Assembly (NCBI GenBank): GCA_017536695.1
Contig: JAFXGX010000018.1
Location: forward strand, 1 to 42,377
DNA: 42,377 nucleotides
Source of the DNA: Bacteroidaceae bacterium
GTDB taxonomy: Bacteria; Bacteroidota; Bacteroidia; Bacteroidales; Bacteroidaceae
Reading direction: 5' to 3'
Part shown: positions 1 through 42,377 of the stretch, piece by piece
Position numbering within the stretch: the first letter of the stretch is position 1
Layout: each line of letters opens with the position of its first letter
The notes under the pieces: generated by a model
What the model was told of the DNA's origin: nothing
Databases searched by the model: none
The model's input: the letters and a program-made list of their open reading frames with translations, nothing else
Position numbers and translations under genes: made by a program

Positions 1-1977
1 ACCATCGACGGCAACAAGGTGACATTCGTATTCGAGATGAATGCAGCTATATCAAAGACCGGCAATTACTCATTCGCTATCCCTGCAGGTCTTATCAAGG
101 CTACAGACGGTGAGGAGTTCGCAGGTCAGACATTCACATTCAATGTTAAGGAGGCTGTTGTTGAACCAGAGGAGCCAGATACAACAGAGAAACAGTATCG
201 TGTGAAGTGCGACAACGGTTACTTGAACATCTATAGCACATACGCTTATCCAGCTGGTCCTATCGGCGGTGTAAACATTGCAGAGTATGCCGAGGATAAC
301 AATCAGATATTCACCGTAGAGGATGCAGGTAACGGTAATGTATATTTGAAGTCGGCTTCAGGTTTATATATCTACTGTCAGCCTTGGAACGTTGACGGCA
401 ATGCTAATGACAAGTCTGCATTGACATTTGAGGAGACCGAGAATGGTAAGTTCTACATCAAGTGCTCAAATGGTTACTTCAAGGTTCAAAATGTTTCTGG
501 TGTTCCTGTGGCCAAAATTGATGAAGTAGATGTAGAACAGCCTGCACTTTCGGGCTACTTCCCATACTGCGATGCTGCAATTGATGCTGCTGCACTTTGG
601 TCACTTGAAGAGGTTGATGCTGTTGAACCCGAAGTTCCTGAAACACCGACCGGTCTCAACGAAACCGTTGTATTCGACTTCGTAAACGGTGGATGGAATA
701 TCCCGACAATGGAGCAGAACAACTACAGCAGCATTAAGACAGCCGGTGAGTACACTGATGGCACAAAAACCATCAAGATTGACCCGACAGCAAACGGCGG
801 TAGCTACATCTATGACAGCAAGGGCTTCTTGAATATATCTAAGCCAGGCACTAAGATTATTCTCCCGGTATTCGATTTCGCAGTTGAGAAGATTGAGGTT
901 GTTGGTCACACTTCTGCAACAAGCTATGCTAATGTTGATATGAACGTATATGTTGGTAGCACAGCTGTAAGTACTGCTTGCATCGGTTCAACCGAGACAT
1001 ACACATACGAGATTGCAGCAGACAACCAGGCTGCCGGCAATGTTTACGAACTCGTTATCGGTTCTAACGGCGGCAACTACTCAAGTGTAATGTACATCAC
1101 ATATATTAAGGTATATCCTGCCGAGAACAAGCTCGAGGCTCCCGTAATCGACCTCGCAAGCGGTGTATATGTCGGTGCTCAGACTGTAAATGTACACTCT
1201 GCAACAGCAGACATCGAGGGTGTGACAAACGTTACATACTACTACACAACCAACGGCAATGAGCCTACTGTTGAGGATGAGGAGACCGATGGTGAAATCA
1301 CTATCGAGAACAGCTGTACTCTCAAGGTAATCGTTGAGCTTACATACGGCGACAAGACATACGTGAGTGCATCAACTTCGGCTGAGTACATCATCTCTGA
1401 GGCTGTTACATACCACAGAGCAGTTGCAGTTGAGAGCGGCAGCTACTTCCTTGCTGCAAACGGCCACGTGGCAGCACCTCTTGCAAATGGTGTCCTGCCA
1501 GGTGTTGAGACAACAATCGATGGCAATGACTTGACCGAGGCTGCTTACTATGCTATTACCTTGGAAGAGGCTGCTGAGGCAGGAACATACTACATTAAGG
1601 ATGTAAACGGCAACTATATCTACACATCTTCAATGTATGGTACTTCCGGTCCAAAGCTCAGCTCAAATGGCGCATACACTCCAAAGAGCAGCTGGACAAT
1701 CACTATCGCCGAGGATGAGAACAGCACAGCAACTATCGTAAGTGAGGGATTGACACTTGTATACGACACTGCTGCAGGCGCATTCAAGGTTACAGAATCT
1801 GTTTCTGACGGCATGGTACTCCCGACATTCTACGGTACAAAGGCTACAGGCGTTGAGAACGTAGTTACAAACGGCGAGGCTATCGAGAGCATCTACGACC
1901 TCCAGGGCCGCAAGATTGAGAAGGTAACCGAAGGCGGTATCTACATCGTTAATGGCAAGAAGGTACTTGTAAAGTAA
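1..1977 (+). CDS. Multidomain surface protein, C-terminal part (5' end outside window)
   Basis: The reading frame is open from the first base, so the gene starts upstream and only about 658 codons are seen. The segment is built of beta-rich modules. Residues near 380-460 (about 1135-1400) resemble a chitobiase/hexosaminidase C-terminal Fn3-like domain, with the phrase YYYTTNGNEPTVEDEE. Flanking modules contain repeated Y-I-K / Y-I-Y strands of the kind found in large Bacteroidales extracellular proteins. The last 30 residues contain IYDLQGRKIEKV and end in VNGKKVLVK, which resembles the type A sorting tail of Bacteroidota secreted or cell-surface proteins. No catalytic domain lies in the visible part, so the enzymatic or binding role cannot be given. 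A terminator follows 54 bases after the stop. Confidence 0.8.
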   Translation, partial: TIDGNKVTFVFEMNAAISKTGNYSFAIPAGLIKATDGEEFAGQTFTFNVKEAVVEPEEPDTTEKQYRVKCDNGYLNIYSTYAYPAGPIGGVNIAEYAEDNNQIFTVEDAGNGNVYLKSASGLYIYCQPWNVDGNANDKSALTFEETENGKFYIKCSNGYFKVQNVSGVPVAKIDEVDVEQPALSGYFPYCDAAIDAAALWSLEEVDAVEPEVPETPTGLNETVVFDFVNGGWNIPTMEQNNYSSIKTAGEYTDGTKTIKIDPTANGGSYIYDSKGFLNISKPGTKIILPVFDFAVEKIEVVGHTSATSYANVDMNVYVGSTAVSTACIGSTETYTYEIAADNQAAGNVYELVIGSNGGNYSSVMYITYIKVYPAENKLEAPVIDLASGVYVGAQTVNVHSATADIEGVTNVTYYYTTNGNEPTVEDEETDGEITIENSCTLKVIVELTYGDKTYVSASTSAEYIISEAVTYHRAVAVESGSYFLAANGHVAAPLANGVLPGVETTIDGNDLTEAAYYAITLEEAAEAGTYYIKDVNGNYIYTSSMYGTSGPKLSSNGAYTPKSSWTITIAEDENSTATIVSEGLTLVYDTAAGAFKVTESVSDGMVLPTFYGTKATGVENVVTNGEAIESIYDLQGRKIEKVTEGGIYIVNGKKVLVK

Positions 1978-1989
1978 AGCCCCACCCTA

Positions 1990-2010
1990 ACCCTCCCCGT
2001 AATGGGAGGG
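1990..2010. repeat. CCCTCCCC/GGGAGGG intergenic palindrome
   Basis: CCCTCCCC and TGGGAGGG arms surround a GTAA loop just after the stop of the first gene. Pyrimidine-rich/purine-rich palindromes of the same style recur at 6568-6616 and 12671-12714, always between genes, so this is probably a dispersed intergenic repeat rather than the terminator itself, which follows at 2031. Confidence 0.45.
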
Positions 2011-2030
2011 AATAAGGGAACCTACATAAA

Positions 2031-2063
2031 GAATGGCAGTCATAGGCTGCCATTCTTTTTTTT
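2031..2063 (+). terminator. Rho-independent terminator after the surface protein gene
   Basis: A 9-bp perfect stem (GAATGGCAG / CTGCCATTC), a 7-nt loop and a run of eight T form a textbook intrinsic terminator. It separates the surface-protein gene from the histidine-degradation genes. Confidence 0.9.
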
Positions 2064-2096
2064 GTATACAAAACACCCTTTTACAAAAAATATACC

Positions 2097-2104
2097 TACA
2101 TTTG
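2097..2104 (+). promoter_or_regulatory. Bacteroidota-type -7 element for ftcD
   Basis: TACATTTG matches the TAnnTTTG consensus of the Bacteroidota primary sigma factor exactly and lies 35 bases before the ftcD start codon. No clear TTTG -33 box is present at the usual 19-22 base spacing; the nearest TTTG (2061-2064) is too far upstream. Confidence 0.55.
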
Positions 2105-2139
2105 TATTATTCATATTTATAATAAGGTATATATCACAT

Positions 2140-3849
2140 ATGCAAAAGAGAATCATTGAGTGCGTGCCTAACTTTTCAGAGGGGCGCAACATGGAGACAA
2201 TAAAGCAGATAACTGATGCCATTGAGAGTGTAAAGGGAGTCAAGCTATTGGATGTTGACCCGGGAGAGGCCACAAACCGCACCGTGGTGACATTTGTGGG
2301 AGAACCCGAGGCGGTAATGAATGCAGCCGTTGCGTCAATAAAGCGCGCGACAGAACTCATTGACATGCGCCTGCACAAGGGAGCACACCCACGCATGGGA
2401 GCGTGCGACGTGTGCCCGCTCATTCCGGTTTCGGGTATCACTATGGATGAGTGTGCCGAACTCGCACGTTCACTGGCCAAACGTATTGCCGAAGAACTTG
2501 GTGTACCTACATACTGCTACGAGGCTGCAGCCTTCAAGCCCGAGCGCCGCAACCTTGCCGTGTGCCGCAAGGGAGAATATGAGGCGTTGCCCGAGAGAAT
2601 GACAAACACCGACGAGCAGCCCGACTTTGGTGCCCGCGCCTTCGACGAGAGCATTGCCCGCACGGGAGCGACAGCCGTTGGCGCACGCGACTTTCTTGTA
2701 GCCGTGAACTATAATCTGAACACCACATCTACACGCCGCGCCAACGCCATTGCGTTCGACGTGCGCGAGAAGGGACGCCCCATGCGCGAAGGCAACCCCA
2801 TTGTGGGCAAGATAATAAAGGATAAGAACGGCGAGCCCGTGATGAAGCCCGGAACCCTAAAGGCATGCAAGGCCATTGGCTGGTTCATCGACGAATATGG
2901 CATTGCACAGGTTTCGATGAACATGACCGACCTGTCGGTAACCCCGCTGCACGTAGCCTTTGATGAGGTGTGCCGCGCCGCCGATGCACGCGGTGTGCGT
3001 GTGACTGGTACCGAGATTGTGGGGCTTGTCCCAAAGAAGGTCCTTGTTGACGCCGGCCGCTACTTCCTGCGCAAGCAAAACCGCTCGACAGGCGTACCCG
3101 AGAGAGAACTGGTGCGCATAGCAATAGAGAGCATGGGGCTATCTACCCTCAAGGAGTTCAAACCCGAGGAGAAGGTTATCGAATACATGCTCGAGACCGA
3201 GGAGAGGAAAGGCGTGAAAAAGCTTGTCGACATGACATGCGCAGCCTTCGCCGAGGAGACGGCAAGCGAATCGCCCGCACCCGGTGGAGGCTCAATATCG
3301 GCATATATGGGTGCACTGGCGGCTGCGTTGGGCACAATGGTAGCGAACCTCTCATCGCACAAGGCCGGATGGGATGAACGTTGGGAGTTCTTCTCGGACT
3401 GGGCCGAGAACGGTATGACCGTGATGAACGAGCTGCTTGCGCTTGTTGATGAGGACACAGCTGCGTTCAACAAGATTATGGATGTATTCGGAATGCCGAA
3501 GGGCACCCCCGAAGAGAAGGAGGCACGCGCCGCCGCAATGCAGGTGGCTACGTTGTATGCGACTGAGGTTCCCTTGCGCACCATGAAGGCCGCTTACAAG
3601 GCATTCGATGTTGTACGCGCAATGGCGACAGAGGGCAACCCCAACTCCGTATCGGACGCCGGCGTAGGCGCATTGGCTGCACGCTCGGCTGTCATGGGCG
3701 CATGTCTCAACGTAAAAATTAATGCCGCAGGGCTCAAGGACCGCGAGGTTGCCGAGCGCCTGATAAACGAGGCCAACGAGATACAGGCTCTTGCACAGCA
3801 GGCCGAGAAAGAGATACTGGAGATTGTAGAAAGCAAGATAAACGCATAA
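2140..3849 (+). CDS. ftcD: Bifunctional glutamate formiminotransferase / formiminotetrahydrofolate cyclodeaminase
   Basis: Cytosolic enzyme for the last steps of histidine breakdown: it moves the formimino group of N-formiminoglutamate to tetrahydrofolate, releasing glutamate, then deaminates the product to 5,10-methenyl-THF. The 569-residue length fits a fused formiminotransferase plus cyclodeaminase. The transferase half carries HKGAHPRMGACD, whose His83 corresponds to the catalytic His of the mammalian enzyme. The cyclodeaminase half begins with the SPAPGGGSIS motif at residue 378. I chose ATG 2140 (MQKRIIECVPNFSEGRN) because the family begins with this segment. An in-frame ATG at 2002 would translate the upstream terminator and promoter. 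It heads a same-strand series with hutU, hutH and hutI. Confidence 0.95.
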   Translation: MQKRIIECVPNFSEGRNMETIKQITDAIESVKGVKLLDVDPGEATNRTVVTFVGEPEAVMNAAVASIKRATELIDMRLHKGAHPRMGACDVCPLIPVSGITMDECAELARSLAKRIAEELGVPTYCYEAAAFKPERRNLAVCRKGEYEALPERMTNTDEQPDFGARAFDESIARTGATAVGARDFLVAVNYNLNTTSTRRANAIAFDVREKGRPMREGNPIVGKIIKDKNGEPVMKPGTLKACKAIGWFIDEYGIAQVSMNMTDLSVTPLHVAFDEVCRAADARGVRVTGTEIVGLVPKKVLVDAGRYFLRKQNRSTGVPERELVRIAIESMGLSTLKEFKPEEKVIEYMLETEERKGVKKLVDMTCAAFAEETASESPAPGGGSISAYMGALAAALGTMVANLSSHKAGWDERWEFFSDWAENGMTVMNELLALVDEDTAAFNKIMDVFGMPKGTPEEKEARAAAMQVATLYATEVPLRTMKAAYKAFDVVRAMATEGNPNSVSDAGVGALAARSAVMGACLNVKINAAGLKDREVAERLINEANEIQALAQQAEKEILEIVESKINA

Positions 3850-3855
3850 CCGGAT

Positions 3856-4200
3856 TGTCATTGCGGCTGTAGGGGCTCCAGCATGACAAGTCCGCAGTTT
3901 TGTCATTTCGAACCGAAGGGAGACGTGTTGTTGAGGGCTTTGCCCGAAAAAATCTCTTTTATTCGCAGTTTTTGAGATTCCTCGTCGCTTCGCTCGCTCG
4001 GAACCGTAGGTCGCCGCCCGCAGGGGCTAAAGGCAATGACAAGTCCGCGGTTTTAGGGCGGACACGTCGGTACCGCGAAGCAAAGCATCTAAAACTGCGC
4101 AAAGAGAGAAGAGATCCTTCACATACGTTCGGGATGACAAGTACGTGGACTTGTCATCCCGACAAAGCGCAAGCGACGAGGGATCTCAAGAAACGAGAAC
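3856..4200. repeat. Interspersed palindromic repeats in the ftcD-hutU gap
   Basis: This 396-base gap holds no convincing gene; it is filled by repeat sequence. TCGGGATGACAAGT (4129-4142) and ACTTGTCATCCCGA (4149-4162) form a perfect 14-bp stem, extended outward by GAGATCC and GGATCTC. Bases 3974-4003 are the exact reverse complement of 8520-8549 (30 bases) in the hutH-hutI gap. ATGACAAGTCCGC[AG]GTTTT occurs twice, at 3883-3901 and 4036-4054. A 113-codon open frame from 3900 runs through these repeats and is not considered a gene. Confidence 0.75.
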
Positions 4201-4245
4201 AAAGCTACGAGAAACGAGAAAAAAACAGACCAAAACCATAATACC

Positions 4246-6261
4246 ATGACCGACTTTCAAAAGGAGATACTTGCAGGAATACCTGATGTGTTGCCTGCAA
4301 AGAAAGAGTACGACAAGAGAGCGAACCATGCGCCCAAGCGCAAGGATATCCTTACCGATGAGGAGAAGAAACTTGCGCTTGCCAACGCGCTACGCTACTT
4401 CCCCGAAAAACATCATGCAGAACTTGCACCCGAGTTCCTCGAGGAGCTGAAACAGTACGGACGCATATACATGTACCGTCTGCGCCCCGACTATGAGATG
4501 TATGCACGCTCTATCGATGAGTACCCTGCACGCTCGCGTCAGGCAGCAGCAATAATGCTCATGATTCAGAATAACCTTGACAAGGCAGTGGCACAGCATC
4601 CGCATGAACTCATAACATACGGCGGCAATGGCGCTGTGTTCCAGAACTGGGCACAATACCGTCTGGCAATGAAATATCTTGCCGAAATGACCGATGAGCA
4701 GACACTCGTAATGTACTCGGGACACCCCTTGGGGCTGTTCCCCTCGCACAAGGATGCACCCCGGGTAATTGTGACCAACGGCATGGTAATCCCCAACCAC
4801 TCTTCGCAGGATGACTGGGAGCGTTTCAACGCAATGGGTGTGTCGCAGTACGGGCAGATGACTGCAGGCTCATACATGTACATTGGCCCGCAGGGCATTG
4901 TACACGGCACCACAATAACTGTAATGAACGCCGCACGCAAGCGCATGAAGCCCGGGCAAAGCGACCTCAAGGGCATGCTCTTCGTTACAGCCGGATTGGG
5001 CGGTATGTCAGGCGCACAACCAAAGGCAGGTAACATATCAGGTGTTGTAAGCGTGACGGCAGAAATCAACATCGCAGCTGCCGAGAAGCGCTACAAGCAG
5101 GGTTGGGTGGATGAACTGCACTCATCGCTCGATGAGCTTATACCACGAATAAAAGAGGCTGTCGAAAAGAAGGAGATTGTATCGTTCGCATATGTGGGCA
5201 ACGTGGTCGACCTGTGGGAACGTCTTGCCGATGAGGATATGAATGTAGACCTGGGCAGCGACCAGACATCACTGCACAACCCTTGGGCTGGCGGCTACTA
5301 CCCTGTGGGTTACAGCTACGAGGAGAGCAACCGCATGATGGCCGAGGAGCCCGAGCGTTTCCGCGAGTGCGTGCAGGAGTCGTTGCGCCGCCACGTGGCT
5401 GCAATCAACAGACTCACGGCACGCGGCATGTACTTCTTTGATTACGGCAATGCCTTCCTGCTTGAATCATCACGCGCAGGGGCTGACATCCTTGCCGCAG
5501 ACGGCAAGTTCCGTTATCCATCGTATGTCCAGGATATCATGGGACCGATGTTCTTTGACTACGGCTTCGGCCCGTTCCGTTGGGTATGTACATCGGGCAA
5601 CGAGAAGGACCTTGAGACTACCGACCGCCTTGCTGCCGAGGTGCTTGAGCAGATGCTCGCCGAGGCACCCGAGGAGATTCGCGGACAGCTCGCCGACAAT
5701 CTTCACTGGATTCGTGAGGCAAAACAGAACAGGCTTGTCGTGGGTTCACAGGCACGCATCCTCTATGCCGACTCCGAGGGCCGCACACGCATTGCTCTCG
5801 CCTTCAACGAAGCCATTGCACGAGGCGAGATTTCAGCACCCGTGGTACTCGGACGCGACCACCACGATGTTTCGGGAACAGACTCCCCCTACCGCGAGAC
5901 CTCGAACATATACGACGGCTCACAATTCTGTGCCGACATGGCCGTACACAACGTCATAGGCGACTCGTTCCGCGGTGCCACATGGGTATCAATCCACAAT
6001 GGTGGCGGCGTAGGCTGGGGCGAGGTCATGAACGGCGGCTTCGGCATGGTCATTGACGGCAGTGATGATTCGGCACGCCACATCGAAGAGATGCTTCTGT
6101 GGGACGTGAACAACGGCATAGCTCGCCGCAGCTGGGCTCGCAACGAGGGCGCGATGTTCGCCATCAAGCGCCAGATGGAGCGCACGCCGCTGCTGAAGGT
6201 AACCTTGCCGAACATTGCCGACAGGGATTTGATTGAAAGAGTATTCAACGAGAACAGATAA
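4246..6261 (+). CDS. hutU: Urocanate hydratase (urocanase)
   Basis: Converts urocanate to 4-imidazolone-5-propionate with tightly bound NAD+ in the cytosol, the second step of histidine degradation. The 671-residue protein has the strongly conserved urocanase core: YGGNGAVFQNWAQY, SGHPLGLFPS, GLGGMSGAQPKA (from residue 250, NAD-binding region) and FGPFRWVCTSG (Cys448), followed by NGGGVGWGEVMNGGFG near the C-terminus. It is about 100 residues longer than the well-studied Pseudomonas enzyme; the extra length is spread through the chain, with no recognisable extra domain. The start at 4246 lies 45 bases after the repeats end, and no strong Shine-Dalgarno is seen. Its neighbours supply the steps before and after it. 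Confidence 0.95.
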   Translation: MTDFQKEILAGIPDVLPAKKEYDKRANHAPKRKDILTDEEKKLALANALRYFPEKHHAELAPEFLEELKQYGRIYMYRLRPDYEMYARSIDEYPARSRQAAAIMLMIQNNLDKAVAQHPHELITYGGNGAVFQNWAQYRLAMKYLAEMTDEQTLVMYSGHPLGLFPSHKDAPRVIVTNGMVIPNHSSQDDWERFNAMGVSQYGQMTAGSYMYIGPQGIVHGTTITVMNAARKRMKPGQSDLKGMLFVTAGLGGMSGAQPKAGNISGVVSVTAEINIAAAEKRYKQGWVDELHSSLDELIPRIKEAVEKKEIVSFAYVGNVVDLWERLADEDMNVDLGSDQTSLHNPWAGGYYPVGYSYEESNRMMAEEPERFRECVQESLRRHVAAINRLTARGMYFFDYGNAFLLESSRAGADILAADGKFRYPSYVQDIMGPMFFDYGFGPFRWVCTSGNEKDLETTDRLAAEVLEQMLAEAPEEIRGQLADNLHWIREAKQNRLVVGSQARILYADSEGRTRIALAFNEAIARGEISAPVVLGRDHHDVSGTDSPYRETSNIYDGSQFCADMAVHNVIGDSFRGATWVSIHNGGGVGWGEVMNGGFGMVIDGSDDSARHIEEMLLWDVNNGIARRSWARNEGAMFAIKRQMERTPLLKVTLPNIADRDLIERVFNENR

Positions 6262-6269
6262 AAGCGTAG

Positions 6270-6667
6270 AGAAAAGAGATTGTCATGCTGGAGCGTAGCG
6301 AAACATCTAAATAACGCGAGCTTGTCATCCCGAATGAACATGAGGGATCTCAAGAAACACGAAAGAAGAGATTCTTCGTTGCACTCAGAATGACAAAACA
6401 AAGTTTTGTTATCGACGAGTTTTGCAGTGAACGTCGCAGGCAGCATCGCTAAAAGTGATGCCCTGCGGTGCACTAAAAGCAAAACGAGTCAATGACAGTA
6501 CAAATATAGAATGACAAAACAAAGTTTTGTTATCGGCGAGTTTTGCAGCAACAGGTCAAACGTAGCACTCCCACCCCTCCGCCAGTAAACTGGCACCTCC
6601 CCTCAGGCAGAGGAGGAATTTAACTTATGCCGTTTGGGTTGCGAAAAGCAAAACGAGTCAATGACAG
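6270..6667. repeat. Interspersed and direct repeats in the hutU-hutH gap
   Basis: The 455-base gap carries three kinds of repeat. (1) An imperfect palindrome, 6322-6396, has arms beginning TTGTCATCCCGA and ending CAGAATGACAA, of the same family as in the other hut gaps. (2) A 41-base direct repeat at 6387-6427 and 6508-6548 has a single mismatch. (3) A 24-base exact direct repeat at 6475-6498 and 6644-6667 has a second copy that runs into the open frame upstream of hutH. A pyrimidine/purine palindrome cluster with GCCAGTAAACTGGC lies at 6568-6616. No gene is seen. Confidence 0.75.
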
Positions 6668-6716
6668 AAAGCAAGAAGCAACAGCAAAAGAACGACTAAC
6701 CAACATAACAGATATT

Positions 6717-8207
6717 ATGACTCATTATATCAGTGCAGAACACCTTACCATTGACCGGGTGGAAGAAATATTGGTCAACGGCTATACAATCGCCCTAAGC
6801 GACGACGCGGTAAACCGCATAAACCATTGCCGCGAGTATCTTGACAAGAAAATGGAGAATGCCGGACGCCCGATATACGGCGTAACGACAGGATTCGGCT
6901 CTCTGTGCAACATTTCGGTCGATAAGGAGAACCTCTCTCAGTTGCAGAAGAACCTGATGATGTCACACGCATGCGGAACCGGAGCACGCGTTCCTAAGGA
7001 GATTGCACGACTGATGCTGCTCCTGAAGGTACAGTCCCTCTCATACGGACATTCAGGAGTGCAGCTCATTACCGTGCAGCGTCTGGTGGATATGTTCAAC
7101 AACAACATAATCCCCGTTGTATACGAACAGGGCTCGCTCGGAGCATCGGGCGACCTGTCGCCTCTTGCACACATGTGCCTGCCTTTGCTCGGACTGGGCG
7201 AGGTAGAGGTCGACGGCGAGATTATAAGCGGCGGAGAGCTGATGCAGAGAATGGGTTGGCAGCCTATCACATTGTGTTCAAAAGAGGGTCTTGCACTGCT
7301 TAACGGCACGCAGTTCATGTCGGCATACGGCGTATATTCAATCATAAACGCGAAGCGCCTGAGCCGTTGGGCCGACCACATAGGCGCAATGTCGCTGGAT
7401 GCCTTTGACGGCCGCATAGAGCCGTTCGAGCATAACGTACATGCCATACGCCCGCACAACGGACAGATTGAGACCGCAAGGAACATACGCACAATCCTTG
7501 AGGGCAGCGAAATCATCAGGCAGCCCAAGAAACACGTACAGGACCCCTACTCTTTCCGCTGTATACCACAGGTGCACGGTGCATCGAAGGACACCATTGA
7601 TTATGTATGGAGCGTGCTCGAGACCGAAATAAATTCAGCGACCGACAACCCCACAGTGTTCCCCGACACCGATGAGGTCATCTCGGCAGGCAACTTCCAT
7701 GGACAGCCCATTGCTTTGGCAATGGATTTCCTTGCCATAGCTGTGGCAGAGCTCGGAAATATCTCGGAGCGCCGTATATACAAGATTATATCGGGAGCAC
7801 GCGAGTTGCCGCATTTCCTTGTTGCCAACCCGGGCCTCAACAGCGGCTTTATGATTCCGCAGTACACGGCGGCCTCCATCGTGAGCCAGTCAAAAGGGCT
7901 CTGTTGGCCCGCGTCGTGCGACTCGATACCGTCATCACAGGGTCAGGAGGACCATGTGAGCATGGGCTCAAACGCCGCTACCAAGCTGTGGAAGGTGGTA
8001 CAGAACAGCGAGCGCGTACTTGCCATTGAGCTTATGAATGCCGCACAGGCTTTGGAGTTCCGCCGTCCAATGCGCTCATCGCAGACCGTAGAGGCAATCT
8101 TTGAGGCATACCGCAAGGTGGTTCCGTTCGTCGACAACGACACTGTGATGTTCCCGCATATCGCATCATCGGTCAACTTCCTGAATGAATATGAACTTGC
8201 TCGTTAA
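6717..8207 (+). CDS. hutH: Histidine ammonia-lyase
   Basis: Deaminates L-histidine to urocanate and ammonia, the entry step of the pathway, in the cytosol. The electrophilic MIO cofactor forms from Ala143-Ser144-Gly145 in GSLGASGDLSPLAHM, and YGVTTGFG supplies the catalytic Tyr54; both positions agree with Pseudomonas HutH (Ala142-Ser143-Gly144, Tyr53). The 496-residue length is normal for a homotetrameric lyase. The frame is open back to an ATG at 6627, but that extension lies partly in a 24-base repeat also found in non-coding DNA at 6475. I therefore start at MTHYISAEHLTID, where family similarity begins. Confidence 0.95.
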   Translation: MTHYISAEHLTIDRVEEILVNGYTIALSDDAVNRINHCREYLDKKMENAGRPIYGVTTGFGSLCNISVDKENLSQLQKNLMMSHACGTGARVPKEIARLMLLLKVQSLSYGHSGVQLITVQRLVDMFNNNIIPVVYEQGSLGASGDLSPLAHMCLPLLGLGEVEVDGEIISGGELMQRMGWQPITLCSKEGLALLNGTQFMSAYGVYSIINAKRLSRWADHIGAMSLDAFDGRIEPFEHNVHAIRPHNGQIETARNIRTILEGSEIIRQPKKHVQDPYSFRCIPQVHGASKDTIDYVWSVLETEINSATDNPTVFPDTDEVISAGNFHGQPIALAMDFLAIAVAELGNISERRIYKIISGARELPHFLVANPGLNSGFMIPQYTAASIVSQSKGLCWPASCDSIPSSQGQEDHVSMGSNAATKLWKVVQNSERVLAIELMNAAQALEFRRPMRSSQTVEAIFEAYRKVVPFVDNDTVMFPHIASSVNFLNEYELAR

Positions 8208-8239
8208 GTTTGATTCATATATCAATTAGCAACTACTAA

Positions 8240-8484
8240 ATGAATGACCATACTATATACATATCATTGCAAAAGAAATCTATTTTTTCTTTAAATGGTT
8301 TGTTGCAGGAATAGGATTTTCTATAATTCCACTTATTTTATGCTTCATAGTAGCAACATTTGATACTGGACCAGACTGGTATGAAGTAGCATGTGACATA
8401 CTTGAAGGCGCATGTGGATTACTAATTATTTTATCCCTATTAACTCCCATATGGATATATATACCGGTTCATCAAATGGGTTAA
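8240..8484 (+). pseudogene. Small membrane protein, apparently frameshifted
   Basis: From 8248 to the stop at 8482-8484 one frame is open and encodes two strongly hydrophobic stretches (WFVAGIGFSIIPLILCFIVA and GLLIILSLLTPIWIYI) separated by a short polar loop, like a two-helix membrane protein. That frame has no ATG, GTG or TTG start. An ATG at 8240 gives MNDHTIYISLQKK and joins this frame if one A is added in the AAAGAAA tract near 8272-8278. This looks like a one-base deletion in a short gene, or a sequencing error. I know no homolog. It lies in the 460-base gap between hutH and hutI, before the repeat at 8511. Confidence 0.4.
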
Positions 8485-8510
8485 GAAGTGGAAATGAACA
8501 AGTTCTATTG

Positions 8511-8590
8511 AACTTGTCATTCCGAGCGAGCGAAGCGACGAGGAATCTCAATGACAGCAGAGATTTCTCACATACGTTCGAAATGACAGC
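8511..8590. repeat. Interspersed palindromic repeat in the hutH-hutI gap
   Basis: The left arm runs TTGTCATTCCGA to GAGGAATCTC and the right arm GAGATTTCTC to TCGAAATGACA, separated by a short spacer, giving a long imperfect hairpin. Bases 8520-8549 are identical, in reverse orientation, to 3974-4003 in the ftcD-hutU gap. Confidence 0.75.
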
Positions 8591-8667
8591 ACTGTGAGAT
8601 AAAAAAGAGAAAACTGCAATGAGAGTTAAATAAAGAATAGATTAATGCATCTAACAAACAGGTTAAT

Positions 8668-9906
8668 ATGAACTTGCTCATTAAGAATATTGGAACAATC
8701 GTCGGCATTGACGAGAGCGGACGCACCCGTGTCAGCGGCAAGGCAATGGGTGAAATAACCATGCTCGAGAACGCATGGCTGCTCACCGACGGTACACGCA
8801 TAAAGGATTACGGCACAATGGACAGCGTTCCTGCCGAGGGAGGATACGAGGTCATTGATGCCCGGAGCGGCTGGCTGTTCCCGTCGTTCTGCGACTCTCA
8901 CACGCATATTGTATATGCCGGCAGCCGCGAGCAGGAGTTCCTTGACAAAATAAACGGTCTCTCATATGAGGAGATTGCCAAGCGTGGCGGCGGTATACTC
9001 AATTCCGCCGACCGTCTGCACGACACCACCGAGGATGAGTTATACCGTCAGGCTATGGAGCGTATTGATGAGATTGTGGCAATGGGCACAGGCCTTGTTG
9101 AGATAAAGTCGGGCTACGGCCTGACGCTCGAGGATGAACTGAAAATTCTGCGTGTCATACGCCGCATTAGGGAGAACGCGCCGCTTGAAGTGCGCACGAC
9201 GTTCCTTGGCGCACATGCGGTAGGGCGCGCCTACAAAGGCAGACAGAGCGAATATGTGGAACATGTATGCAATGACATGATTCCTGCTGTCGCAAAGGAA
9301 AGCCTTGCCGACTATGTGGATGTGTTCTGCGACCGCGGATTCTTTACCCCCGAGGAGACTGCAAGAATCATTGAGACAGGAGCGCGCTATGGGCTGCGTG
9401 CGAAAATCCATGCCAACGAACTTGCCGTCTCGGGCGGCGTGGAGGTCGGTGTTGCGCATGATGCCCTGTCGGTCGACCACCTTGAGTCAATGGGAGATGA
9501 ACAGATTGAGGCACTGCGCGGCAGTGAGACAATGCCCACCATGCTCCCCGGATGTGCCTTCTTCCTCGGTATCACATACCCACCTGCACGCAAGATGATT
9601 GACGCGGGGCTTGCCGTTGCACTGGCATCGGACTTCAACCCGGGCACAGCGCCGTCGGGCAACATGAGGTTTGTAGTCTCGCTTGCAAGCATAAAGATGA
9701 AGATGACCCCGGCCGAAGCTCTCAACGCCGCCACGCTCAACAGCGCATGCGCCATGGGCGAGAGTAAGGAGTTCGGTTCAATAACCCGCGGTAAAATGGC
9801 GAATTTTTATATCACAAAGCCATTACCGTCGCTTGCTTTCATGCCATATGCGCACCAGACTCCAATCATTGAACGAGTGGTGCTGAAAGGCAAGATTATC
9901 AAGTAA
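8668..9906 (+). CDS. hutI: Imidazolonepropionase
   Basis: Metal-dependent amidohydrolase that opens the ring of 4-imidazolone-5-propionate to N-formiminoglutamate, the substrate of FtcD. The 412-residue chain has the family signature: FCDSHTHIVYAG with metal ligands His78 and His80, LGAHAVGRAYKGR, IHANELAVSGGVE followed by the metal-ligand region DALSVDHLE, and ALASDFNPGTAPSGNM with the catalytic Asp. Length and order are typical. It is the last gene of the histidine pathway and ends at a good terminator. It is separated from hutH by a repeat and a broken small gene, so co-transcription with hutH is not certain. Confidence 0.95.
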   Translation: MNLLIKNIGTIVGIDESGRTRVSGKAMGEITMLENAWLLTDGTRIKDYGTMDSVPAEGGYEVIDARSGWLFPSFCDSHTHIVYAGSREQEFLDKINGLSYEEIAKRGGGILNSADRLHDTTEDELYRQAMERIDEIVAMGTGLVEIKSGYGLTLEDELKILRVIRRIRENAPLEVRTTFLGAHAVGRAYKGRQSEYVEHVCNDMIPAVAKESLADYVDVFCDRGFFTPEETARIIETGARYGLRAKIHANELAVSGGVEVGVAHDALSVDHLESMGDEQIEALRGSETMPTMLPGCAFFLGITYPPARKMIDAGLAVALASDFNPGTAPSGNMRFVVSLASIKMKMTPAEALNAATLNSACAMGESKEFGSITRGKMANFYITKPLPSLAFMPYAHQTPIIERVVLKGKIIK

Positions 9907-9929
9907 GGCAAAGCATAGGGAGAATATTT

Positions 9930-9971
9930 ACAGACAATTATCGGTACCCGGCCGGTGATTGTCTGTTTTTT
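9930..9971 (+). terminator. Intrinsic terminator after hutI
   Basis: ACAGACAAT and ATTGTCTGT form a 9-bp perfect stem that continues inward with partial pairing around CGG/CCG. It is followed by a run of six T. It closes the histidine-degradation region. Confidence 0.85.
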
Positions 9972-9996
9972 ATACCGGCAATTCGCCCAAATTGTG

Positions 9997-10004
9997 TATA
10001 TTCG
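9997..10004 (+). promoter_or_regulatory. Possible -7 element before the heptamer array
   Basis: TATATTCG is one base from TAnnTTTG and resembles the aroQ -7 box TACCTTCG at 25893. It lies 12 bases before the heptamer array, so a transcript starting here would carry the array as its 5' leader. No -33 box is evident. Confidence 0.35.
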
Positions 10005-10015
10005 CAAAAAATAAT

Positions 10016-10148
10016 GTGTAATGTGTAATGTGCAACGTGTAAGGTGTAACGTGTAACGTGTAACGTGTAACGTGAAATGTGTAAGGTGTAAGGTTTAAGG
10101 TGTAATGTGCGACGTGTAAGGTGTAATGTATAACGTGTAAGGTGTAGG
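10016..10148 (+). repeat. Tandem array of 19 heptamers (GTGTAAN type)
   Basis: Nineteen consecutive 7-base units related to GTGTAAC/T/G (for example GTGTAAT, GTGCAAC, GTTTAAG, GTATAAC) run without interruption and stop two bases before the ATG of the four-helix-bundle gene. The last units read AAGGTGTAGG, which can act as a Shine-Dalgarno. The period is not a multiple of three and no protein is encoded. Confidence 0.9.
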
Positions 10149-10150
10149 TT

Positions 10151-10525
10151 ATGCTATTTGCTTTTGAGAAACTTAATGCATATATTGAAGCTCGTAAACT
10201 TGTTATAACTATTTATAATGAAATTAAAGCATTCCCTATTGAGGAGCGCTATGCTCTTTGCGACCAAATACGACGTTCTGCAATTTCTGTAACATCTAAT
10301 ATTGCTGAAGGAACAAGCCGTTCAACAATAAAAGATAAAATTCATTTTGTAGAAATTGCCTTTAGTTCACTAATGGAGTTGCTTAGTCAATCACAGGTTG
10401 CATTAGACCTTGAATATATCACTGAAAGCAAATATACAGTTATCAGAGCACAAATCAACATTGTTGCACAATTACTAAGTGGATTGAGAAGAAGTTATCA
10501 AAATGAGTTAAAAACAGAACAATAA
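10151..10525 (+). CDS. Four-helix-bundle protein (23S rRNA intervening-sequence / S23 family)
   Basis: A 124-residue all-helical protein with the family core IRRSAISVTSNIAEGTSRS (about residues 40-58) and a C-terminal helix ending in LLSGLRRSYQNEL. The family was first named from ORFs inside 23S rRNA intervening sequences; the accessory protein Avd of diversity-generating retroelements has the same fold. Its function is unknown, though nucleic-acid binding through basic faces is suggested for relatives. It is not inside an rRNA gene here, and no reverse transcriptase is near. It is framed by heptamer arrays at 10016-10148 and 10524-10555. It uses more A/T-rich codons than hutI or the peptidase, suggesting an inserted cassette. 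Confidence 0.85.
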   Translation: MLFAFEKLNAYIEARKLVITIYNEIKAFPIEERYALCDQIRRSAISVTSNIAEGTSRSTIKDKIHFVEIAFSSLMELLSQSQVALDLEYITESKYTVIRAQINIVAQLLSGLRRSYQNELKTEQ

Positions 10526-10555
10526 ACATTAAACATTAAACAATAAACAATAAAC
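10524..10555 (+). repeat. Second heptamer array (AAACATT/AAACAAT)
   Basis: Four and a half 7-base units (AAACATT, AAACATT, AAACAAT, AAACAAT, AAAC) start on the stop codon of the four-helix-bundle gene and end nine bases before the start of the S46 peptidase gene. The unit differs from the upstream array but has the same period. Confidence 0.8.
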
Positions 10556-10564
10556 TTTCTCCCG

Positions 10565-12622
10565 ATGATAAAAAGACTGCTTTTTTGCGCGCTTGCGTGC
10601 ATTACTTTCGCAACCGCAGCTGCCGATGAGGGCATGTGGCTGCCTAACAACATAAAGAACCGCATCAAGACAATGCGCAAGATGGGCTTCAAGCTGAAGG
10701 CCGATGATATCTATTCCGACAGCAAGGCATCGCTTAAAGATGCCGTTGTGCAGTTCGGCGGTGGCTGTACAGGCGAATTCATCTCACCCGAGGGACTGCT
10801 GCTGACCAACCACCATTGCGGATACAGTTCAATACAGAAGCTCTCATCGGTGGAGCATGACTACCTTACCGACGGTTTCTGGGCCATGTCACGCGCCGAG
10901 GAACTGCCAGTTCCCGGGCTTACCGTCACGCTGCTTGTGAAGATGGAGGATGTAACTTCGCGAATTGCCGCAGGCGAGAGCGAAGCTGAAATAATAAAGG
11001 AGGCAAAGGAGAAGCACAATGCCGACAAGGCAAATATCGAGCCCATATATTACGGCAACCAGAAGGTACTTTATGTCTACCGCACGTTCCGCGACGTGCG
11101 TCTTGTGGGTGCACCACCATCATCAATAGGCAAGTTCGGTGGCGATACTGACAACTGGGTGTGGCCACGCCACACCGGCGATTTCTCAATCTTCCGTGTA
11201 TACGCGAACGCACAGAACGAACCAGCCGAATATTCCGAGGAGAACGTACCCTACCGCCCGGCACGCCATTTCAAGGTGTCGGTAAAGGGTGTGAAGGAGG
11301 GCGACTTTACCATGATTTACGGTTTCCCGGGCAACACACAGGAGTACGTGACAGCCGATGCCGTTGAATACGTAGCCGAGGTGTCGAACCCTATGAAGAT
11401 AGCCTTGCGCACCATACGCCTTGACATCATCAGCGAAGCACAGTCAAAGGACGTGGCTACACGCATCGCCTATGCAGCTAAACATGCCAACATTGCAAAC
11501 GCATGGAAGAAGTGGCAGGGCGAGAGCCTCGGACTCGGCAAGTTGGGCACAATAGAGAAGAAAAAGGAGTATGAAAAAGCTTTTGCAGCATGGGCTGCCG
11601 ACAAGCCACAGTACGCGAACCTGCTCGACTCGATGCACGCCGCATACGATGAGGTCATTCCACACTACTTCGCACGCGAACTCTTCAACGAGACAATCCT
11701 GGGCATGGAGTTCTTCAACTACGCATACTGGTTCCACACATACGACGCCAACGGACATAAACTGACAGCAGACAAGCAGGCTGAGGCACGCAGGACATAC
11801 CTCAACGACTACAGGAAGGAGATTGACCACGCAATCTCGCGCCGTATGCTCAGCGAATACATTGCACGCATGCCAAAGGAGAATGTCCCGGCACCACTTG
11901 CCACAGCAATAGAGAAGCATGGTACCCCCGAAGCATTCGTCGACTACATGTTTGCCAACACACGTCTGCTCGCGGAGTACCCGCTCACACGCGAGAAATA
12001 CCTTGCCGACCCGATGGTGCAATTTGCAGGCTGGTTTGCCGACGCACTTGCACAGAACCGCAAATATGCCTACCGCAACCTGAGCAACGTGCCTGCCATA
12101 GAGAAGTGGTACCGCACATACATGCAAGCACTGCGCGAGTGGGATGAGGAGCGTGCCTTCTACCCCGATGCAAACTTCACGTTGCGTGTGGCATACGGCA
12201 CCGTGACAGGCTACGAGAATGCTGACGGCGAGTACCACACACACCTGACAACCCTTGACGGTATAATAGCAAAGGACAACCCAGAAATTTATGACTATGA
12301 CATTCCGCAGGCGTTGCGCGACATATACAAGAACAAGGATTACGGCCGTTGGGCTATTGAGCAGAACGGCCGGACAAGCGTTCCGGTCTGTTTCCTTGCG
12401 TCGAACCACACGACCGGCGGCAACTCAGGTTCTCCAGTCCTCAACGGCAAGGGCGAGCTCATAGGCATAAATTTCGACCGCACATGGCGCTCTACGATGA
12501 GTGACATTGAGTTCGACCCCGCTATCTGCCGTAACATATCGGTAGACATACGCTACGTGCTGTTTGTAATGGACCGCATAGGCGGTGCAGGATACCTGTT
12601 AAAGGAGATTGGAGTGGAATAG
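10565..12622 (+). CDS. dpp11: S46 family dipeptidyl-peptidase, DPP11-like (Asp/Glu specific)
   Basis: Exported serine peptidase that removes N-terminal dipeptides from oligopeptides in the periplasm. A signal peptide covers about residues 1-20. The chymotrypsin-type triad is visible as His84 (TNHHCGY), Asp206 (WPRHTGDFSIFR) and Ser621 (TTGGNSGSPV). Eighteen residues after the Ser lies Arg639 (GINFDRTW), the position of Arg673 in Porphyromonas DPP11. Arg there selects Asp/Glu at P1, whereas DPP7 has Gly. I therefore favour DPP11 over DPP7. The 685 residues are slightly fewer than the usual 710-720. The start codon follows a heptamer array. Supplying acidic dipeptides fits the AspT-like transporter downstream. 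Confidence 0.9.
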   Translation: MIKRLLFCALACITFATAAADEGMWLPNNIKNRIKTMRKMGFKLKADDIYSDSKASLKDAVVQFGGGCTGEFISPEGLLLTNHHCGYSSIQKLSSVEHDYLTDGFWAMSRAEELPVPGLTVTLLVKMEDVTSRIAAGESEAEIIKEAKEKHNADKANIEPIYYGNQKVLYVYRTFRDVRLVGAPPSSIGKFGGDTDNWVWPRHTGDFSIFRVYANAQNEPAEYSEENVPYRPARHFKVSVKGVKEGDFTMIYGFPGNTQEYVTADAVEYVAEVSNPMKIALRTIRLDIISEAQSKDVATRIAYAAKHANIANAWKKWQGESLGLGKLGTIEKKKEYEKAFAAWAADKPQYANLLDSMHAAYDEVIPHYFARELFNETILGMEFFNYAYWFHTYDANGHKLTADKQAEARRTYLNDYRKEIDHAISRRMLSEYIARMPKENVPAPLATAIEKHGTPEAFVDYMFANTRLLAEYPLTREKYLADPMVQFAGWFADALAQNRKYAYRNLSNVPAIEKWYRTYMQALREWDEERAFYPDANFTLRVAYGTVTGYENADGEYHTHLTTLDGIIAKDNPEIYDYDIPQALRDIYKNKDYGRWAIEQNGRTSVPVCFLASNHTTGGNSGSPVLNGKGELIGINFDRTWRSTMSDIEFDPAICRNISVDIRYVLFVMDRIGGAGYLLKEIGVE

Positions 12623-12631
12623 ATGCAATAC

Positions 12632-12714
12632 CCCTCTTCCGTAAACTCCGCCGGCAATACATGAACCAGACTCTCCCTCTTTTGAAAGAGGGAGTACCCG
12701 TAGGGGGAGGGAGT
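12632..12714. repeat. Intergenic pyrimidine/purine palindrome
   Basis: CTCCCTCTTT and AAAGAGGGAG (12673-12694) form a 10-bp perfect stem with a two-base loop, followed by GTAGGGGGAGGGAG. It may help end the peptidase transcript but has no T run. It is similar in style to the repeats at 1990 and 6568. Confidence 0.5.
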
Positions 12715-12756
12715 TCGACAAGAGCAGGAATAGAGTACGGAAATTCCACCTACCCA

Positions 12757-12791
12757 CAGTTTTCAGTTTTCCGCTTTCAGTTTTCAGTTTT
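12757..12791 (+). repeat. Third heptamer array (CAGTTTT)
   Basis: Five 7-base units (CAGTTTT, CAGTTTT, CCGCTTT, CAGTTTT, CAGTTTT) end three bases before the ATG of the AspT-like gene. It is the third 7-base array in 2.8 kb, and all three lie directly before a start codon. Confidence 0.85.
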
Positions 12792-12794
12792 AAG

Positions 12795-14456
12795 ATGAAC
12801 TTCTTTGAATCACTATTTATTGAGCATTCGGCACTACAGGCAATTGTAGTGCTGTCGCTCATATCAGCCATCGGACTAATACTTGGCAGGATACGCGTGT
12901 CCGGCATATCGTTGGGAATAACATTCGTGTTCTTCATCGGCATCATAGCAGGACACTTCGGCCTGAGCATCGACAGTCAGATGCTCTTCTATGCCGAGAC
13001 ATTCGGTCTGGTGCTCTTTGTATATGCACTCGGACTGCAGGTAGGCCCGGGATTCTTCAGTTCAATGCGTACCGAGGGTGTAAAGCTCATCGCTCCGGCG
13101 CTGGGAGTGCTGCTGACAGGAACTGCCGCAGCCATTGCGCTGAGCTATCTGTGCGGAGTATCAATGCCCGAGATGTCGGGAATACTATGCGGAGCCACAA
13201 CCAACACCCCCGCGCTTGCCGCTGCACAGCAGACACTGGAACAGATGGGCATTGACGGCAGCGGCGCCGCCTTGGGCTGTGCGCTTACCTACCCACTTGG
13301 CGTTGTAGGAGTTATTCTTGCAATTGTCGTGCTGCGCAAGTTCTTTGTACGCGACAAAGATATGCCTATGCCCGACAGCAAGCACAAGAAGAATGTATTC
13401 ATCGCAAGCTACCGCGTAACCAACCCCGGGATATTCGGGAAGAGCATAGGGGAGGTGGCAAGCCTGAGCCACAACCATTTTGTAATCTCACGCATGTGGC
13501 ATGACGGGCATGTACTCATACCGATGTCGGACAGAAGACTTCAGGAGAATGATATCCTGCTTGTCATTACCAAGCCCAATGAGGCGAAAGAATTGAGCCT
13601 TGTATTCGGAGAGCAGGAGCAGAAGGACTGGAACAGCAGCGAGATAGACTGGAACAAGATTGACAGCGAACTTATATCGCAACGCATCCTTGTAACCCGC
13701 CCCGAAATCAACGGCAAGAGGCTCGCATCGCTACGTCTGAGGAACAACTATGGAATAAACATAAGCCGCGTATACCGCTCAGGAGTACAGCTGCTGGCAA
13801 CCCCCGACCTTGTGCTGCAACTGGGCGACAGGCTCACTGTTGTGGGCGAGGCTGCCGACATAAAACGCGTCGAAGGAATACTCGGCAACGCAGTACAGAG
13901 CCTAAATGAGCCAAATCTCGTTTCGGTATTCATAGGCATGATTCTGGGACTCATTGTAGGCTCCATCCCGCTTGCAATCCCCGGAATATCGTTGCCTGTA
14001 AAGCTTGGTCTTGCAGGCGGTCCCATAATCATCGGAATACTTATAGGCACGTTCGGTCCGCGACTGCACATGGTAACATATACCACACAGAGTGCGAACA
14101 TGATGCTGCGTGCATTGGGACTCAACCTCTACCTCGCATGCCTGGGCCTCGATGCCGGGAAGCAGTTCTTCGAGACCGTGATGCGCCCCGAAGGCATATT
14201 GTGGCTTGTTCTCGGTGTCGCAATAACATTCGTGCCTGTAATCCTTGTAGGAGTATTCTCCATGAGAAGAATGAAACTTGACTTCGGTTCCGTAACAGGC
14301 GTGCTATGCGGCTCAATGGCAAATCCCATGGCACTGAACTATGCCAACGAAACAATCGAGGGCGACAACCCTTCGGTAGCATACGCAACGGTATACCCTG
14401 TGTGCATGTTCTTGAGGGTGGTGATAATACAGCTGGTAATAATGTTCTTTGTATAA
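12795..14456 (+). CDS. AspT/YidE-family transporter with two RCK_C domains
   Basis: Inner-membrane carrier of the aspartate:alanine antiporter family. The 553 residues form two homologous membrane halves (about 1-190 and 375-553, each starting with helices rich in GLxLGxxxGP-like glycine patterns) around a central cytosolic region with two RCK/TrkA-C domains (about 214-270 and 306-365). The second membrane half repeats motifs of the first (GLNLYLACLGLDAG versus YALGLQVGPGFF). The true substrate cannot be read from sequence; family members exchange aspartate for alanine or other small acids. It follows the acidic-dipeptide peptidase, consistent with amino-acid transport. The next gene starts six bases after the stop, so these are probably co-transcribed. 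Confidence 0.88.
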   Translation: MNFFESLFIEHSALQAIVVLSLISAIGLILGRIRVSGISLGITFVFFIGIIAGHFGLSIDSQMLFYAETFGLVLFVYALGLQVGPGFFSSMRTEGVKLIAPALGVLLTGTAAAIALSYLCGVSMPEMSGILCGATTNTPALAAAQQTLEQMGIDGSGAALGCALTYPLGVVGVILAIVVLRKFFVRDKDMPMPDSKHKKNVFIASYRVTNPGIFGKSIGEVASLSHNHFVISRMWHDGHVLIPMSDRRLQENDILLVITKPNEAKELSLVFGEQEQKDWNSSEIDWNKIDSELISQRILVTRPEINGKRLASLRLRNNYGINISRVYRSGVQLLATPDLVLQLGDRLTVVGEAADIKRVEGILGNAVQSLNEPNLVSVFIGMILGLIVGSIPLAIPGISLPVKLGLAGGPIIIGILIGTFGPRLHMVTYTTQSANMMLRALGLNLYLACLGLDAGKQFFETVMRPEGILWLVLGVAITFVPVILVGVFSMRRMKLDFGSVTGVLCGSMANPMALNYANETIEGDNPSVAYATVYPVCMFLRVVIIQLVIMFFV

Positions 14457-14462
14457 GAAACC

Positions 14463-14708
14463 ATGGCAACGGTAAAGAGGACAGCTATTGCAGGAGGATA
14501 CTTCATTGAGCTCGGCAACAAGGATATTGAGATATACAGCATCGCAACCGACGGCAGCGGTACGCTCAAGCGAGTGGATGATGTGCAGGGAACAATACGC
14601 ATGCTCACTGAACAGGCAGGCTTGGAACGCGACTACAACCAGAGCTTCAGACAACATGTCGCAAGGCTCATACAACATATAAACAACGAAGAGAACAAAA
14701 AAGAGTGA
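14463..14708 (+). CDS. Small protein of unknown function (81 aa)
   Basis: I do not recognise this 81-residue protein. It begins MATVKRTAIAGGYFIELGNK, has a predicted beta-rich first half and an amphipathic, charged helix in the second half ending HINNEENKKE, with no signal peptide or membrane segment. It is squeezed between the AspT-like gene (6-base gap) and the GH95 gene (4-base gap) on the same strand, which argues that it is a real translated gene. Codon choice resembles its neighbours. Function cannot be inferred. Confidence 0.65.
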   Translation: MATVKRTAIAGGYFIELGNKDIEIYSIATDGSGTLKRVDDVQGTIRMLTEQAGLERDYNQSFRQHVARLIQHINNEENKKE

Positions 14709-14712
14709 TATC

Positions 14713-17217
14713 ATGAAAAGAACAAACACATTTATCGCATTACTGCTATGTACGCTTGGACTACAGGCGCAGAGTGACTACATCCATGGCCTATCGGTAT
14801 GGTTCGATCAACCCACGACTCTAAACGGCCGCTGTGTATGGTACGGCGGACGCCCTGACCTGTGGGTGGGACGCGACAAGCCCGAATGGGCAGGAGAGGG
14901 TGCATACAATCCCGACCAGGAGTGGGAATCGCAGTCATTGCCCATAGGTAACGGCAGCATTGGAGCCAACATCATGGGTTCCGTGGAAGCCGAGCGCATC
15001 ACGCTCAATGAGAAGACCCTGTGGCGCGGTGGCCCCAACACCGAGAAAGGCGCCGAATACTATTGGAACGTGAACAAGGAGTCGGCACATCTGCTCGATG
15101 ACATACGCCAGGCATTCCTTGACGGCGATGACGAGAAGGCGGCAAAGCTCACACGCGAGAACTTCAACAGTACAGCATCGTATGAGTATTACGGCGAGAA
15201 GCCTTTCCGCTTCGGCAACTTCACTACAATGGGCGAGATTTACATTGAGACAGGGCACAGCATGGTGGGCCTTGGCGACTACAAGCGCATACTCTCGCTC
15301 GACTCGGCACTCGCGGTGGTACAATATACCAAGGACGGTGTTGAATATGAACGTAAGTCATTTGTCTCATACCCCGCCAACACACTGGTAATGAAGTACA
15401 GTTCAAACAGACCCGGAATGCAGAATCTCATACTCAGTTATGCCCCCAACCCGGTTTCGGAGGGTTCATTGGAGAGCGACGGCAACAATGGAATCGTGTG
15501 GAAAGCAAGGCTCGACAACAACAGCATGCAATATACCCTGCGCATTAAGGCTGTTGCAAAAAGCGGCAAGCAGGAGGTGAAGGATGGCAAAATCTACATA
15601 AGCGGTGCCGATGAGGTATGCATCTACGTTACTGCCGACACAGATTACAAGATAAATTTTGACCCTGATTTCAGCGACCCCAAGGCATATGTCGGCATAA
15701 ACCCCGACGAAACAACCACCAGGTGGATGAAAAATGCCGTCAAGAAGGGATACGACGAACTGTTCAAGGAGCATTATGCCGATTACTCGGCACTCTTCAA
15801 CCGCGTACAGTTGGAGATAAACCCCAACGCACCCATGACACTGGAGTACCCCGGTGTAGCGAGTCTTCCTACCCCAAAGCGTTTGAAGAGCTACCGCACA
15901 GGCAAGCCGGACTATGGGCTTGAGCGTCTCTATTTCCAGTTCGGACGCTATCTGCTCATAGCAAGTTCACGCCCGGGCAACCTGCCCGCGAACCTGCAGG
16001 GAATATGGCACAACAATGTCGATGGCCCTTGGCGAGTGGACTACCACAATAACATAAACCTGCAGATGAACTACTGGCCCGCATGCGCGACCAACCTCGA
16101 TGAGTGTGTGCTGCCGCTGGTGGACTTCATACGCACCCTCACAAAGCCGGGTGCTGTAACAGCCAAGTCATACTTCGGTGCAAGAGGCTGGACAGCAAGC
16201 ATCTCGGGCAACATTTTCGGCTTCACGGCACCGCTCATAAGTCAGGACATGTCATGGAACTTCAACCCGATGGCAGGACCTTGGCTCGCAACACACGTGT
16301 GGGACTACTATGACTACACACGTGACAAGAAGTTCCTAAAAGAGATAGGCTACGACATCATCAAGAGCAGCGCGATTTTTGCAGTAGACTACCTTTGGAA
16401 AAAACCCGACGGCACATACACTGCCGCACCTTCAACATCGCCCGAGCATGGCCCAATTGACCAGGGCGCCACATTCGTTCATGGTGTAGTACGCGAGATT
16501 CTGCTCGATGCAATCGCCGCCAGCGAGGAGCTCGGCGTTGACGCAAAGCTGCGTAAGGAGTGGAAGAACGTGCTTGCCAAACTTGCACCATATGAGATTG
16601 GACGCTACGGTCAGCTCATGGAGTGGAGCAAGGACATCGATGACCCCAACGACCAACACCGCCACGTGAACCACCTGTTCGGTCTGCACCCGGGACGCAC
16701 AATATCTCCTGTAACCACACCCGAGCTTGCCAAGGCATCGAAAGTCGTGCTTACCCACCGCGGTGACGGCGCTACAGGCTGGAGCATGGGCTGGAAGCTC
16801 AACCAGTGGGCACGTCTGCACGACGGTAACCACGCATATACCCTTTTCGGCAATCTGTTGAAGAACGGCACGCTCGACAACCTTTGGGACACACACGCCC
16901 CGTTCCAGATTGACGGCAACTTCGGTGGAACGGCCGGAATCACCGAGATGCTCATGCAGAGCCACATGGGATTCATCCATCTGCTGCCCGCACTCCCCGA
17001 CGCATGGGAAGAGGGTTCAATAAAGGGCATCTGCGCAAAGGGCGGCTTCGACGTTGAGATAACATGGAAAGAGGGCAAGCTTGTAGAGGCTGTCATAACA
17101 TCGAAAAGTGGCGAGCGTTGCGACTTGCGCTACGGAGAAAGCACTCTATCGTTCGGCACCAAGAAGGGTAAGAGCTACAAGGTCATTCTCAAGGACGGCA
17201 AACTCAAGAGAGCATAA
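14713..17217 (+). CDS. GH95 family alpha-L-fucosidase
   Basis: Exported glycosidase that removes alpha-linked L-fucose (typically Fuc-alpha1,2-Gal of mucins and milk glycans) by an inverting mechanism. The signal peptide is about residues 1-20 (LGLQAQS). The N-terminal beta domain has SLPIGNGSIGANIMG, and the catalytic (alpha/alpha)6 barrel has NLPANLQGIWHNN. HNNINLQMNYW supplies the paired Asn that support the base. STSPEHG (Glu578) is the likely general acid, and APFQIDGNFGG (Asp734) is the Asp that pairs with the Asn. At 834 residues it has the usual length. Some GH95 members act on alpha-L-galactose, so the substrate is inferred. Its transcript is probably shared with the two genes upstream. 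Confidence 0.92.
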   Translation: MKRTNTFIALLLCTLGLQAQSDYIHGLSVWFDQPTTLNGRCVWYGGRPDLWVGRDKPEWAGEGAYNPDQEWESQSLPIGNGSIGANIMGSVEAERITLNEKTLWRGGPNTEKGAEYYWNVNKESAHLLDDIRQAFLDGDDEKAAKLTRENFNSTASYEYYGEKPFRFGNFTTMGEIYIETGHSMVGLGDYKRILSLDSALAVVQYTKDGVEYERKSFVSYPANTLVMKYSSNRPGMQNLILSYAPNPVSEGSLESDGNNGIVWKARLDNNSMQYTLRIKAVAKSGKQEVKDGKIYISGADEVCIYVTADTDYKINFDPDFSDPKAYVGINPDETTTRWMKNAVKKGYDELFKEHYADYSALFNRVQLEINPNAPMTLEYPGVASLPTPKRLKSYRTGKPDYGLERLYFQFGRYLLIASSRPGNLPANLQGIWHNNVDGPWRVDYHNNINLQMNYWPACATNLDECVLPLVDFIRTLTKPGAVTAKSYFGARGWTASISGNIFGFTAPLISQDMSWNFNPMAGPWLATHVWDYYDYTRDKKFLKEIGYDIIKSSAIFAVDYLWKKPDGTYTAAPSTSPEHGPIDQGATFVHGVVREILLDAIAASEELGVDAKLRKEWKNVLAKLAPYEIGRYGQLMEWSKDIDDPNDQHRHVNHLFGLHPGRTISPVTTPELAKASKVVLTHRGDGATGWSMGWKLNQWARLHDGNHAYTLFGNLLKNGTLDNLWDTHAPFQIDGNFGGTAGITEMLMQSHMGFIHLLPALPDAWEEGSIKGICAKGGFDVEITWKEGKLVEAVITSKSGERCDLRYGESTLSFGTKKGKSYKVILKDGKLKRA

Positions 17218-17266
17218 ATGGGCGGAAGACGTCAGGACTGCTGATAAATGACGTGACGTTATCCAT

Positions 17267-17320
17267 ATATTCTTTTATAATGAGAGGGAGCATGTGCTCC
17301 CTCTCATTATAAAAGAATAT
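17267..17320. terminator. Perfect 26-bp inverted repeat between convergent genes
   Basis: Two perfect 26-base arms (17267-17292 and 17295-17320) separated by two bases lie between the GH95 gene (plus) and the thioredoxin gene (minus). The right arm contains the last three codons and stop of the thioredoxin gene. The GC-rich core GAGAGGGAGCA/TGCTCCCTCTC would form a very stable hairpin in either transcript. The polarity is unusual: T-rich before and A-rich after the core, so no U run follows the stem. Confidence 0.75.
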
Positions 17321-17663
17321 TCTCTATCGCCTCTTTCAGTTGCGGTTTTCCTACCGCGCCCTGTGTCACCCTTATCTGCCCGTCCATTGGAATATATACA
17401 AGAGTGGGAATCGAGCGCACTCTGAAGAGCGCTGCAAGCTCCTCCTCTTGTTCCACATCCACCTTATAGATATCGACCCTGCCCGCATACTCATCGGAGA
17501 GCTCTTCGAGGAGAGGGGCAAGCATCTTGCACGGACCACACCATCCTGCATAGAAATCAATGAGTGCAGGTCTGCTGCCCAGGAACCGGAAACTGTCAGG
17601 ATTTTTCTCATAATCGGCAATTCTCCTTAGGAACTGCTCTTTTGTCAAATGTACTGTTGCCAT
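17307..17663 (-). CDS. trxA: Thioredoxin
   Basis: Small cytosolic disulfide reductase. The 118 residues have the thioredoxin fold with the active site WCGPC at residues 41-45 (DFYAGWCGPCKML) and the cis-proline loop RSIPTLVYI. There is no signal peptide. It has a roughly 15-residue N-terminal extension (TKEQFLRRIADYEKNPDS) compared with E. coli TrxA, common in Bacteroidota thioredoxins. It stands alone on the minus strand, divergent from the DASS transporter, with its own -7 box. A second thioredoxin function elsewhere in the genome cannot be excluded, so the symbol is by family rather than by role. Confidence 0.9.
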   Translation of the reverse strand: MATVHLTKEQFLRRIADYEKNPDSFRFLGSRPALIDFYAGWCGPCKMLAPLLEELSDEYAGRVDIYKVDVEQEEELAALFRVRSIPTLVYIPMDGQIRVTQGAVGKPQLKEAIENILL

Positions 17664-17700
17664 AATCTTTTCTGTTGTTTAGTTTTGATATAAGTATGCA

Positions 17701-17708
17701 CAAAAATA
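17701..17708 (-). promoter_or_regulatory. -7 element for thioredoxin gene
   Basis: On the minus strand this reads TATTTTTG, an exact match to TAnnTTTG, 38 bases before the thioredoxin ATG. No clear -33 TTTG lies at the usual distance. Confidence 0.5.
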
Positions 17709-17873
17709 AGCGTTAACACATAGTTATCGGACATTATTTTTAATAAAAAAAGTTAATTGAAACCTATCGGTTGCATGCTGTACCTGACACCTTGATGAAA
17801 CAACAAAACAACAGTACAAATATGTCGCCTGAGCATGTAATTTAAGGAGACTTTTTTTGATTGTTTGAATAGT

Positions 17874-17902
17874 TTAGAGTAAATTAGCGCAAATTATTCT
17901 AA
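17874..17902. promoter_or_regulatory. Imperfect palindrome upstream of the DASS gene
   Basis: TTAGAGTAAATT and AATTATTCTAA form a near-palindrome around AGCGCA, 27 bases before the transporter start. It could be an operator; no regulator is encoded nearby, so this is weak. I found no convincing -7 box in the 265-base divergent region. Confidence 0.25.
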
Positions 17903-17928
17903 ATTGGGGAAATATCATTTGAAAAGAC

Positions 17929-19395
17929 ATGGAACAACGTACTACACTTGATAAAGTATTGCGATTCATTCGCCGATACAACCGCTATATCAAGGTCATT
18001 CTCATTTCGCTCATTGCGCTAATCATTGCAATGCTGCCCACCGAAGCGTTCGGCATCGAGGGGCTTAACGCCATCCAACAACGTGTCATAGCCATCTTCG
18101 TATGGGCTGCCTGCATGTGGATTGTCGAAGCCGTCCCTGCGTGGACCACATCACTGCTCATAATAGTGATAATGTTGCTTACGGTATCGGACAGCGCCAT
18201 TACCCCGCTCATCAGCGGATTCGACAAAAGTGAACTGATGAGCTACAAGACAATAATGAACACATTTGCCAACCCCACCGTGATGCTCTTCATGGGAGGA
18301 TTCATCCTTGCCCTTGTAGCATCCAAGAGCGGTGTCGATGTGAGTATGGCACGTGCAATGCTCAAGCCTTTCGGTTCAAAGCCCAATGTAGTGCTATTCG
18401 GTTTCATGCTTGTGACAGCGGTATTCTCTATGTTCGTGAGCAACACAGCCACAGCAGCAATGATGCTTACATTCCTTGCCCCGGTGCTGCGTCAGCTGCC
18501 CCCGACAGAGAGAGGTACATCGGCCCTTGCACTTGCAATCCCCATCGGTGCCAACATCGGAGGCCTTGCAACACCTATCGGCACACCGCCTAATGGCATA
18601 GCACTGCAATATATCAACGGTGAGCTTGGATTAGGCGTTGACTTCAGTGAATGGATGATGGTGATGACTCCACTGATGCTTGCCATACTGGTAATATCAT
18701 GGATGCTCCTGCGTTTTATGTACCCATTCACTGCAAAGAAAGTGAACATGCACATTGTCGGTGGAGCAAAGAAAGGTTGGCGTACATACGTAATCTACGG
18801 AACACTGGCTGTCACAATACTACTGTGGATGTTCGAGAAGATAACCGGTATCAACTCATACGTTGTTGCACTGTTCCCTATCGGTGTCTTTGCCATAACA
18901 CGAATCATCAAGTCAAGCGACCTCAAGGATATCGACTGGGCCTGTCTGTGGATGGTTGCGGGAGGTTTCGCCCTGGGCGAGGGTATGTCAAAGACAGGGC
19001 TTGCCGACAACCTTGTACAGGCCATTCCTTTTGACAGCTGGCCGGCGATTGTTGTTCTCCTTGGCGGCGGCATCATCTGCTGGACCCTGTCGCAGTTCAT
19101 CTCGAACTCTGCCGCAACAGCACTCATGGTGCCCATTATGGTTGCCGTGGGCAAGGGCATTGAGGGTCCGTTGGGCGAATACGGCGGCATAGGCACACTG
19201 CTTGTGGGTGTGGCAATGGCTGCATCGTTCGCCATGTCACTGCCTATCAGTACTCCTCCAAATGCAATTGCCTACTCTACAGGACTGATAAAGACAAAGC
19301 AGATGTTCACGACCGGTATGATTGTGGGAGTCATCTCACTCATCATTGGCTACATCCTCATCATTGCAGTAGGCAGAATTGGATACTTTGGATAA
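17929..19395 (+). CDS. DASS (SLC13) family sodium:carboxylate symporter
   Basis: Inner-membrane carrier of the divalent anion:Na+ symporter family. The 488 residues contain about 11-12 hydrophobic segments. The paired signature motifs that hold substrate carboxylates and sodium are SNTATAAMM (Ser171-Asn172-Thr173) and SNSAATALM (Ser392-Asn393-Ser394), each followed by a proline/glycine-rich loop (IGTPPNGIA and ISTPPNAIA). These match dicarboxylate (succinate/malate) carriers more than sulfate carriers. The substrate is inferred. The next gene, an outer-membrane porin, begins 19 bases after the stop, suggesting a matched outer/inner membrane uptake or efflux pair. Confidence 0.9.
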   Translation: MEQRTTLDKVLRFIRRYNRYIKVILISLIALIIAMLPTEAFGIEGLNAIQQRVIAIFVWAACMWIVEAVPAWTTSLLIIVIMLLTVSDSAITPLISGFDKSELMSYKTIMNTFANPTVMLFMGGFILALVASKSGVDVSMARAMLKPFGSKPNVVLFGFMLVTAVFSMFVSNTATAAMMLTFLAPVLRQLPPTERGTSALALAIPIGANIGGLATPIGTPPNGIALQYINGELGLGVDFSEWMMVMTPLMLAILVISWMLLRFMYPFTAKKVNMHIVGGAKKGWRTYVIYGTLAVTILLWMFEKITGINSYVVALFPIGVFAITRIIKSSDLKDIDWACLWMVAGGFALGEGMSKTGLADNLVQAIPFDSWPAIVVLLGGGIICWTLSQFISNSAATALMVPIMVAVGKGIEGPLGEYGGIGTLLVGVAMAASFAMSLPISTPPNAIAYSTGLIKTKQMFTTGMIVGVISLIIGYILIIAVGRIGYFG

Positions 19396-19414
19396 ACGAA
19401 CAAACATATAAGAC

Positions 19415-20674
19415 ATGAAAAAGACACTATTTATGGCAGCGTTGATGACAATGTTCATCGGCGGCGCAAAGGCACAGGAGAAGCCAAGCGTAAAGCTTTA
19501 CGGATTCATCCGTAACTACGCATGCTTCGACACACGCGAGAGCATGACATCGAACAGCGAGCAGTTCTATTACATGCCGAAGGACGAGAAACTCGACGCC
19601 AACGGCGAGGATATCAACGAACAGCCCAACATGATGCTCCTGAGCATTACCACACGCTTGGGCCTCAACATCACTGGCCTTGAGTTCCTGGGCGCAAAGA
19701 CATCGGCAAAAATTGAATCAGACTTTGCCGGTTTCGGAACGAGCAACACAGTACTGCGCATACGTCAGGCATATGCCAAGATGGAGTGGGAGAAGAACTC
19801 TATCCTTGCAGGACAGGCATGGCACCCGATGATGGGCGACATGATGCCCGACGTGTTCTCGCTCGAGACAGGTGCACCGTTCACTCCGTTCAGCCGTACA
19901 CCGCAGGTAAGATACGACTACAAGAACAAGGGATTCACACTCACGGCAACAGCGCTCTATCAGTATCAGTACACATCATACGGCCCCGACGGTGCGTCAT
20001 TCAACTACGCACGTAACGCAATTGTTCCTGAGCTCTACTTCCAGGCGATGTACAAGAACGGCGGCTTCATGATTGGTGCCGGAGTGGACCTGCTCACACT
20101 CAAGCCACGCCAGAGCTACACAATGGAGAGCACTAATGAGAACGGCGCGACAGTGACCGCCACATACAAGTGCAAGGAAGACCCTGTCGTAAGCATCAGT
20201 CCTACAATCTTCGCTTCATACAAGAAGGGCAACTGGGGTATCAAGGGCCGTTTCACATATGCACAGAACGCTGCCCACCTGAGCATGATAAGCGGTTATG
20301 GCGTAACAGCCGTGAACGAGAACGGCGAACAGGAGTACGGTTCAATAAACAGCGCCGGCGGCTGGGTAGACGTGACATACAAGAAGACACTGAAGAAGGG
20401 ATTCCTCACATTCTGCTGCTTTGCAGGACACACAAAGAATCTCGGATGCAAGGATGAGTTCACCGGCCCCATCTACATGCGCGGCGAGAAAAATATGGAC
20501 AACATGTGGCGCGTAGCCCCAAGCGTGCTCTACACACACAACGCAATGCAGATTGGTATCGAGTACAACCCGACTACCGTTGCCTATGGTACACCCGACA
20601 GCCAGTACAAGATGAGCGACACACACAACGTGACAAACCACCGCATCTGCGCAATGTTGAAGTATAATTTCTAA
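19415..20674 (+). CDS. Outer-membrane porin, beta-barrel (DcaP-like)
   Basis: A 419-residue exported protein with a signal peptide (about 1-20, ending GGAKA) and alternating aromatic/polar strands throughout, ending in the outer-membrane insertion signature KYNF with C-terminal Phe. The N-terminal VKLYGFIRNYACFDTRES and the FGTSNTVLRIRQAYAKMEW segment are typical of DcaP/OprP-like porins that let small anions cross the outer membrane. It directly follows the DASS carrier and precedes the GH84 gene by eight bases. The likely job is the outer-membrane step for the same carboxylates; this is inference from adjacency. Confidence 0.8.
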   Translation: MKKTLFMAALMTMFIGGAKAQEKPSVKLYGFIRNYACFDTRESMTSNSEQFYYMPKDEKLDANGEDINEQPNMMLLSITTRLGLNITGLEFLGAKTSAKIESDFAGFGTSNTVLRIRQAYAKMEWEKNSILAGQAWHPMMGDMMPDVFSLETGAPFTPFSRTPQVRYDYKNKGFTLTATALYQYQYTSYGPDGASFNYARNAIVPELYFQAMYKNGGFMIGAGVDLLTLKPRQSYTMESTNENGATVTATYKCKEDPVVSISPTIFASYKKGNWGIKGRFTYAQNAAHLSMISGYGVTAVNENGEQEYGSINSAGGWVDVTYKKTLKKGFLTFCCFAGHTKNLGCKDEFTGPIYMRGEKNMDNMWRVAPSVLYTHNAMQIGIEYNPTTVAYGTPDSQYKMSDTHNVTNHRICAMLKYNF

Positions 20675-20682
20675 ACTATAAT

Positions 20683-22911
20683 ATGATGAACAAGAAAATT
20701 CTGACATTAGGCCTCATGCTTATGGCCGGATTGGGCGCTACCGCACAGGTAAGCCTTGTAAATCCCGTTCCACAGGAGGTGACAGCACAGACAGCGCTGT
20801 TCGAGGCTCCTACGCAGTGGCAGCTCAATGCCGACAAGAAACATCTCACAGGCTACATCTACGATGCACTGATGACAGCATCACCCGAGGTTGTGAAGAA
20901 GGCACCTTTCAAGGTAACACTCGGTGTACGTGGCGAAGGCAAAGTGAGCAAATACAGGAAGAACATCCCCGCAAAGAGCGAGGGTTACTTCATGAAGGTA
21001 ACCGAGAAGGAGGTTGTAATTGCCGGTAACGATGAGAAGGGTCTTTTCTACGGCGTACAGACACTCCTTGGCATGATGCAGCAGGGTAAGCTCGAGGCAT
21101 GCACAATAACCGACTGGCCCGATGTTCCGTTCCGCGGAACAGTAGAGGGTTTCTACGGCACACCATGGAGCCATGAGGCACGCAAGAGCCAGTTGGAGTT
21201 CTATGGCCGCAACAAGATGAACGTATATATCTATGGCCCGAAGGATGACCCCTGGCACCGCGACAAGTGGCGCGAGCCATACCCCGAGGTAGAGGCAAAC
21301 CGCATTGCAGAGCTGGTGGAGGTTGCCAAGAAGAACGGTGTGAACTTCTACTGGGCAATACACCCGGGCGTTGACATCAAATGGAACGACGAGGACCGCG
21401 ACAAACTCATGGCAAAGCTGGAGGTTATGTACCAATTGGGCGTGCGCTCGTTTGCAGTATTCTTCGATGACATCTGGGGCGAGGGTGCACAGGCCGACAA
21501 ACAGGCTGCACTGCTAAACTACATCGACGATAACTTTGTACAGGCAAAGAAGGATGTTGCTCCTCTTATCCTCTGCCCCACAGAGTACAACAAGGGTTGG
21601 GCCAACGAAGAAAAAGGTTACTTGCGCACACTGGGCAAGGAACTCAACAAAGGCATTGAGGTAATGTGGACCGGCAACTCGGTTGTGGCATGTATTGACA
21701 AGCCTACAATGGAGTGGATTAACGAGCGCATTCAGCGCAAAGGTTATATATGGCTGAACTTCCCTGTCAATGACTTCGTACGCGACCACATTCTCATGGG
21801 CCCCGCATACGGCAACGGCCTCGACATTGCAGGCGATGTTTCGGGATTCGTCAGCAACCCAATGGAGTATGCCGAGACATCAAAGATTTCTCTCTACGGC
21901 ATTGCCGACTACTGCTGGAACATGGAGGCATACGACTACCAGAGCAACTGGGAAAAGAGTATCGAGAACATCCTCCCAAGCAACCCGCAGGCACTGCGCA
22001 CATTCGCGCTCTACAATAAGGACCTTGGCCCCAACGGTCACGGATTCCGCCGCGAAGAGGGCGAGGAACTTCGCGAGACAGCCGATAAAGCATTGACAGG
22101 AGATATGTACGCAACAGCAATGATTAACAACGCTTGCTTCGAGTTGAACATTGCCTGTGACATTTTGCTCAACGATAACAGCAACCCGGAACTTATACAC
22201 GAGCTGCGCCCCTGGCTCATTCAAGGCAAGCACCTTGCAACATACGGAAGCGCAGTGTGCACAATGCTTATGTTCGCCGAGATGAAGGACAACGTAAGCG
22301 CAGCAAGCAAATTCCTTACCTTCGAGAACCTCTACAAGCAGGCACGATCACTGCAGAAGCAGATGTTCGACCTTGAGAACAACAAAGCAATGCGTCACCC
22401 CTATCAGATTGGCACAAAGTTGGGTACAAAGGTTATGCTCCCCACGCTGAACAAGATCTTTGCGCTTGCAACAGAGAAGTACAATGCAGCAAACGGCACC
22501 AACCTTGACACAACAGCCGAGTATAACCCATACAAGCTCACTTCAACAGTCACACAGCTTGCACTGCTCCCTGTGAAGATTAACGGCGACGTGGTAGAGA
22601 TTACCCCTGCACTTGAGGTAATCAATTGGCAGGCAGGTGGCGAGCTTCTCCTTGAGAGCGAGACAAACGTAACCTTCCAAGGCATGGAATTCAACTTCGG
22701 TGTTAACAATGTGGCAAAACATTTCCGTCTTGAGCTGTTTGTCAACGGAGCATGGAAAGAGGTATCATTGCTGCACTACAACGACACCGACCCAGTCATC
22801 CACACAGGCAACGAGCTTGGCGGCATGACAGCGAACAAGCTCCGCATCACAAATATCAGTGGCGAAGAGCAGAAGGTATACTTCAAGAACTTCCGCTTCA
22901 TCAGAAGATAA
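20683..22911 (+). CDS. GH84 beta-N-acetylglucosaminidase
   Basis: Exported retaining hexosaminidase that uses the substrate acetamido group as nucleophile. The 742-residue length and domain order match the Bacteroides thetaiotaomicron O-GlcNAcase homolog: signal peptide (about 1-21), GH20b-like N-domain (to about 145), TIM barrel starting at FRGTVEGFYGTPWS, and a helical/beta C-terminal region. The catalytic Asp pair is Asp262-Asp263 in AVFFDDIWGEG. Bacterial members act on terminal beta-GlcNAc of host glycans; activity on O-GlcNAc proteins is a property of the fold but not necessarily its natural role. It shares the strand and tight spacing of the porin, and ends at a bidirectional terminator. 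Confidence 0.93.
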   Translation: MMNKKILTLGLMLMAGLGATAQVSLVNPVPQEVTAQTALFEAPTQWQLNADKKHLTGYIYDALMTASPEVVKKAPFKVTLGVRGEGKVSKYRKNIPAKSEGYFMKVTEKEVVIAGNDEKGLFYGVQTLLGMMQQGKLEACTITDWPDVPFRGTVEGFYGTPWSHEARKSQLEFYGRNKMNVYIYGPKDDPWHRDKWREPYPEVEANRIAELVEVAKKNGVNFYWAIHPGVDIKWNDEDRDKLMAKLEVMYQLGVRSFAVFFDDIWGEGAQADKQAALLNYIDDNFVQAKKDVAPLILCPTEYNKGWANEEKGYLRTLGKELNKGIEVMWTGNSVVACIDKPTMEWINERIQRKGYIWLNFPVNDFVRDHILMGPAYGNGLDIAGDVSGFVSNPMEYAETSKISLYGIADYCWNMEAYDYQSNWEKSIENILPSNPQALRTFALYNKDLGPNGHGFRREEGEELRETADKALTGDMYATAMINNACFELNIACDILLNDNSNPELIHELRPWLIQGKHLATYGSAVCTMLMFAEMKDNVSAASKFLTFENLYKQARSLQKQMFDLENNKAMRHPYQIGTKLGTKVMLPTLNKIFALATEKYNAANGTNLDTTAEYNPYKLTSTVTQLALLPVKINGDVVEITPALEVINWQAGGELLLESETNVTFQGMEFNFGVNNVAKHFRLELFVNGAWKEVSLLHYNDTDPVIHTGNELGGMTANKLRITNISGEEQKVYFKNFRFIRR

Positions 22912-22923
22912 ACCGAAAAAACC

Positions 22924-22969
22924 AGTACATAAAAAGAGCGTTGCTACGGCAACGCTCTTTTTATGTACT
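22924..22969. terminator. Bidirectional terminator between GH84 and BASS genes
   Basis: Arms of 21 perfect base pairs (22924-22944 and 22949-22969) surround a TACG loop. AAAAAGAGCGTTGC pairs with GCAACGCTCTTTTT, so a T run follows the GC core in both directions. It serves both convergent genes; its edge overlaps the stop codon of the minus-strand gene. Confidence 0.92.
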
Positions 22970-23924
22970 ACTTACAATGGTTTTTCCTGTACAGTTGCCA
23001 CGTGTTCACGATATTGTGCCACACGGAGTAGAAACCTCCGGCTATGGCTGTTACAGGGGTGAGGAAAGTGTAAGCGAACCAGATGGCGAATACGGTGTTC
23101 TTTTGCCCGAGGGCCTGTCCGCCGGTGACAGTCTCGCCGTTGCGCGCACCGATGCGACGTCCCATGTAGAACTGAAGCAGACAACAGATGAGCGAGACCA
23201 ACGCTATACCCGCAAGCACAAGCAGCGACATGCGGGCATGTACGATAGCCCTCGTGGAGACGGCGATTGCGAGGGTAAGCGCAACCAACCACAGATAGAA
23301 CGGCAAGTTGCGTCCTTTTGTCACTAACCAGCTATGTAGCGCGGGTACAAATCTACGCACCAACGAAGCACAGACCAACGGAAAGAGGAGCAATGGGAAG
23401 ACCTTCGCTATTATTACAAGGAACGAGCCACCCAATGACATGCCCTCGACAGGATGCGAGAATGAGAGGAAGATGGGAGCCACAACAGCCACTGCCATAT
23501 TTATCTGCATGGTATATGAGACCAGCGAGGCGGAGTTTCCGCCGAGCCTTGAAGTAATGACTGCTGCAGCGGTTGCGGTAGGACACACAAAGCACATCAT
23601 CGCAGATTCAAGAAGTACTTTTGCACTTTGCGGCATATTGTCAAAGAAAGTTATCGACAGCGACAGCACGATGAACGGAACCAACTGACACGCCAGCAAC
23701 CACAGGTGCCACCCTGATGGTTTCAGTTCCTTTACGCGTACCTTGCAGAATGTCACAAAAAGCATGGCAAAGATGAGTGCCGGCTGGACTACAGAAATGA
23801 CAGATGATACAAAATCATTACTGCCCGCAGGCAAGGGCAATGCCCTGCATATGAGGTATGACGCAGCTCCGCTGCCCATAGCAATAGGCAGAGACCAGTC
23901 GCGCAGGAACTGAGGGACTCTCAT
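22968..23924 (-). CDS. BASS-like (bile acid:sodium symporter family) transporter
   Basis: A 318-residue inner-membrane protein with about 9-10 hydrophobic segments and no signal peptide. The segments PTATAAAVITSRLGGN and TGGQALGQKNTVFAIWFAYTFL, where small residues break two helices, resemble the crossed discontinuous helices of the BASS/arsenite-permease-related fold. The substrate is unknown; relatives carry bile acids, pantoate or other organic anions. The start codon overlaps the stop of nnr by four bases (ATGA), so it is the last gene of an aroQ-nnr-transporter operon. The linkage to metabolite repair and aromatic synthesis gives no clear hint of the cargo. Confidence 0.78.
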   Translation of the reverse strand: MRVPQFLRDWSLPIAMGSGAASYLICRALPLPAGSNDFVSSVISVVQPALIFAMLFVTFCKVRVKELKPSGWHLWLLACQLVPFIVLSLSITFFDNMPQSAKVLLESAMMCFVCPTATAAAVITSRLGGNSASLVSYTMQINMAVAVVAPIFLSFSHPVEGMSLGGSFLVIIAKVFPLLLFPLVCASLVRRFVPALHSWLVTKGRNLPFYLWLVALTLAIAVSTRAIVHARMSLLVLAGIALVSLICCLLQFYMGRRIGARNGETVTGGQALGQKNTVFAIWFAYTFLTPVTAIAGGFYSVWHNIVNTWQLYRKNHCK

Positions 23925-25441
23925 GGCCGCGTCTCCTTTCTCTCAAGCGAACGCCATGCAAGCGGCAAATAGTCAATTATGTCACCTGCCACAAGTGCAG
24001 TCTCCCCTTTGACACCGGCTGCCAAATCACCTGCAAGGCCATGCACATATACTGCAATACGCGCAGCATCGATACTGTCATAGCCCTGTGCCAATAGCGA
24101 CAGGACGATACCAGTAAGAACATCGCCACTACCACCGGTCGCCATACCGGGATTACCCGTACTGTTGAAATAGAGGTTGCCGTCGGGAGCTATGATTGTG
24201 GTGTACGCGCCTTTAAGAACAATGGTAAAACCATAATCGCGTGCAATGCCACGCACTGACTCTATTGCCTGATAGCGGCTCTGTGCCGCGCCGAAAAGCC
24301 TCGCGAACTCTCCCGGGTGGGGAGTAAGCACACTACCCACCGGAACGAGGCTCATCCAGTCATCACATTGCGAGAGGATGTTCAGTGCATCGGCGTCGAG
24401 CAGCAACGGCACATTGCATCCTGATATAAGATTAAGCAGTGCCTCCTTGCTCTCATTGCTCTGTCCAAGACCAGGACCAACTGCCACCGCGCTGTACTTG
24501 CCAGTGTCAATATAATCGCTGAAACAGCTGTGACTGCTGTCAATGCTTGTCATTGCTTCGGGGAGCGCTGTCTGCATTATGATGTTGTTGCACGCAGGAA
24601 GGTGCACCGTAAGCAGCCCCGCCCCTGAACGCAGTGCCGCACGCGCTGCAAGTACAGAAGCGCCCGCCATGCCTTTTGAACCGGCAACAAGCAGCGCGCG
24701 CCCGAAGTCGCCTTTGTGAGAATGTATTGCACGCGGCCTTAACAATGCCTTTATATCATCTTCATCAGTAAAAAAAAGGTCAGAGGAGATACTATCCATA
24801 CCCTCTCTTGAAAGCCCTATGTCAAGTATCTTCATCATGCCCACAAACCTTGAGTTCTCAGGCATCAGAAGCGATAACTTAGGGAACTGCAACGTCAGCG
24901 TAACATCGGCGCATACAACCACACCGCTGAGCGGACTGTTGTTCTCGCCAAGCAGTCCCGACGGTATGTCGACAGCCACGACACGGCAGCCTGACGCGTT
25001 TATTCTTTCTATAACATCGGCAAAAAGCGAGCCGCTTACATGTGTCCTGAGCCCGCTTCCGAAGAGGGCATCAATGATTACCGTATCCTTGCCGAGCACA
25101 GGCATTTCAAAGGCACCGTGCACCTCATTAACCGCAACGTCAATCATTTGCAGACGTTCAAGGTTCACGGCACAGTCGGAGGAAAGCTTGCCTTTGGGGT
25201 TTATGAGCCACACTGCTACGCAGCAACCTGCATCGTGGAGCATGCGTGCGACGGCAAGGCCATCGCCACCATTATTGCCGGGTCCCGCAAATACGGCAAA
25301 GCGACAGCCCGCATAGCGTTCAAGGATAGCAGCCGTAAGCGCGCGTGCAGCCCGTTCCATAAGGTCTATGGAGCTGATGGGCTCATGCTCGATTGTGTAG
25401 GCATCGAGCTCCCTTACAGCCGATGTGCAGAAGAATTTCAT
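23921..25441 (-). CDS. nnr: Bifunctional NAD(P)H-hydrate epimerase / ADP-dependent dehydratase
   Basis: Repairs hydrated NADH/NADPH. The N-terminal YjeF_N domain (about 1-215) interconverts the two hydrate epimers and has FAGPGNNGGDGLAVAR (GPGNNGGDG at 53-61). The C-terminal ribokinase-like domain (about 230-506) dehydrates the S form with ADP and has GSKGMAGASVLAARAALRSG, VLTPHPGEFARLFG and the nucleotide-binding GNPGMATGGSGDVLTG. The 506-residue fusion has the standard bacterial length. Cytosolic. Its ATG overlaps the aroQ stop (ATGA), and its stop overlaps the start of the transporter, so the three genes are translationally coupled. Confidence 0.95.
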   Translation of the reverse strand: MKFFCTSAVRELDAYTIEHEPISSIDLMERAARALTAAILERYAGCRFAVFAGPGNNGGDGLAVARMLHDAGCCVAVWLINPKGKLSSDCAVNLERLQMIDVAVNEVHGAFEMPVLGKDTVIIDALFGSGLRTHVSGSLFADVIERINASGCRVVAVDIPSGLLGENNSPLSGVVVCADVTLTLQFPKLSLLMPENSRFVGMMKILDIGLSREGMDSISSDLFFTDEDDIKALLRPRAIHSHKGDFGRALLVAGSKGMAGASVLAARAALRSGAGLLTVHLPACNNIIMQTALPEAMTSIDSSHSCFSDYIDTGKYSAVAVGPGLGQSNESKEALLNLISGCNVPLLLDADALNILSQCDDWMSLVPVGSVLTPHPGEFARLFGAAQSRYQAIESVRGIARDYGFTIVLKGAYTTIIAPDGNLYFNSTGNPGMATGGSGDVLTGIVLSLLAQGYDSIDAARIAVYVHGLAGDLAAGVKGETALVAGDIIDYLPLAWRSLERKETRP

Positions 25442-25866
25442 AACTGTGCCAGATATTCCAGACCCTCTTTATAACCGTCAAATCCCTTTCCACAGACAGT
25501 TTTCTGCGCATAAAGCGACACATATGAGAAACGGCGGAACTCCTCACGTGTGGAGATATCGGTAAGATGAACCTCGGCGGTAGGCAAGGCCACAGCCTTG
25601 AGCGCATCGAGTATTGCCACACTTGTGTGGGTGTACGCTGCCGGGTTGATAAGGATGCCGTCAAACACCCCGTATGCAGCCTGAATCTTGTCTACGATAG
25701 CACCCTCATGATTCGACTGGAACAGCTCGACATCGAGCGAAAGCTCAGCCGCAACCGTAAGTATAAACTCCTGGAGAGCCTTGAAATCCTTTGCACCATA
25801 GAGAGTGGGCTCGCGCAGCCCCAGCAGATTTAGATTGGGACCATTTATTACCAATATCCTTTTCAT
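25438..25866 (-). CDS. aroQ: 3-dehydroquinate dehydratase, type II
   Basis: Dehydrates 3-dehydroquinate to 3-dehydroshikimate in the shikimate pathway. The 142-residue protein has the type II signature: ILVINGPNLNLLGLREPTLYG with catalytic Tyr23, FQSNHEGAI, LINPAAYTHTS, and EVHLTDISTREEFRR with the catalytic His. I start at MKRILVINGP; a possible ATG three codons upstream (MCI) is less likely because the family begins at this position. The type II enzyme is a cytosolic dodecamer. It is the first gene of the minus-strand operon and has a good promoter 27-58 bases upstream. Confidence 0.96.
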   Translation of the reverse strand: MKRILVINGPNLNLLGLREPTLYGAKDFKALQEFILTVAAELSLDVELFQSNHEGAIVDKIQAAYGVFDGILINPAAYTHTSVAILDALKAVALPTAEVHLTDISTREEFRRFSYVSLYAQKTVCGKGFDGYKEGLEYLAQL

Positions 25867-25892
25867 AATACACAATCAATTTATTCTATTTG

Positions 25893-25924
25893 CGAAGGTA
25901 CAATAAAGAATAGCATTTTGCAAA
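25893..25924 (-). promoter_or_regulatory. aroQ-nnr promoter (-33/-7)
   Basis: On the minus strand TTTG (25924-25921), 20 bases, then TACCTTCG (25900-25893), which fits TTTG-N19-22-TAnnTTTG with one mismatch. The predicted start lies about 20 bases before the aroQ ATG. Confidence 0.65.
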
Positions 25925-25954
25925 TTTGCATTTATTTAATGTTTTTTAACATTA

Positions 25955-25962
25955 GGGGGGGG
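25955..25962 (+). repeat. Homopolymeric G8 tract in the promoter region of the SAM operon
   Basis: Eight consecutive G lie in otherwise A/T-rich intergenic DNA, 20 bases before the -7 box of the operon starting at 26136. This is where the -33 contact would be. Such tracts can change length by slippage. Confidence 0.8.
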
Positions 25963-25981
25963 TAATTCGGCAACTTCTTCC

Positions 25982-25989
25982 TATCTTTG
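25982..25989 (+). promoter_or_regulatory. -7 element of the radical SAM operon
   Basis: TATCTTTG is an exact TAnnTTTG match. The expected -33 position falls on the G8 tract, with no TTTG there. The predicted transcript has a leader of about 140 bases before the lipoprotein start. Confidence 0.55.
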
Positions 25990-26020
25990 AATGCCTTTTA
26001 CTGTTTCGTATCCGAAGTCG

Positions 26021-26042
26021 GAACAGGTATAACTACTTGTTC
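26021..26042 (+). promoter_or_regulatory. Leader hairpin upstream of the lipoprotein gene
   Basis: GAACAGGTA and TACTTGTTC pair over nine positions (one G-U) around a TAAC loop in the predicted 5' leader. There is no T run, so it is more likely a regulatory or stabilising hairpin than a terminator. It matches no riboswitch class I recognise. Confidence 0.35.
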
Positions 26043-26135
26043 TATACGTATTTCACAAGCAGCCTGCAATGCACAAGGATTACATAAACAACTATTTCTA
26101 TAGACTATTTATATAACACTAAAACAGCTTTTACT

Positions 26136-26732
26136 ATGAAACTTAAACATTGTATTTTCGTTCTTATGGCAATGCTATCATCAGCCATGTTCTTGTCATG
26201 TACCGATTCTGAAGATAACAATAAAGAAGATGAGCCAATTGAGGTTCTTGCCCCCGACGAGGTAGACGAGTCTTTCGTTCCCAACGAGGCATTCATGCAG
26301 AAAGCCTGGGCCGGTGAATATGCAGGTTGGGACGATGTCCAGAAGAAAAACACAAAAATCAAGCGCATTCTGACATTGAATGCAGATAGGTCATATACCA
26401 ATGTCATTCAGGGTGTTCTGGTAGAATCGGGCAAGGATGACTATGTTGATTTCGAACGCGAAAAGGGTTATTACACATATAATGCCCGCACTGGCGTTAT
26501 CACATATTCCGTAACAAGTGATTCTATAATACAATACAAGGACCAAAGTTTCATCGGATACGGCATGAAGAAATACTATGACCACCAATCTGGAACATAT
26601 ACCGAGGAGGCAAAGTTTACCCCGATTACAAATGGCGGTCGCAAATGGGTCACAAAAGATACATATTTGCAGTCTTTGACAGCCAAAGAACTTGACTTGG
26701 CGTTTTCAATGGATGCATACTCTGCCAAATAA
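26136..26732 (+). CDS. Lipoprotein with lipocalin-like beta-rich domain
   Basis: A 198-residue protein with a type II signal peptide (MKLKHCIFVLMAMLSSAMFL, lipid-modified Cys22 in LSC). The acidic stretch after the Cys (TDSEDNNKEDE) resembles the Bacteroidota signal for export to the cell surface. The rest (about 55-190) is a series of short beta strands: RILTLNADRSYTNVIQG, EKGYYTYNARTGVITYSV, SGTYTEEAKFTPITNGGRKW. This is the pattern of small lipocalin-like binding proteins in this phylum, although the assignment is only by style. It is the first gene of a nine-gene operon and is 12 bases from the HydE-like gene. A role as surface capture protein for whatever the operon processes is plausible but unproven. 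Confidence 0.75.
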   Translation: MKLKHCIFVLMAMLSSAMFLSCTDSEDNNKEDEPIEVLAPDEVDESFVPNEAFMQKAWAGEYAGWDDVQKKNTKIKRILTLNADRSYTNVIQGVLVESGKDDYVDFEREKGYYTYNARTGVITYSVTSDSIIQYKDQSFIGYGMKKYYDHQSGTYTEEAKFTPITNGGRKWVTKDTYLQSLTAKELDLAFSMDAYSAK

Positions 26733-26744
26733 AAAAGACAGATA

Positions 26745-27758
26745 ATGGTAGATTGTGATAAAATTCTCTCGGCTCTCGTCCGGGAGAATTATTCAATTGA
26801 AGTACTCTGCCAGGCACTTCTGTTTACCGGCAGTGCCCAGCAGAGGCTCTTTGCTCTGGCCCAGGAAACAAGACATATGCATTTCCCGGAGAACCGGGCA
26901 CAGGTCCGTAGCGTAATAGAAGTATCCAACATATGTAGACAAAGATGCCGCTATTGTGCAATAGGAGGCAAGAATCAGGCCATGAACTACTCCTTGAATA
27001 GCGAACAGATTGTTATGCTTGTCGAGTTTCTGTACAAACAGGGACGAAGGACAGTCCTTCTGCAATCAGGCGAGAATGTCAACGAGGAATTCATACAAAA
27101 CATTGAATGTGCTGTAACGGAGATATGCCATATACATAACGACATCCGCATCATTCTCTGCCTTGGCAACCTGTCATACGAACAATATGAAAGATTGTAT
27201 AATGCAGGCGCAAAGGATTATATCCTCAAGTTCGAGACTTCCAATGCAGAACTGTTCTCTTATTGCAAGCCGAACGACACATTTGAGCAAAGGATAGAAT
27301 GTATCAAGTCACTTTGTAAAATAGGCTACAATGTAGGCTCAGGCAATATCGTGGGATTACCGGGACAGACGTTGGAAGACTTGGCCAACGATTTGAGACT
27401 CGTACATGAGTTACCGTTGGCAATGAACAGCACCACCATATTTATCCCAGCCGAGAATTCTGATTTTGCCGACATGCCGGCCGGCAACCCCAATTACACC
27501 CTGAACATGATGGCACTCATGCGCATTATGAACCCACACAGGTTGATGCCGACCACAAGTTCATTGGAAAAGATGATTGAAGACGGCCAGTTTCTGGGGC
27601 TTCTGGCCGGAGCAAACACCGTTACGGTACATGACGGAACTCCAGAAGAGTTTCAGTCGCATTTCCCGATATATTCGGCAAAAAGAATTCGTCCACAGAC
27701 AGAACATTTTCATGATATACTTAGCCGTGCAGGCATGAGAACAGACAATATTATATAG
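26745..27758 (+). CDS. Radical SAM enzyme of the HydE/PylB/BioB-like family
   Basis: Cytosolic [4Fe-4S] radical SAM enzyme, 337 residues. The cluster ligands are Cys64, Cys68 and Cys71 in SNICRQRCRYCAIGG. Features shared with HydE are TVLLQSGENVNEE (HydE has VLQSGED), LKFETSNAELF, GYNVGSGNIVGLPGQTLEDL and LMPTTSSLE followed by GANTV. HydE helps build the diiron site of [FeFe]-hydrogenase; PylB makes methylornithine. No HydF, HydG, hydrogenase or pyrrolysine gene is present here, so the reaction is probably different. It lies 12 bases after the lipoprotein gene and 21 bases before a second radical SAM gene. The product cannot be named from sequence. Confidence 0.85.
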   Translation: MVDCDKILSALVRENYSIEVLCQALLFTGSAQQRLFALAQETRHMHFPENRAQVRSVIEVSNICRQRCRYCAIGGKNQAMNYSLNSEQIVMLVEFLYKQGRRTVLLQSGENVNEEFIQNIECAVTEICHIHNDIRIILCLGNLSYEQYERLYNAGAKDYILKFETSNAELFSYCKPNDTFEQRIECIKSLCKIGYNVGSGNIVGLPGQTLEDLANDLRLVHELPLAMNSTTIFIPAENSDFADMPAGNPNYTLNMMALMRIMNPHRLMPTTSSLEKMIEDGQFLGLLAGANTVTVHDGTPEEFQSHFPIYSAKRIRPQTEHFHDILSRAGMRTDNII

Positions 27759-27779
27759 AAAAAACAAACACAAAGTATT

Positions 27780-29189
27780 ATGCGCGATTATATTTCCTTA
27801 TCTACAGCTCGCTGGGAGGAGTTCCAGGAATTTCAACGTTTAGGTTTAATCCCCACTCACGGAGATTTCTCACCTGCAGGTGTACACTATCCTCCGATAA
27901 CTAACTACCCTCCGATATCTCAAGAGGAAGCATATAACGGATTTAAAGAAATAGTACCTGGCGAATTTGACGTGTATGTACACATACCGTTCTGTCATAA
28001 ACGATGCCTTTTCTGTCATTATCCGTCACGTTACAATTGTAACGAAGCCGACAAGGACATCTATCTGGACCATCTTGAAATGGAGATGCGCAACTGGCTA
28101 AGTTTTAGAGGCTTGGACAAAATAAAGGCACGTACAATACTTATTGGAGGAGGCACACCGACAGACCTTTCGCCCAAACAGCTTGAACGTTTCCTGACTT
28201 TCTTCACAAAATATGTCGACATAAGCAACTGCCCGCAGTTCAACTACGATGTCGACCCTTCCACTCTTGTCGGAGACAAGGGGCTGGAAAGACTCCGCAT
28301 AATCAAGGATTTCAAAGGCGACAGACTGACAATTGGTATCCAGTCACTCAACGAGACTGTGCTTAAGAAGATGAACCGTTCACACAACGCCGCTACTGCA
28401 AAGGAATCGGTAAAGAACTGTCTGGATATGGGCTTTGATGTCAATATTGAATTTATATATGGGCATCCTGGAGAGACTCTCCAGAATTGGATTGATGTAA
28501 TTGAGGAGGCATGCACTCTTGGTACGGAGGAGATTCAGTTGTACCGCTTGAAGATTGAACCTTACGGCGACCAGGAGGGTACTATAAAACGTTTTTCTGT
28601 ATACCATGAGGATGAGCTCATTTCAGTAGAAGATACAATCCGTATGAAGGAGATGAGCACACTGATTCTTGCCGACCACGGTTTCAATGAAAACCTTCGC
28701 CGTGTATTTACAAAGAAGAGAAGCAACATATCTCTTTATGCATACAATCAATGCTGTCGTCTAAAGGACCAAGTCGGTTTCGGTCTTTCGGCTTTCAGCA
28801 GCCTCAACGACAGATTCATGATAAACACTCCAAGCTTCGACGAATATTACAAGCGCACAGAAAACAACGAAATAGCAGCCGACCGTTGCCTGATAAGGAA
28901 CGCTGACCAGCAGATACGCTGGTCTGTAATATTGCCTCTCAAGAACTATTTCATTGACAAGAAACTGTTCCGCGAGATGAATGGCATTGAACTCAACTCT
29001 GTTTTCCAGAAACAGTTTGCCCTTCTGAAGCAGTATGACCTTATTACTGAAACTGACAGGAAGATAGAACTCACTCCTAAGGGCGCATTCTACTCCGATG
29101 AGATTGTACACATGTTTTATGAGCCCCAACACCAGTCATTCCCTGAAAGCGACTTTGTAAACGGAATTATGAATCCTTATACTTTCTGA
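27780..29189 (+). CDS. HemN/HutW-like radical SAM enzyme
   Basis: A 469-residue cytosolic radical SAM protein. The motif HIPFCHKRCLFCHYPS gives cluster ligands Cys72, Cys76 and Cys79, without the fourth Cys of true coproporphyrinogen oxidase HemN. ILIGGGTPTDLSPKQLERF and NIEFIYGHPGETLQNW are family hallmarks, and the C-terminal winged-helix region ends in ELTPKGAFYSDEI. About 60 residues precede the barrel, as in the heme-utilisation enzymes HutW/ChuW, whereas HemW starts close to the motif. ChuW opens heme without oxygen by radical methyl transfer. That activity is a hypothesis here, supported only by architecture and the outer-membrane receptor in the same operon. It lies 4 bases before the methyltransferase gene. 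Confidence 0.85.
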   Translation: MRDYISLSTARWEEFQEFQRLGLIPTHGDFSPAGVHYPPITNYPPISQEEAYNGFKEIVPGEFDVYVHIPFCHKRCLFCHYPSRYNCNEADKDIYLDHLEMEMRNWLSFRGLDKIKARTILIGGGTPTDLSPKQLERFLTFFTKYVDISNCPQFNYDVDPSTLVGDKGLERLRIIKDFKGDRLTIGIQSLNETVLKKMNRSHNAATAKESVKNCLDMGFDVNIEFIYGHPGETLQNWIDVIEEACTLGTEEIQLYRLKIEPYGDQEGTIKRFSVYHEDELISVEDTIRMKEMSTLILADHGFNENLRRVFTKKRSNISLYAYNQCCRLKDQVGFGLSAFSSLNDRFMINTPSFDEYYKRTENNEIAADRCLIRNADQQIRWSVILPLKNYFIDKKLFREMNGIELNSVFQKQFALLKQYDLITETDRKIELTPKGAFYSDEIVHMFYEPQHQSFPESDFVNGIMNPYTF

Positions 29190-29193
29190 ATGG

Positions 29194-31272
29194 ATGAATA
29201 AAAGATTTTCTGTTTTTTTGGCTGCGCTATTCGGAGCCATAATGTCATTGACTGCGCAGCAATATCAGATACCGATAAACGATGCGTCCTCTCTTGTCAG
29301 AGTAGGAATGAATCCACATCCAGTAGCAGAGGGTGACACACTGTTGGCATATACCCTGATGAATGCATTGGACAACCGCGACCTGGACTCCCTTTCATTT
29401 GTCTGCGAGGCTTATCGTAAGAAAAGCCTCAATAAAAACATAAAGGAACGTTCATGGGGCTCATTGGCATATATCCTTGACAGAATGATAAAGGATGGTA
29501 CGGGAGAAGAGTTCAAGAAAGGCGATATACTGACAGAGGACCTTTATCATTACTTTACAGACAATGAGTGCGCACACCTGCGTAACTATCTCGTAATTAA
29601 ATATGAATTGAACAACTACCGTCCACGTTCGGTAAAGGAGCATATTAACCAGAGAACATTTTACGACGATCTTCTCATGTATAACGACCCAAACCGTGAA
29701 ACTTGGGATGAAACAAACACAATAATGTCAAATCTTCCAATCAAAAGAGGAGACAAGATTGTAGATGTTGGTTGCGGCTTCGGTTTCAACTCCTATCGTA
29801 TACTTGATCTTGTGGGGAATGAGGGCATGGTGTATGCGACCGATACAGAAGCTGCATATACCGAACATCTGTCACAGCTGTTAAATGAGAACGGAATAAA
29901 CAATCTGGTACCGTTGCAAACGCAGAGCAACGAGCTGGGTGTCAATGATACGGTTGATTGCATATTCATGAGTTCGCTTTATCACATCATATACACGTGG
30001 TCACGCGAGGATGAACGTGCTTCAATGATTACCTCCATCAAGAAACAGCTTCGCGACGGCGGTCATATGGTAATTGTTGACAACTATAATCTTAACGGAG
30101 AAGAGCTCAACAACTGCCATGTAGATCCACGCCTAATACAGGCCCAGTTGGGTTTCTGGGGCTTTGAGCCGGTATCTCTCATAAGTTTGAGTGAACAGCG
30201 CTACATGCTCATACTGCGCCACAACGACAAGTATAGGCCGAACTGCAAAGTAAACATGTCCGAGAACATCCCTATCCTCAACATAACAGGGCAGAAGTCT
30301 GTAGTGCATATTGGAAGCCTTGATTCATACGATATAACAGACCGTGGAATCAACGCCGCTCAGTACGTATATGATTTTATGGGAGGCGGCGACAAGTCTT
30401 TGGCTGAGATTGCTATAAAGAAATATGAAGAATTGATACCATTAGAGAATTTTGGAGGAGAATATTCTGCCCTACAATGGCTCTGCGAGGTTGCACTCGC
30501 CTCCGAAGCAGAACGCGAACAGATGATGACCGACCCTCTAGATAAGAGTTTTTATAATTATCTGACAGCTGACAACAATAAGGTGATAAGGTACTATCTG
30601 CTTCATAAGTACAAATTGGGAAATGATAGTATACGTATGCTATCCGACTCGATACTTGAAAAAAGTGGAGAGGTAGGTCGCACACACCGTTCATATCTCG
30701 AAGATTACATTCTTGCACTTAATCCCAAACGTACTTCATGGGAAAACACAGGCAAAATACTTGATAATCTCGGATTGAAACCAGGCGAAAGTATTGCTGA
30801 TATCGGAAGTGGTTCGGGATTCTTTACACACCGTTTTTCCAACATGGTTGGAGAGAACGGAAAAGTCTATGCAATAGAACTAAAGGATGAACATATTGAA
30901 CGCCTAAGCACATTCCTGACCGAAAATTCCGTTGACAACGTCACAGTAATAAAAGGAAGTGAGGAAAAACTGGAGTTACCCGAGCTGGTTGACAGGATGT
31001 TCATGTGTTCTCTTTATCACATAATGTATGGAGTCATCCCTGACAATGAACGCGATTCATATCTTAAATCATTGGTCAAATGCCTTAAGCCAGGCGGCGA
31101 ACTCATAATTGTTGACAATGGACCTGTAGACAATGAAACGTTGCCATATCATGGGCCCTACATTAACCCAGAACTTATTGTATTCCAACTCTCTTACTAT
31201 GGGTTTGAATTGGTTGACCAGATTCAGATAATACCCCAACGCTACATGTTGAAGTTTAAACTTAAAGATTAA
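29194..31272 (+). CDS. Tandem-duplicated class I SAM methyltransferase with signal peptide
   Basis: A 692-residue protein made of two homologous halves of about 330 residues. Each half has an all-helical N-part, then a Rossmann methyltransferase. Motif I is KIVDVGCGFGFNS (189-200) in the first and SIADIGSGSGFFT (about 533-545) in the second. Each half then repeats FMSSLYHIIY / FMCSLYHIMY, GGHMVIVDN / GGELIIVDN and QRYML near its end. Both SAM sites look intact. The N-terminus (MNKRFSVFLAALFGAIMSLTAQQ) is a convincing type I signal peptide, which is very unusual for a SAM-dependent enzyme because the periplasm is not known to hold SAM. It lies 4 bases after the HemN-like gene and 5 before the EamA gene. 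The substrate is unknown. Confidence 0.85.
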   Translation: MNKRFSVFLAALFGAIMSLTAQQYQIPINDASSLVRVGMNPHPVAEGDTLLAYTLMNALDNRDLDSLSFVCEAYRKKSLNKNIKERSWGSLAYILDRMIKDGTGEEFKKGDILTEDLYHYFTDNECAHLRNYLVIKYELNNYRPRSVKEHINQRTFYDDLLMYNDPNRETWDETNTIMSNLPIKRGDKIVDVGCGFGFNSYRILDLVGNEGMVYATDTEAAYTEHLSQLLNENGINNLVPLQTQSNELGVNDTVDCIFMSSLYHIIYTWSREDERASMITSIKKQLRDGGHMVIVDNYNLNGEELNNCHVDPRLIQAQLGFWGFEPVSLISLSEQRYMLILRHNDKYRPNCKVNMSENIPILNITGQKSVVHIGSLDSYDITDRGINAAQYVYDFMGGGDKSLAEIAIKKYEELIPLENFGGEYSALQWLCEVALASEAEREQMMTDPLDKSFYNYLTADNNKVIRYYLLHKYKLGNDSIRMLSDSILEKSGEVGRTHRSYLEDYILALNPKRTSWENTGKILDNLGLKPGESIADIGSGSGFFTHRFSNMVGENGKVYAIELKDEHIERLSTFLTENSVDNVTVIKGSEEKLELPELVDRMFMCSLYHIMYGVIPDNERDSYLKSLVKCLKPGGELIIVDNGPVDNETLPYHGPYINPELIVFQLSYYGFELVDQIQIIPQRYMLKFKLKD

Positions 31273-31277
31273 TACAA

Positions 31278-32150
31278 TTGGAACAGCTTGGATACATCGC
31301 AGCTATAGCATCTGCAGCATCATGGGCCTTTGCCACGGTGATGTTCGACCGCATCGGCAAATCCATCAATTATGCAGGAATAACATTCCTTAAAGGAGTC
31401 TTCAGTATAGTGATGATGGTCTGCCTTGTCATATGGTCTGGCGGACTGACCGAGTGTAACTTCGCAGATTTCCTGGTACTTGCATTAAGCGGTATCATTG
31501 GAATTGCCGTTGGAGACACCTTGTTCTTCCGTTCATTGCAAGATTTAGGAGCAAAGATGCAGGTACTGTTCTTTATGCTTGGACAGATTGTCACAATGTT
31601 GCTATCATTCCTGTTGCTGGGCGATGTACTTTCAATAACAGAGTATTTGGGAGCATTGGTCCTTCTTTCCGGCGTGATTGTTGTCATATGGGGCAAGCAA
31701 GAAGACCGTCCTAACAAGACACGCGGAATTATTGGTGGCTTGATTAGCATGTTATGCTTCTCAATATCATCAATCATGGTAAAAATAGCGATAGGAGATA
31801 TTGATATCGTAACAGCCACTTTCTACAGAATGGTATTCGGCACAGCAAGCATAATGTTTGTAGGCCTTACCTCAAATAAACTTATCTCATGGGTACGGCC
31901 ATTGCGTGATATCAGGCTGCTGATGATGTTTATACTCAACGTATTTGTATTGACCGTAGGCGGATTCATGTTGTCAACGCTTGCAATAAAGAACATCAGT
32001 GTTTCAATCGCTTCAGTATTAAGCACCACAGAACCAATCTTCGTGCTTCTGTTTGCATTCTTAATAAACAAGGAAAAAGCAAAACCCAAAGAGATTCTTG
32101 GTGCAGCAGTGACCATATGCGGCTTGTTGATAATGATATTGTATGGTTAA
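31278..32150 (+). CDS. EamA/DMT-family transporter (TTG start)
   Basis: Inner-membrane carrier of 290 residues with ten hydrophobic helices in two EamA repeats (about 3-142 and 153-289). Conserved features include WAFATVMFDRIGK and GDTLFFRSLQDLGA in the first repeat and SVLSTTEPIFVLLFAFL in the second. The start is TTG, chosen because translation from it gives the complete first helix (MEQLGYIAAIASAASWAFA); the first ATG would remove it. It begins 5 bases after the methyltransferase stop and overlaps the next gene by 8 bases. DMT carriers move amino acids, nucleotides or, in Rickettsia and Chlamydia relatives, SAM; the cargo here is unknown. Confidence 0.85.
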   Translation: MEQLGYIAAIASAASWAFATVMFDRIGKSINYAGITFLKGVFSIVMMVCLVIWSGGLTECNFADFLVLALSGIIGIAVGDTLFFRSLQDLGAKMQVLFFMLGQIVTMLLSFLLLGDVLSITEYLGALVLLSGVIVVIWGKQEDRPNKTRGIIGGLISMLCFSISSIMVKIAIGDIDIVTATFYRMVFGTASIMFVGLTSNKLISWVRPLRDIRLLMMFILNVFVLTVGGFMLSTLAIKNISVSIASVLSTTEPIFVLLFAFLINKEKAKPKEILGAAVTICGLLIMILYG

Positions 32151-34914
32151 AAGGTTATACATATTGTGCAGTATGGCATTTCTATGTTGTGTAACAGTAA
32201 TGGCACAAGAGAAATGTCTCGTTAGCGGCATGGTAACAGACAAGACGAACAGCACTCCTTTACAAGGAGTCAATGTTACATGTACCATTAACGGCAAACA
32301 GTACGGCACAGTTACAGATGAAACCGGCCATTATACAATCTCACTGACAAGAGGCTGCAATACGGTACTATACTTTACACATTTGAATTATAAGAAAGTA
32401 AGCAAGGTTGTCAATTGCCAAGGCAAAAAACAGACAATTACTATAGAAATGACATCAAACGTAACCTTGTTGAACGAGGTTGTCATAAGTCAGAAATTAC
32501 CCACAATGAGCCAGAGAGGCGACACGACTGTATATTATGCAAATGCATTCAAAGTGAATGAAGATGCGACTGCATTTGATCTCATCTCACAAAAGCTACC
32601 GGCCGTAGGAATAAGAGACGGCAAACTTGAGGCACATGGAGAAGAGGTGAAGGAGATACGTATTGACGGTAGAGAATTCTTCAAGAATGACATAAATTTG
32701 GCGTTAAAGAACCTCCCAGCAAATATCATAGAAGAGATACAGATATATAATCAAATTTCGGACTATTCATTGCTGACAGGCTTTGATGACGGAGATACCC
32801 GAAAAGCTATAAACATAAAAACAAAAAACGGTTTTTCTGAAAGTCTTTTTGGTAAAGGAACTGTTGGATATGGAGTTGAGGACAAATATAAGTTCTATGG
32901 AATGTCAAACCTCTTCAGTGATGATATCCGCCTATCCGTATTTGCACAGATGAACAATGTCAATGAACAGAATTTCTCCATGTTGGATCTACTGAGTGCT
33001 ACCGGCTCTTTCTCCGGCAACGCTCCGGCACAGACACCTTACAGCAAAGGCAATAGCGACAACAGTTTTCATCCATCAACATCGGATGACATCTCGTCAA
33101 TGCTTGTTTCTGTAAATGAATATGGTGTAACAACATCCAAAGCCATTGGTACAAACTACTCCGATGATTGGCTTGGGAACAGAATGAAATTATCGGGACA
33201 CTACCTCTTCAATAAATCAGAAAATCATACTGAGTATGAAATATTTGACGAGTATTTCGGAAACACAGCAAGTGACAATCTTCAGAACCAGAAACTGAGC
33301 AACGACAATACAAACCATCGTTTCAATGCAAAGTACGAATACCAGATTTCGCCCAAAGACTATCTTTTGATACGTCCCACTGTATCGTACCAAAAGAAAA
33401 CAGAATTATCAGACCTTGTTGACTGGACTGTCAAGCCCAATGATACTGTACTGCTGCTGAATCAGAATACGCTATCCGACCAGCATGTCACAGGTACCTC
33501 TGCCGAGTTGATGTATGTGCACAGGTTCGGTGACGGTACTCACAGCGTGGCGGCAGACACCAGAGTTTCGCACATATATACAAAAGAGGATATCTCTATG
33601 GATTTTTCCAATGCACAGACATTGGATGAGGCTTTACAGAAGACTCTGTGCAAAAACACGATGAACACTTGTGCAATAGTACTATCGTACATATATCGCC
33701 CCACTGACAACAGCCAACTGAAACTGGACTTTGGTTGGAAAGAGAACTACGGGGTATTCCGCCGAGGAACTGAAATTAAACGAGGCGGGACCGATATGTA
33801 TCAAGTCGACAGCCTACTTAGCGGCTCGACATGGAATGAGTATGGCGGTATGCAAACGAATTTGTCGTATATGCTATCACTTGGCTCCATGAACCTTGTT
33901 ACAGGAACGGAATTCTTATATTATAACACGAGCACGTCAAATGACAGATTCAATGTCAAACGTAAATATAAGACCTTGCTACCATATGCATTCATGCGTT
34001 ACAGTTTCGGGAATTCTCAGTTACATATAAAATATAAATCCAGCCAGAACTACCCCGGTCTACTGCAGCTTCACGATGCAATAAATAACTCAAATGCAAT
34101 AATGGCAATCAGGGGTAATATGAAACTGGAACCTGAGATGCGCCACAACCTGATGGCGCGCTTCATTGCTCCCATGAGAAACGGTTCAATCTTTGTCTTC
34201 TTTGCCAACGTAGAGCAGGCCGACGACTATATATCGACTATGCGTTCATTATCGAGTGAGAGTTTTGCCGAGAACGGAGAACGTCGCAACACCGAAATAC
34301 GTTCATACAAGAATTGTGATGGATACTTCTCATGTAGTTCGCTTTTGGCATATGGTTTCCCCTGCAGATTCCTGTCTTCAAATGTCAATGTATCATCATT
34401 GGTCAAATACACGGAGCTACCTGGATTCTGGGACAATAACAAAGTATTCAATGAACAGTGGAACTGGAGTGGCTCTGTCACGATTGGAAGCAACATCAGT
34501 ACCAATGTGGATTTTGTCATAGATTGCAATGCCAAGTATACTAAGAGCAGAAATGTCACATACAAGAACGTTGATGTCGCTTTCTGGTCACTGTCATACG
34601 GAGGGCAACTGAACTGGCACATAATACCTAGCGTTAAGATAATGCTGGAGTGTGGCAATACAAATTATACAGGTTCCGGAACATCCAGATACAATGCATT
34701 AATTGGAAATGCATCTTTATCGTACAAATTCCTCAAGGACAGAAAGGGGGAACTGAGCATTTCCATACATGATATCTTTGACCAGGACAACAGTTTCTAC
34801 CAAACAACTACAGAGATGTATAAGCGTGAAGTTACAGCAAATGTCCTGGGACAATATGCCATGTTGACCTTCACATATAATCTTGGTTCAACCCCTAAAA
34901 CGATAGATAAATGA
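32143..34914 (+). CDS. Outer-membrane beta-barrel receptor with CarboxypepD_reg domain
   Basis: A 923-residue exported protein with a signal peptide (about 1-21). It has a carboxypeptidase-regulatory-like beta sandwich (about 24-110, VSGMVTDKTNSTPLQGVNV), a plug-like domain (about 115-230, with DLISQKLPAVGIRDGKLE and KEIRIDGREFFKNDINLALK) and a long barrel to the C-terminus. This is the OMP_b-brl/TonB-receptor-like class of Bacteroidota, without an obvious TonB box, so energy coupling is uncertain. It overlaps the EamA gene by 8 bases and the next gene by 4 (ATGA). It would be the outer-membrane import or export gate of the system, but the ligand is unknown. Confidence 0.85.
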   Translation: MVKRLYILCSMAFLCCVTVMAQEKCLVSGMVTDKTNSTPLQGVNVTCTINGKQYGTVTDETGHYTISLTRGCNTVLYFTHLNYKKVSKVVNCQGKKQTITIEMTSNVTLLNEVVISQKLPTMSQRGDTTVYYANAFKVNEDATAFDLISQKLPAVGIRDGKLEAHGEEVKEIRIDGREFFKNDINLALKNLPANIIEEIQIYNQISDYSLLTGFDDGDTRKAINIKTKNGFSESLFGKGTVGYGVEDKYKFYGMSNLFSDDIRLSVFAQMNNVNEQNFSMLDLLSATGSFSGNAPAQTPYSKGNSDNSFHPSTSDDISSMLVSVNEYGVTTSKAIGTNYSDDWLGNRMKLSGHYLFNKSENHTEYEIFDEYFGNTASDNLQNQKLSNDNTNHRFNAKYEYQISPKDYLLIRPTVSYQKKTELSDLVDWTVKPNDTVLLLNQNTLSDQHVTGTSAELMYVHRFGDGTHSVAADTRVSHIYTKEDISMDFSNAQTLDEALQKTLCKNTMNTCAIVLSYIYRPTDNSQLKLDFGWKENYGVFRRGTEIKRGGTDMYQVDSLLSGSTWNEYGGMQTNLSYMLSLGSMNLVTGTEFLYYNTSTSNDRFNVKRKYKTLLPYAFMRYSFGNSQLHIKYKSSQNYPGLLQLHDAINNSNAIMAIRGNMKLEPEMRHNLMARFIAPMRNGSIFVFFANVEQADDYISTMRSLSSESFAENGERRNTEIRSYKNCDGYFSCSSLLAYGFPCRFLSSNVNVSSLVKYTELPGFWDNNKVFNEQWNWSGSVTIGSNISTNVDFVIDCNAKYTKSRNVTYKNVDVAFWSLSYGGQLNWHIIPSVKIMLECGNTNYTGSGTSRYNALIGNASLSYKFLKDRKGELSISIHDIFDQDNSFYQTTTEMYKREVTANVLGQYAMLTFTYNLGSTPKTIDK

Positions 34915-35657
34915 ATCTTAAACAGATAATATTGTCAATTTTTCTGCTTTTGTCAGCCAATTCACATTCACAATGTACCGAGCCGGCAGACTCCTTAAGC
35001 ATGTTTTTAAACAGCAACCCCGAAGCGCTTTGTATCAATGCCATACACGAGGGTTGCAAGATATATCTATCGGCAGATGAGACTGACATGCTGATTAGCT
35101 TTGCTATCGCAAATCCTCAATTACAGATGAGGCTGTTAATGATGCCGACAGAAATACTCATAGACCCATCCGGGAAGAAAAGGAAACATTACAGCATACA
35201 GCTCCCCAGCGCTTTGAGTGTAAAGGATCAACTAAATGATATGGAACACGCAGGACCTATGGAGATGGATGAAGGTGCACGCCCCGACATCATGCCGTTA
35301 CTGGATGCTTTAAAGAGCCACGGTGCGGTATATTCTGTACGTGGGCAGAAACACTTGTTAGGTTTCCAGAGATTCCATATTGAACTGGACTATGAAAACG
35401 AGCTGATTGTTTTCTACATGCTGATTCCCAAATCACATCTCATGGCGGACAAAAGAATGAAAGACACTTGGAGTATCGGAATTTGCTCAAAAAATGAACG
35501 TGGTACACAGCCCCCTCCTCATAATGACGAAATGATGCCTATGCAGCCTCCAATGCACGAGGAAAATATTGAATTGCGAGATTTTCTGCAAGGAGACATA
35601 CATTCATGGGTGAAGTTTTCAATAGACGAATTGAATAATTTAAATTTAGAGGAATGA
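34911..35657 (+). CDS. Exported protein of unknown function, paralog A
   Basis: A 248-residue protein with a signal peptide (about 1-20, ending NSHSQ). I do not recognise the family. It is homologous to the next protein: both share the order LQMRLLMMPTEILID / LSLLMQGLQVHLVCG, HYSIQLPSA / VYIKFPDAA, then ARPDIMPLLDAL / VRPDITPLTHAL and a similar beta-strand series after it. The C-terminal part is rich in Met, Pro and His (HNDEMMPMQPPMHEEN), a composition known from metal-binding segments; this is only suggestive. Overlapping ATGA junctions on both sides tie it to the barrel receptor and to its paralog. Confidence 0.75.
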   Translation: MNLKQIILSIFLLLSANSHSQCTEPADSLSMFLNSNPEALCINAIHEGCKIYLSADETDMLISFAIANPQLQMRLLMMPTEILIDPSGKKRKHYSIQLPSALSVKDQLNDMEHAGPMEMDEGARPDIMPLLDALKSHGAVYSVRGQKHLLGFQRFHIELDYENELIVFYMLIPKSHLMADKRMKDTWSIGICSKNERGTQPPPHNDEMMPMQPPMHEENIELRDFLQGDIHSWVKFSIDELNNLNLEE

Positions 35658-36337
35658 ACATTATAAAAAACATCATAAGCTTGTTTCTTCTACTGGTATT
35701 CTGCTGCCCAATATATGCAGATGAGCATGAGAAGGACGCGGGAATCTATGTTACCATTATACAAAGTAACGACTCTTTAAAATTTATTGCCACTACAAAA
35801 GAGCCCAAGCATCATCTATCACTTCTCATGCAAGGGCTACAAGTACATCTTGTTTGTGGAAAAGATAGCGTTTACATAAAATTCCCTGACGCAGCAATGG
35901 TTAGGCACAAGGTAAAAAGACATCCTAATGAGATAAAACCGACTTTCAGCAGAGATAGCATAGGCAAGGAGGTTCGTCCCGACATTACGCCTCTGACACA
36001 CGCATTATCGGACACACTTGCATATGTCAATACCTGCGGTAATGACATATACACATCAGATTATACAATATCCCTAAACAAGAAAGAGAACTCCTTGACT
36101 TTCGAGATATGCTTGCCCGACATGATGTTTTCCGGTGATTCTGTGTTTGTCAACATCCTGTCAATGCCACAGAAAGGGAGCAGACGGGAGTTTACTGGCA
36201 GAAAGTTAAGCAAGGAGAACAAGGCAAATCCACGTGGATTAGGCGAAGCCCCTGTCCCAGGTACTGAAAACAGCAGAACAATTGATATCAAGATGATTAA
36301 AGAACTAAGGATACAATGTGTAAGAAACGCTTTGTAA
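35654..36337 (+). CDS. Exported protein of unknown function, paralog B
   Basis: A 227-residue protein with a signal peptide (MNIIKNIISLFLLLVFCCPIYA, then DEHEK). It is a diverged paralog of the preceding protein (shared VRPDITPLTHAL block and flanking strands) but lacks the Met/His-rich tail; instead it ends in a basic, low-complexity segment (KLSKENKANPRGLGE). There are two Cys at the end of the hydrophobic region, so lipidation cannot be excluded, but the spacing fits cleavage after PIYA better. It starts within the stop of paralog A (ATGA) and overlaps the HAD gene by 22 bases. Possibly periplasmic or outer-membrane partners of the barrel. Confidence 0.75.
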   Translation: MNIIKNIISLFLLLVFCCPIYADEHEKDAGIYVTIIQSNDSLKFIATTKEPKHHLSLLMQGLQVHLVCGKDSVYIKFPDAAMVRHKVKRHPNEIKPTFSRDSIGKEVRPDITPLTHALSDTLAYVNTCGNDIYTSDYTISLNKKENSLTFEICLPDMMFSGDSVFVNILSMPQKGSRREFTGRKLSKENKANPRGLGEAPVPGTENSRTIDIKMIKELRIQCVRNAL

Positions 36338-36873
36338 TATTTGATCTTGATGGGACATTGGTAGACTCCAGCCAAACAGTTAGAAATGCATGCGCACGAG
36401 TCATGACCATGTACGGGAAAGAAGAGAATATTAAAACAATACTTTCCGACCATAATACCTATAGCAATATAGAGAAACTCATTGAGAGTTCTGCTGCGGC
36501 GTGTCGTATATGTGTAGATACATTCAGGGCCTTATATGACAAAGAGTACCTGAAAGCACCCCTTGAAGGAACTGTAAAAATTGACAAGACTTGCGACATT
36601 TTGCAAAATGAACGCAGAGAAGGTAATTCTGTAATAGTATTGACGGACAAAAGACAAGATATAGCACAACTGGTATGTGACAACATTATTGGGAAAGGGT
36701 CAATTGACCATGTCATAGGAAGAGAGAGTGTCAAGATAATAAAGCCCCACTTAGTCCTAGGCAGGCTATCTGGCCTTGGAATTCATCAATCACAATGTCT
36801 AAGATATTATGGAGACTCATATAACGACTTGTTGACAGCAAAAGTTTTGGATACGATATTTATAAATGTATAA
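36316..36873 (+). CDS. HAD-superfamily phosphatase
   Basis: A 185-residue cytosolic hydrolase. Motif I is FVIFDLDGTLVDS with nucleophile Asp10 and Asp12. Motif II is VIVLTDK. Motif III is the Lys in KIIKPHLVLGRL. Motif IV is YYGDSYNDLLTAK. The small helical cap (about 20-90) resembles phosphoglycolate-phosphatase-like (Gph) members. The natural substrate is not predictable; HAD members in biosynthetic operons often dephosphorylate an intermediate. The start overlaps paralog B by 22 bases, so translation is probably coupled. It is the last gene in the overlapping part of the operon; a 30-base A/T-rich gap follows. Confidence 0.88.
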   Translation: MCKKRFVIFDLDGTLVDSSQTVRNACARVMTMYGKEENIKTILSDHNTYSNIEKLIESSAAACRICVDTFRALYDKEYLKAPLEGTVKIDKTCDILQNERREGNSVIVLTDKRQDIAQLVCDNIIGKGSIDHVIGRESVKIIKPHLVLGRLSGLGIHQSQCLRYYGDSYNDLLTAKVLDTIFINV

Positions 36874-36903
36874 AATCTTTTTATTATTTAAATCTTTAAA
36901 AAA

Positions 36904-38118
36904 ATGAAAACAAAAGTATTTAACTTGTTTGTGTTATTGGCACTTGGTCTAAGTGCAATAACTTCGTGTACCAGCGATTCTGAAAGCAATGTGGAGTTCT
37001 ATCTGAACCCAGAGAACATTGAGTTGGGGTCTGGACGCGGTTCAGAGGCCACATTCACAATTTCAACAGAAGGACAATGGACTATCACAAATACTCCATC
37101 TTTTGTAAAATTGTCATCTACAAAAGGAAAAGGAACAACAGTAATCATGGTTCACACTATTGCAGACAACAACACCTCTCAGGACTATGAGGATATTATT
37201 GTTGTCAGTGTCGATGGCGCAAAAGAGACAAAATCAATTACAGTAAAACAGACACGTGGAGTTGAACCTGATTGTTTTACACAACCGGCAAACATCCTGC
37301 TCATGTCTGACGGTCTAGCCTTCAACTGGCAACACGGAAAAAACACTCATTATTACTACTGGGGTATATTCAGTTTGGAAGATTACAATAAGCTTAGCGA
37401 GGAAGAGATAATCAAAGAAGTTGCAACTGGTAACGTAGATGACCGAGTAACTCCTTCACAGGACAATTACGCTTGTTTTTATAACTTGAATGCAAGGACT
37501 CAATATATGGTAGTTACCGTTAGTTATGCATCTAATGGAAAACGTGGCGAGACCGTCATTACTCCACTGACAACAAAGAGCAGTTCATCACAACCCGTTG
37601 CAGCAGTAGAGAGTGTTTCCTATGCAACAGACAGTAACAACAATTACTATTACGCTTGGGATGTAGAAAAGAACACCTACTGCAATCAGTACTACACATA
37701 CGCAGCTGCAAGTAAGGATTATTTCAAGACATATTATTGGCAGGAAGAAGGTGCTAATGCAATTCTAGCATGGGCCATTAGAGATGAGATCATGAACAAT
37801 GCAGAGGATCATGACACAAGAATAAATAAATTCTCAGACGGTAGAGAAAGTTTCATTGGTGCTCAAGTAAATGACGGAACCTCATATTTAGAAGCAAACA
37901 TCTACACAGATAAGTATTTTCAGGTTGTTACTTGGGGTACCGACTCTAGAGATGAATTATCTGGTATGCTCGGTGGTGGATATATTGACCTAACGGAAGA
38001 CTCTTCCGAAGCCCCCAAAACTAGAATAAAGCCTTTGCTAGCGAAAACTAATTCTTCTGAGGGACCCAAAAAAGTTCTTGTAAACAGAAACGATATAGAG
38101 ATATTTAGAATTAAATAA
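36904..38118 (+). CDS. BACON-domain surface lipoprotein
   Basis: A 404-residue lipoprotein: type II signal peptide with lipobox Cys22 (AITSC), followed by acidic TSDSESN that suggests surface exposure. A BACON domain spans about residues 30-117 (STEGQWTITNTPSFVKLS, then KSITVKQTRG). After it come Fn3-like strands (NLNARTQYMVVTVSYASNG) and a Tyr/Asn-rich C-terminal region (YYTYAAASKDYFKTYY) I do not recognise. BACON domains are thought to bind carbohydrate or mucin in Bacteroidota. It is 30 bases after the HAD gene and ends at a strong hairpin, 66 bases before the C10 protease. It could belong to the operon or be a partner or inhibitor of the protease. Confidence 0.82.
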   Translation: MKTKVFNLFVLLALGLSAITSCTSDSESNVEFYLNPENIELGSGRGSEATFTISTEGQWTITNTPSFVKLSSTKGKGTTVIMVHTIADNNTSQDYEDIIVVSVDGAKETKSITVKQTRGVEPDCFTQPANILLMSDGLAFNWQHGKNTHYYYWGIFSLEDYNKLSEEEIIKEVATGNVDDRVTPSQDNYACFYNLNARTQYMVVTVSYASNGKRGETVITPLTTKSSSSQPVAAVESVSYATDSNNNYYYAWDVEKNTYCNQYYTYAAASKDYFKTYYWQEEGANAILAWAIRDEIMNNAEDHDTRINKFSDGRESFIGAQVNDGTSYLEANIYTDKYFQVVTWGTDSRDELSGMLGGGYIDLTEDSSEAPKTRIKPLLAKTNSSEGPKKVLVNRNDIEIFRIK

Positions 38119-38124
38119 AGAAAA

Positions 38125-38160
38125 CAGCAGGTTCTTGTTATCTGCAACAAGAACCTGCTG
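38125..38160 (+). terminator. Strong hairpin between BACON lipoprotein and C10 protease genes
   Basis: CAGCAGGTTCTTGTT and AACAAGAACCTGCTG form a 15-bp perfect stem with a six-base loop seven bases after the stop codon. The following bases (CTCTCCTAAAC) lack a real T run, so it may be a weak terminator or a 3'-end protecting hairpin that lets some transcript continue into the protease gene. Confidence 0.65.
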
Positions 38161-38184
38161 CTCTCCTAAACATTTCTTACAACT

Positions 38185-40371
38185 ATGAAAAAAATATGGG
38201 TAGGAATAATATTTATGGTGTTCATTATCATGAATGCCAGTTCACAGCATAGGAGTATTGAAGAAGCATATATACTTGCAAAGAACTGCTTAACCTTAAT
38301 ATCTGACAATACAGATACTTCTATTCTGAGACATGAGATCAAAGCCAACGCTTCTTCCAAATCCGTTGCTCATATTGACTCAGACGCGTTTTATATATTC
38401 TCGGACACGGTACAGAATGCATTTATCATAGTCTCTGGAGATAAAAGGATGAAAGATGTGCTTGCCTATAGTAATAATGCAGCATGGGACAACGAAAACA
38501 TTCCTGACGCGTTGCAATATCTGTTAGAATTGTATAAAGAGCAGTTCGATCACATTCAAAATGCGTTGCCATCAAATGAGAACACAACTCATGAGACAAC
38601 AGTTCCTGATGTGCAACCTCTGATTAAGTCTACTTGGTCACAAGAAGCACCATTCAACAATCTGTGCCCTTCAGGTTGTCCTAGTGGATGCGTTGCAACA
38701 GCTATGTCACAAATAATGAACTTATACAAGTATCCTTTGCAGGGAACAGGATACTTTAGTTATATATCAAGCAGCAACAAATACAATTGCTCGTTTGATT
38801 TCGGCAATACGATATTCGATTGGGATAATATATATAATTCCTATAACTCATCATTTGCCAATGGCGATGCAGTCGCGGAATTAACTTATGCATGCGGAGT
38901 CTCTGTTGGCATGGATTATGCAAAAAGTGGTTCTGGAGCCTACATGGCAGATGTTTCTTATGCATTGACTCAATTCTTTAAATATAATAAAAATACGACT
39001 TACAGATACAGACCATATTTTTCAACAACCGAATGGTATCAAATGCTCTGCGATGAGCTTCAAGCAGGACGACCAGTCCTCTATGGCGGTGTAGACAGCA
39101 ACTCCGGCGGTCATGCCTTTATTATTGACGGATGCAGTTCTGAGATGGGTATGTTTCATATAAATTGGGGGTGGGGAGGAGCGTATGACGGTTACTATAA
39201 ACTGGAAGCATTGGACCCTGAAAAGTATAAATTCTCCACCTATCAAGATATGGTAATCAATATATCCACTACAGAGGTAGGCAAACATGATGATGTGTTT
39301 TACGCCGAGACATTTATAGCTTCATCGCCTCTGAAAACAAATAAGGATATTGAATTCAAGCTATCCGAAGTTTATAACTATTCAAATTCATCATCATCTG
39401 TTGTTCCGCATGCACAATTCAAAGGCTCAATCGGTGTTGGGTTGTTTGATAGCAACTTTACATTTCTTGTTTCACTGGATGCTGAAAATGTAGAAGAGCT
39501 AAATAGCTACTATGGTTATAAAGAACTGGGTTTCACTGTAAACATATCAGAATCAATAGTTACAGAAGATGGTAAATACTACATAGCACCTTACGCTTTA
39601 GGAGAACATTCAAAAACTCCTACCAGAATAAGAACGCTCAATGCAGCCACAGACTATCTTTCTATAAATATAAACGGGGACAGCATTAACAGTGATGATA
39701 ATGAGGAAGAAGTGGATTACACTTACATGTTGAACGACAGCTTTGAGGACATTGCTGCATTGGATGAATACGAGCAGGTAACAGAGAATGGTAACAGCAA
39801 ATGGTCCATCCGTACAGTATTGCTTTCTTCTCCCAATGTACCCAAAGCAGCAGATGGCAAATCATATATATACCTTGAACACAAACCTTCATTTCCTGTA
39901 ATCAGCACCAACGACAGGGCCATCACAAAATTTATAACAGAAAAGTTCGTACTGGATCCTGACAGCACATATAGCATCTCTTTTATGTCAACAAGCATAT
40001 CAGACACACTGGATGTCAGGAATTCATGCAATATATACTACGAGCTCGACGGAGAGTGGAAGCTGCTTAATGAACATACTATTGCTAATAATTGTGGATG
40101 GAACAAGTATACTTCTTTGCTGAGTGGCATAGAAAAAACGAGACTTGCAATTGAGGGAGATATCGCAACCAAAACATCACTATGCCTTGATGACCTACGC
40201 CTTAGTGTTACCAGAAACACAACAAATGCGGGCATAGAAATAATAGAGCCTGTAGAAAATGCCATTGTTTTTGACACCAAAGGTGTAATACAACCAGTAC
40301 GTCCCAGCAAGAAAGGATTGTATATAATAAAATCCAACGATAACCGCATTAAGAAAGTTTTCTTCCATTGA
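38185..40371 (+). CDS. C10 family cysteine protease (streptopain/interpain-like)
   Basis: A 728-residue secreted protease. Signal peptide about 1-20 (MNASSQ). The propeptide (about 22-140) carries the typical FYIFSDTVQNAFIIVSGDKR and SNNAAWDNENIPDALQYLL. The papain-like catalytic domain has nucleophile Cys169 (CPSGCPSGCVATAMSQIM), His310 (SNSGGHAFIIDG) and INWGWGGAYDGYYKL. After about residue 370 come beta-sandwich domains, ending in a sorting-type tail GLYIIKSNDNRIKKVFFH. Interpain A of Prevotella intermedia and SpeB are the characterised relatives; they act as zymogens and attack host proteins. It is 66 bases after the BACON lipoprotein and 10 before a membrane protein gene. Confidence 0.92.
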   Translation: MKKIWVGIIFMVFIIMNASSQHRSIEEAYILAKNCLTLISDNTDTSILRHEIKANASSKSVAHIDSDAFYIFSDTVQNAFIIVSGDKRMKDVLAYSNNAAWDNENIPDALQYLLELYKEQFDHIQNALPSNENTTHETTVPDVQPLIKSTWSQEAPFNNLCPSGCPSGCVATAMSQIMNLYKYPLQGTGYFSYISSSNKYNCSFDFGNTIFDWDNIYNSYNSSFANGDAVAELTYACGVSVGMDYAKSGSGAYMADVSYALTQFFKYNKNTTYRYRPYFSTTEWYQMLCDELQAGRPVLYGGVDSNSGGHAFIIDGCSSEMGMFHINWGWGGAYDGYYKLEALDPEKYKFSTYQDMVINISTTEVGKHDDVFYAETFIASSPLKTNKDIEFKLSEVYNYSNSSSSVVPHAQFKGSIGVGLFDSNFTFLVSLDAENVEELNSYYGYKELGFTVNISESIVTEDGKYYIAPYALGEHSKTPTRIRTLNAATDYLSININGDSINSDDNEEEVDYTYMLNDSFEDIAALDEYEQVTENGNSKWSIRTVLLSSPNVPKAADGKSYIYLEHKPSFPVISTNDRAITKFITEKFVLDPDSTYSISFMSTSISDTLDVRNSCNIYYELDGEWKLLNEHTIANNCGWNKYTSLLSGIEKTRLAIEGDIATKTSLCLDDLRLSVTRNTTNAGIEIIEPVENAIVFDTKGVIQPVRPSKKGLYIIKSNDNRIKKVFFH

Positions 40372-40381
40372 TATTTCAGCT

Positions 40382-41080
40382 ATGAGTAAGATTGAATTAT
40401 TTAGAAGGTATATTGTATATATTTCTGGCTTGTATGTATTCTCATTCGGTATTGCTTTGGTAGCACGTTCTACTATGGGCGCAACTCCAGTGTCCAGTTG
40501 GGCCTACTCCATGAGCATAAATACACCATTGTCCTATGGAACATACTCGTTCCTTATCCATCTAGTCATGATTGCGTATCAAATAGCCATACTGTATGGA
40601 CATGGTCTGAAGAGTGAATTTTGGAACATTATGCTTCAACTTCCTTTCTCCTTCCTTTTCGGAATGTTTCTTGATATAAATATGTATCTGACACAGGCAA
40701 TTGTTCCAGACTCTCTATATGCCTGTATATCAATCCTTCTTATAGCCTGCATGGTACACGCTTTTGGAGTTTTTATGCAAGTCAGCGCAAATGTCACAAT
40801 GATGAGTGCTGAAGGTTTTGTTTATTATACATGCAAGCGTTGGAATCTGAAATTCTGGAAAACAAAAATCATATTCGATGTCTCTATGGTCTGTATAGCA
40901 ATTATGACATCATTACTTTTTAATTTCTCATTCTCTTCGATTACCCGCGTCGTAAGGGAAGGTACCCTAATAGATGCATTATCTGTGGGAAGGATATACC
41001 GTTTTTATACACATAGGATAAAGTTCATCGATTATTTTATATCTTGGAGCAAAAACTGTAAGAATAACGCCCTTCATTAG
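40382..41080 (+). CDS. YczE/YitT-like membrane protein
   Basis: A 232-residue inner-membrane protein with about five hydrophobic helices. The first part, YISGLYVFSFGIALVARSTMGA, with TPVSSWAYSMS after it, is the hallmark of the YczE/DUF6198 group: a glycine/serine-rich first helix followed by a T-x-P-x-S-S motif. The C-terminal 35 residues are polar and basic. Function is unknown; some relatives sit near exported-protein or antibiotic genes. It starts 10 bases after the protease stop and may be co-transcribed with it. Base composition is A/T-rich like the rest of the island. Confidence 0.8.
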   Translation: MSKIELFRRYIVYISGLYVFSFGIALVARSTMGATPVSSWAYSMSINTPLSYGTYSFLIHLVMIAYQIAILYGHGLKSEFWNIMLQLPFSFLFGMFLDINMYLTQAIVPDSLYACISILLIACMVHAFGVFMQVSANVTMMSAEGFVYYTCKRWNLKFWKTKIIFDVSMVCIAIMTSLLFNFSFSSITRVVREGTLIDALSVGRIYRFYTHRIKFIDYFISWSKNCKNNALH

Positions 41081-41135
41081 TTGACCGCATTTATCACTGT
41101 CTTCGTCGCAAACTGCTTAATTTTACTGTACTCGC

Positions 41136-41167
41136 TTTGAAAAATATTCAAGAGTATGATATTTTTC
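41136..41167 (+). promoter_or_regulatory. Possible promoter before the ResB-CcsA gene
   Basis: TTTG (41136-41139), 20 bases, TATTTTTC (41160-41167): one mismatch from TTTG-N20-TAnnTTTG. GAAAAATAT and ATATTTTTC (41139-41147, 41159-41167) form an inverted repeat over the same region, which could be an operator or chance A/T pairing. Confidence 0.35.
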
Positions 41168-41216
41168 ACTCTCTTGTTCCTATCTTAGAGCCCCGTAAAA
41201 GATTTGCACAACACTG

Positions 41217-42377
41217 ATGAAGACCGAGAAACTGTTCAAACACCTGTCAATAGGTCTGTTTGCCCTGATAACTGCCATTCTCATGGTTGCTACCATAATG
41301 GAAAAGATTCATGGCACAGAGTACGTATTGCAGAATATCTACCATGCCGATTGGATGATTGCATTATGGACAACAGCGACACTCTCGGGCATTGTATACA
41401 TACTGCAGCGCAAACTTCAGCGACAGCCGGTTACACTATGCCTGCACCTGGCATTCGCAGTCATTCTCCTTGGCGCATTCGTGACGCACACGACAGGCAG
41501 GCAGGGACAGATGCATCTGCGTGTTGGCGAATACAGCAACCAATATCTGCTGCCCGACAGTACCATAGAGAAATTCCCGTTCAGCATATCACTGCACGGA
41601 TTCGAGGTAACACGCTATGCAGGCACAGAGACTCCAATGGACTTCACGAGTACCATTGTAATATATGACAATGAGCGTATCGAGGGCACGGTATCGATGA
41701 ACAGCATATTCAAGCACAGAGGCTATCGCTTTTACCAGTCGGGATATGACAATGATGAGCGGGGCACGTTCCTTGCCGTATCGCACGACCCTTGGGGAAT
41801 AGGAATCACATACGCAGGATATTCGCTGCTGTTGCTGTCAATGATACTGTTTTTTGTTCAGCCGGACAGCCGTTTCCGTACCGCATTACGAAAAGGCAGG
41901 AATATTGCCATAATATTATTAATGCTCTTTGTCTCAACGACATCTAGTGCAAGAAATACGCAGCAGACACCCGCAAAGGAAAATGCAATTGCCTTGCTGG
42001 GGACAAATTACGGCGCCGAGGCTCTTTACAACAGCATGAGCGACAATCGTCCATTGGCAATAACATGCCTTGCGACAGGCACAATACTTTTTGTTTTGTT
42101 CTGCATAAACAGAAAGGAGAACAGAACACGGCAAATACTTGCTTCCTGGATTAAGGTCATAGCTTGGGTAACAGCCGCATACCTGTCGTTGCAGATAGCC
42201 CTGCGCTGGCACATAGGCGGACATATACCATTGTCAAACGGTTATGAAACAATGGTTTTTATGGCATGGCTCAGCATACTGATGACCCCCATAGCCGGCA
42301 ATAGAGTAAAGGAGATGTTACCTTTCGGATATATTGTATGCGGCCTTGCCCTGCTTGTATCAACCTTTGGCGACAGT
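41217..42377 (+). CDS. ResB-CcsA cytochrome c biogenesis fusion (3' end outside window)
   Basis: The frame from ATG 41217 stays open for 387 codons to the window end. The N-terminal part is ResB-like: a membrane helix (LFALITAILMVATIMEK), further helices with FAVILLGAFVTHTTGRQG, and a periplasmic segment with FEVTRYAG and the ResB-type phrase MNSIFKHRGYRFYQSGYD. After a linker, helices with LQIALRWHIGG and HIPLSNGYETMVFMAW match the start of CcsA/CcsB heme-handling proteins (RxxGHxPLSNxYE). Fused system II synthetases of this order attach heme to c-type cytochromes outside the membrane. In Bacteroidales they often lie by nitrite reductase genes. Base composition returns to that of the left half. 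Confidence 0.88.
   Translation, partial: MKTEKLFKHLSIGLFALITAILMVATIMEKIHGTEYVLQNIYHADWMIALWTTATLSGIVYILQRKLQRQPVTLCLHLAFAVILLGAFVTHTTGRQGQMHLRVGEYSNQYLLPDSTIEKFPFSISLHGFEVTRYAGTETPMDFTSTIVIYDNERIEGTVSMNSIFKHRGYRFYQSGYDNDERGTFLAVSHDPWGIGITYAGYSLLLLSMILFFVQPDSRFRTALRKGRNIAIILLMLFVSTTSSARNTQQTPAKENAIALLGTNYGAEALYNSMSDNRPLAITCLATGTILFVLFCINRKENRTRQILASWIKVIAWVTAAYLSLQIALRWHIGGHIPLSNGYETMVFMAWLSILMTPIAGNRVKEMLPFGYIVCGLALLVSTFGDS

Follow-up and report, generated by a model that had tools for sequence, protein, structure and literature searches.

Four genes, encoding a HydE-like and a HemN-like radical SAM enzyme, a class I methyltransferase (MTase) and an EamA/DMT carrier, form a core that very probably represents a single pathway, rare and patchily scattered among bacteria. 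The set points to a so far undescribed pathway with steps on either side of the inner membrane, and a literature search of openly licensed papers found none on this gene combination. If SAM chemistry is indeed split across that membrane, bacteria would possess a periplasmic pathway of SAM-dependent modification equipped with a cofactor carrier of its own, present across phyla and on a conjugative plasmid.

Organization of the cluster

The cluster lies in the gut-type genome of a Bacteroidaceae bacterium (assembly GCA_017536695.1), within positions 1-42,377 of the forward strand of contig JAFXGX010000018.1; this whole stretch of 42,377 nucleotides is termed the window. The original prediction described nine closely spaced genes, and a check against the ORF list found all nine on the + strand at matching coordinates, with gaps of 12, 21, 4 and 5 bases followed by overlaps of 8, 4, 4 and 22 bases. 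Nine is not the full extent of the unit, however, which continues with a tenth gene encoding a BACON-type lipoprotein:

26136..26732, + strand: lipoprotein, first gene; Pfam gave no family above cut-off; by eye, an acidic stretch follows the lipobox Cys
26745..27758, + strand: HydE-like radical SAM enzyme of a paralogous clade (NCBIfam scan, tree, pocket residues)
27780..29189, + strand: HemN-like radical SAM enzyme forming a separate subfamily (motif CxxxCxxC-H; alignment with the HemN C-terminal region)
29194..31272, + strand: double class I MTase with a signal-like N-terminus; DxGxGxG in both modules
31278..32150, + strand: EamA/DMT carrier; TTG start; PF00892
32143..34914, + strand: outer-membrane beta-barrel protein; OMP_b-brl_3, N-terminal CarboxypepD_reg
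34911..35657, + strand: exported protein, family A; without recognised domains
35654..36337, + strand: exported protein, family B; distantly homologous to the family A protein upstream
36316..36873, + strand: HAD-superfamily phosphatase, accessory; HAD_2
36904..38118, + strand: BACON-type lipoprotein, tenth gene; BACON E 0.0011, below cut-off; 30-base gap upstream
38125..38160, + strand: perfect 15-bp hairpin 3' of the tenth gene; -25.4 kcal/mol, z -7.1

Pfam and NCBIfam scans bore out the predicted identities of the two radical SAM enzymes, the MTase with its two modules, EamA and HAD_2. The hairpin is a possible transcription end of the unit. An Rfam scan of the window gave zero riboswitch matches, and the gaps of 4-21 bases leave little space for small peptide precursors of the RiPP type. 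The G+C content differs from that of the left flank in the window and in the related loci L006, L008 and L009; L007 is without such a contrast.

Distribution of the core

The order of the core is kept in five other Bacteroidales genomes (L005-L009; L005 lacks hydE), L004 being taken as the same contig as L009 (length 126653 in both; identical ORFs) and counted once. Since the core is also kept in other genera and other phyla, it is not specific to one strain, and the conserved order in other genera together with the occurrence in other phyla excludes chance. Nor is the radical SAM pair consistently encoded elsewhere, as the HydE-like and HemN-like genes occur together in Bacteroidales, in the Elusimicrobiota group and on a Bradyrhizobium plasmid. 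Horizontal transfer of the core is inferred because its distribution is patchy.

One contig of an Elusimicrobiota-group genome (L058) carries all four core genes, arranged as exported MTase, HemN, hydE overlapping eamA by 4 bases, a second MTase and a second EamA, with a third, fused MTase ORF in addition. The same 4-base overlap of hydE and eamA adjoins HemN in L062, where no relative of the cluster MTases was found within the 19.9 kb read, and hydE is likewise followed by eamA in L081. L011 and L019 encode EamA, HemN and an exported MTase, the cluster HydE being absent from both genomes; L059 encodes MTase and HemN on a contig that stops before any place for EamA. HemN is also present in L015, L020, L022, L060 and L063, with MTase and EamA unmatched in the stretches read. 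Among 81 Elusimicrobiota-group genomes, all three with a cluster-type HydE fall among the six with a cluster-type HemN (hypergeometric p 2.3e-4, kinship ignored).

The four-gene core also resides on a conjugative Bradyrhizobium plasmid. In Bradyrhizobium L082 the MTase is followed 18 bases on by the DMT carrier and, about 8 kb further, by the HydE-like radical SAM gene and then HemN. The plasmid copy in Bradyrhizobium sp. ISRA443, listed from peanut, provides a named strain for experiments; in the ISRA435 plasmid copy HydE was unmatched at E<=1e-30. Rumen-type Clostridia have kept HemN and a double MTase. The MTase follows HemN in 6/6 Bacteroidales and 8/8 Clostridia loci, with a small ORF between them in L005 and L006. 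Two ABC exporter-like ORFs lie upstream of hemN in three annotated Clostridia loci, and the first of the two was confirmed to contain ABC_membrane and ABC_tran in each (n=3). Amino-acid type importers adjoin the Bradyrhizobium locus and three Clostridia loci. The cluster points to a putative product of rumen and gut bacteria.

The two radical SAM enzymes

The HydE-like enzyme is, as far as sequence can tell, a paralogue distinct from the [FeFe]-hydrogenase maturase. It shares the fold family, the radical SAM motif CxxxCxxC (9/9 cluster rows) and 31-37% identity with T. maritima HydE, but the cluster sequences form a clade of their own (support 100/98) with other gene partners. Against TIGR03956 the window protein scores 209.5 bits (E 7.8e-62), L058 184.5 and Bradyrhizobium 165.7, all below the curated cut-off of 254.6; a BATS match is sub-threshold. 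The ordinary HydE of the same genome served as positive control for this cut-off (465.1 bits) and adjoins HydG (895.3 bits) and a monomeric [FeFe] hydrogenase (499.2 bits) on another contig, all above cut-off. At three pocket positions picked from the alignment itself, I134, K159 and S269 occur in 9/9 cluster rows and 0/20 ordinary HydE rows, whereas T134, R159 and T269, the T. maritima state, occur in 20/20 ordinary rows; R159 has a known role in the T. maritima enzyme. The comparison leaves out the L084 row (not HydE) and two weaker matches (G1015 and G915; 2/15). Y303F is found in 8/9 cluster rows, the exception being Bradyrhizobium, and G272E was dropped as a mark of the clade since it is also found in ordinary HydE. 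The HydE-like gene is present in four of the five other Bacteroidales loci, and a search of the L005 genome gave no HydE match.

The HemN-like protein, 78-83% identical in L005-L009 and 37-49% in other phyla, shares the radical SAM core with HemN, HemW, HutW and STM4012. Its profile positions 19-442 align with 1olt 12-441, including the C-terminal region, and positions 53-352 with NocN, but all listed HemN, HemW and HutW cut-offs are missed by far in the NCBIfam scan. Scores against TIGR00538 (HemN; cut-off 324.95) are 133.0 bits for the window, 163.9 for Bradyrhizobium and 178.9 for L058; the window protein reaches 133.7 of 400 bits for HutW, 146.1 of 205.4 for HemW, 168.2 of 380 for STM4012 and, in Pfam, 14.8 of 24 for HemN_C. 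The cysteine motif is followed by histidine (CxxxCxxCH) and lacks the fourth Cys of HemN in 15/15 rows, compared with CHKLCYFCGC in 1olt. Public records name its relatives coproporphyrinogen oxidase family, and phage records hold only distant HemN relatives (<=28% identity). Sulfatase-like ORFs beside HemN, sought with a loose pattern, gave a C/S/T-x-P-x-R-like match in 1/13. The cluster thus delineates two radical SAM subfamilies, one paralogous to HydE and the other related to HemN, for which the NCBIfam scans showed no dedicated curated model.

The exported methyltransferase and the EamA carrier

Judged from its sequence, the MTase looks exported from the cytoplasm. A signal-like N-terminus is predicted for 13/13 MTases of diderms (12 computed; L082 by eye) and for 0/8 of Clostridia, and DxGxGxG is invariant across 23 aligned modules. 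Wherever both sides of a diderm exported MTase were read, an EamA gene lies within 6 kb, which comprises 6/6 Bacteroidales loci, three Elusimicrobiota-group loci (L011, L019 and L058) and the Bradyrhizobium plasmid; near the Clostridia MTases EamA had no match in the stretches read (8/8 loci). This correlation rests on four clades and is therefore not significant once relatedness is counted. The pairing of exported MTase and EamA, absent from the original prediction, tells more than the features singled out there.

A YH motif is common to 19 aligned modules from Bacteroidales, three Clostridia proteins and Bradyrhizobium, and is replaced by YR in four aligned Elusimicrobiota-group modules. The MTase stays sub-threshold against CbiT (74.2 bits, cut-off 78.3), and no relatives were found in IMG/VR. 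A swapped module order between Bacteroidales and Clostridia was considered and dropped, as both window halves match the first half of one Clostridia protein (L013) best. In a PADLOC scan of the ten proteins the MTase alone matched (model mad2, best stretch 515-649, the methyltransferase domain); anti-phage defence was rejected since the component models of one system were not all present.

SAM is made in the cytosol, where SAM-dependent enzymes are generally expected. The SAM carriers of Chlamydia and Rickettsia are both DMT proteins, and in this they resemble the cluster EamA, which matches PF00892 in two stretches (129.1 bits). The cluster protein quite possibly is a SAM carrier too, with some doubt prevailing. 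In the passages concerned, PMC3937554 cites the Chlamydia SAM/SAH transporter and PMC4404868 the Rickettsia SAM transporter; those import SAM, whereas the cluster EamA, as a candidate SAM carrier, would bring it to the periplasm. EamA proteins in general carry many things, which speaks against this assignment. No second EamA relative was detected in the same genome with the cluster EamA as query (E<=1e-5), and no solved-structure relative at E<=1. Searches of openly licensed papers found none on SAM transport and, judged by titles and counts, none among those listed on a periplasmic methyltransferase; the papers listed for EamA mostly concerned other senses of the name.

Components of the outer membrane

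The predicted outer-membrane barrel with a plug stands as a barrel (OMP_b-brl_3), but the plug is unsupported, as no match to Plug, a domain of TonB-dependent receptors, was obtained in Pfam at E<=0.1. With its CarboxypepD_reg domain and a lipoprotein nearby it resembles receptor/lipoprotein pairs of Bacteroidota, but neither SusC nor SusD models matched the unit's proteins at the same threshold. The barrel protein is 47-60% identical in L005-L009. The two exported proteins are paralogous, as predicted (hhalign probability 98.9, E 3.1e-17), and families A and B each occur in 4/5 other Bacteroidales loci. A relative of the first-gene lipoprotein is likewise first in L005-L009 (5/5), with two copies in L009, and a weaker relative (28%) occurs in L084. 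For the tenth-gene lipoprotein, tblastn located relatives at the corresponding position of L006, L007 and L009; the L008 ORF there is similar by eye alone, tblastn and Pfam giving no match, and the L005 contig stops before this place. The HAD gene is kept in one of the four other loci reaching its place (L009; absent from L006, L007 and L008).

By tblastn of loci including those of Clostridia, the Elusimicrobiota group and Bradyrhizobium, relatives of the lipoproteins, the barrel and the exported pair were found in Bacteroidales loci only, and these genes look like Bacteroidales additions. Of the proposed single system that captures a molecule, or makes one for export, and modifies it, the radical and methyl-transfer part is thus supported for the core, which recurs across phyla, and the surface-capture half is unsupported.

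Proposed pathway and alternatives

In the explanation that fits best, which falls just short of evenly balanced in our judgement, the HydE-like and HemN-like enzymes would make or modify a small molecule in the cytosol, the latter by two-SAM chemistry of the class C type. SAM would reach the periplasm through the inner-membrane carrier, most simply in exchange for SAH, and the exported MTase, whose SAM motifs are intact and which lacks an obvious SAM source outside the cytosol, would complete the product there. Binding of the product and its passage over the outer membrane may, in Bacteroidales, fall to the lipoproteins, the barrel and the exported pair; in the one-membrane Clostridia, with no EamA relative nearby, the MTase would stay cytosolic. 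That SAM chemistry is split across the inner membrane, EamA delivering to the MTase either SAM, in return for SAH, or an intermediate linked to SAM, is plausible but rather doubtful. Because an apparently exported MTase and a carrier of the inner membrane are combined in one conserved gene set, periplasmic SAM chemistry, and SAM supply, become directly testable. Points against the pathway are L062 without a nearby MTase relative, the L005 genome and ISRA435 copy without a HydE match, and the five HemN loci (L015, L020, L022, L060 and L063) in which MTase and EamA were unmatched in the stretches read.

Two other assignments were rejected. Uptake and breakdown of heme or another tetrapyrrole, as by HmuY/HmuR and HutW/ChuW, would account for the joint presence of a HemN fold, barrel and lipoprotein and for the CbiT similarity, but is very improbable given the low HutW score, the absence of an ABC importer among the ten genes, the amino-acid type of the importers beside the Bradyrhizobium and three Clostridia loci, and the lack of any place in such a system for a HydE-like enzyme and an exported MTase. 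A side-operon for hydrogenase maturation, to which the HydE similarity would point, can practically be dismissed: the score is sub-threshold, the pocket residues are changed, a family scan found neither hydF nor hydG among the ten genes, and an ordinary HydE is encoded with HydG and hydrogenase on another contig.

The remaining alternatives concern what the carrier transports. In a distinctly unlikely adduct relay, the HemN-like enzyme would link a SAM-derived group to the substrate, EamA would export the adduct, and the periplasmic MTase fold would resolve it with release of SAH, free SAM being unneeded. The gene order of HemN and MTase in Bacteroidales and Clostridia fits this, as does the cyclopropanase pair of CC-1065 biosynthesis, where, according to the relevant parts of PMC6050322, HemN-like C10P makes a SAM-substrate adduct and C10Q, of the class I methyltransferase fold, is proposed to resolve it via a conserved His; the YH motif would fit as well, and may correspond to His138 of C10Q. 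However, the C10P homologue Swoo_2002 binds C10Q, which implies one compartment and would be prevented by an intervening membrane, the intermediate is unstable, and the four YR modules disagree. Those parts of the paper mention neither a carrier nor a HydE-like enzyme, and an exported methyltransferase is not mentioned there either. It is unlikely, though less so, that EamA carries out what the radical enzymes produce while the exported MTase acts on another periplasmic target or uses leaked SAM. The hydE/eamA overlap in L058 and L062 suits carriage of such a product equally well, the L062 EamA has no MTase relative nearby, and the ABC exporter-like ORFs of three Clostridia loci could stand in for EamA. 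Against this, L011 and L019 possess EamA, HemN and exported MTase in genomes without the cluster HydE, and L058 has two EamA and two stand-alone exported MTases with one HydE. By these counts, the number of EamA genes tracks that of exported MTases more closely than that of HydE.

The operon in the window

The nine open reading frames (ORFs) of the original prediction were confirmed on the window sequence with the positions and spacing claimed for them, and the finding itself is real. A tenth gene follows 30 bases 3' of the ninth.

Genes of the unit (26136-38118, + strand) in order; genes 1 to 9 with results of the Pfam and NCBIfam scans
gene 1: lipoprotein, no family assigned
gene 2: HydE-like radical SAM protein, sub-threshold BATS match
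gene 3: HemN-like radical SAM protein
gene 4 (29194-31272): protein with two class I methyltransferase domains
gene 5: EamA carrier
gene 6: OMP_b-brl_3 barrel with CarboxypepD_reg domain
genes 7 and 8: exported proteins A and B, no family assigned for either
gene 9: HAD phosphatase
gene 10 (36904-38118): BACON-type lipoprotein

The barrel had been described as carrying a plug, and no Plug domain was found in these scans. The two exported proteins, predicted to be paralogous, are remote homologues (hhalign probability 98.9). A perfect 15-bp hairpin (-25.4 kcal/mol, z -7.1) lies 3' of the tenth gene and is followed by a C10-family protease ORF. This streptopain-like protease has an I69 inhibitor domain, and the next ORF is a 232-aa one, membrane-protein-like in appearance (both within 38185-41080). 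The G+C content is 0.511 left of the unit, 0.418 inside it and 0.407 to its right, so the low G+C extends beyond the unit; G+C below the left flank also occurs in three other Bacteroidales loci (L006, L008 and L009), but not in L007. The PADLOC mad2 model matches the methyltransferase region 29194-31272 (1.7e-39), a match taken to reflect no more than a common methyltransferase fold.

Conservation among Bacteroidales

When gene order was checked in other genomes, as the original prediction had proposed, the order lipoprotein-hydE-hemN-methyltransferase-eamA-barrel was found to be kept in the five other Bacteroidales loci (L005-L009; L004 and L009 are one and the same contig), with hydE missing from L005, whose genome gave no HydE match at E<=1e-10. 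Of the five loci, only L007 lacks exported proteins A and B, for which L008 has a single ORF, and the HAD gene occurs in L009 only. At the place of the tenth gene, tblastn finds a BACON-type relative in L006, L007 and L009, and L008 has one as judged by eye; the L005 contig stops short of this place. Extra ORFs stand between hemN and the methyltransferase gene (one each in L005 and L006), 5' of eamA (one in L005, two in L008) and between exported A and B (one in L005).

The best-conserved proteins of these loci are HemN (78-83% identity), HydE (66-69%), the methyltransferase (63-68%) and EamA (62-66%). The barrel reaches 47-60%, and the best matches of the lipoproteins and exported proteins 24-52%. 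A partial locus on an IMG/VR contig (L084, 3387-6311) encodes a lipoprotein (28%), HydE (68%) and HemN (77%); the contig was either mis-called as viral or belongs to a mobile element.

The radical SAM enzymes

Neither radical enzyme received a name from any curated family scanned, and the HemN-like enzyme falls below the listed curated HemN-family cut-offs of NCBIfam. The alignment of the HemN profile spans E. coli HemN almost from end to end, and the core of the profile also aligns to NocN, a class C methylase. Radical SAM enzymes of class C bind two SAM molecules and use both (PMC9692996).

In the HydE tree, a branch with support 100/98 parts the HydE-like proteins found with the core (cluster HydE) and the Bradyrhizobium protein, which sits on a very long branch, from ordinary HydE maturases. 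At positions 134, 159 and 269 (T. maritima numbering), all nine cluster HydE rows have I, K and S; all 20 ordinary rows, which include T. maritima HydE, the second HydE of the source genome and 13 of the 15 weaker matches of profile A5, have T, R and T. Position R155 varies: Bacteroidales have D, the Elusimicrobiota group has R and Bradyrhizobium has G. The second HydE of the source genome (465.1 bits) adjoins HydG (895.3 bits) and a [FeFe] hydrogenase of the monomeric type (499.2 bits), and all three exceed their cut-offs.

With L023 and L026 as distant outgroup, the HemN-like proteins group together (support 100/100). On this tree, from which Bradyrhizobium HemN was left out and in which the support of some inner branches reaches only the 80s, the presence of a HydE partner requires three changes, which one gain and two losses (in Clostridia and in L005) could account for.

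The core in other lineages

The original prediction of one system stands for a four-gene core (HydE-like and HemN-like enzymes, methyltransferase and EamA), which recurs in three lineages of diderms, with a reduced version in Clostridia; the claim is limited to this core. Genomes G1025, G1045 and G1050 are assigned to the Elusimicrobiota group because they were sampled as relatives of genome G891, as were G897 and G899, which are titled Elusimicrobia. Among the loci of this group, only L058 has the complete core on a single contig: an exported methyltransferase, HemN (49%) and an opposite-strand pair hydE (47%)-eamA (35%) with a 4-base overlap, besides a second methyltransferase whose N-terminus resembles a membrane anchor, another eamA (32%) and an additional fused exported methyltransferase ORF. 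The pair recurs in L062 (hydE 47%, eamA 28%, 4-base overlap), convergent with HemN (46%), and no relative of these methyltransferases was found in that locus. G1050 has HemN and fused methyltransferase ORFs on one contig (L061) and hydE followed by eamA on another (L081). Loci L011 and L019 encode exported methyltransferase, HemN and EamA without cluster HydE; five further HemN loci (L015, L020, L022, L060 and L063) gave no methyltransferase or EamA match within the stretch read. Profile A5 finds cluster HydE at E at most 4.5e-149, versus 1.6e-64 and weaker for the next matches. It is present in three of 81 genomes (G1025, G1045 and G1050), all within the six that bear HemN (p = 2.3e-4, relatedness ignored).

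A 317-kb plasmid, conjugative by typing, carries HemN (49%) in four Bradyrhizobium sp. records (ISRA443, ISRA437, ISRA436 and ISRA435). In ISRA443 (L082), a DMT carrier lies 18 bases downstream of the methyltransferase, and a HydE-like radical SAM gene (32%) is followed after 47 bases by HemN; an ABC/FtsX/HlyD set and, on the opposite strand, an amino-acid ABC importer are also encoded. The HydE-like gene is found in three of the four records at E<=1e-30, ISRA435 being the exception. The three sister records hold 100% copies of the methyltransferase, whereas translation of the ISRA435 copy (CP094621.1, 312751-314019) gives 72.7% identity and its stretch is annotated as three pieces.

In Clostridia, HemN is followed by the double methyltransferase in all eight loci, none of which gave a HydE or EamA match within the stretch covered. 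The three that were annotated (L010, L013 and L018) have ABC exporter-like ORFs 5' of HemN, an FtsX permease 3' and a Peripla_BP_6 substrate-binding protein upstream. A SAM synthetase ORF (L013, 17133-18314; metK-like by eye) lies about 3.5 kb 3' of the HemN-methyltransferase pair.

Predicted methyltransferase export and a proposed mechanism

In the exported methyltransferase (METHYLTRANSFERASE), encoded beside the carrier, DxGxGxG is kept, as it is throughout 23 aligned methyltransferase modules, an alignment that took in three of the eight Clostridia proteins and four from the Elusimicrobiota group. Export was called by a hydropathy measure, not a signal-peptide predictor: among the proteins computed, the strongest 11-residue N-terminal mean is 2.5-3.6 for all 12 from Bacteroidales and the Elusimicrobiota group, against 0.85 for all eight from Clostridia. 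The Bradyrhizobium protein has, by eye, a signal-like stretch at its start. Every exported methyltransferase with both flanks readable (those of six Bacteroidales loci and of L011, L019, L058 and L082) has an EamA gene within 6 kb, and the eight Clostridia methyltransferases have none nearby. A link between export and a nearby EamA is suggestive, short of statistical proof because the cases represent four clades.

The comparison demonstrates co-conservation of the core and clades of their own for the radical enzymes, with compartments predicted from sequence. Radical SAM chemistry would take place in the cytosol, a transport step would run through EamA and a finishing step would be located in the periplasm, while the Bacteroidales-specific proteins may provide binding and outer-membrane passage. 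The C10P/C10Q pair, a HemN-like enzyme and its partner methyltransferase, is a precedent that has been tested (PMC6050322), and it led to an alternative in which HemN would join a SAM-derived group to the substrate, EamA would export the SAM-linked intermediate and the exported methyltransferase would resolve the adduct. Supply of SAM by the nearby-encoded carrier would be the simplest answer, since an exported methyltransferase needs SAM where none is made. The adjacent amino-acid-type importers in Bradyrhizobium and Clostridia weakly hint at an amino-acid-derived substrate.

Distribution and neighbouring genes

HemN is rare and patchy in every group sampled. The methyltransferase (E<=1e-20) occurs in two of 301 genomes of the family (the source genome and G134) and one of 395 of the phylum (the source genome). 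The HemN profile finds one of 198 genomes of the order (again the source genome), one of 199 relatives of G888, one of 119 genomes of the phylum of G897 and one of 398 of that of G898 (each time the named genome itself), six of 81 relatives of G891 and three of 79 relatives of G890. One genome-collection scan with a HemN pair gave 23 loci: five in Prevotella/Bacteroidaceae MAGs (HemN 78-83% identical), eight in Ruminococcus/Clostridia MAGs, three in Elusimicrobia MAGs, L011, one in a Gammaproteobacteria MAG and five with distant HemN-like proteins (L023-L027).

Several neighbours of these loci deserve mention. Signal-bearing ORFs of L058 (4002-5912) and L061 (1544-3472 and 5628-7694) carry a methyltransferase domain after a metallophosphoesterase-like (by eye) N-terminal part, which in L058 had no Pfam match; a Cys_rich_FGFR repeat protein adjoins them. 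A His-Xaa-Ser system (L062, 3666-6959; HxsB 459.4 bits versus a cut-off of 370, HxsD 54.7 versus 50), with His-Gly-Ser repeat ORFs by eye, lies immediately upstream of hydE-eamA-HemN. In an Elusimicrobia MAG (L019, 12455-16226), the neighbours of HemN and EamA are a NifH with a fused domain of nitrogenase component 1 type and another ORF of the component 1 type. Rows of sulfatase-like ORFs stand beside HemN in L011, L019, L022, L058 and L062; these are perhaps not formylglycine sulfatases, since 12 of 13 loose-pattern picks have no C/S-x-P-x-R-like match. Several FGE-sulfatase (SUMF1-like) paralogues, one assigned by Pfam and the others by eye, lie beside HemN in the Gammaproteobacteria MAG (L020, 4721-10628).
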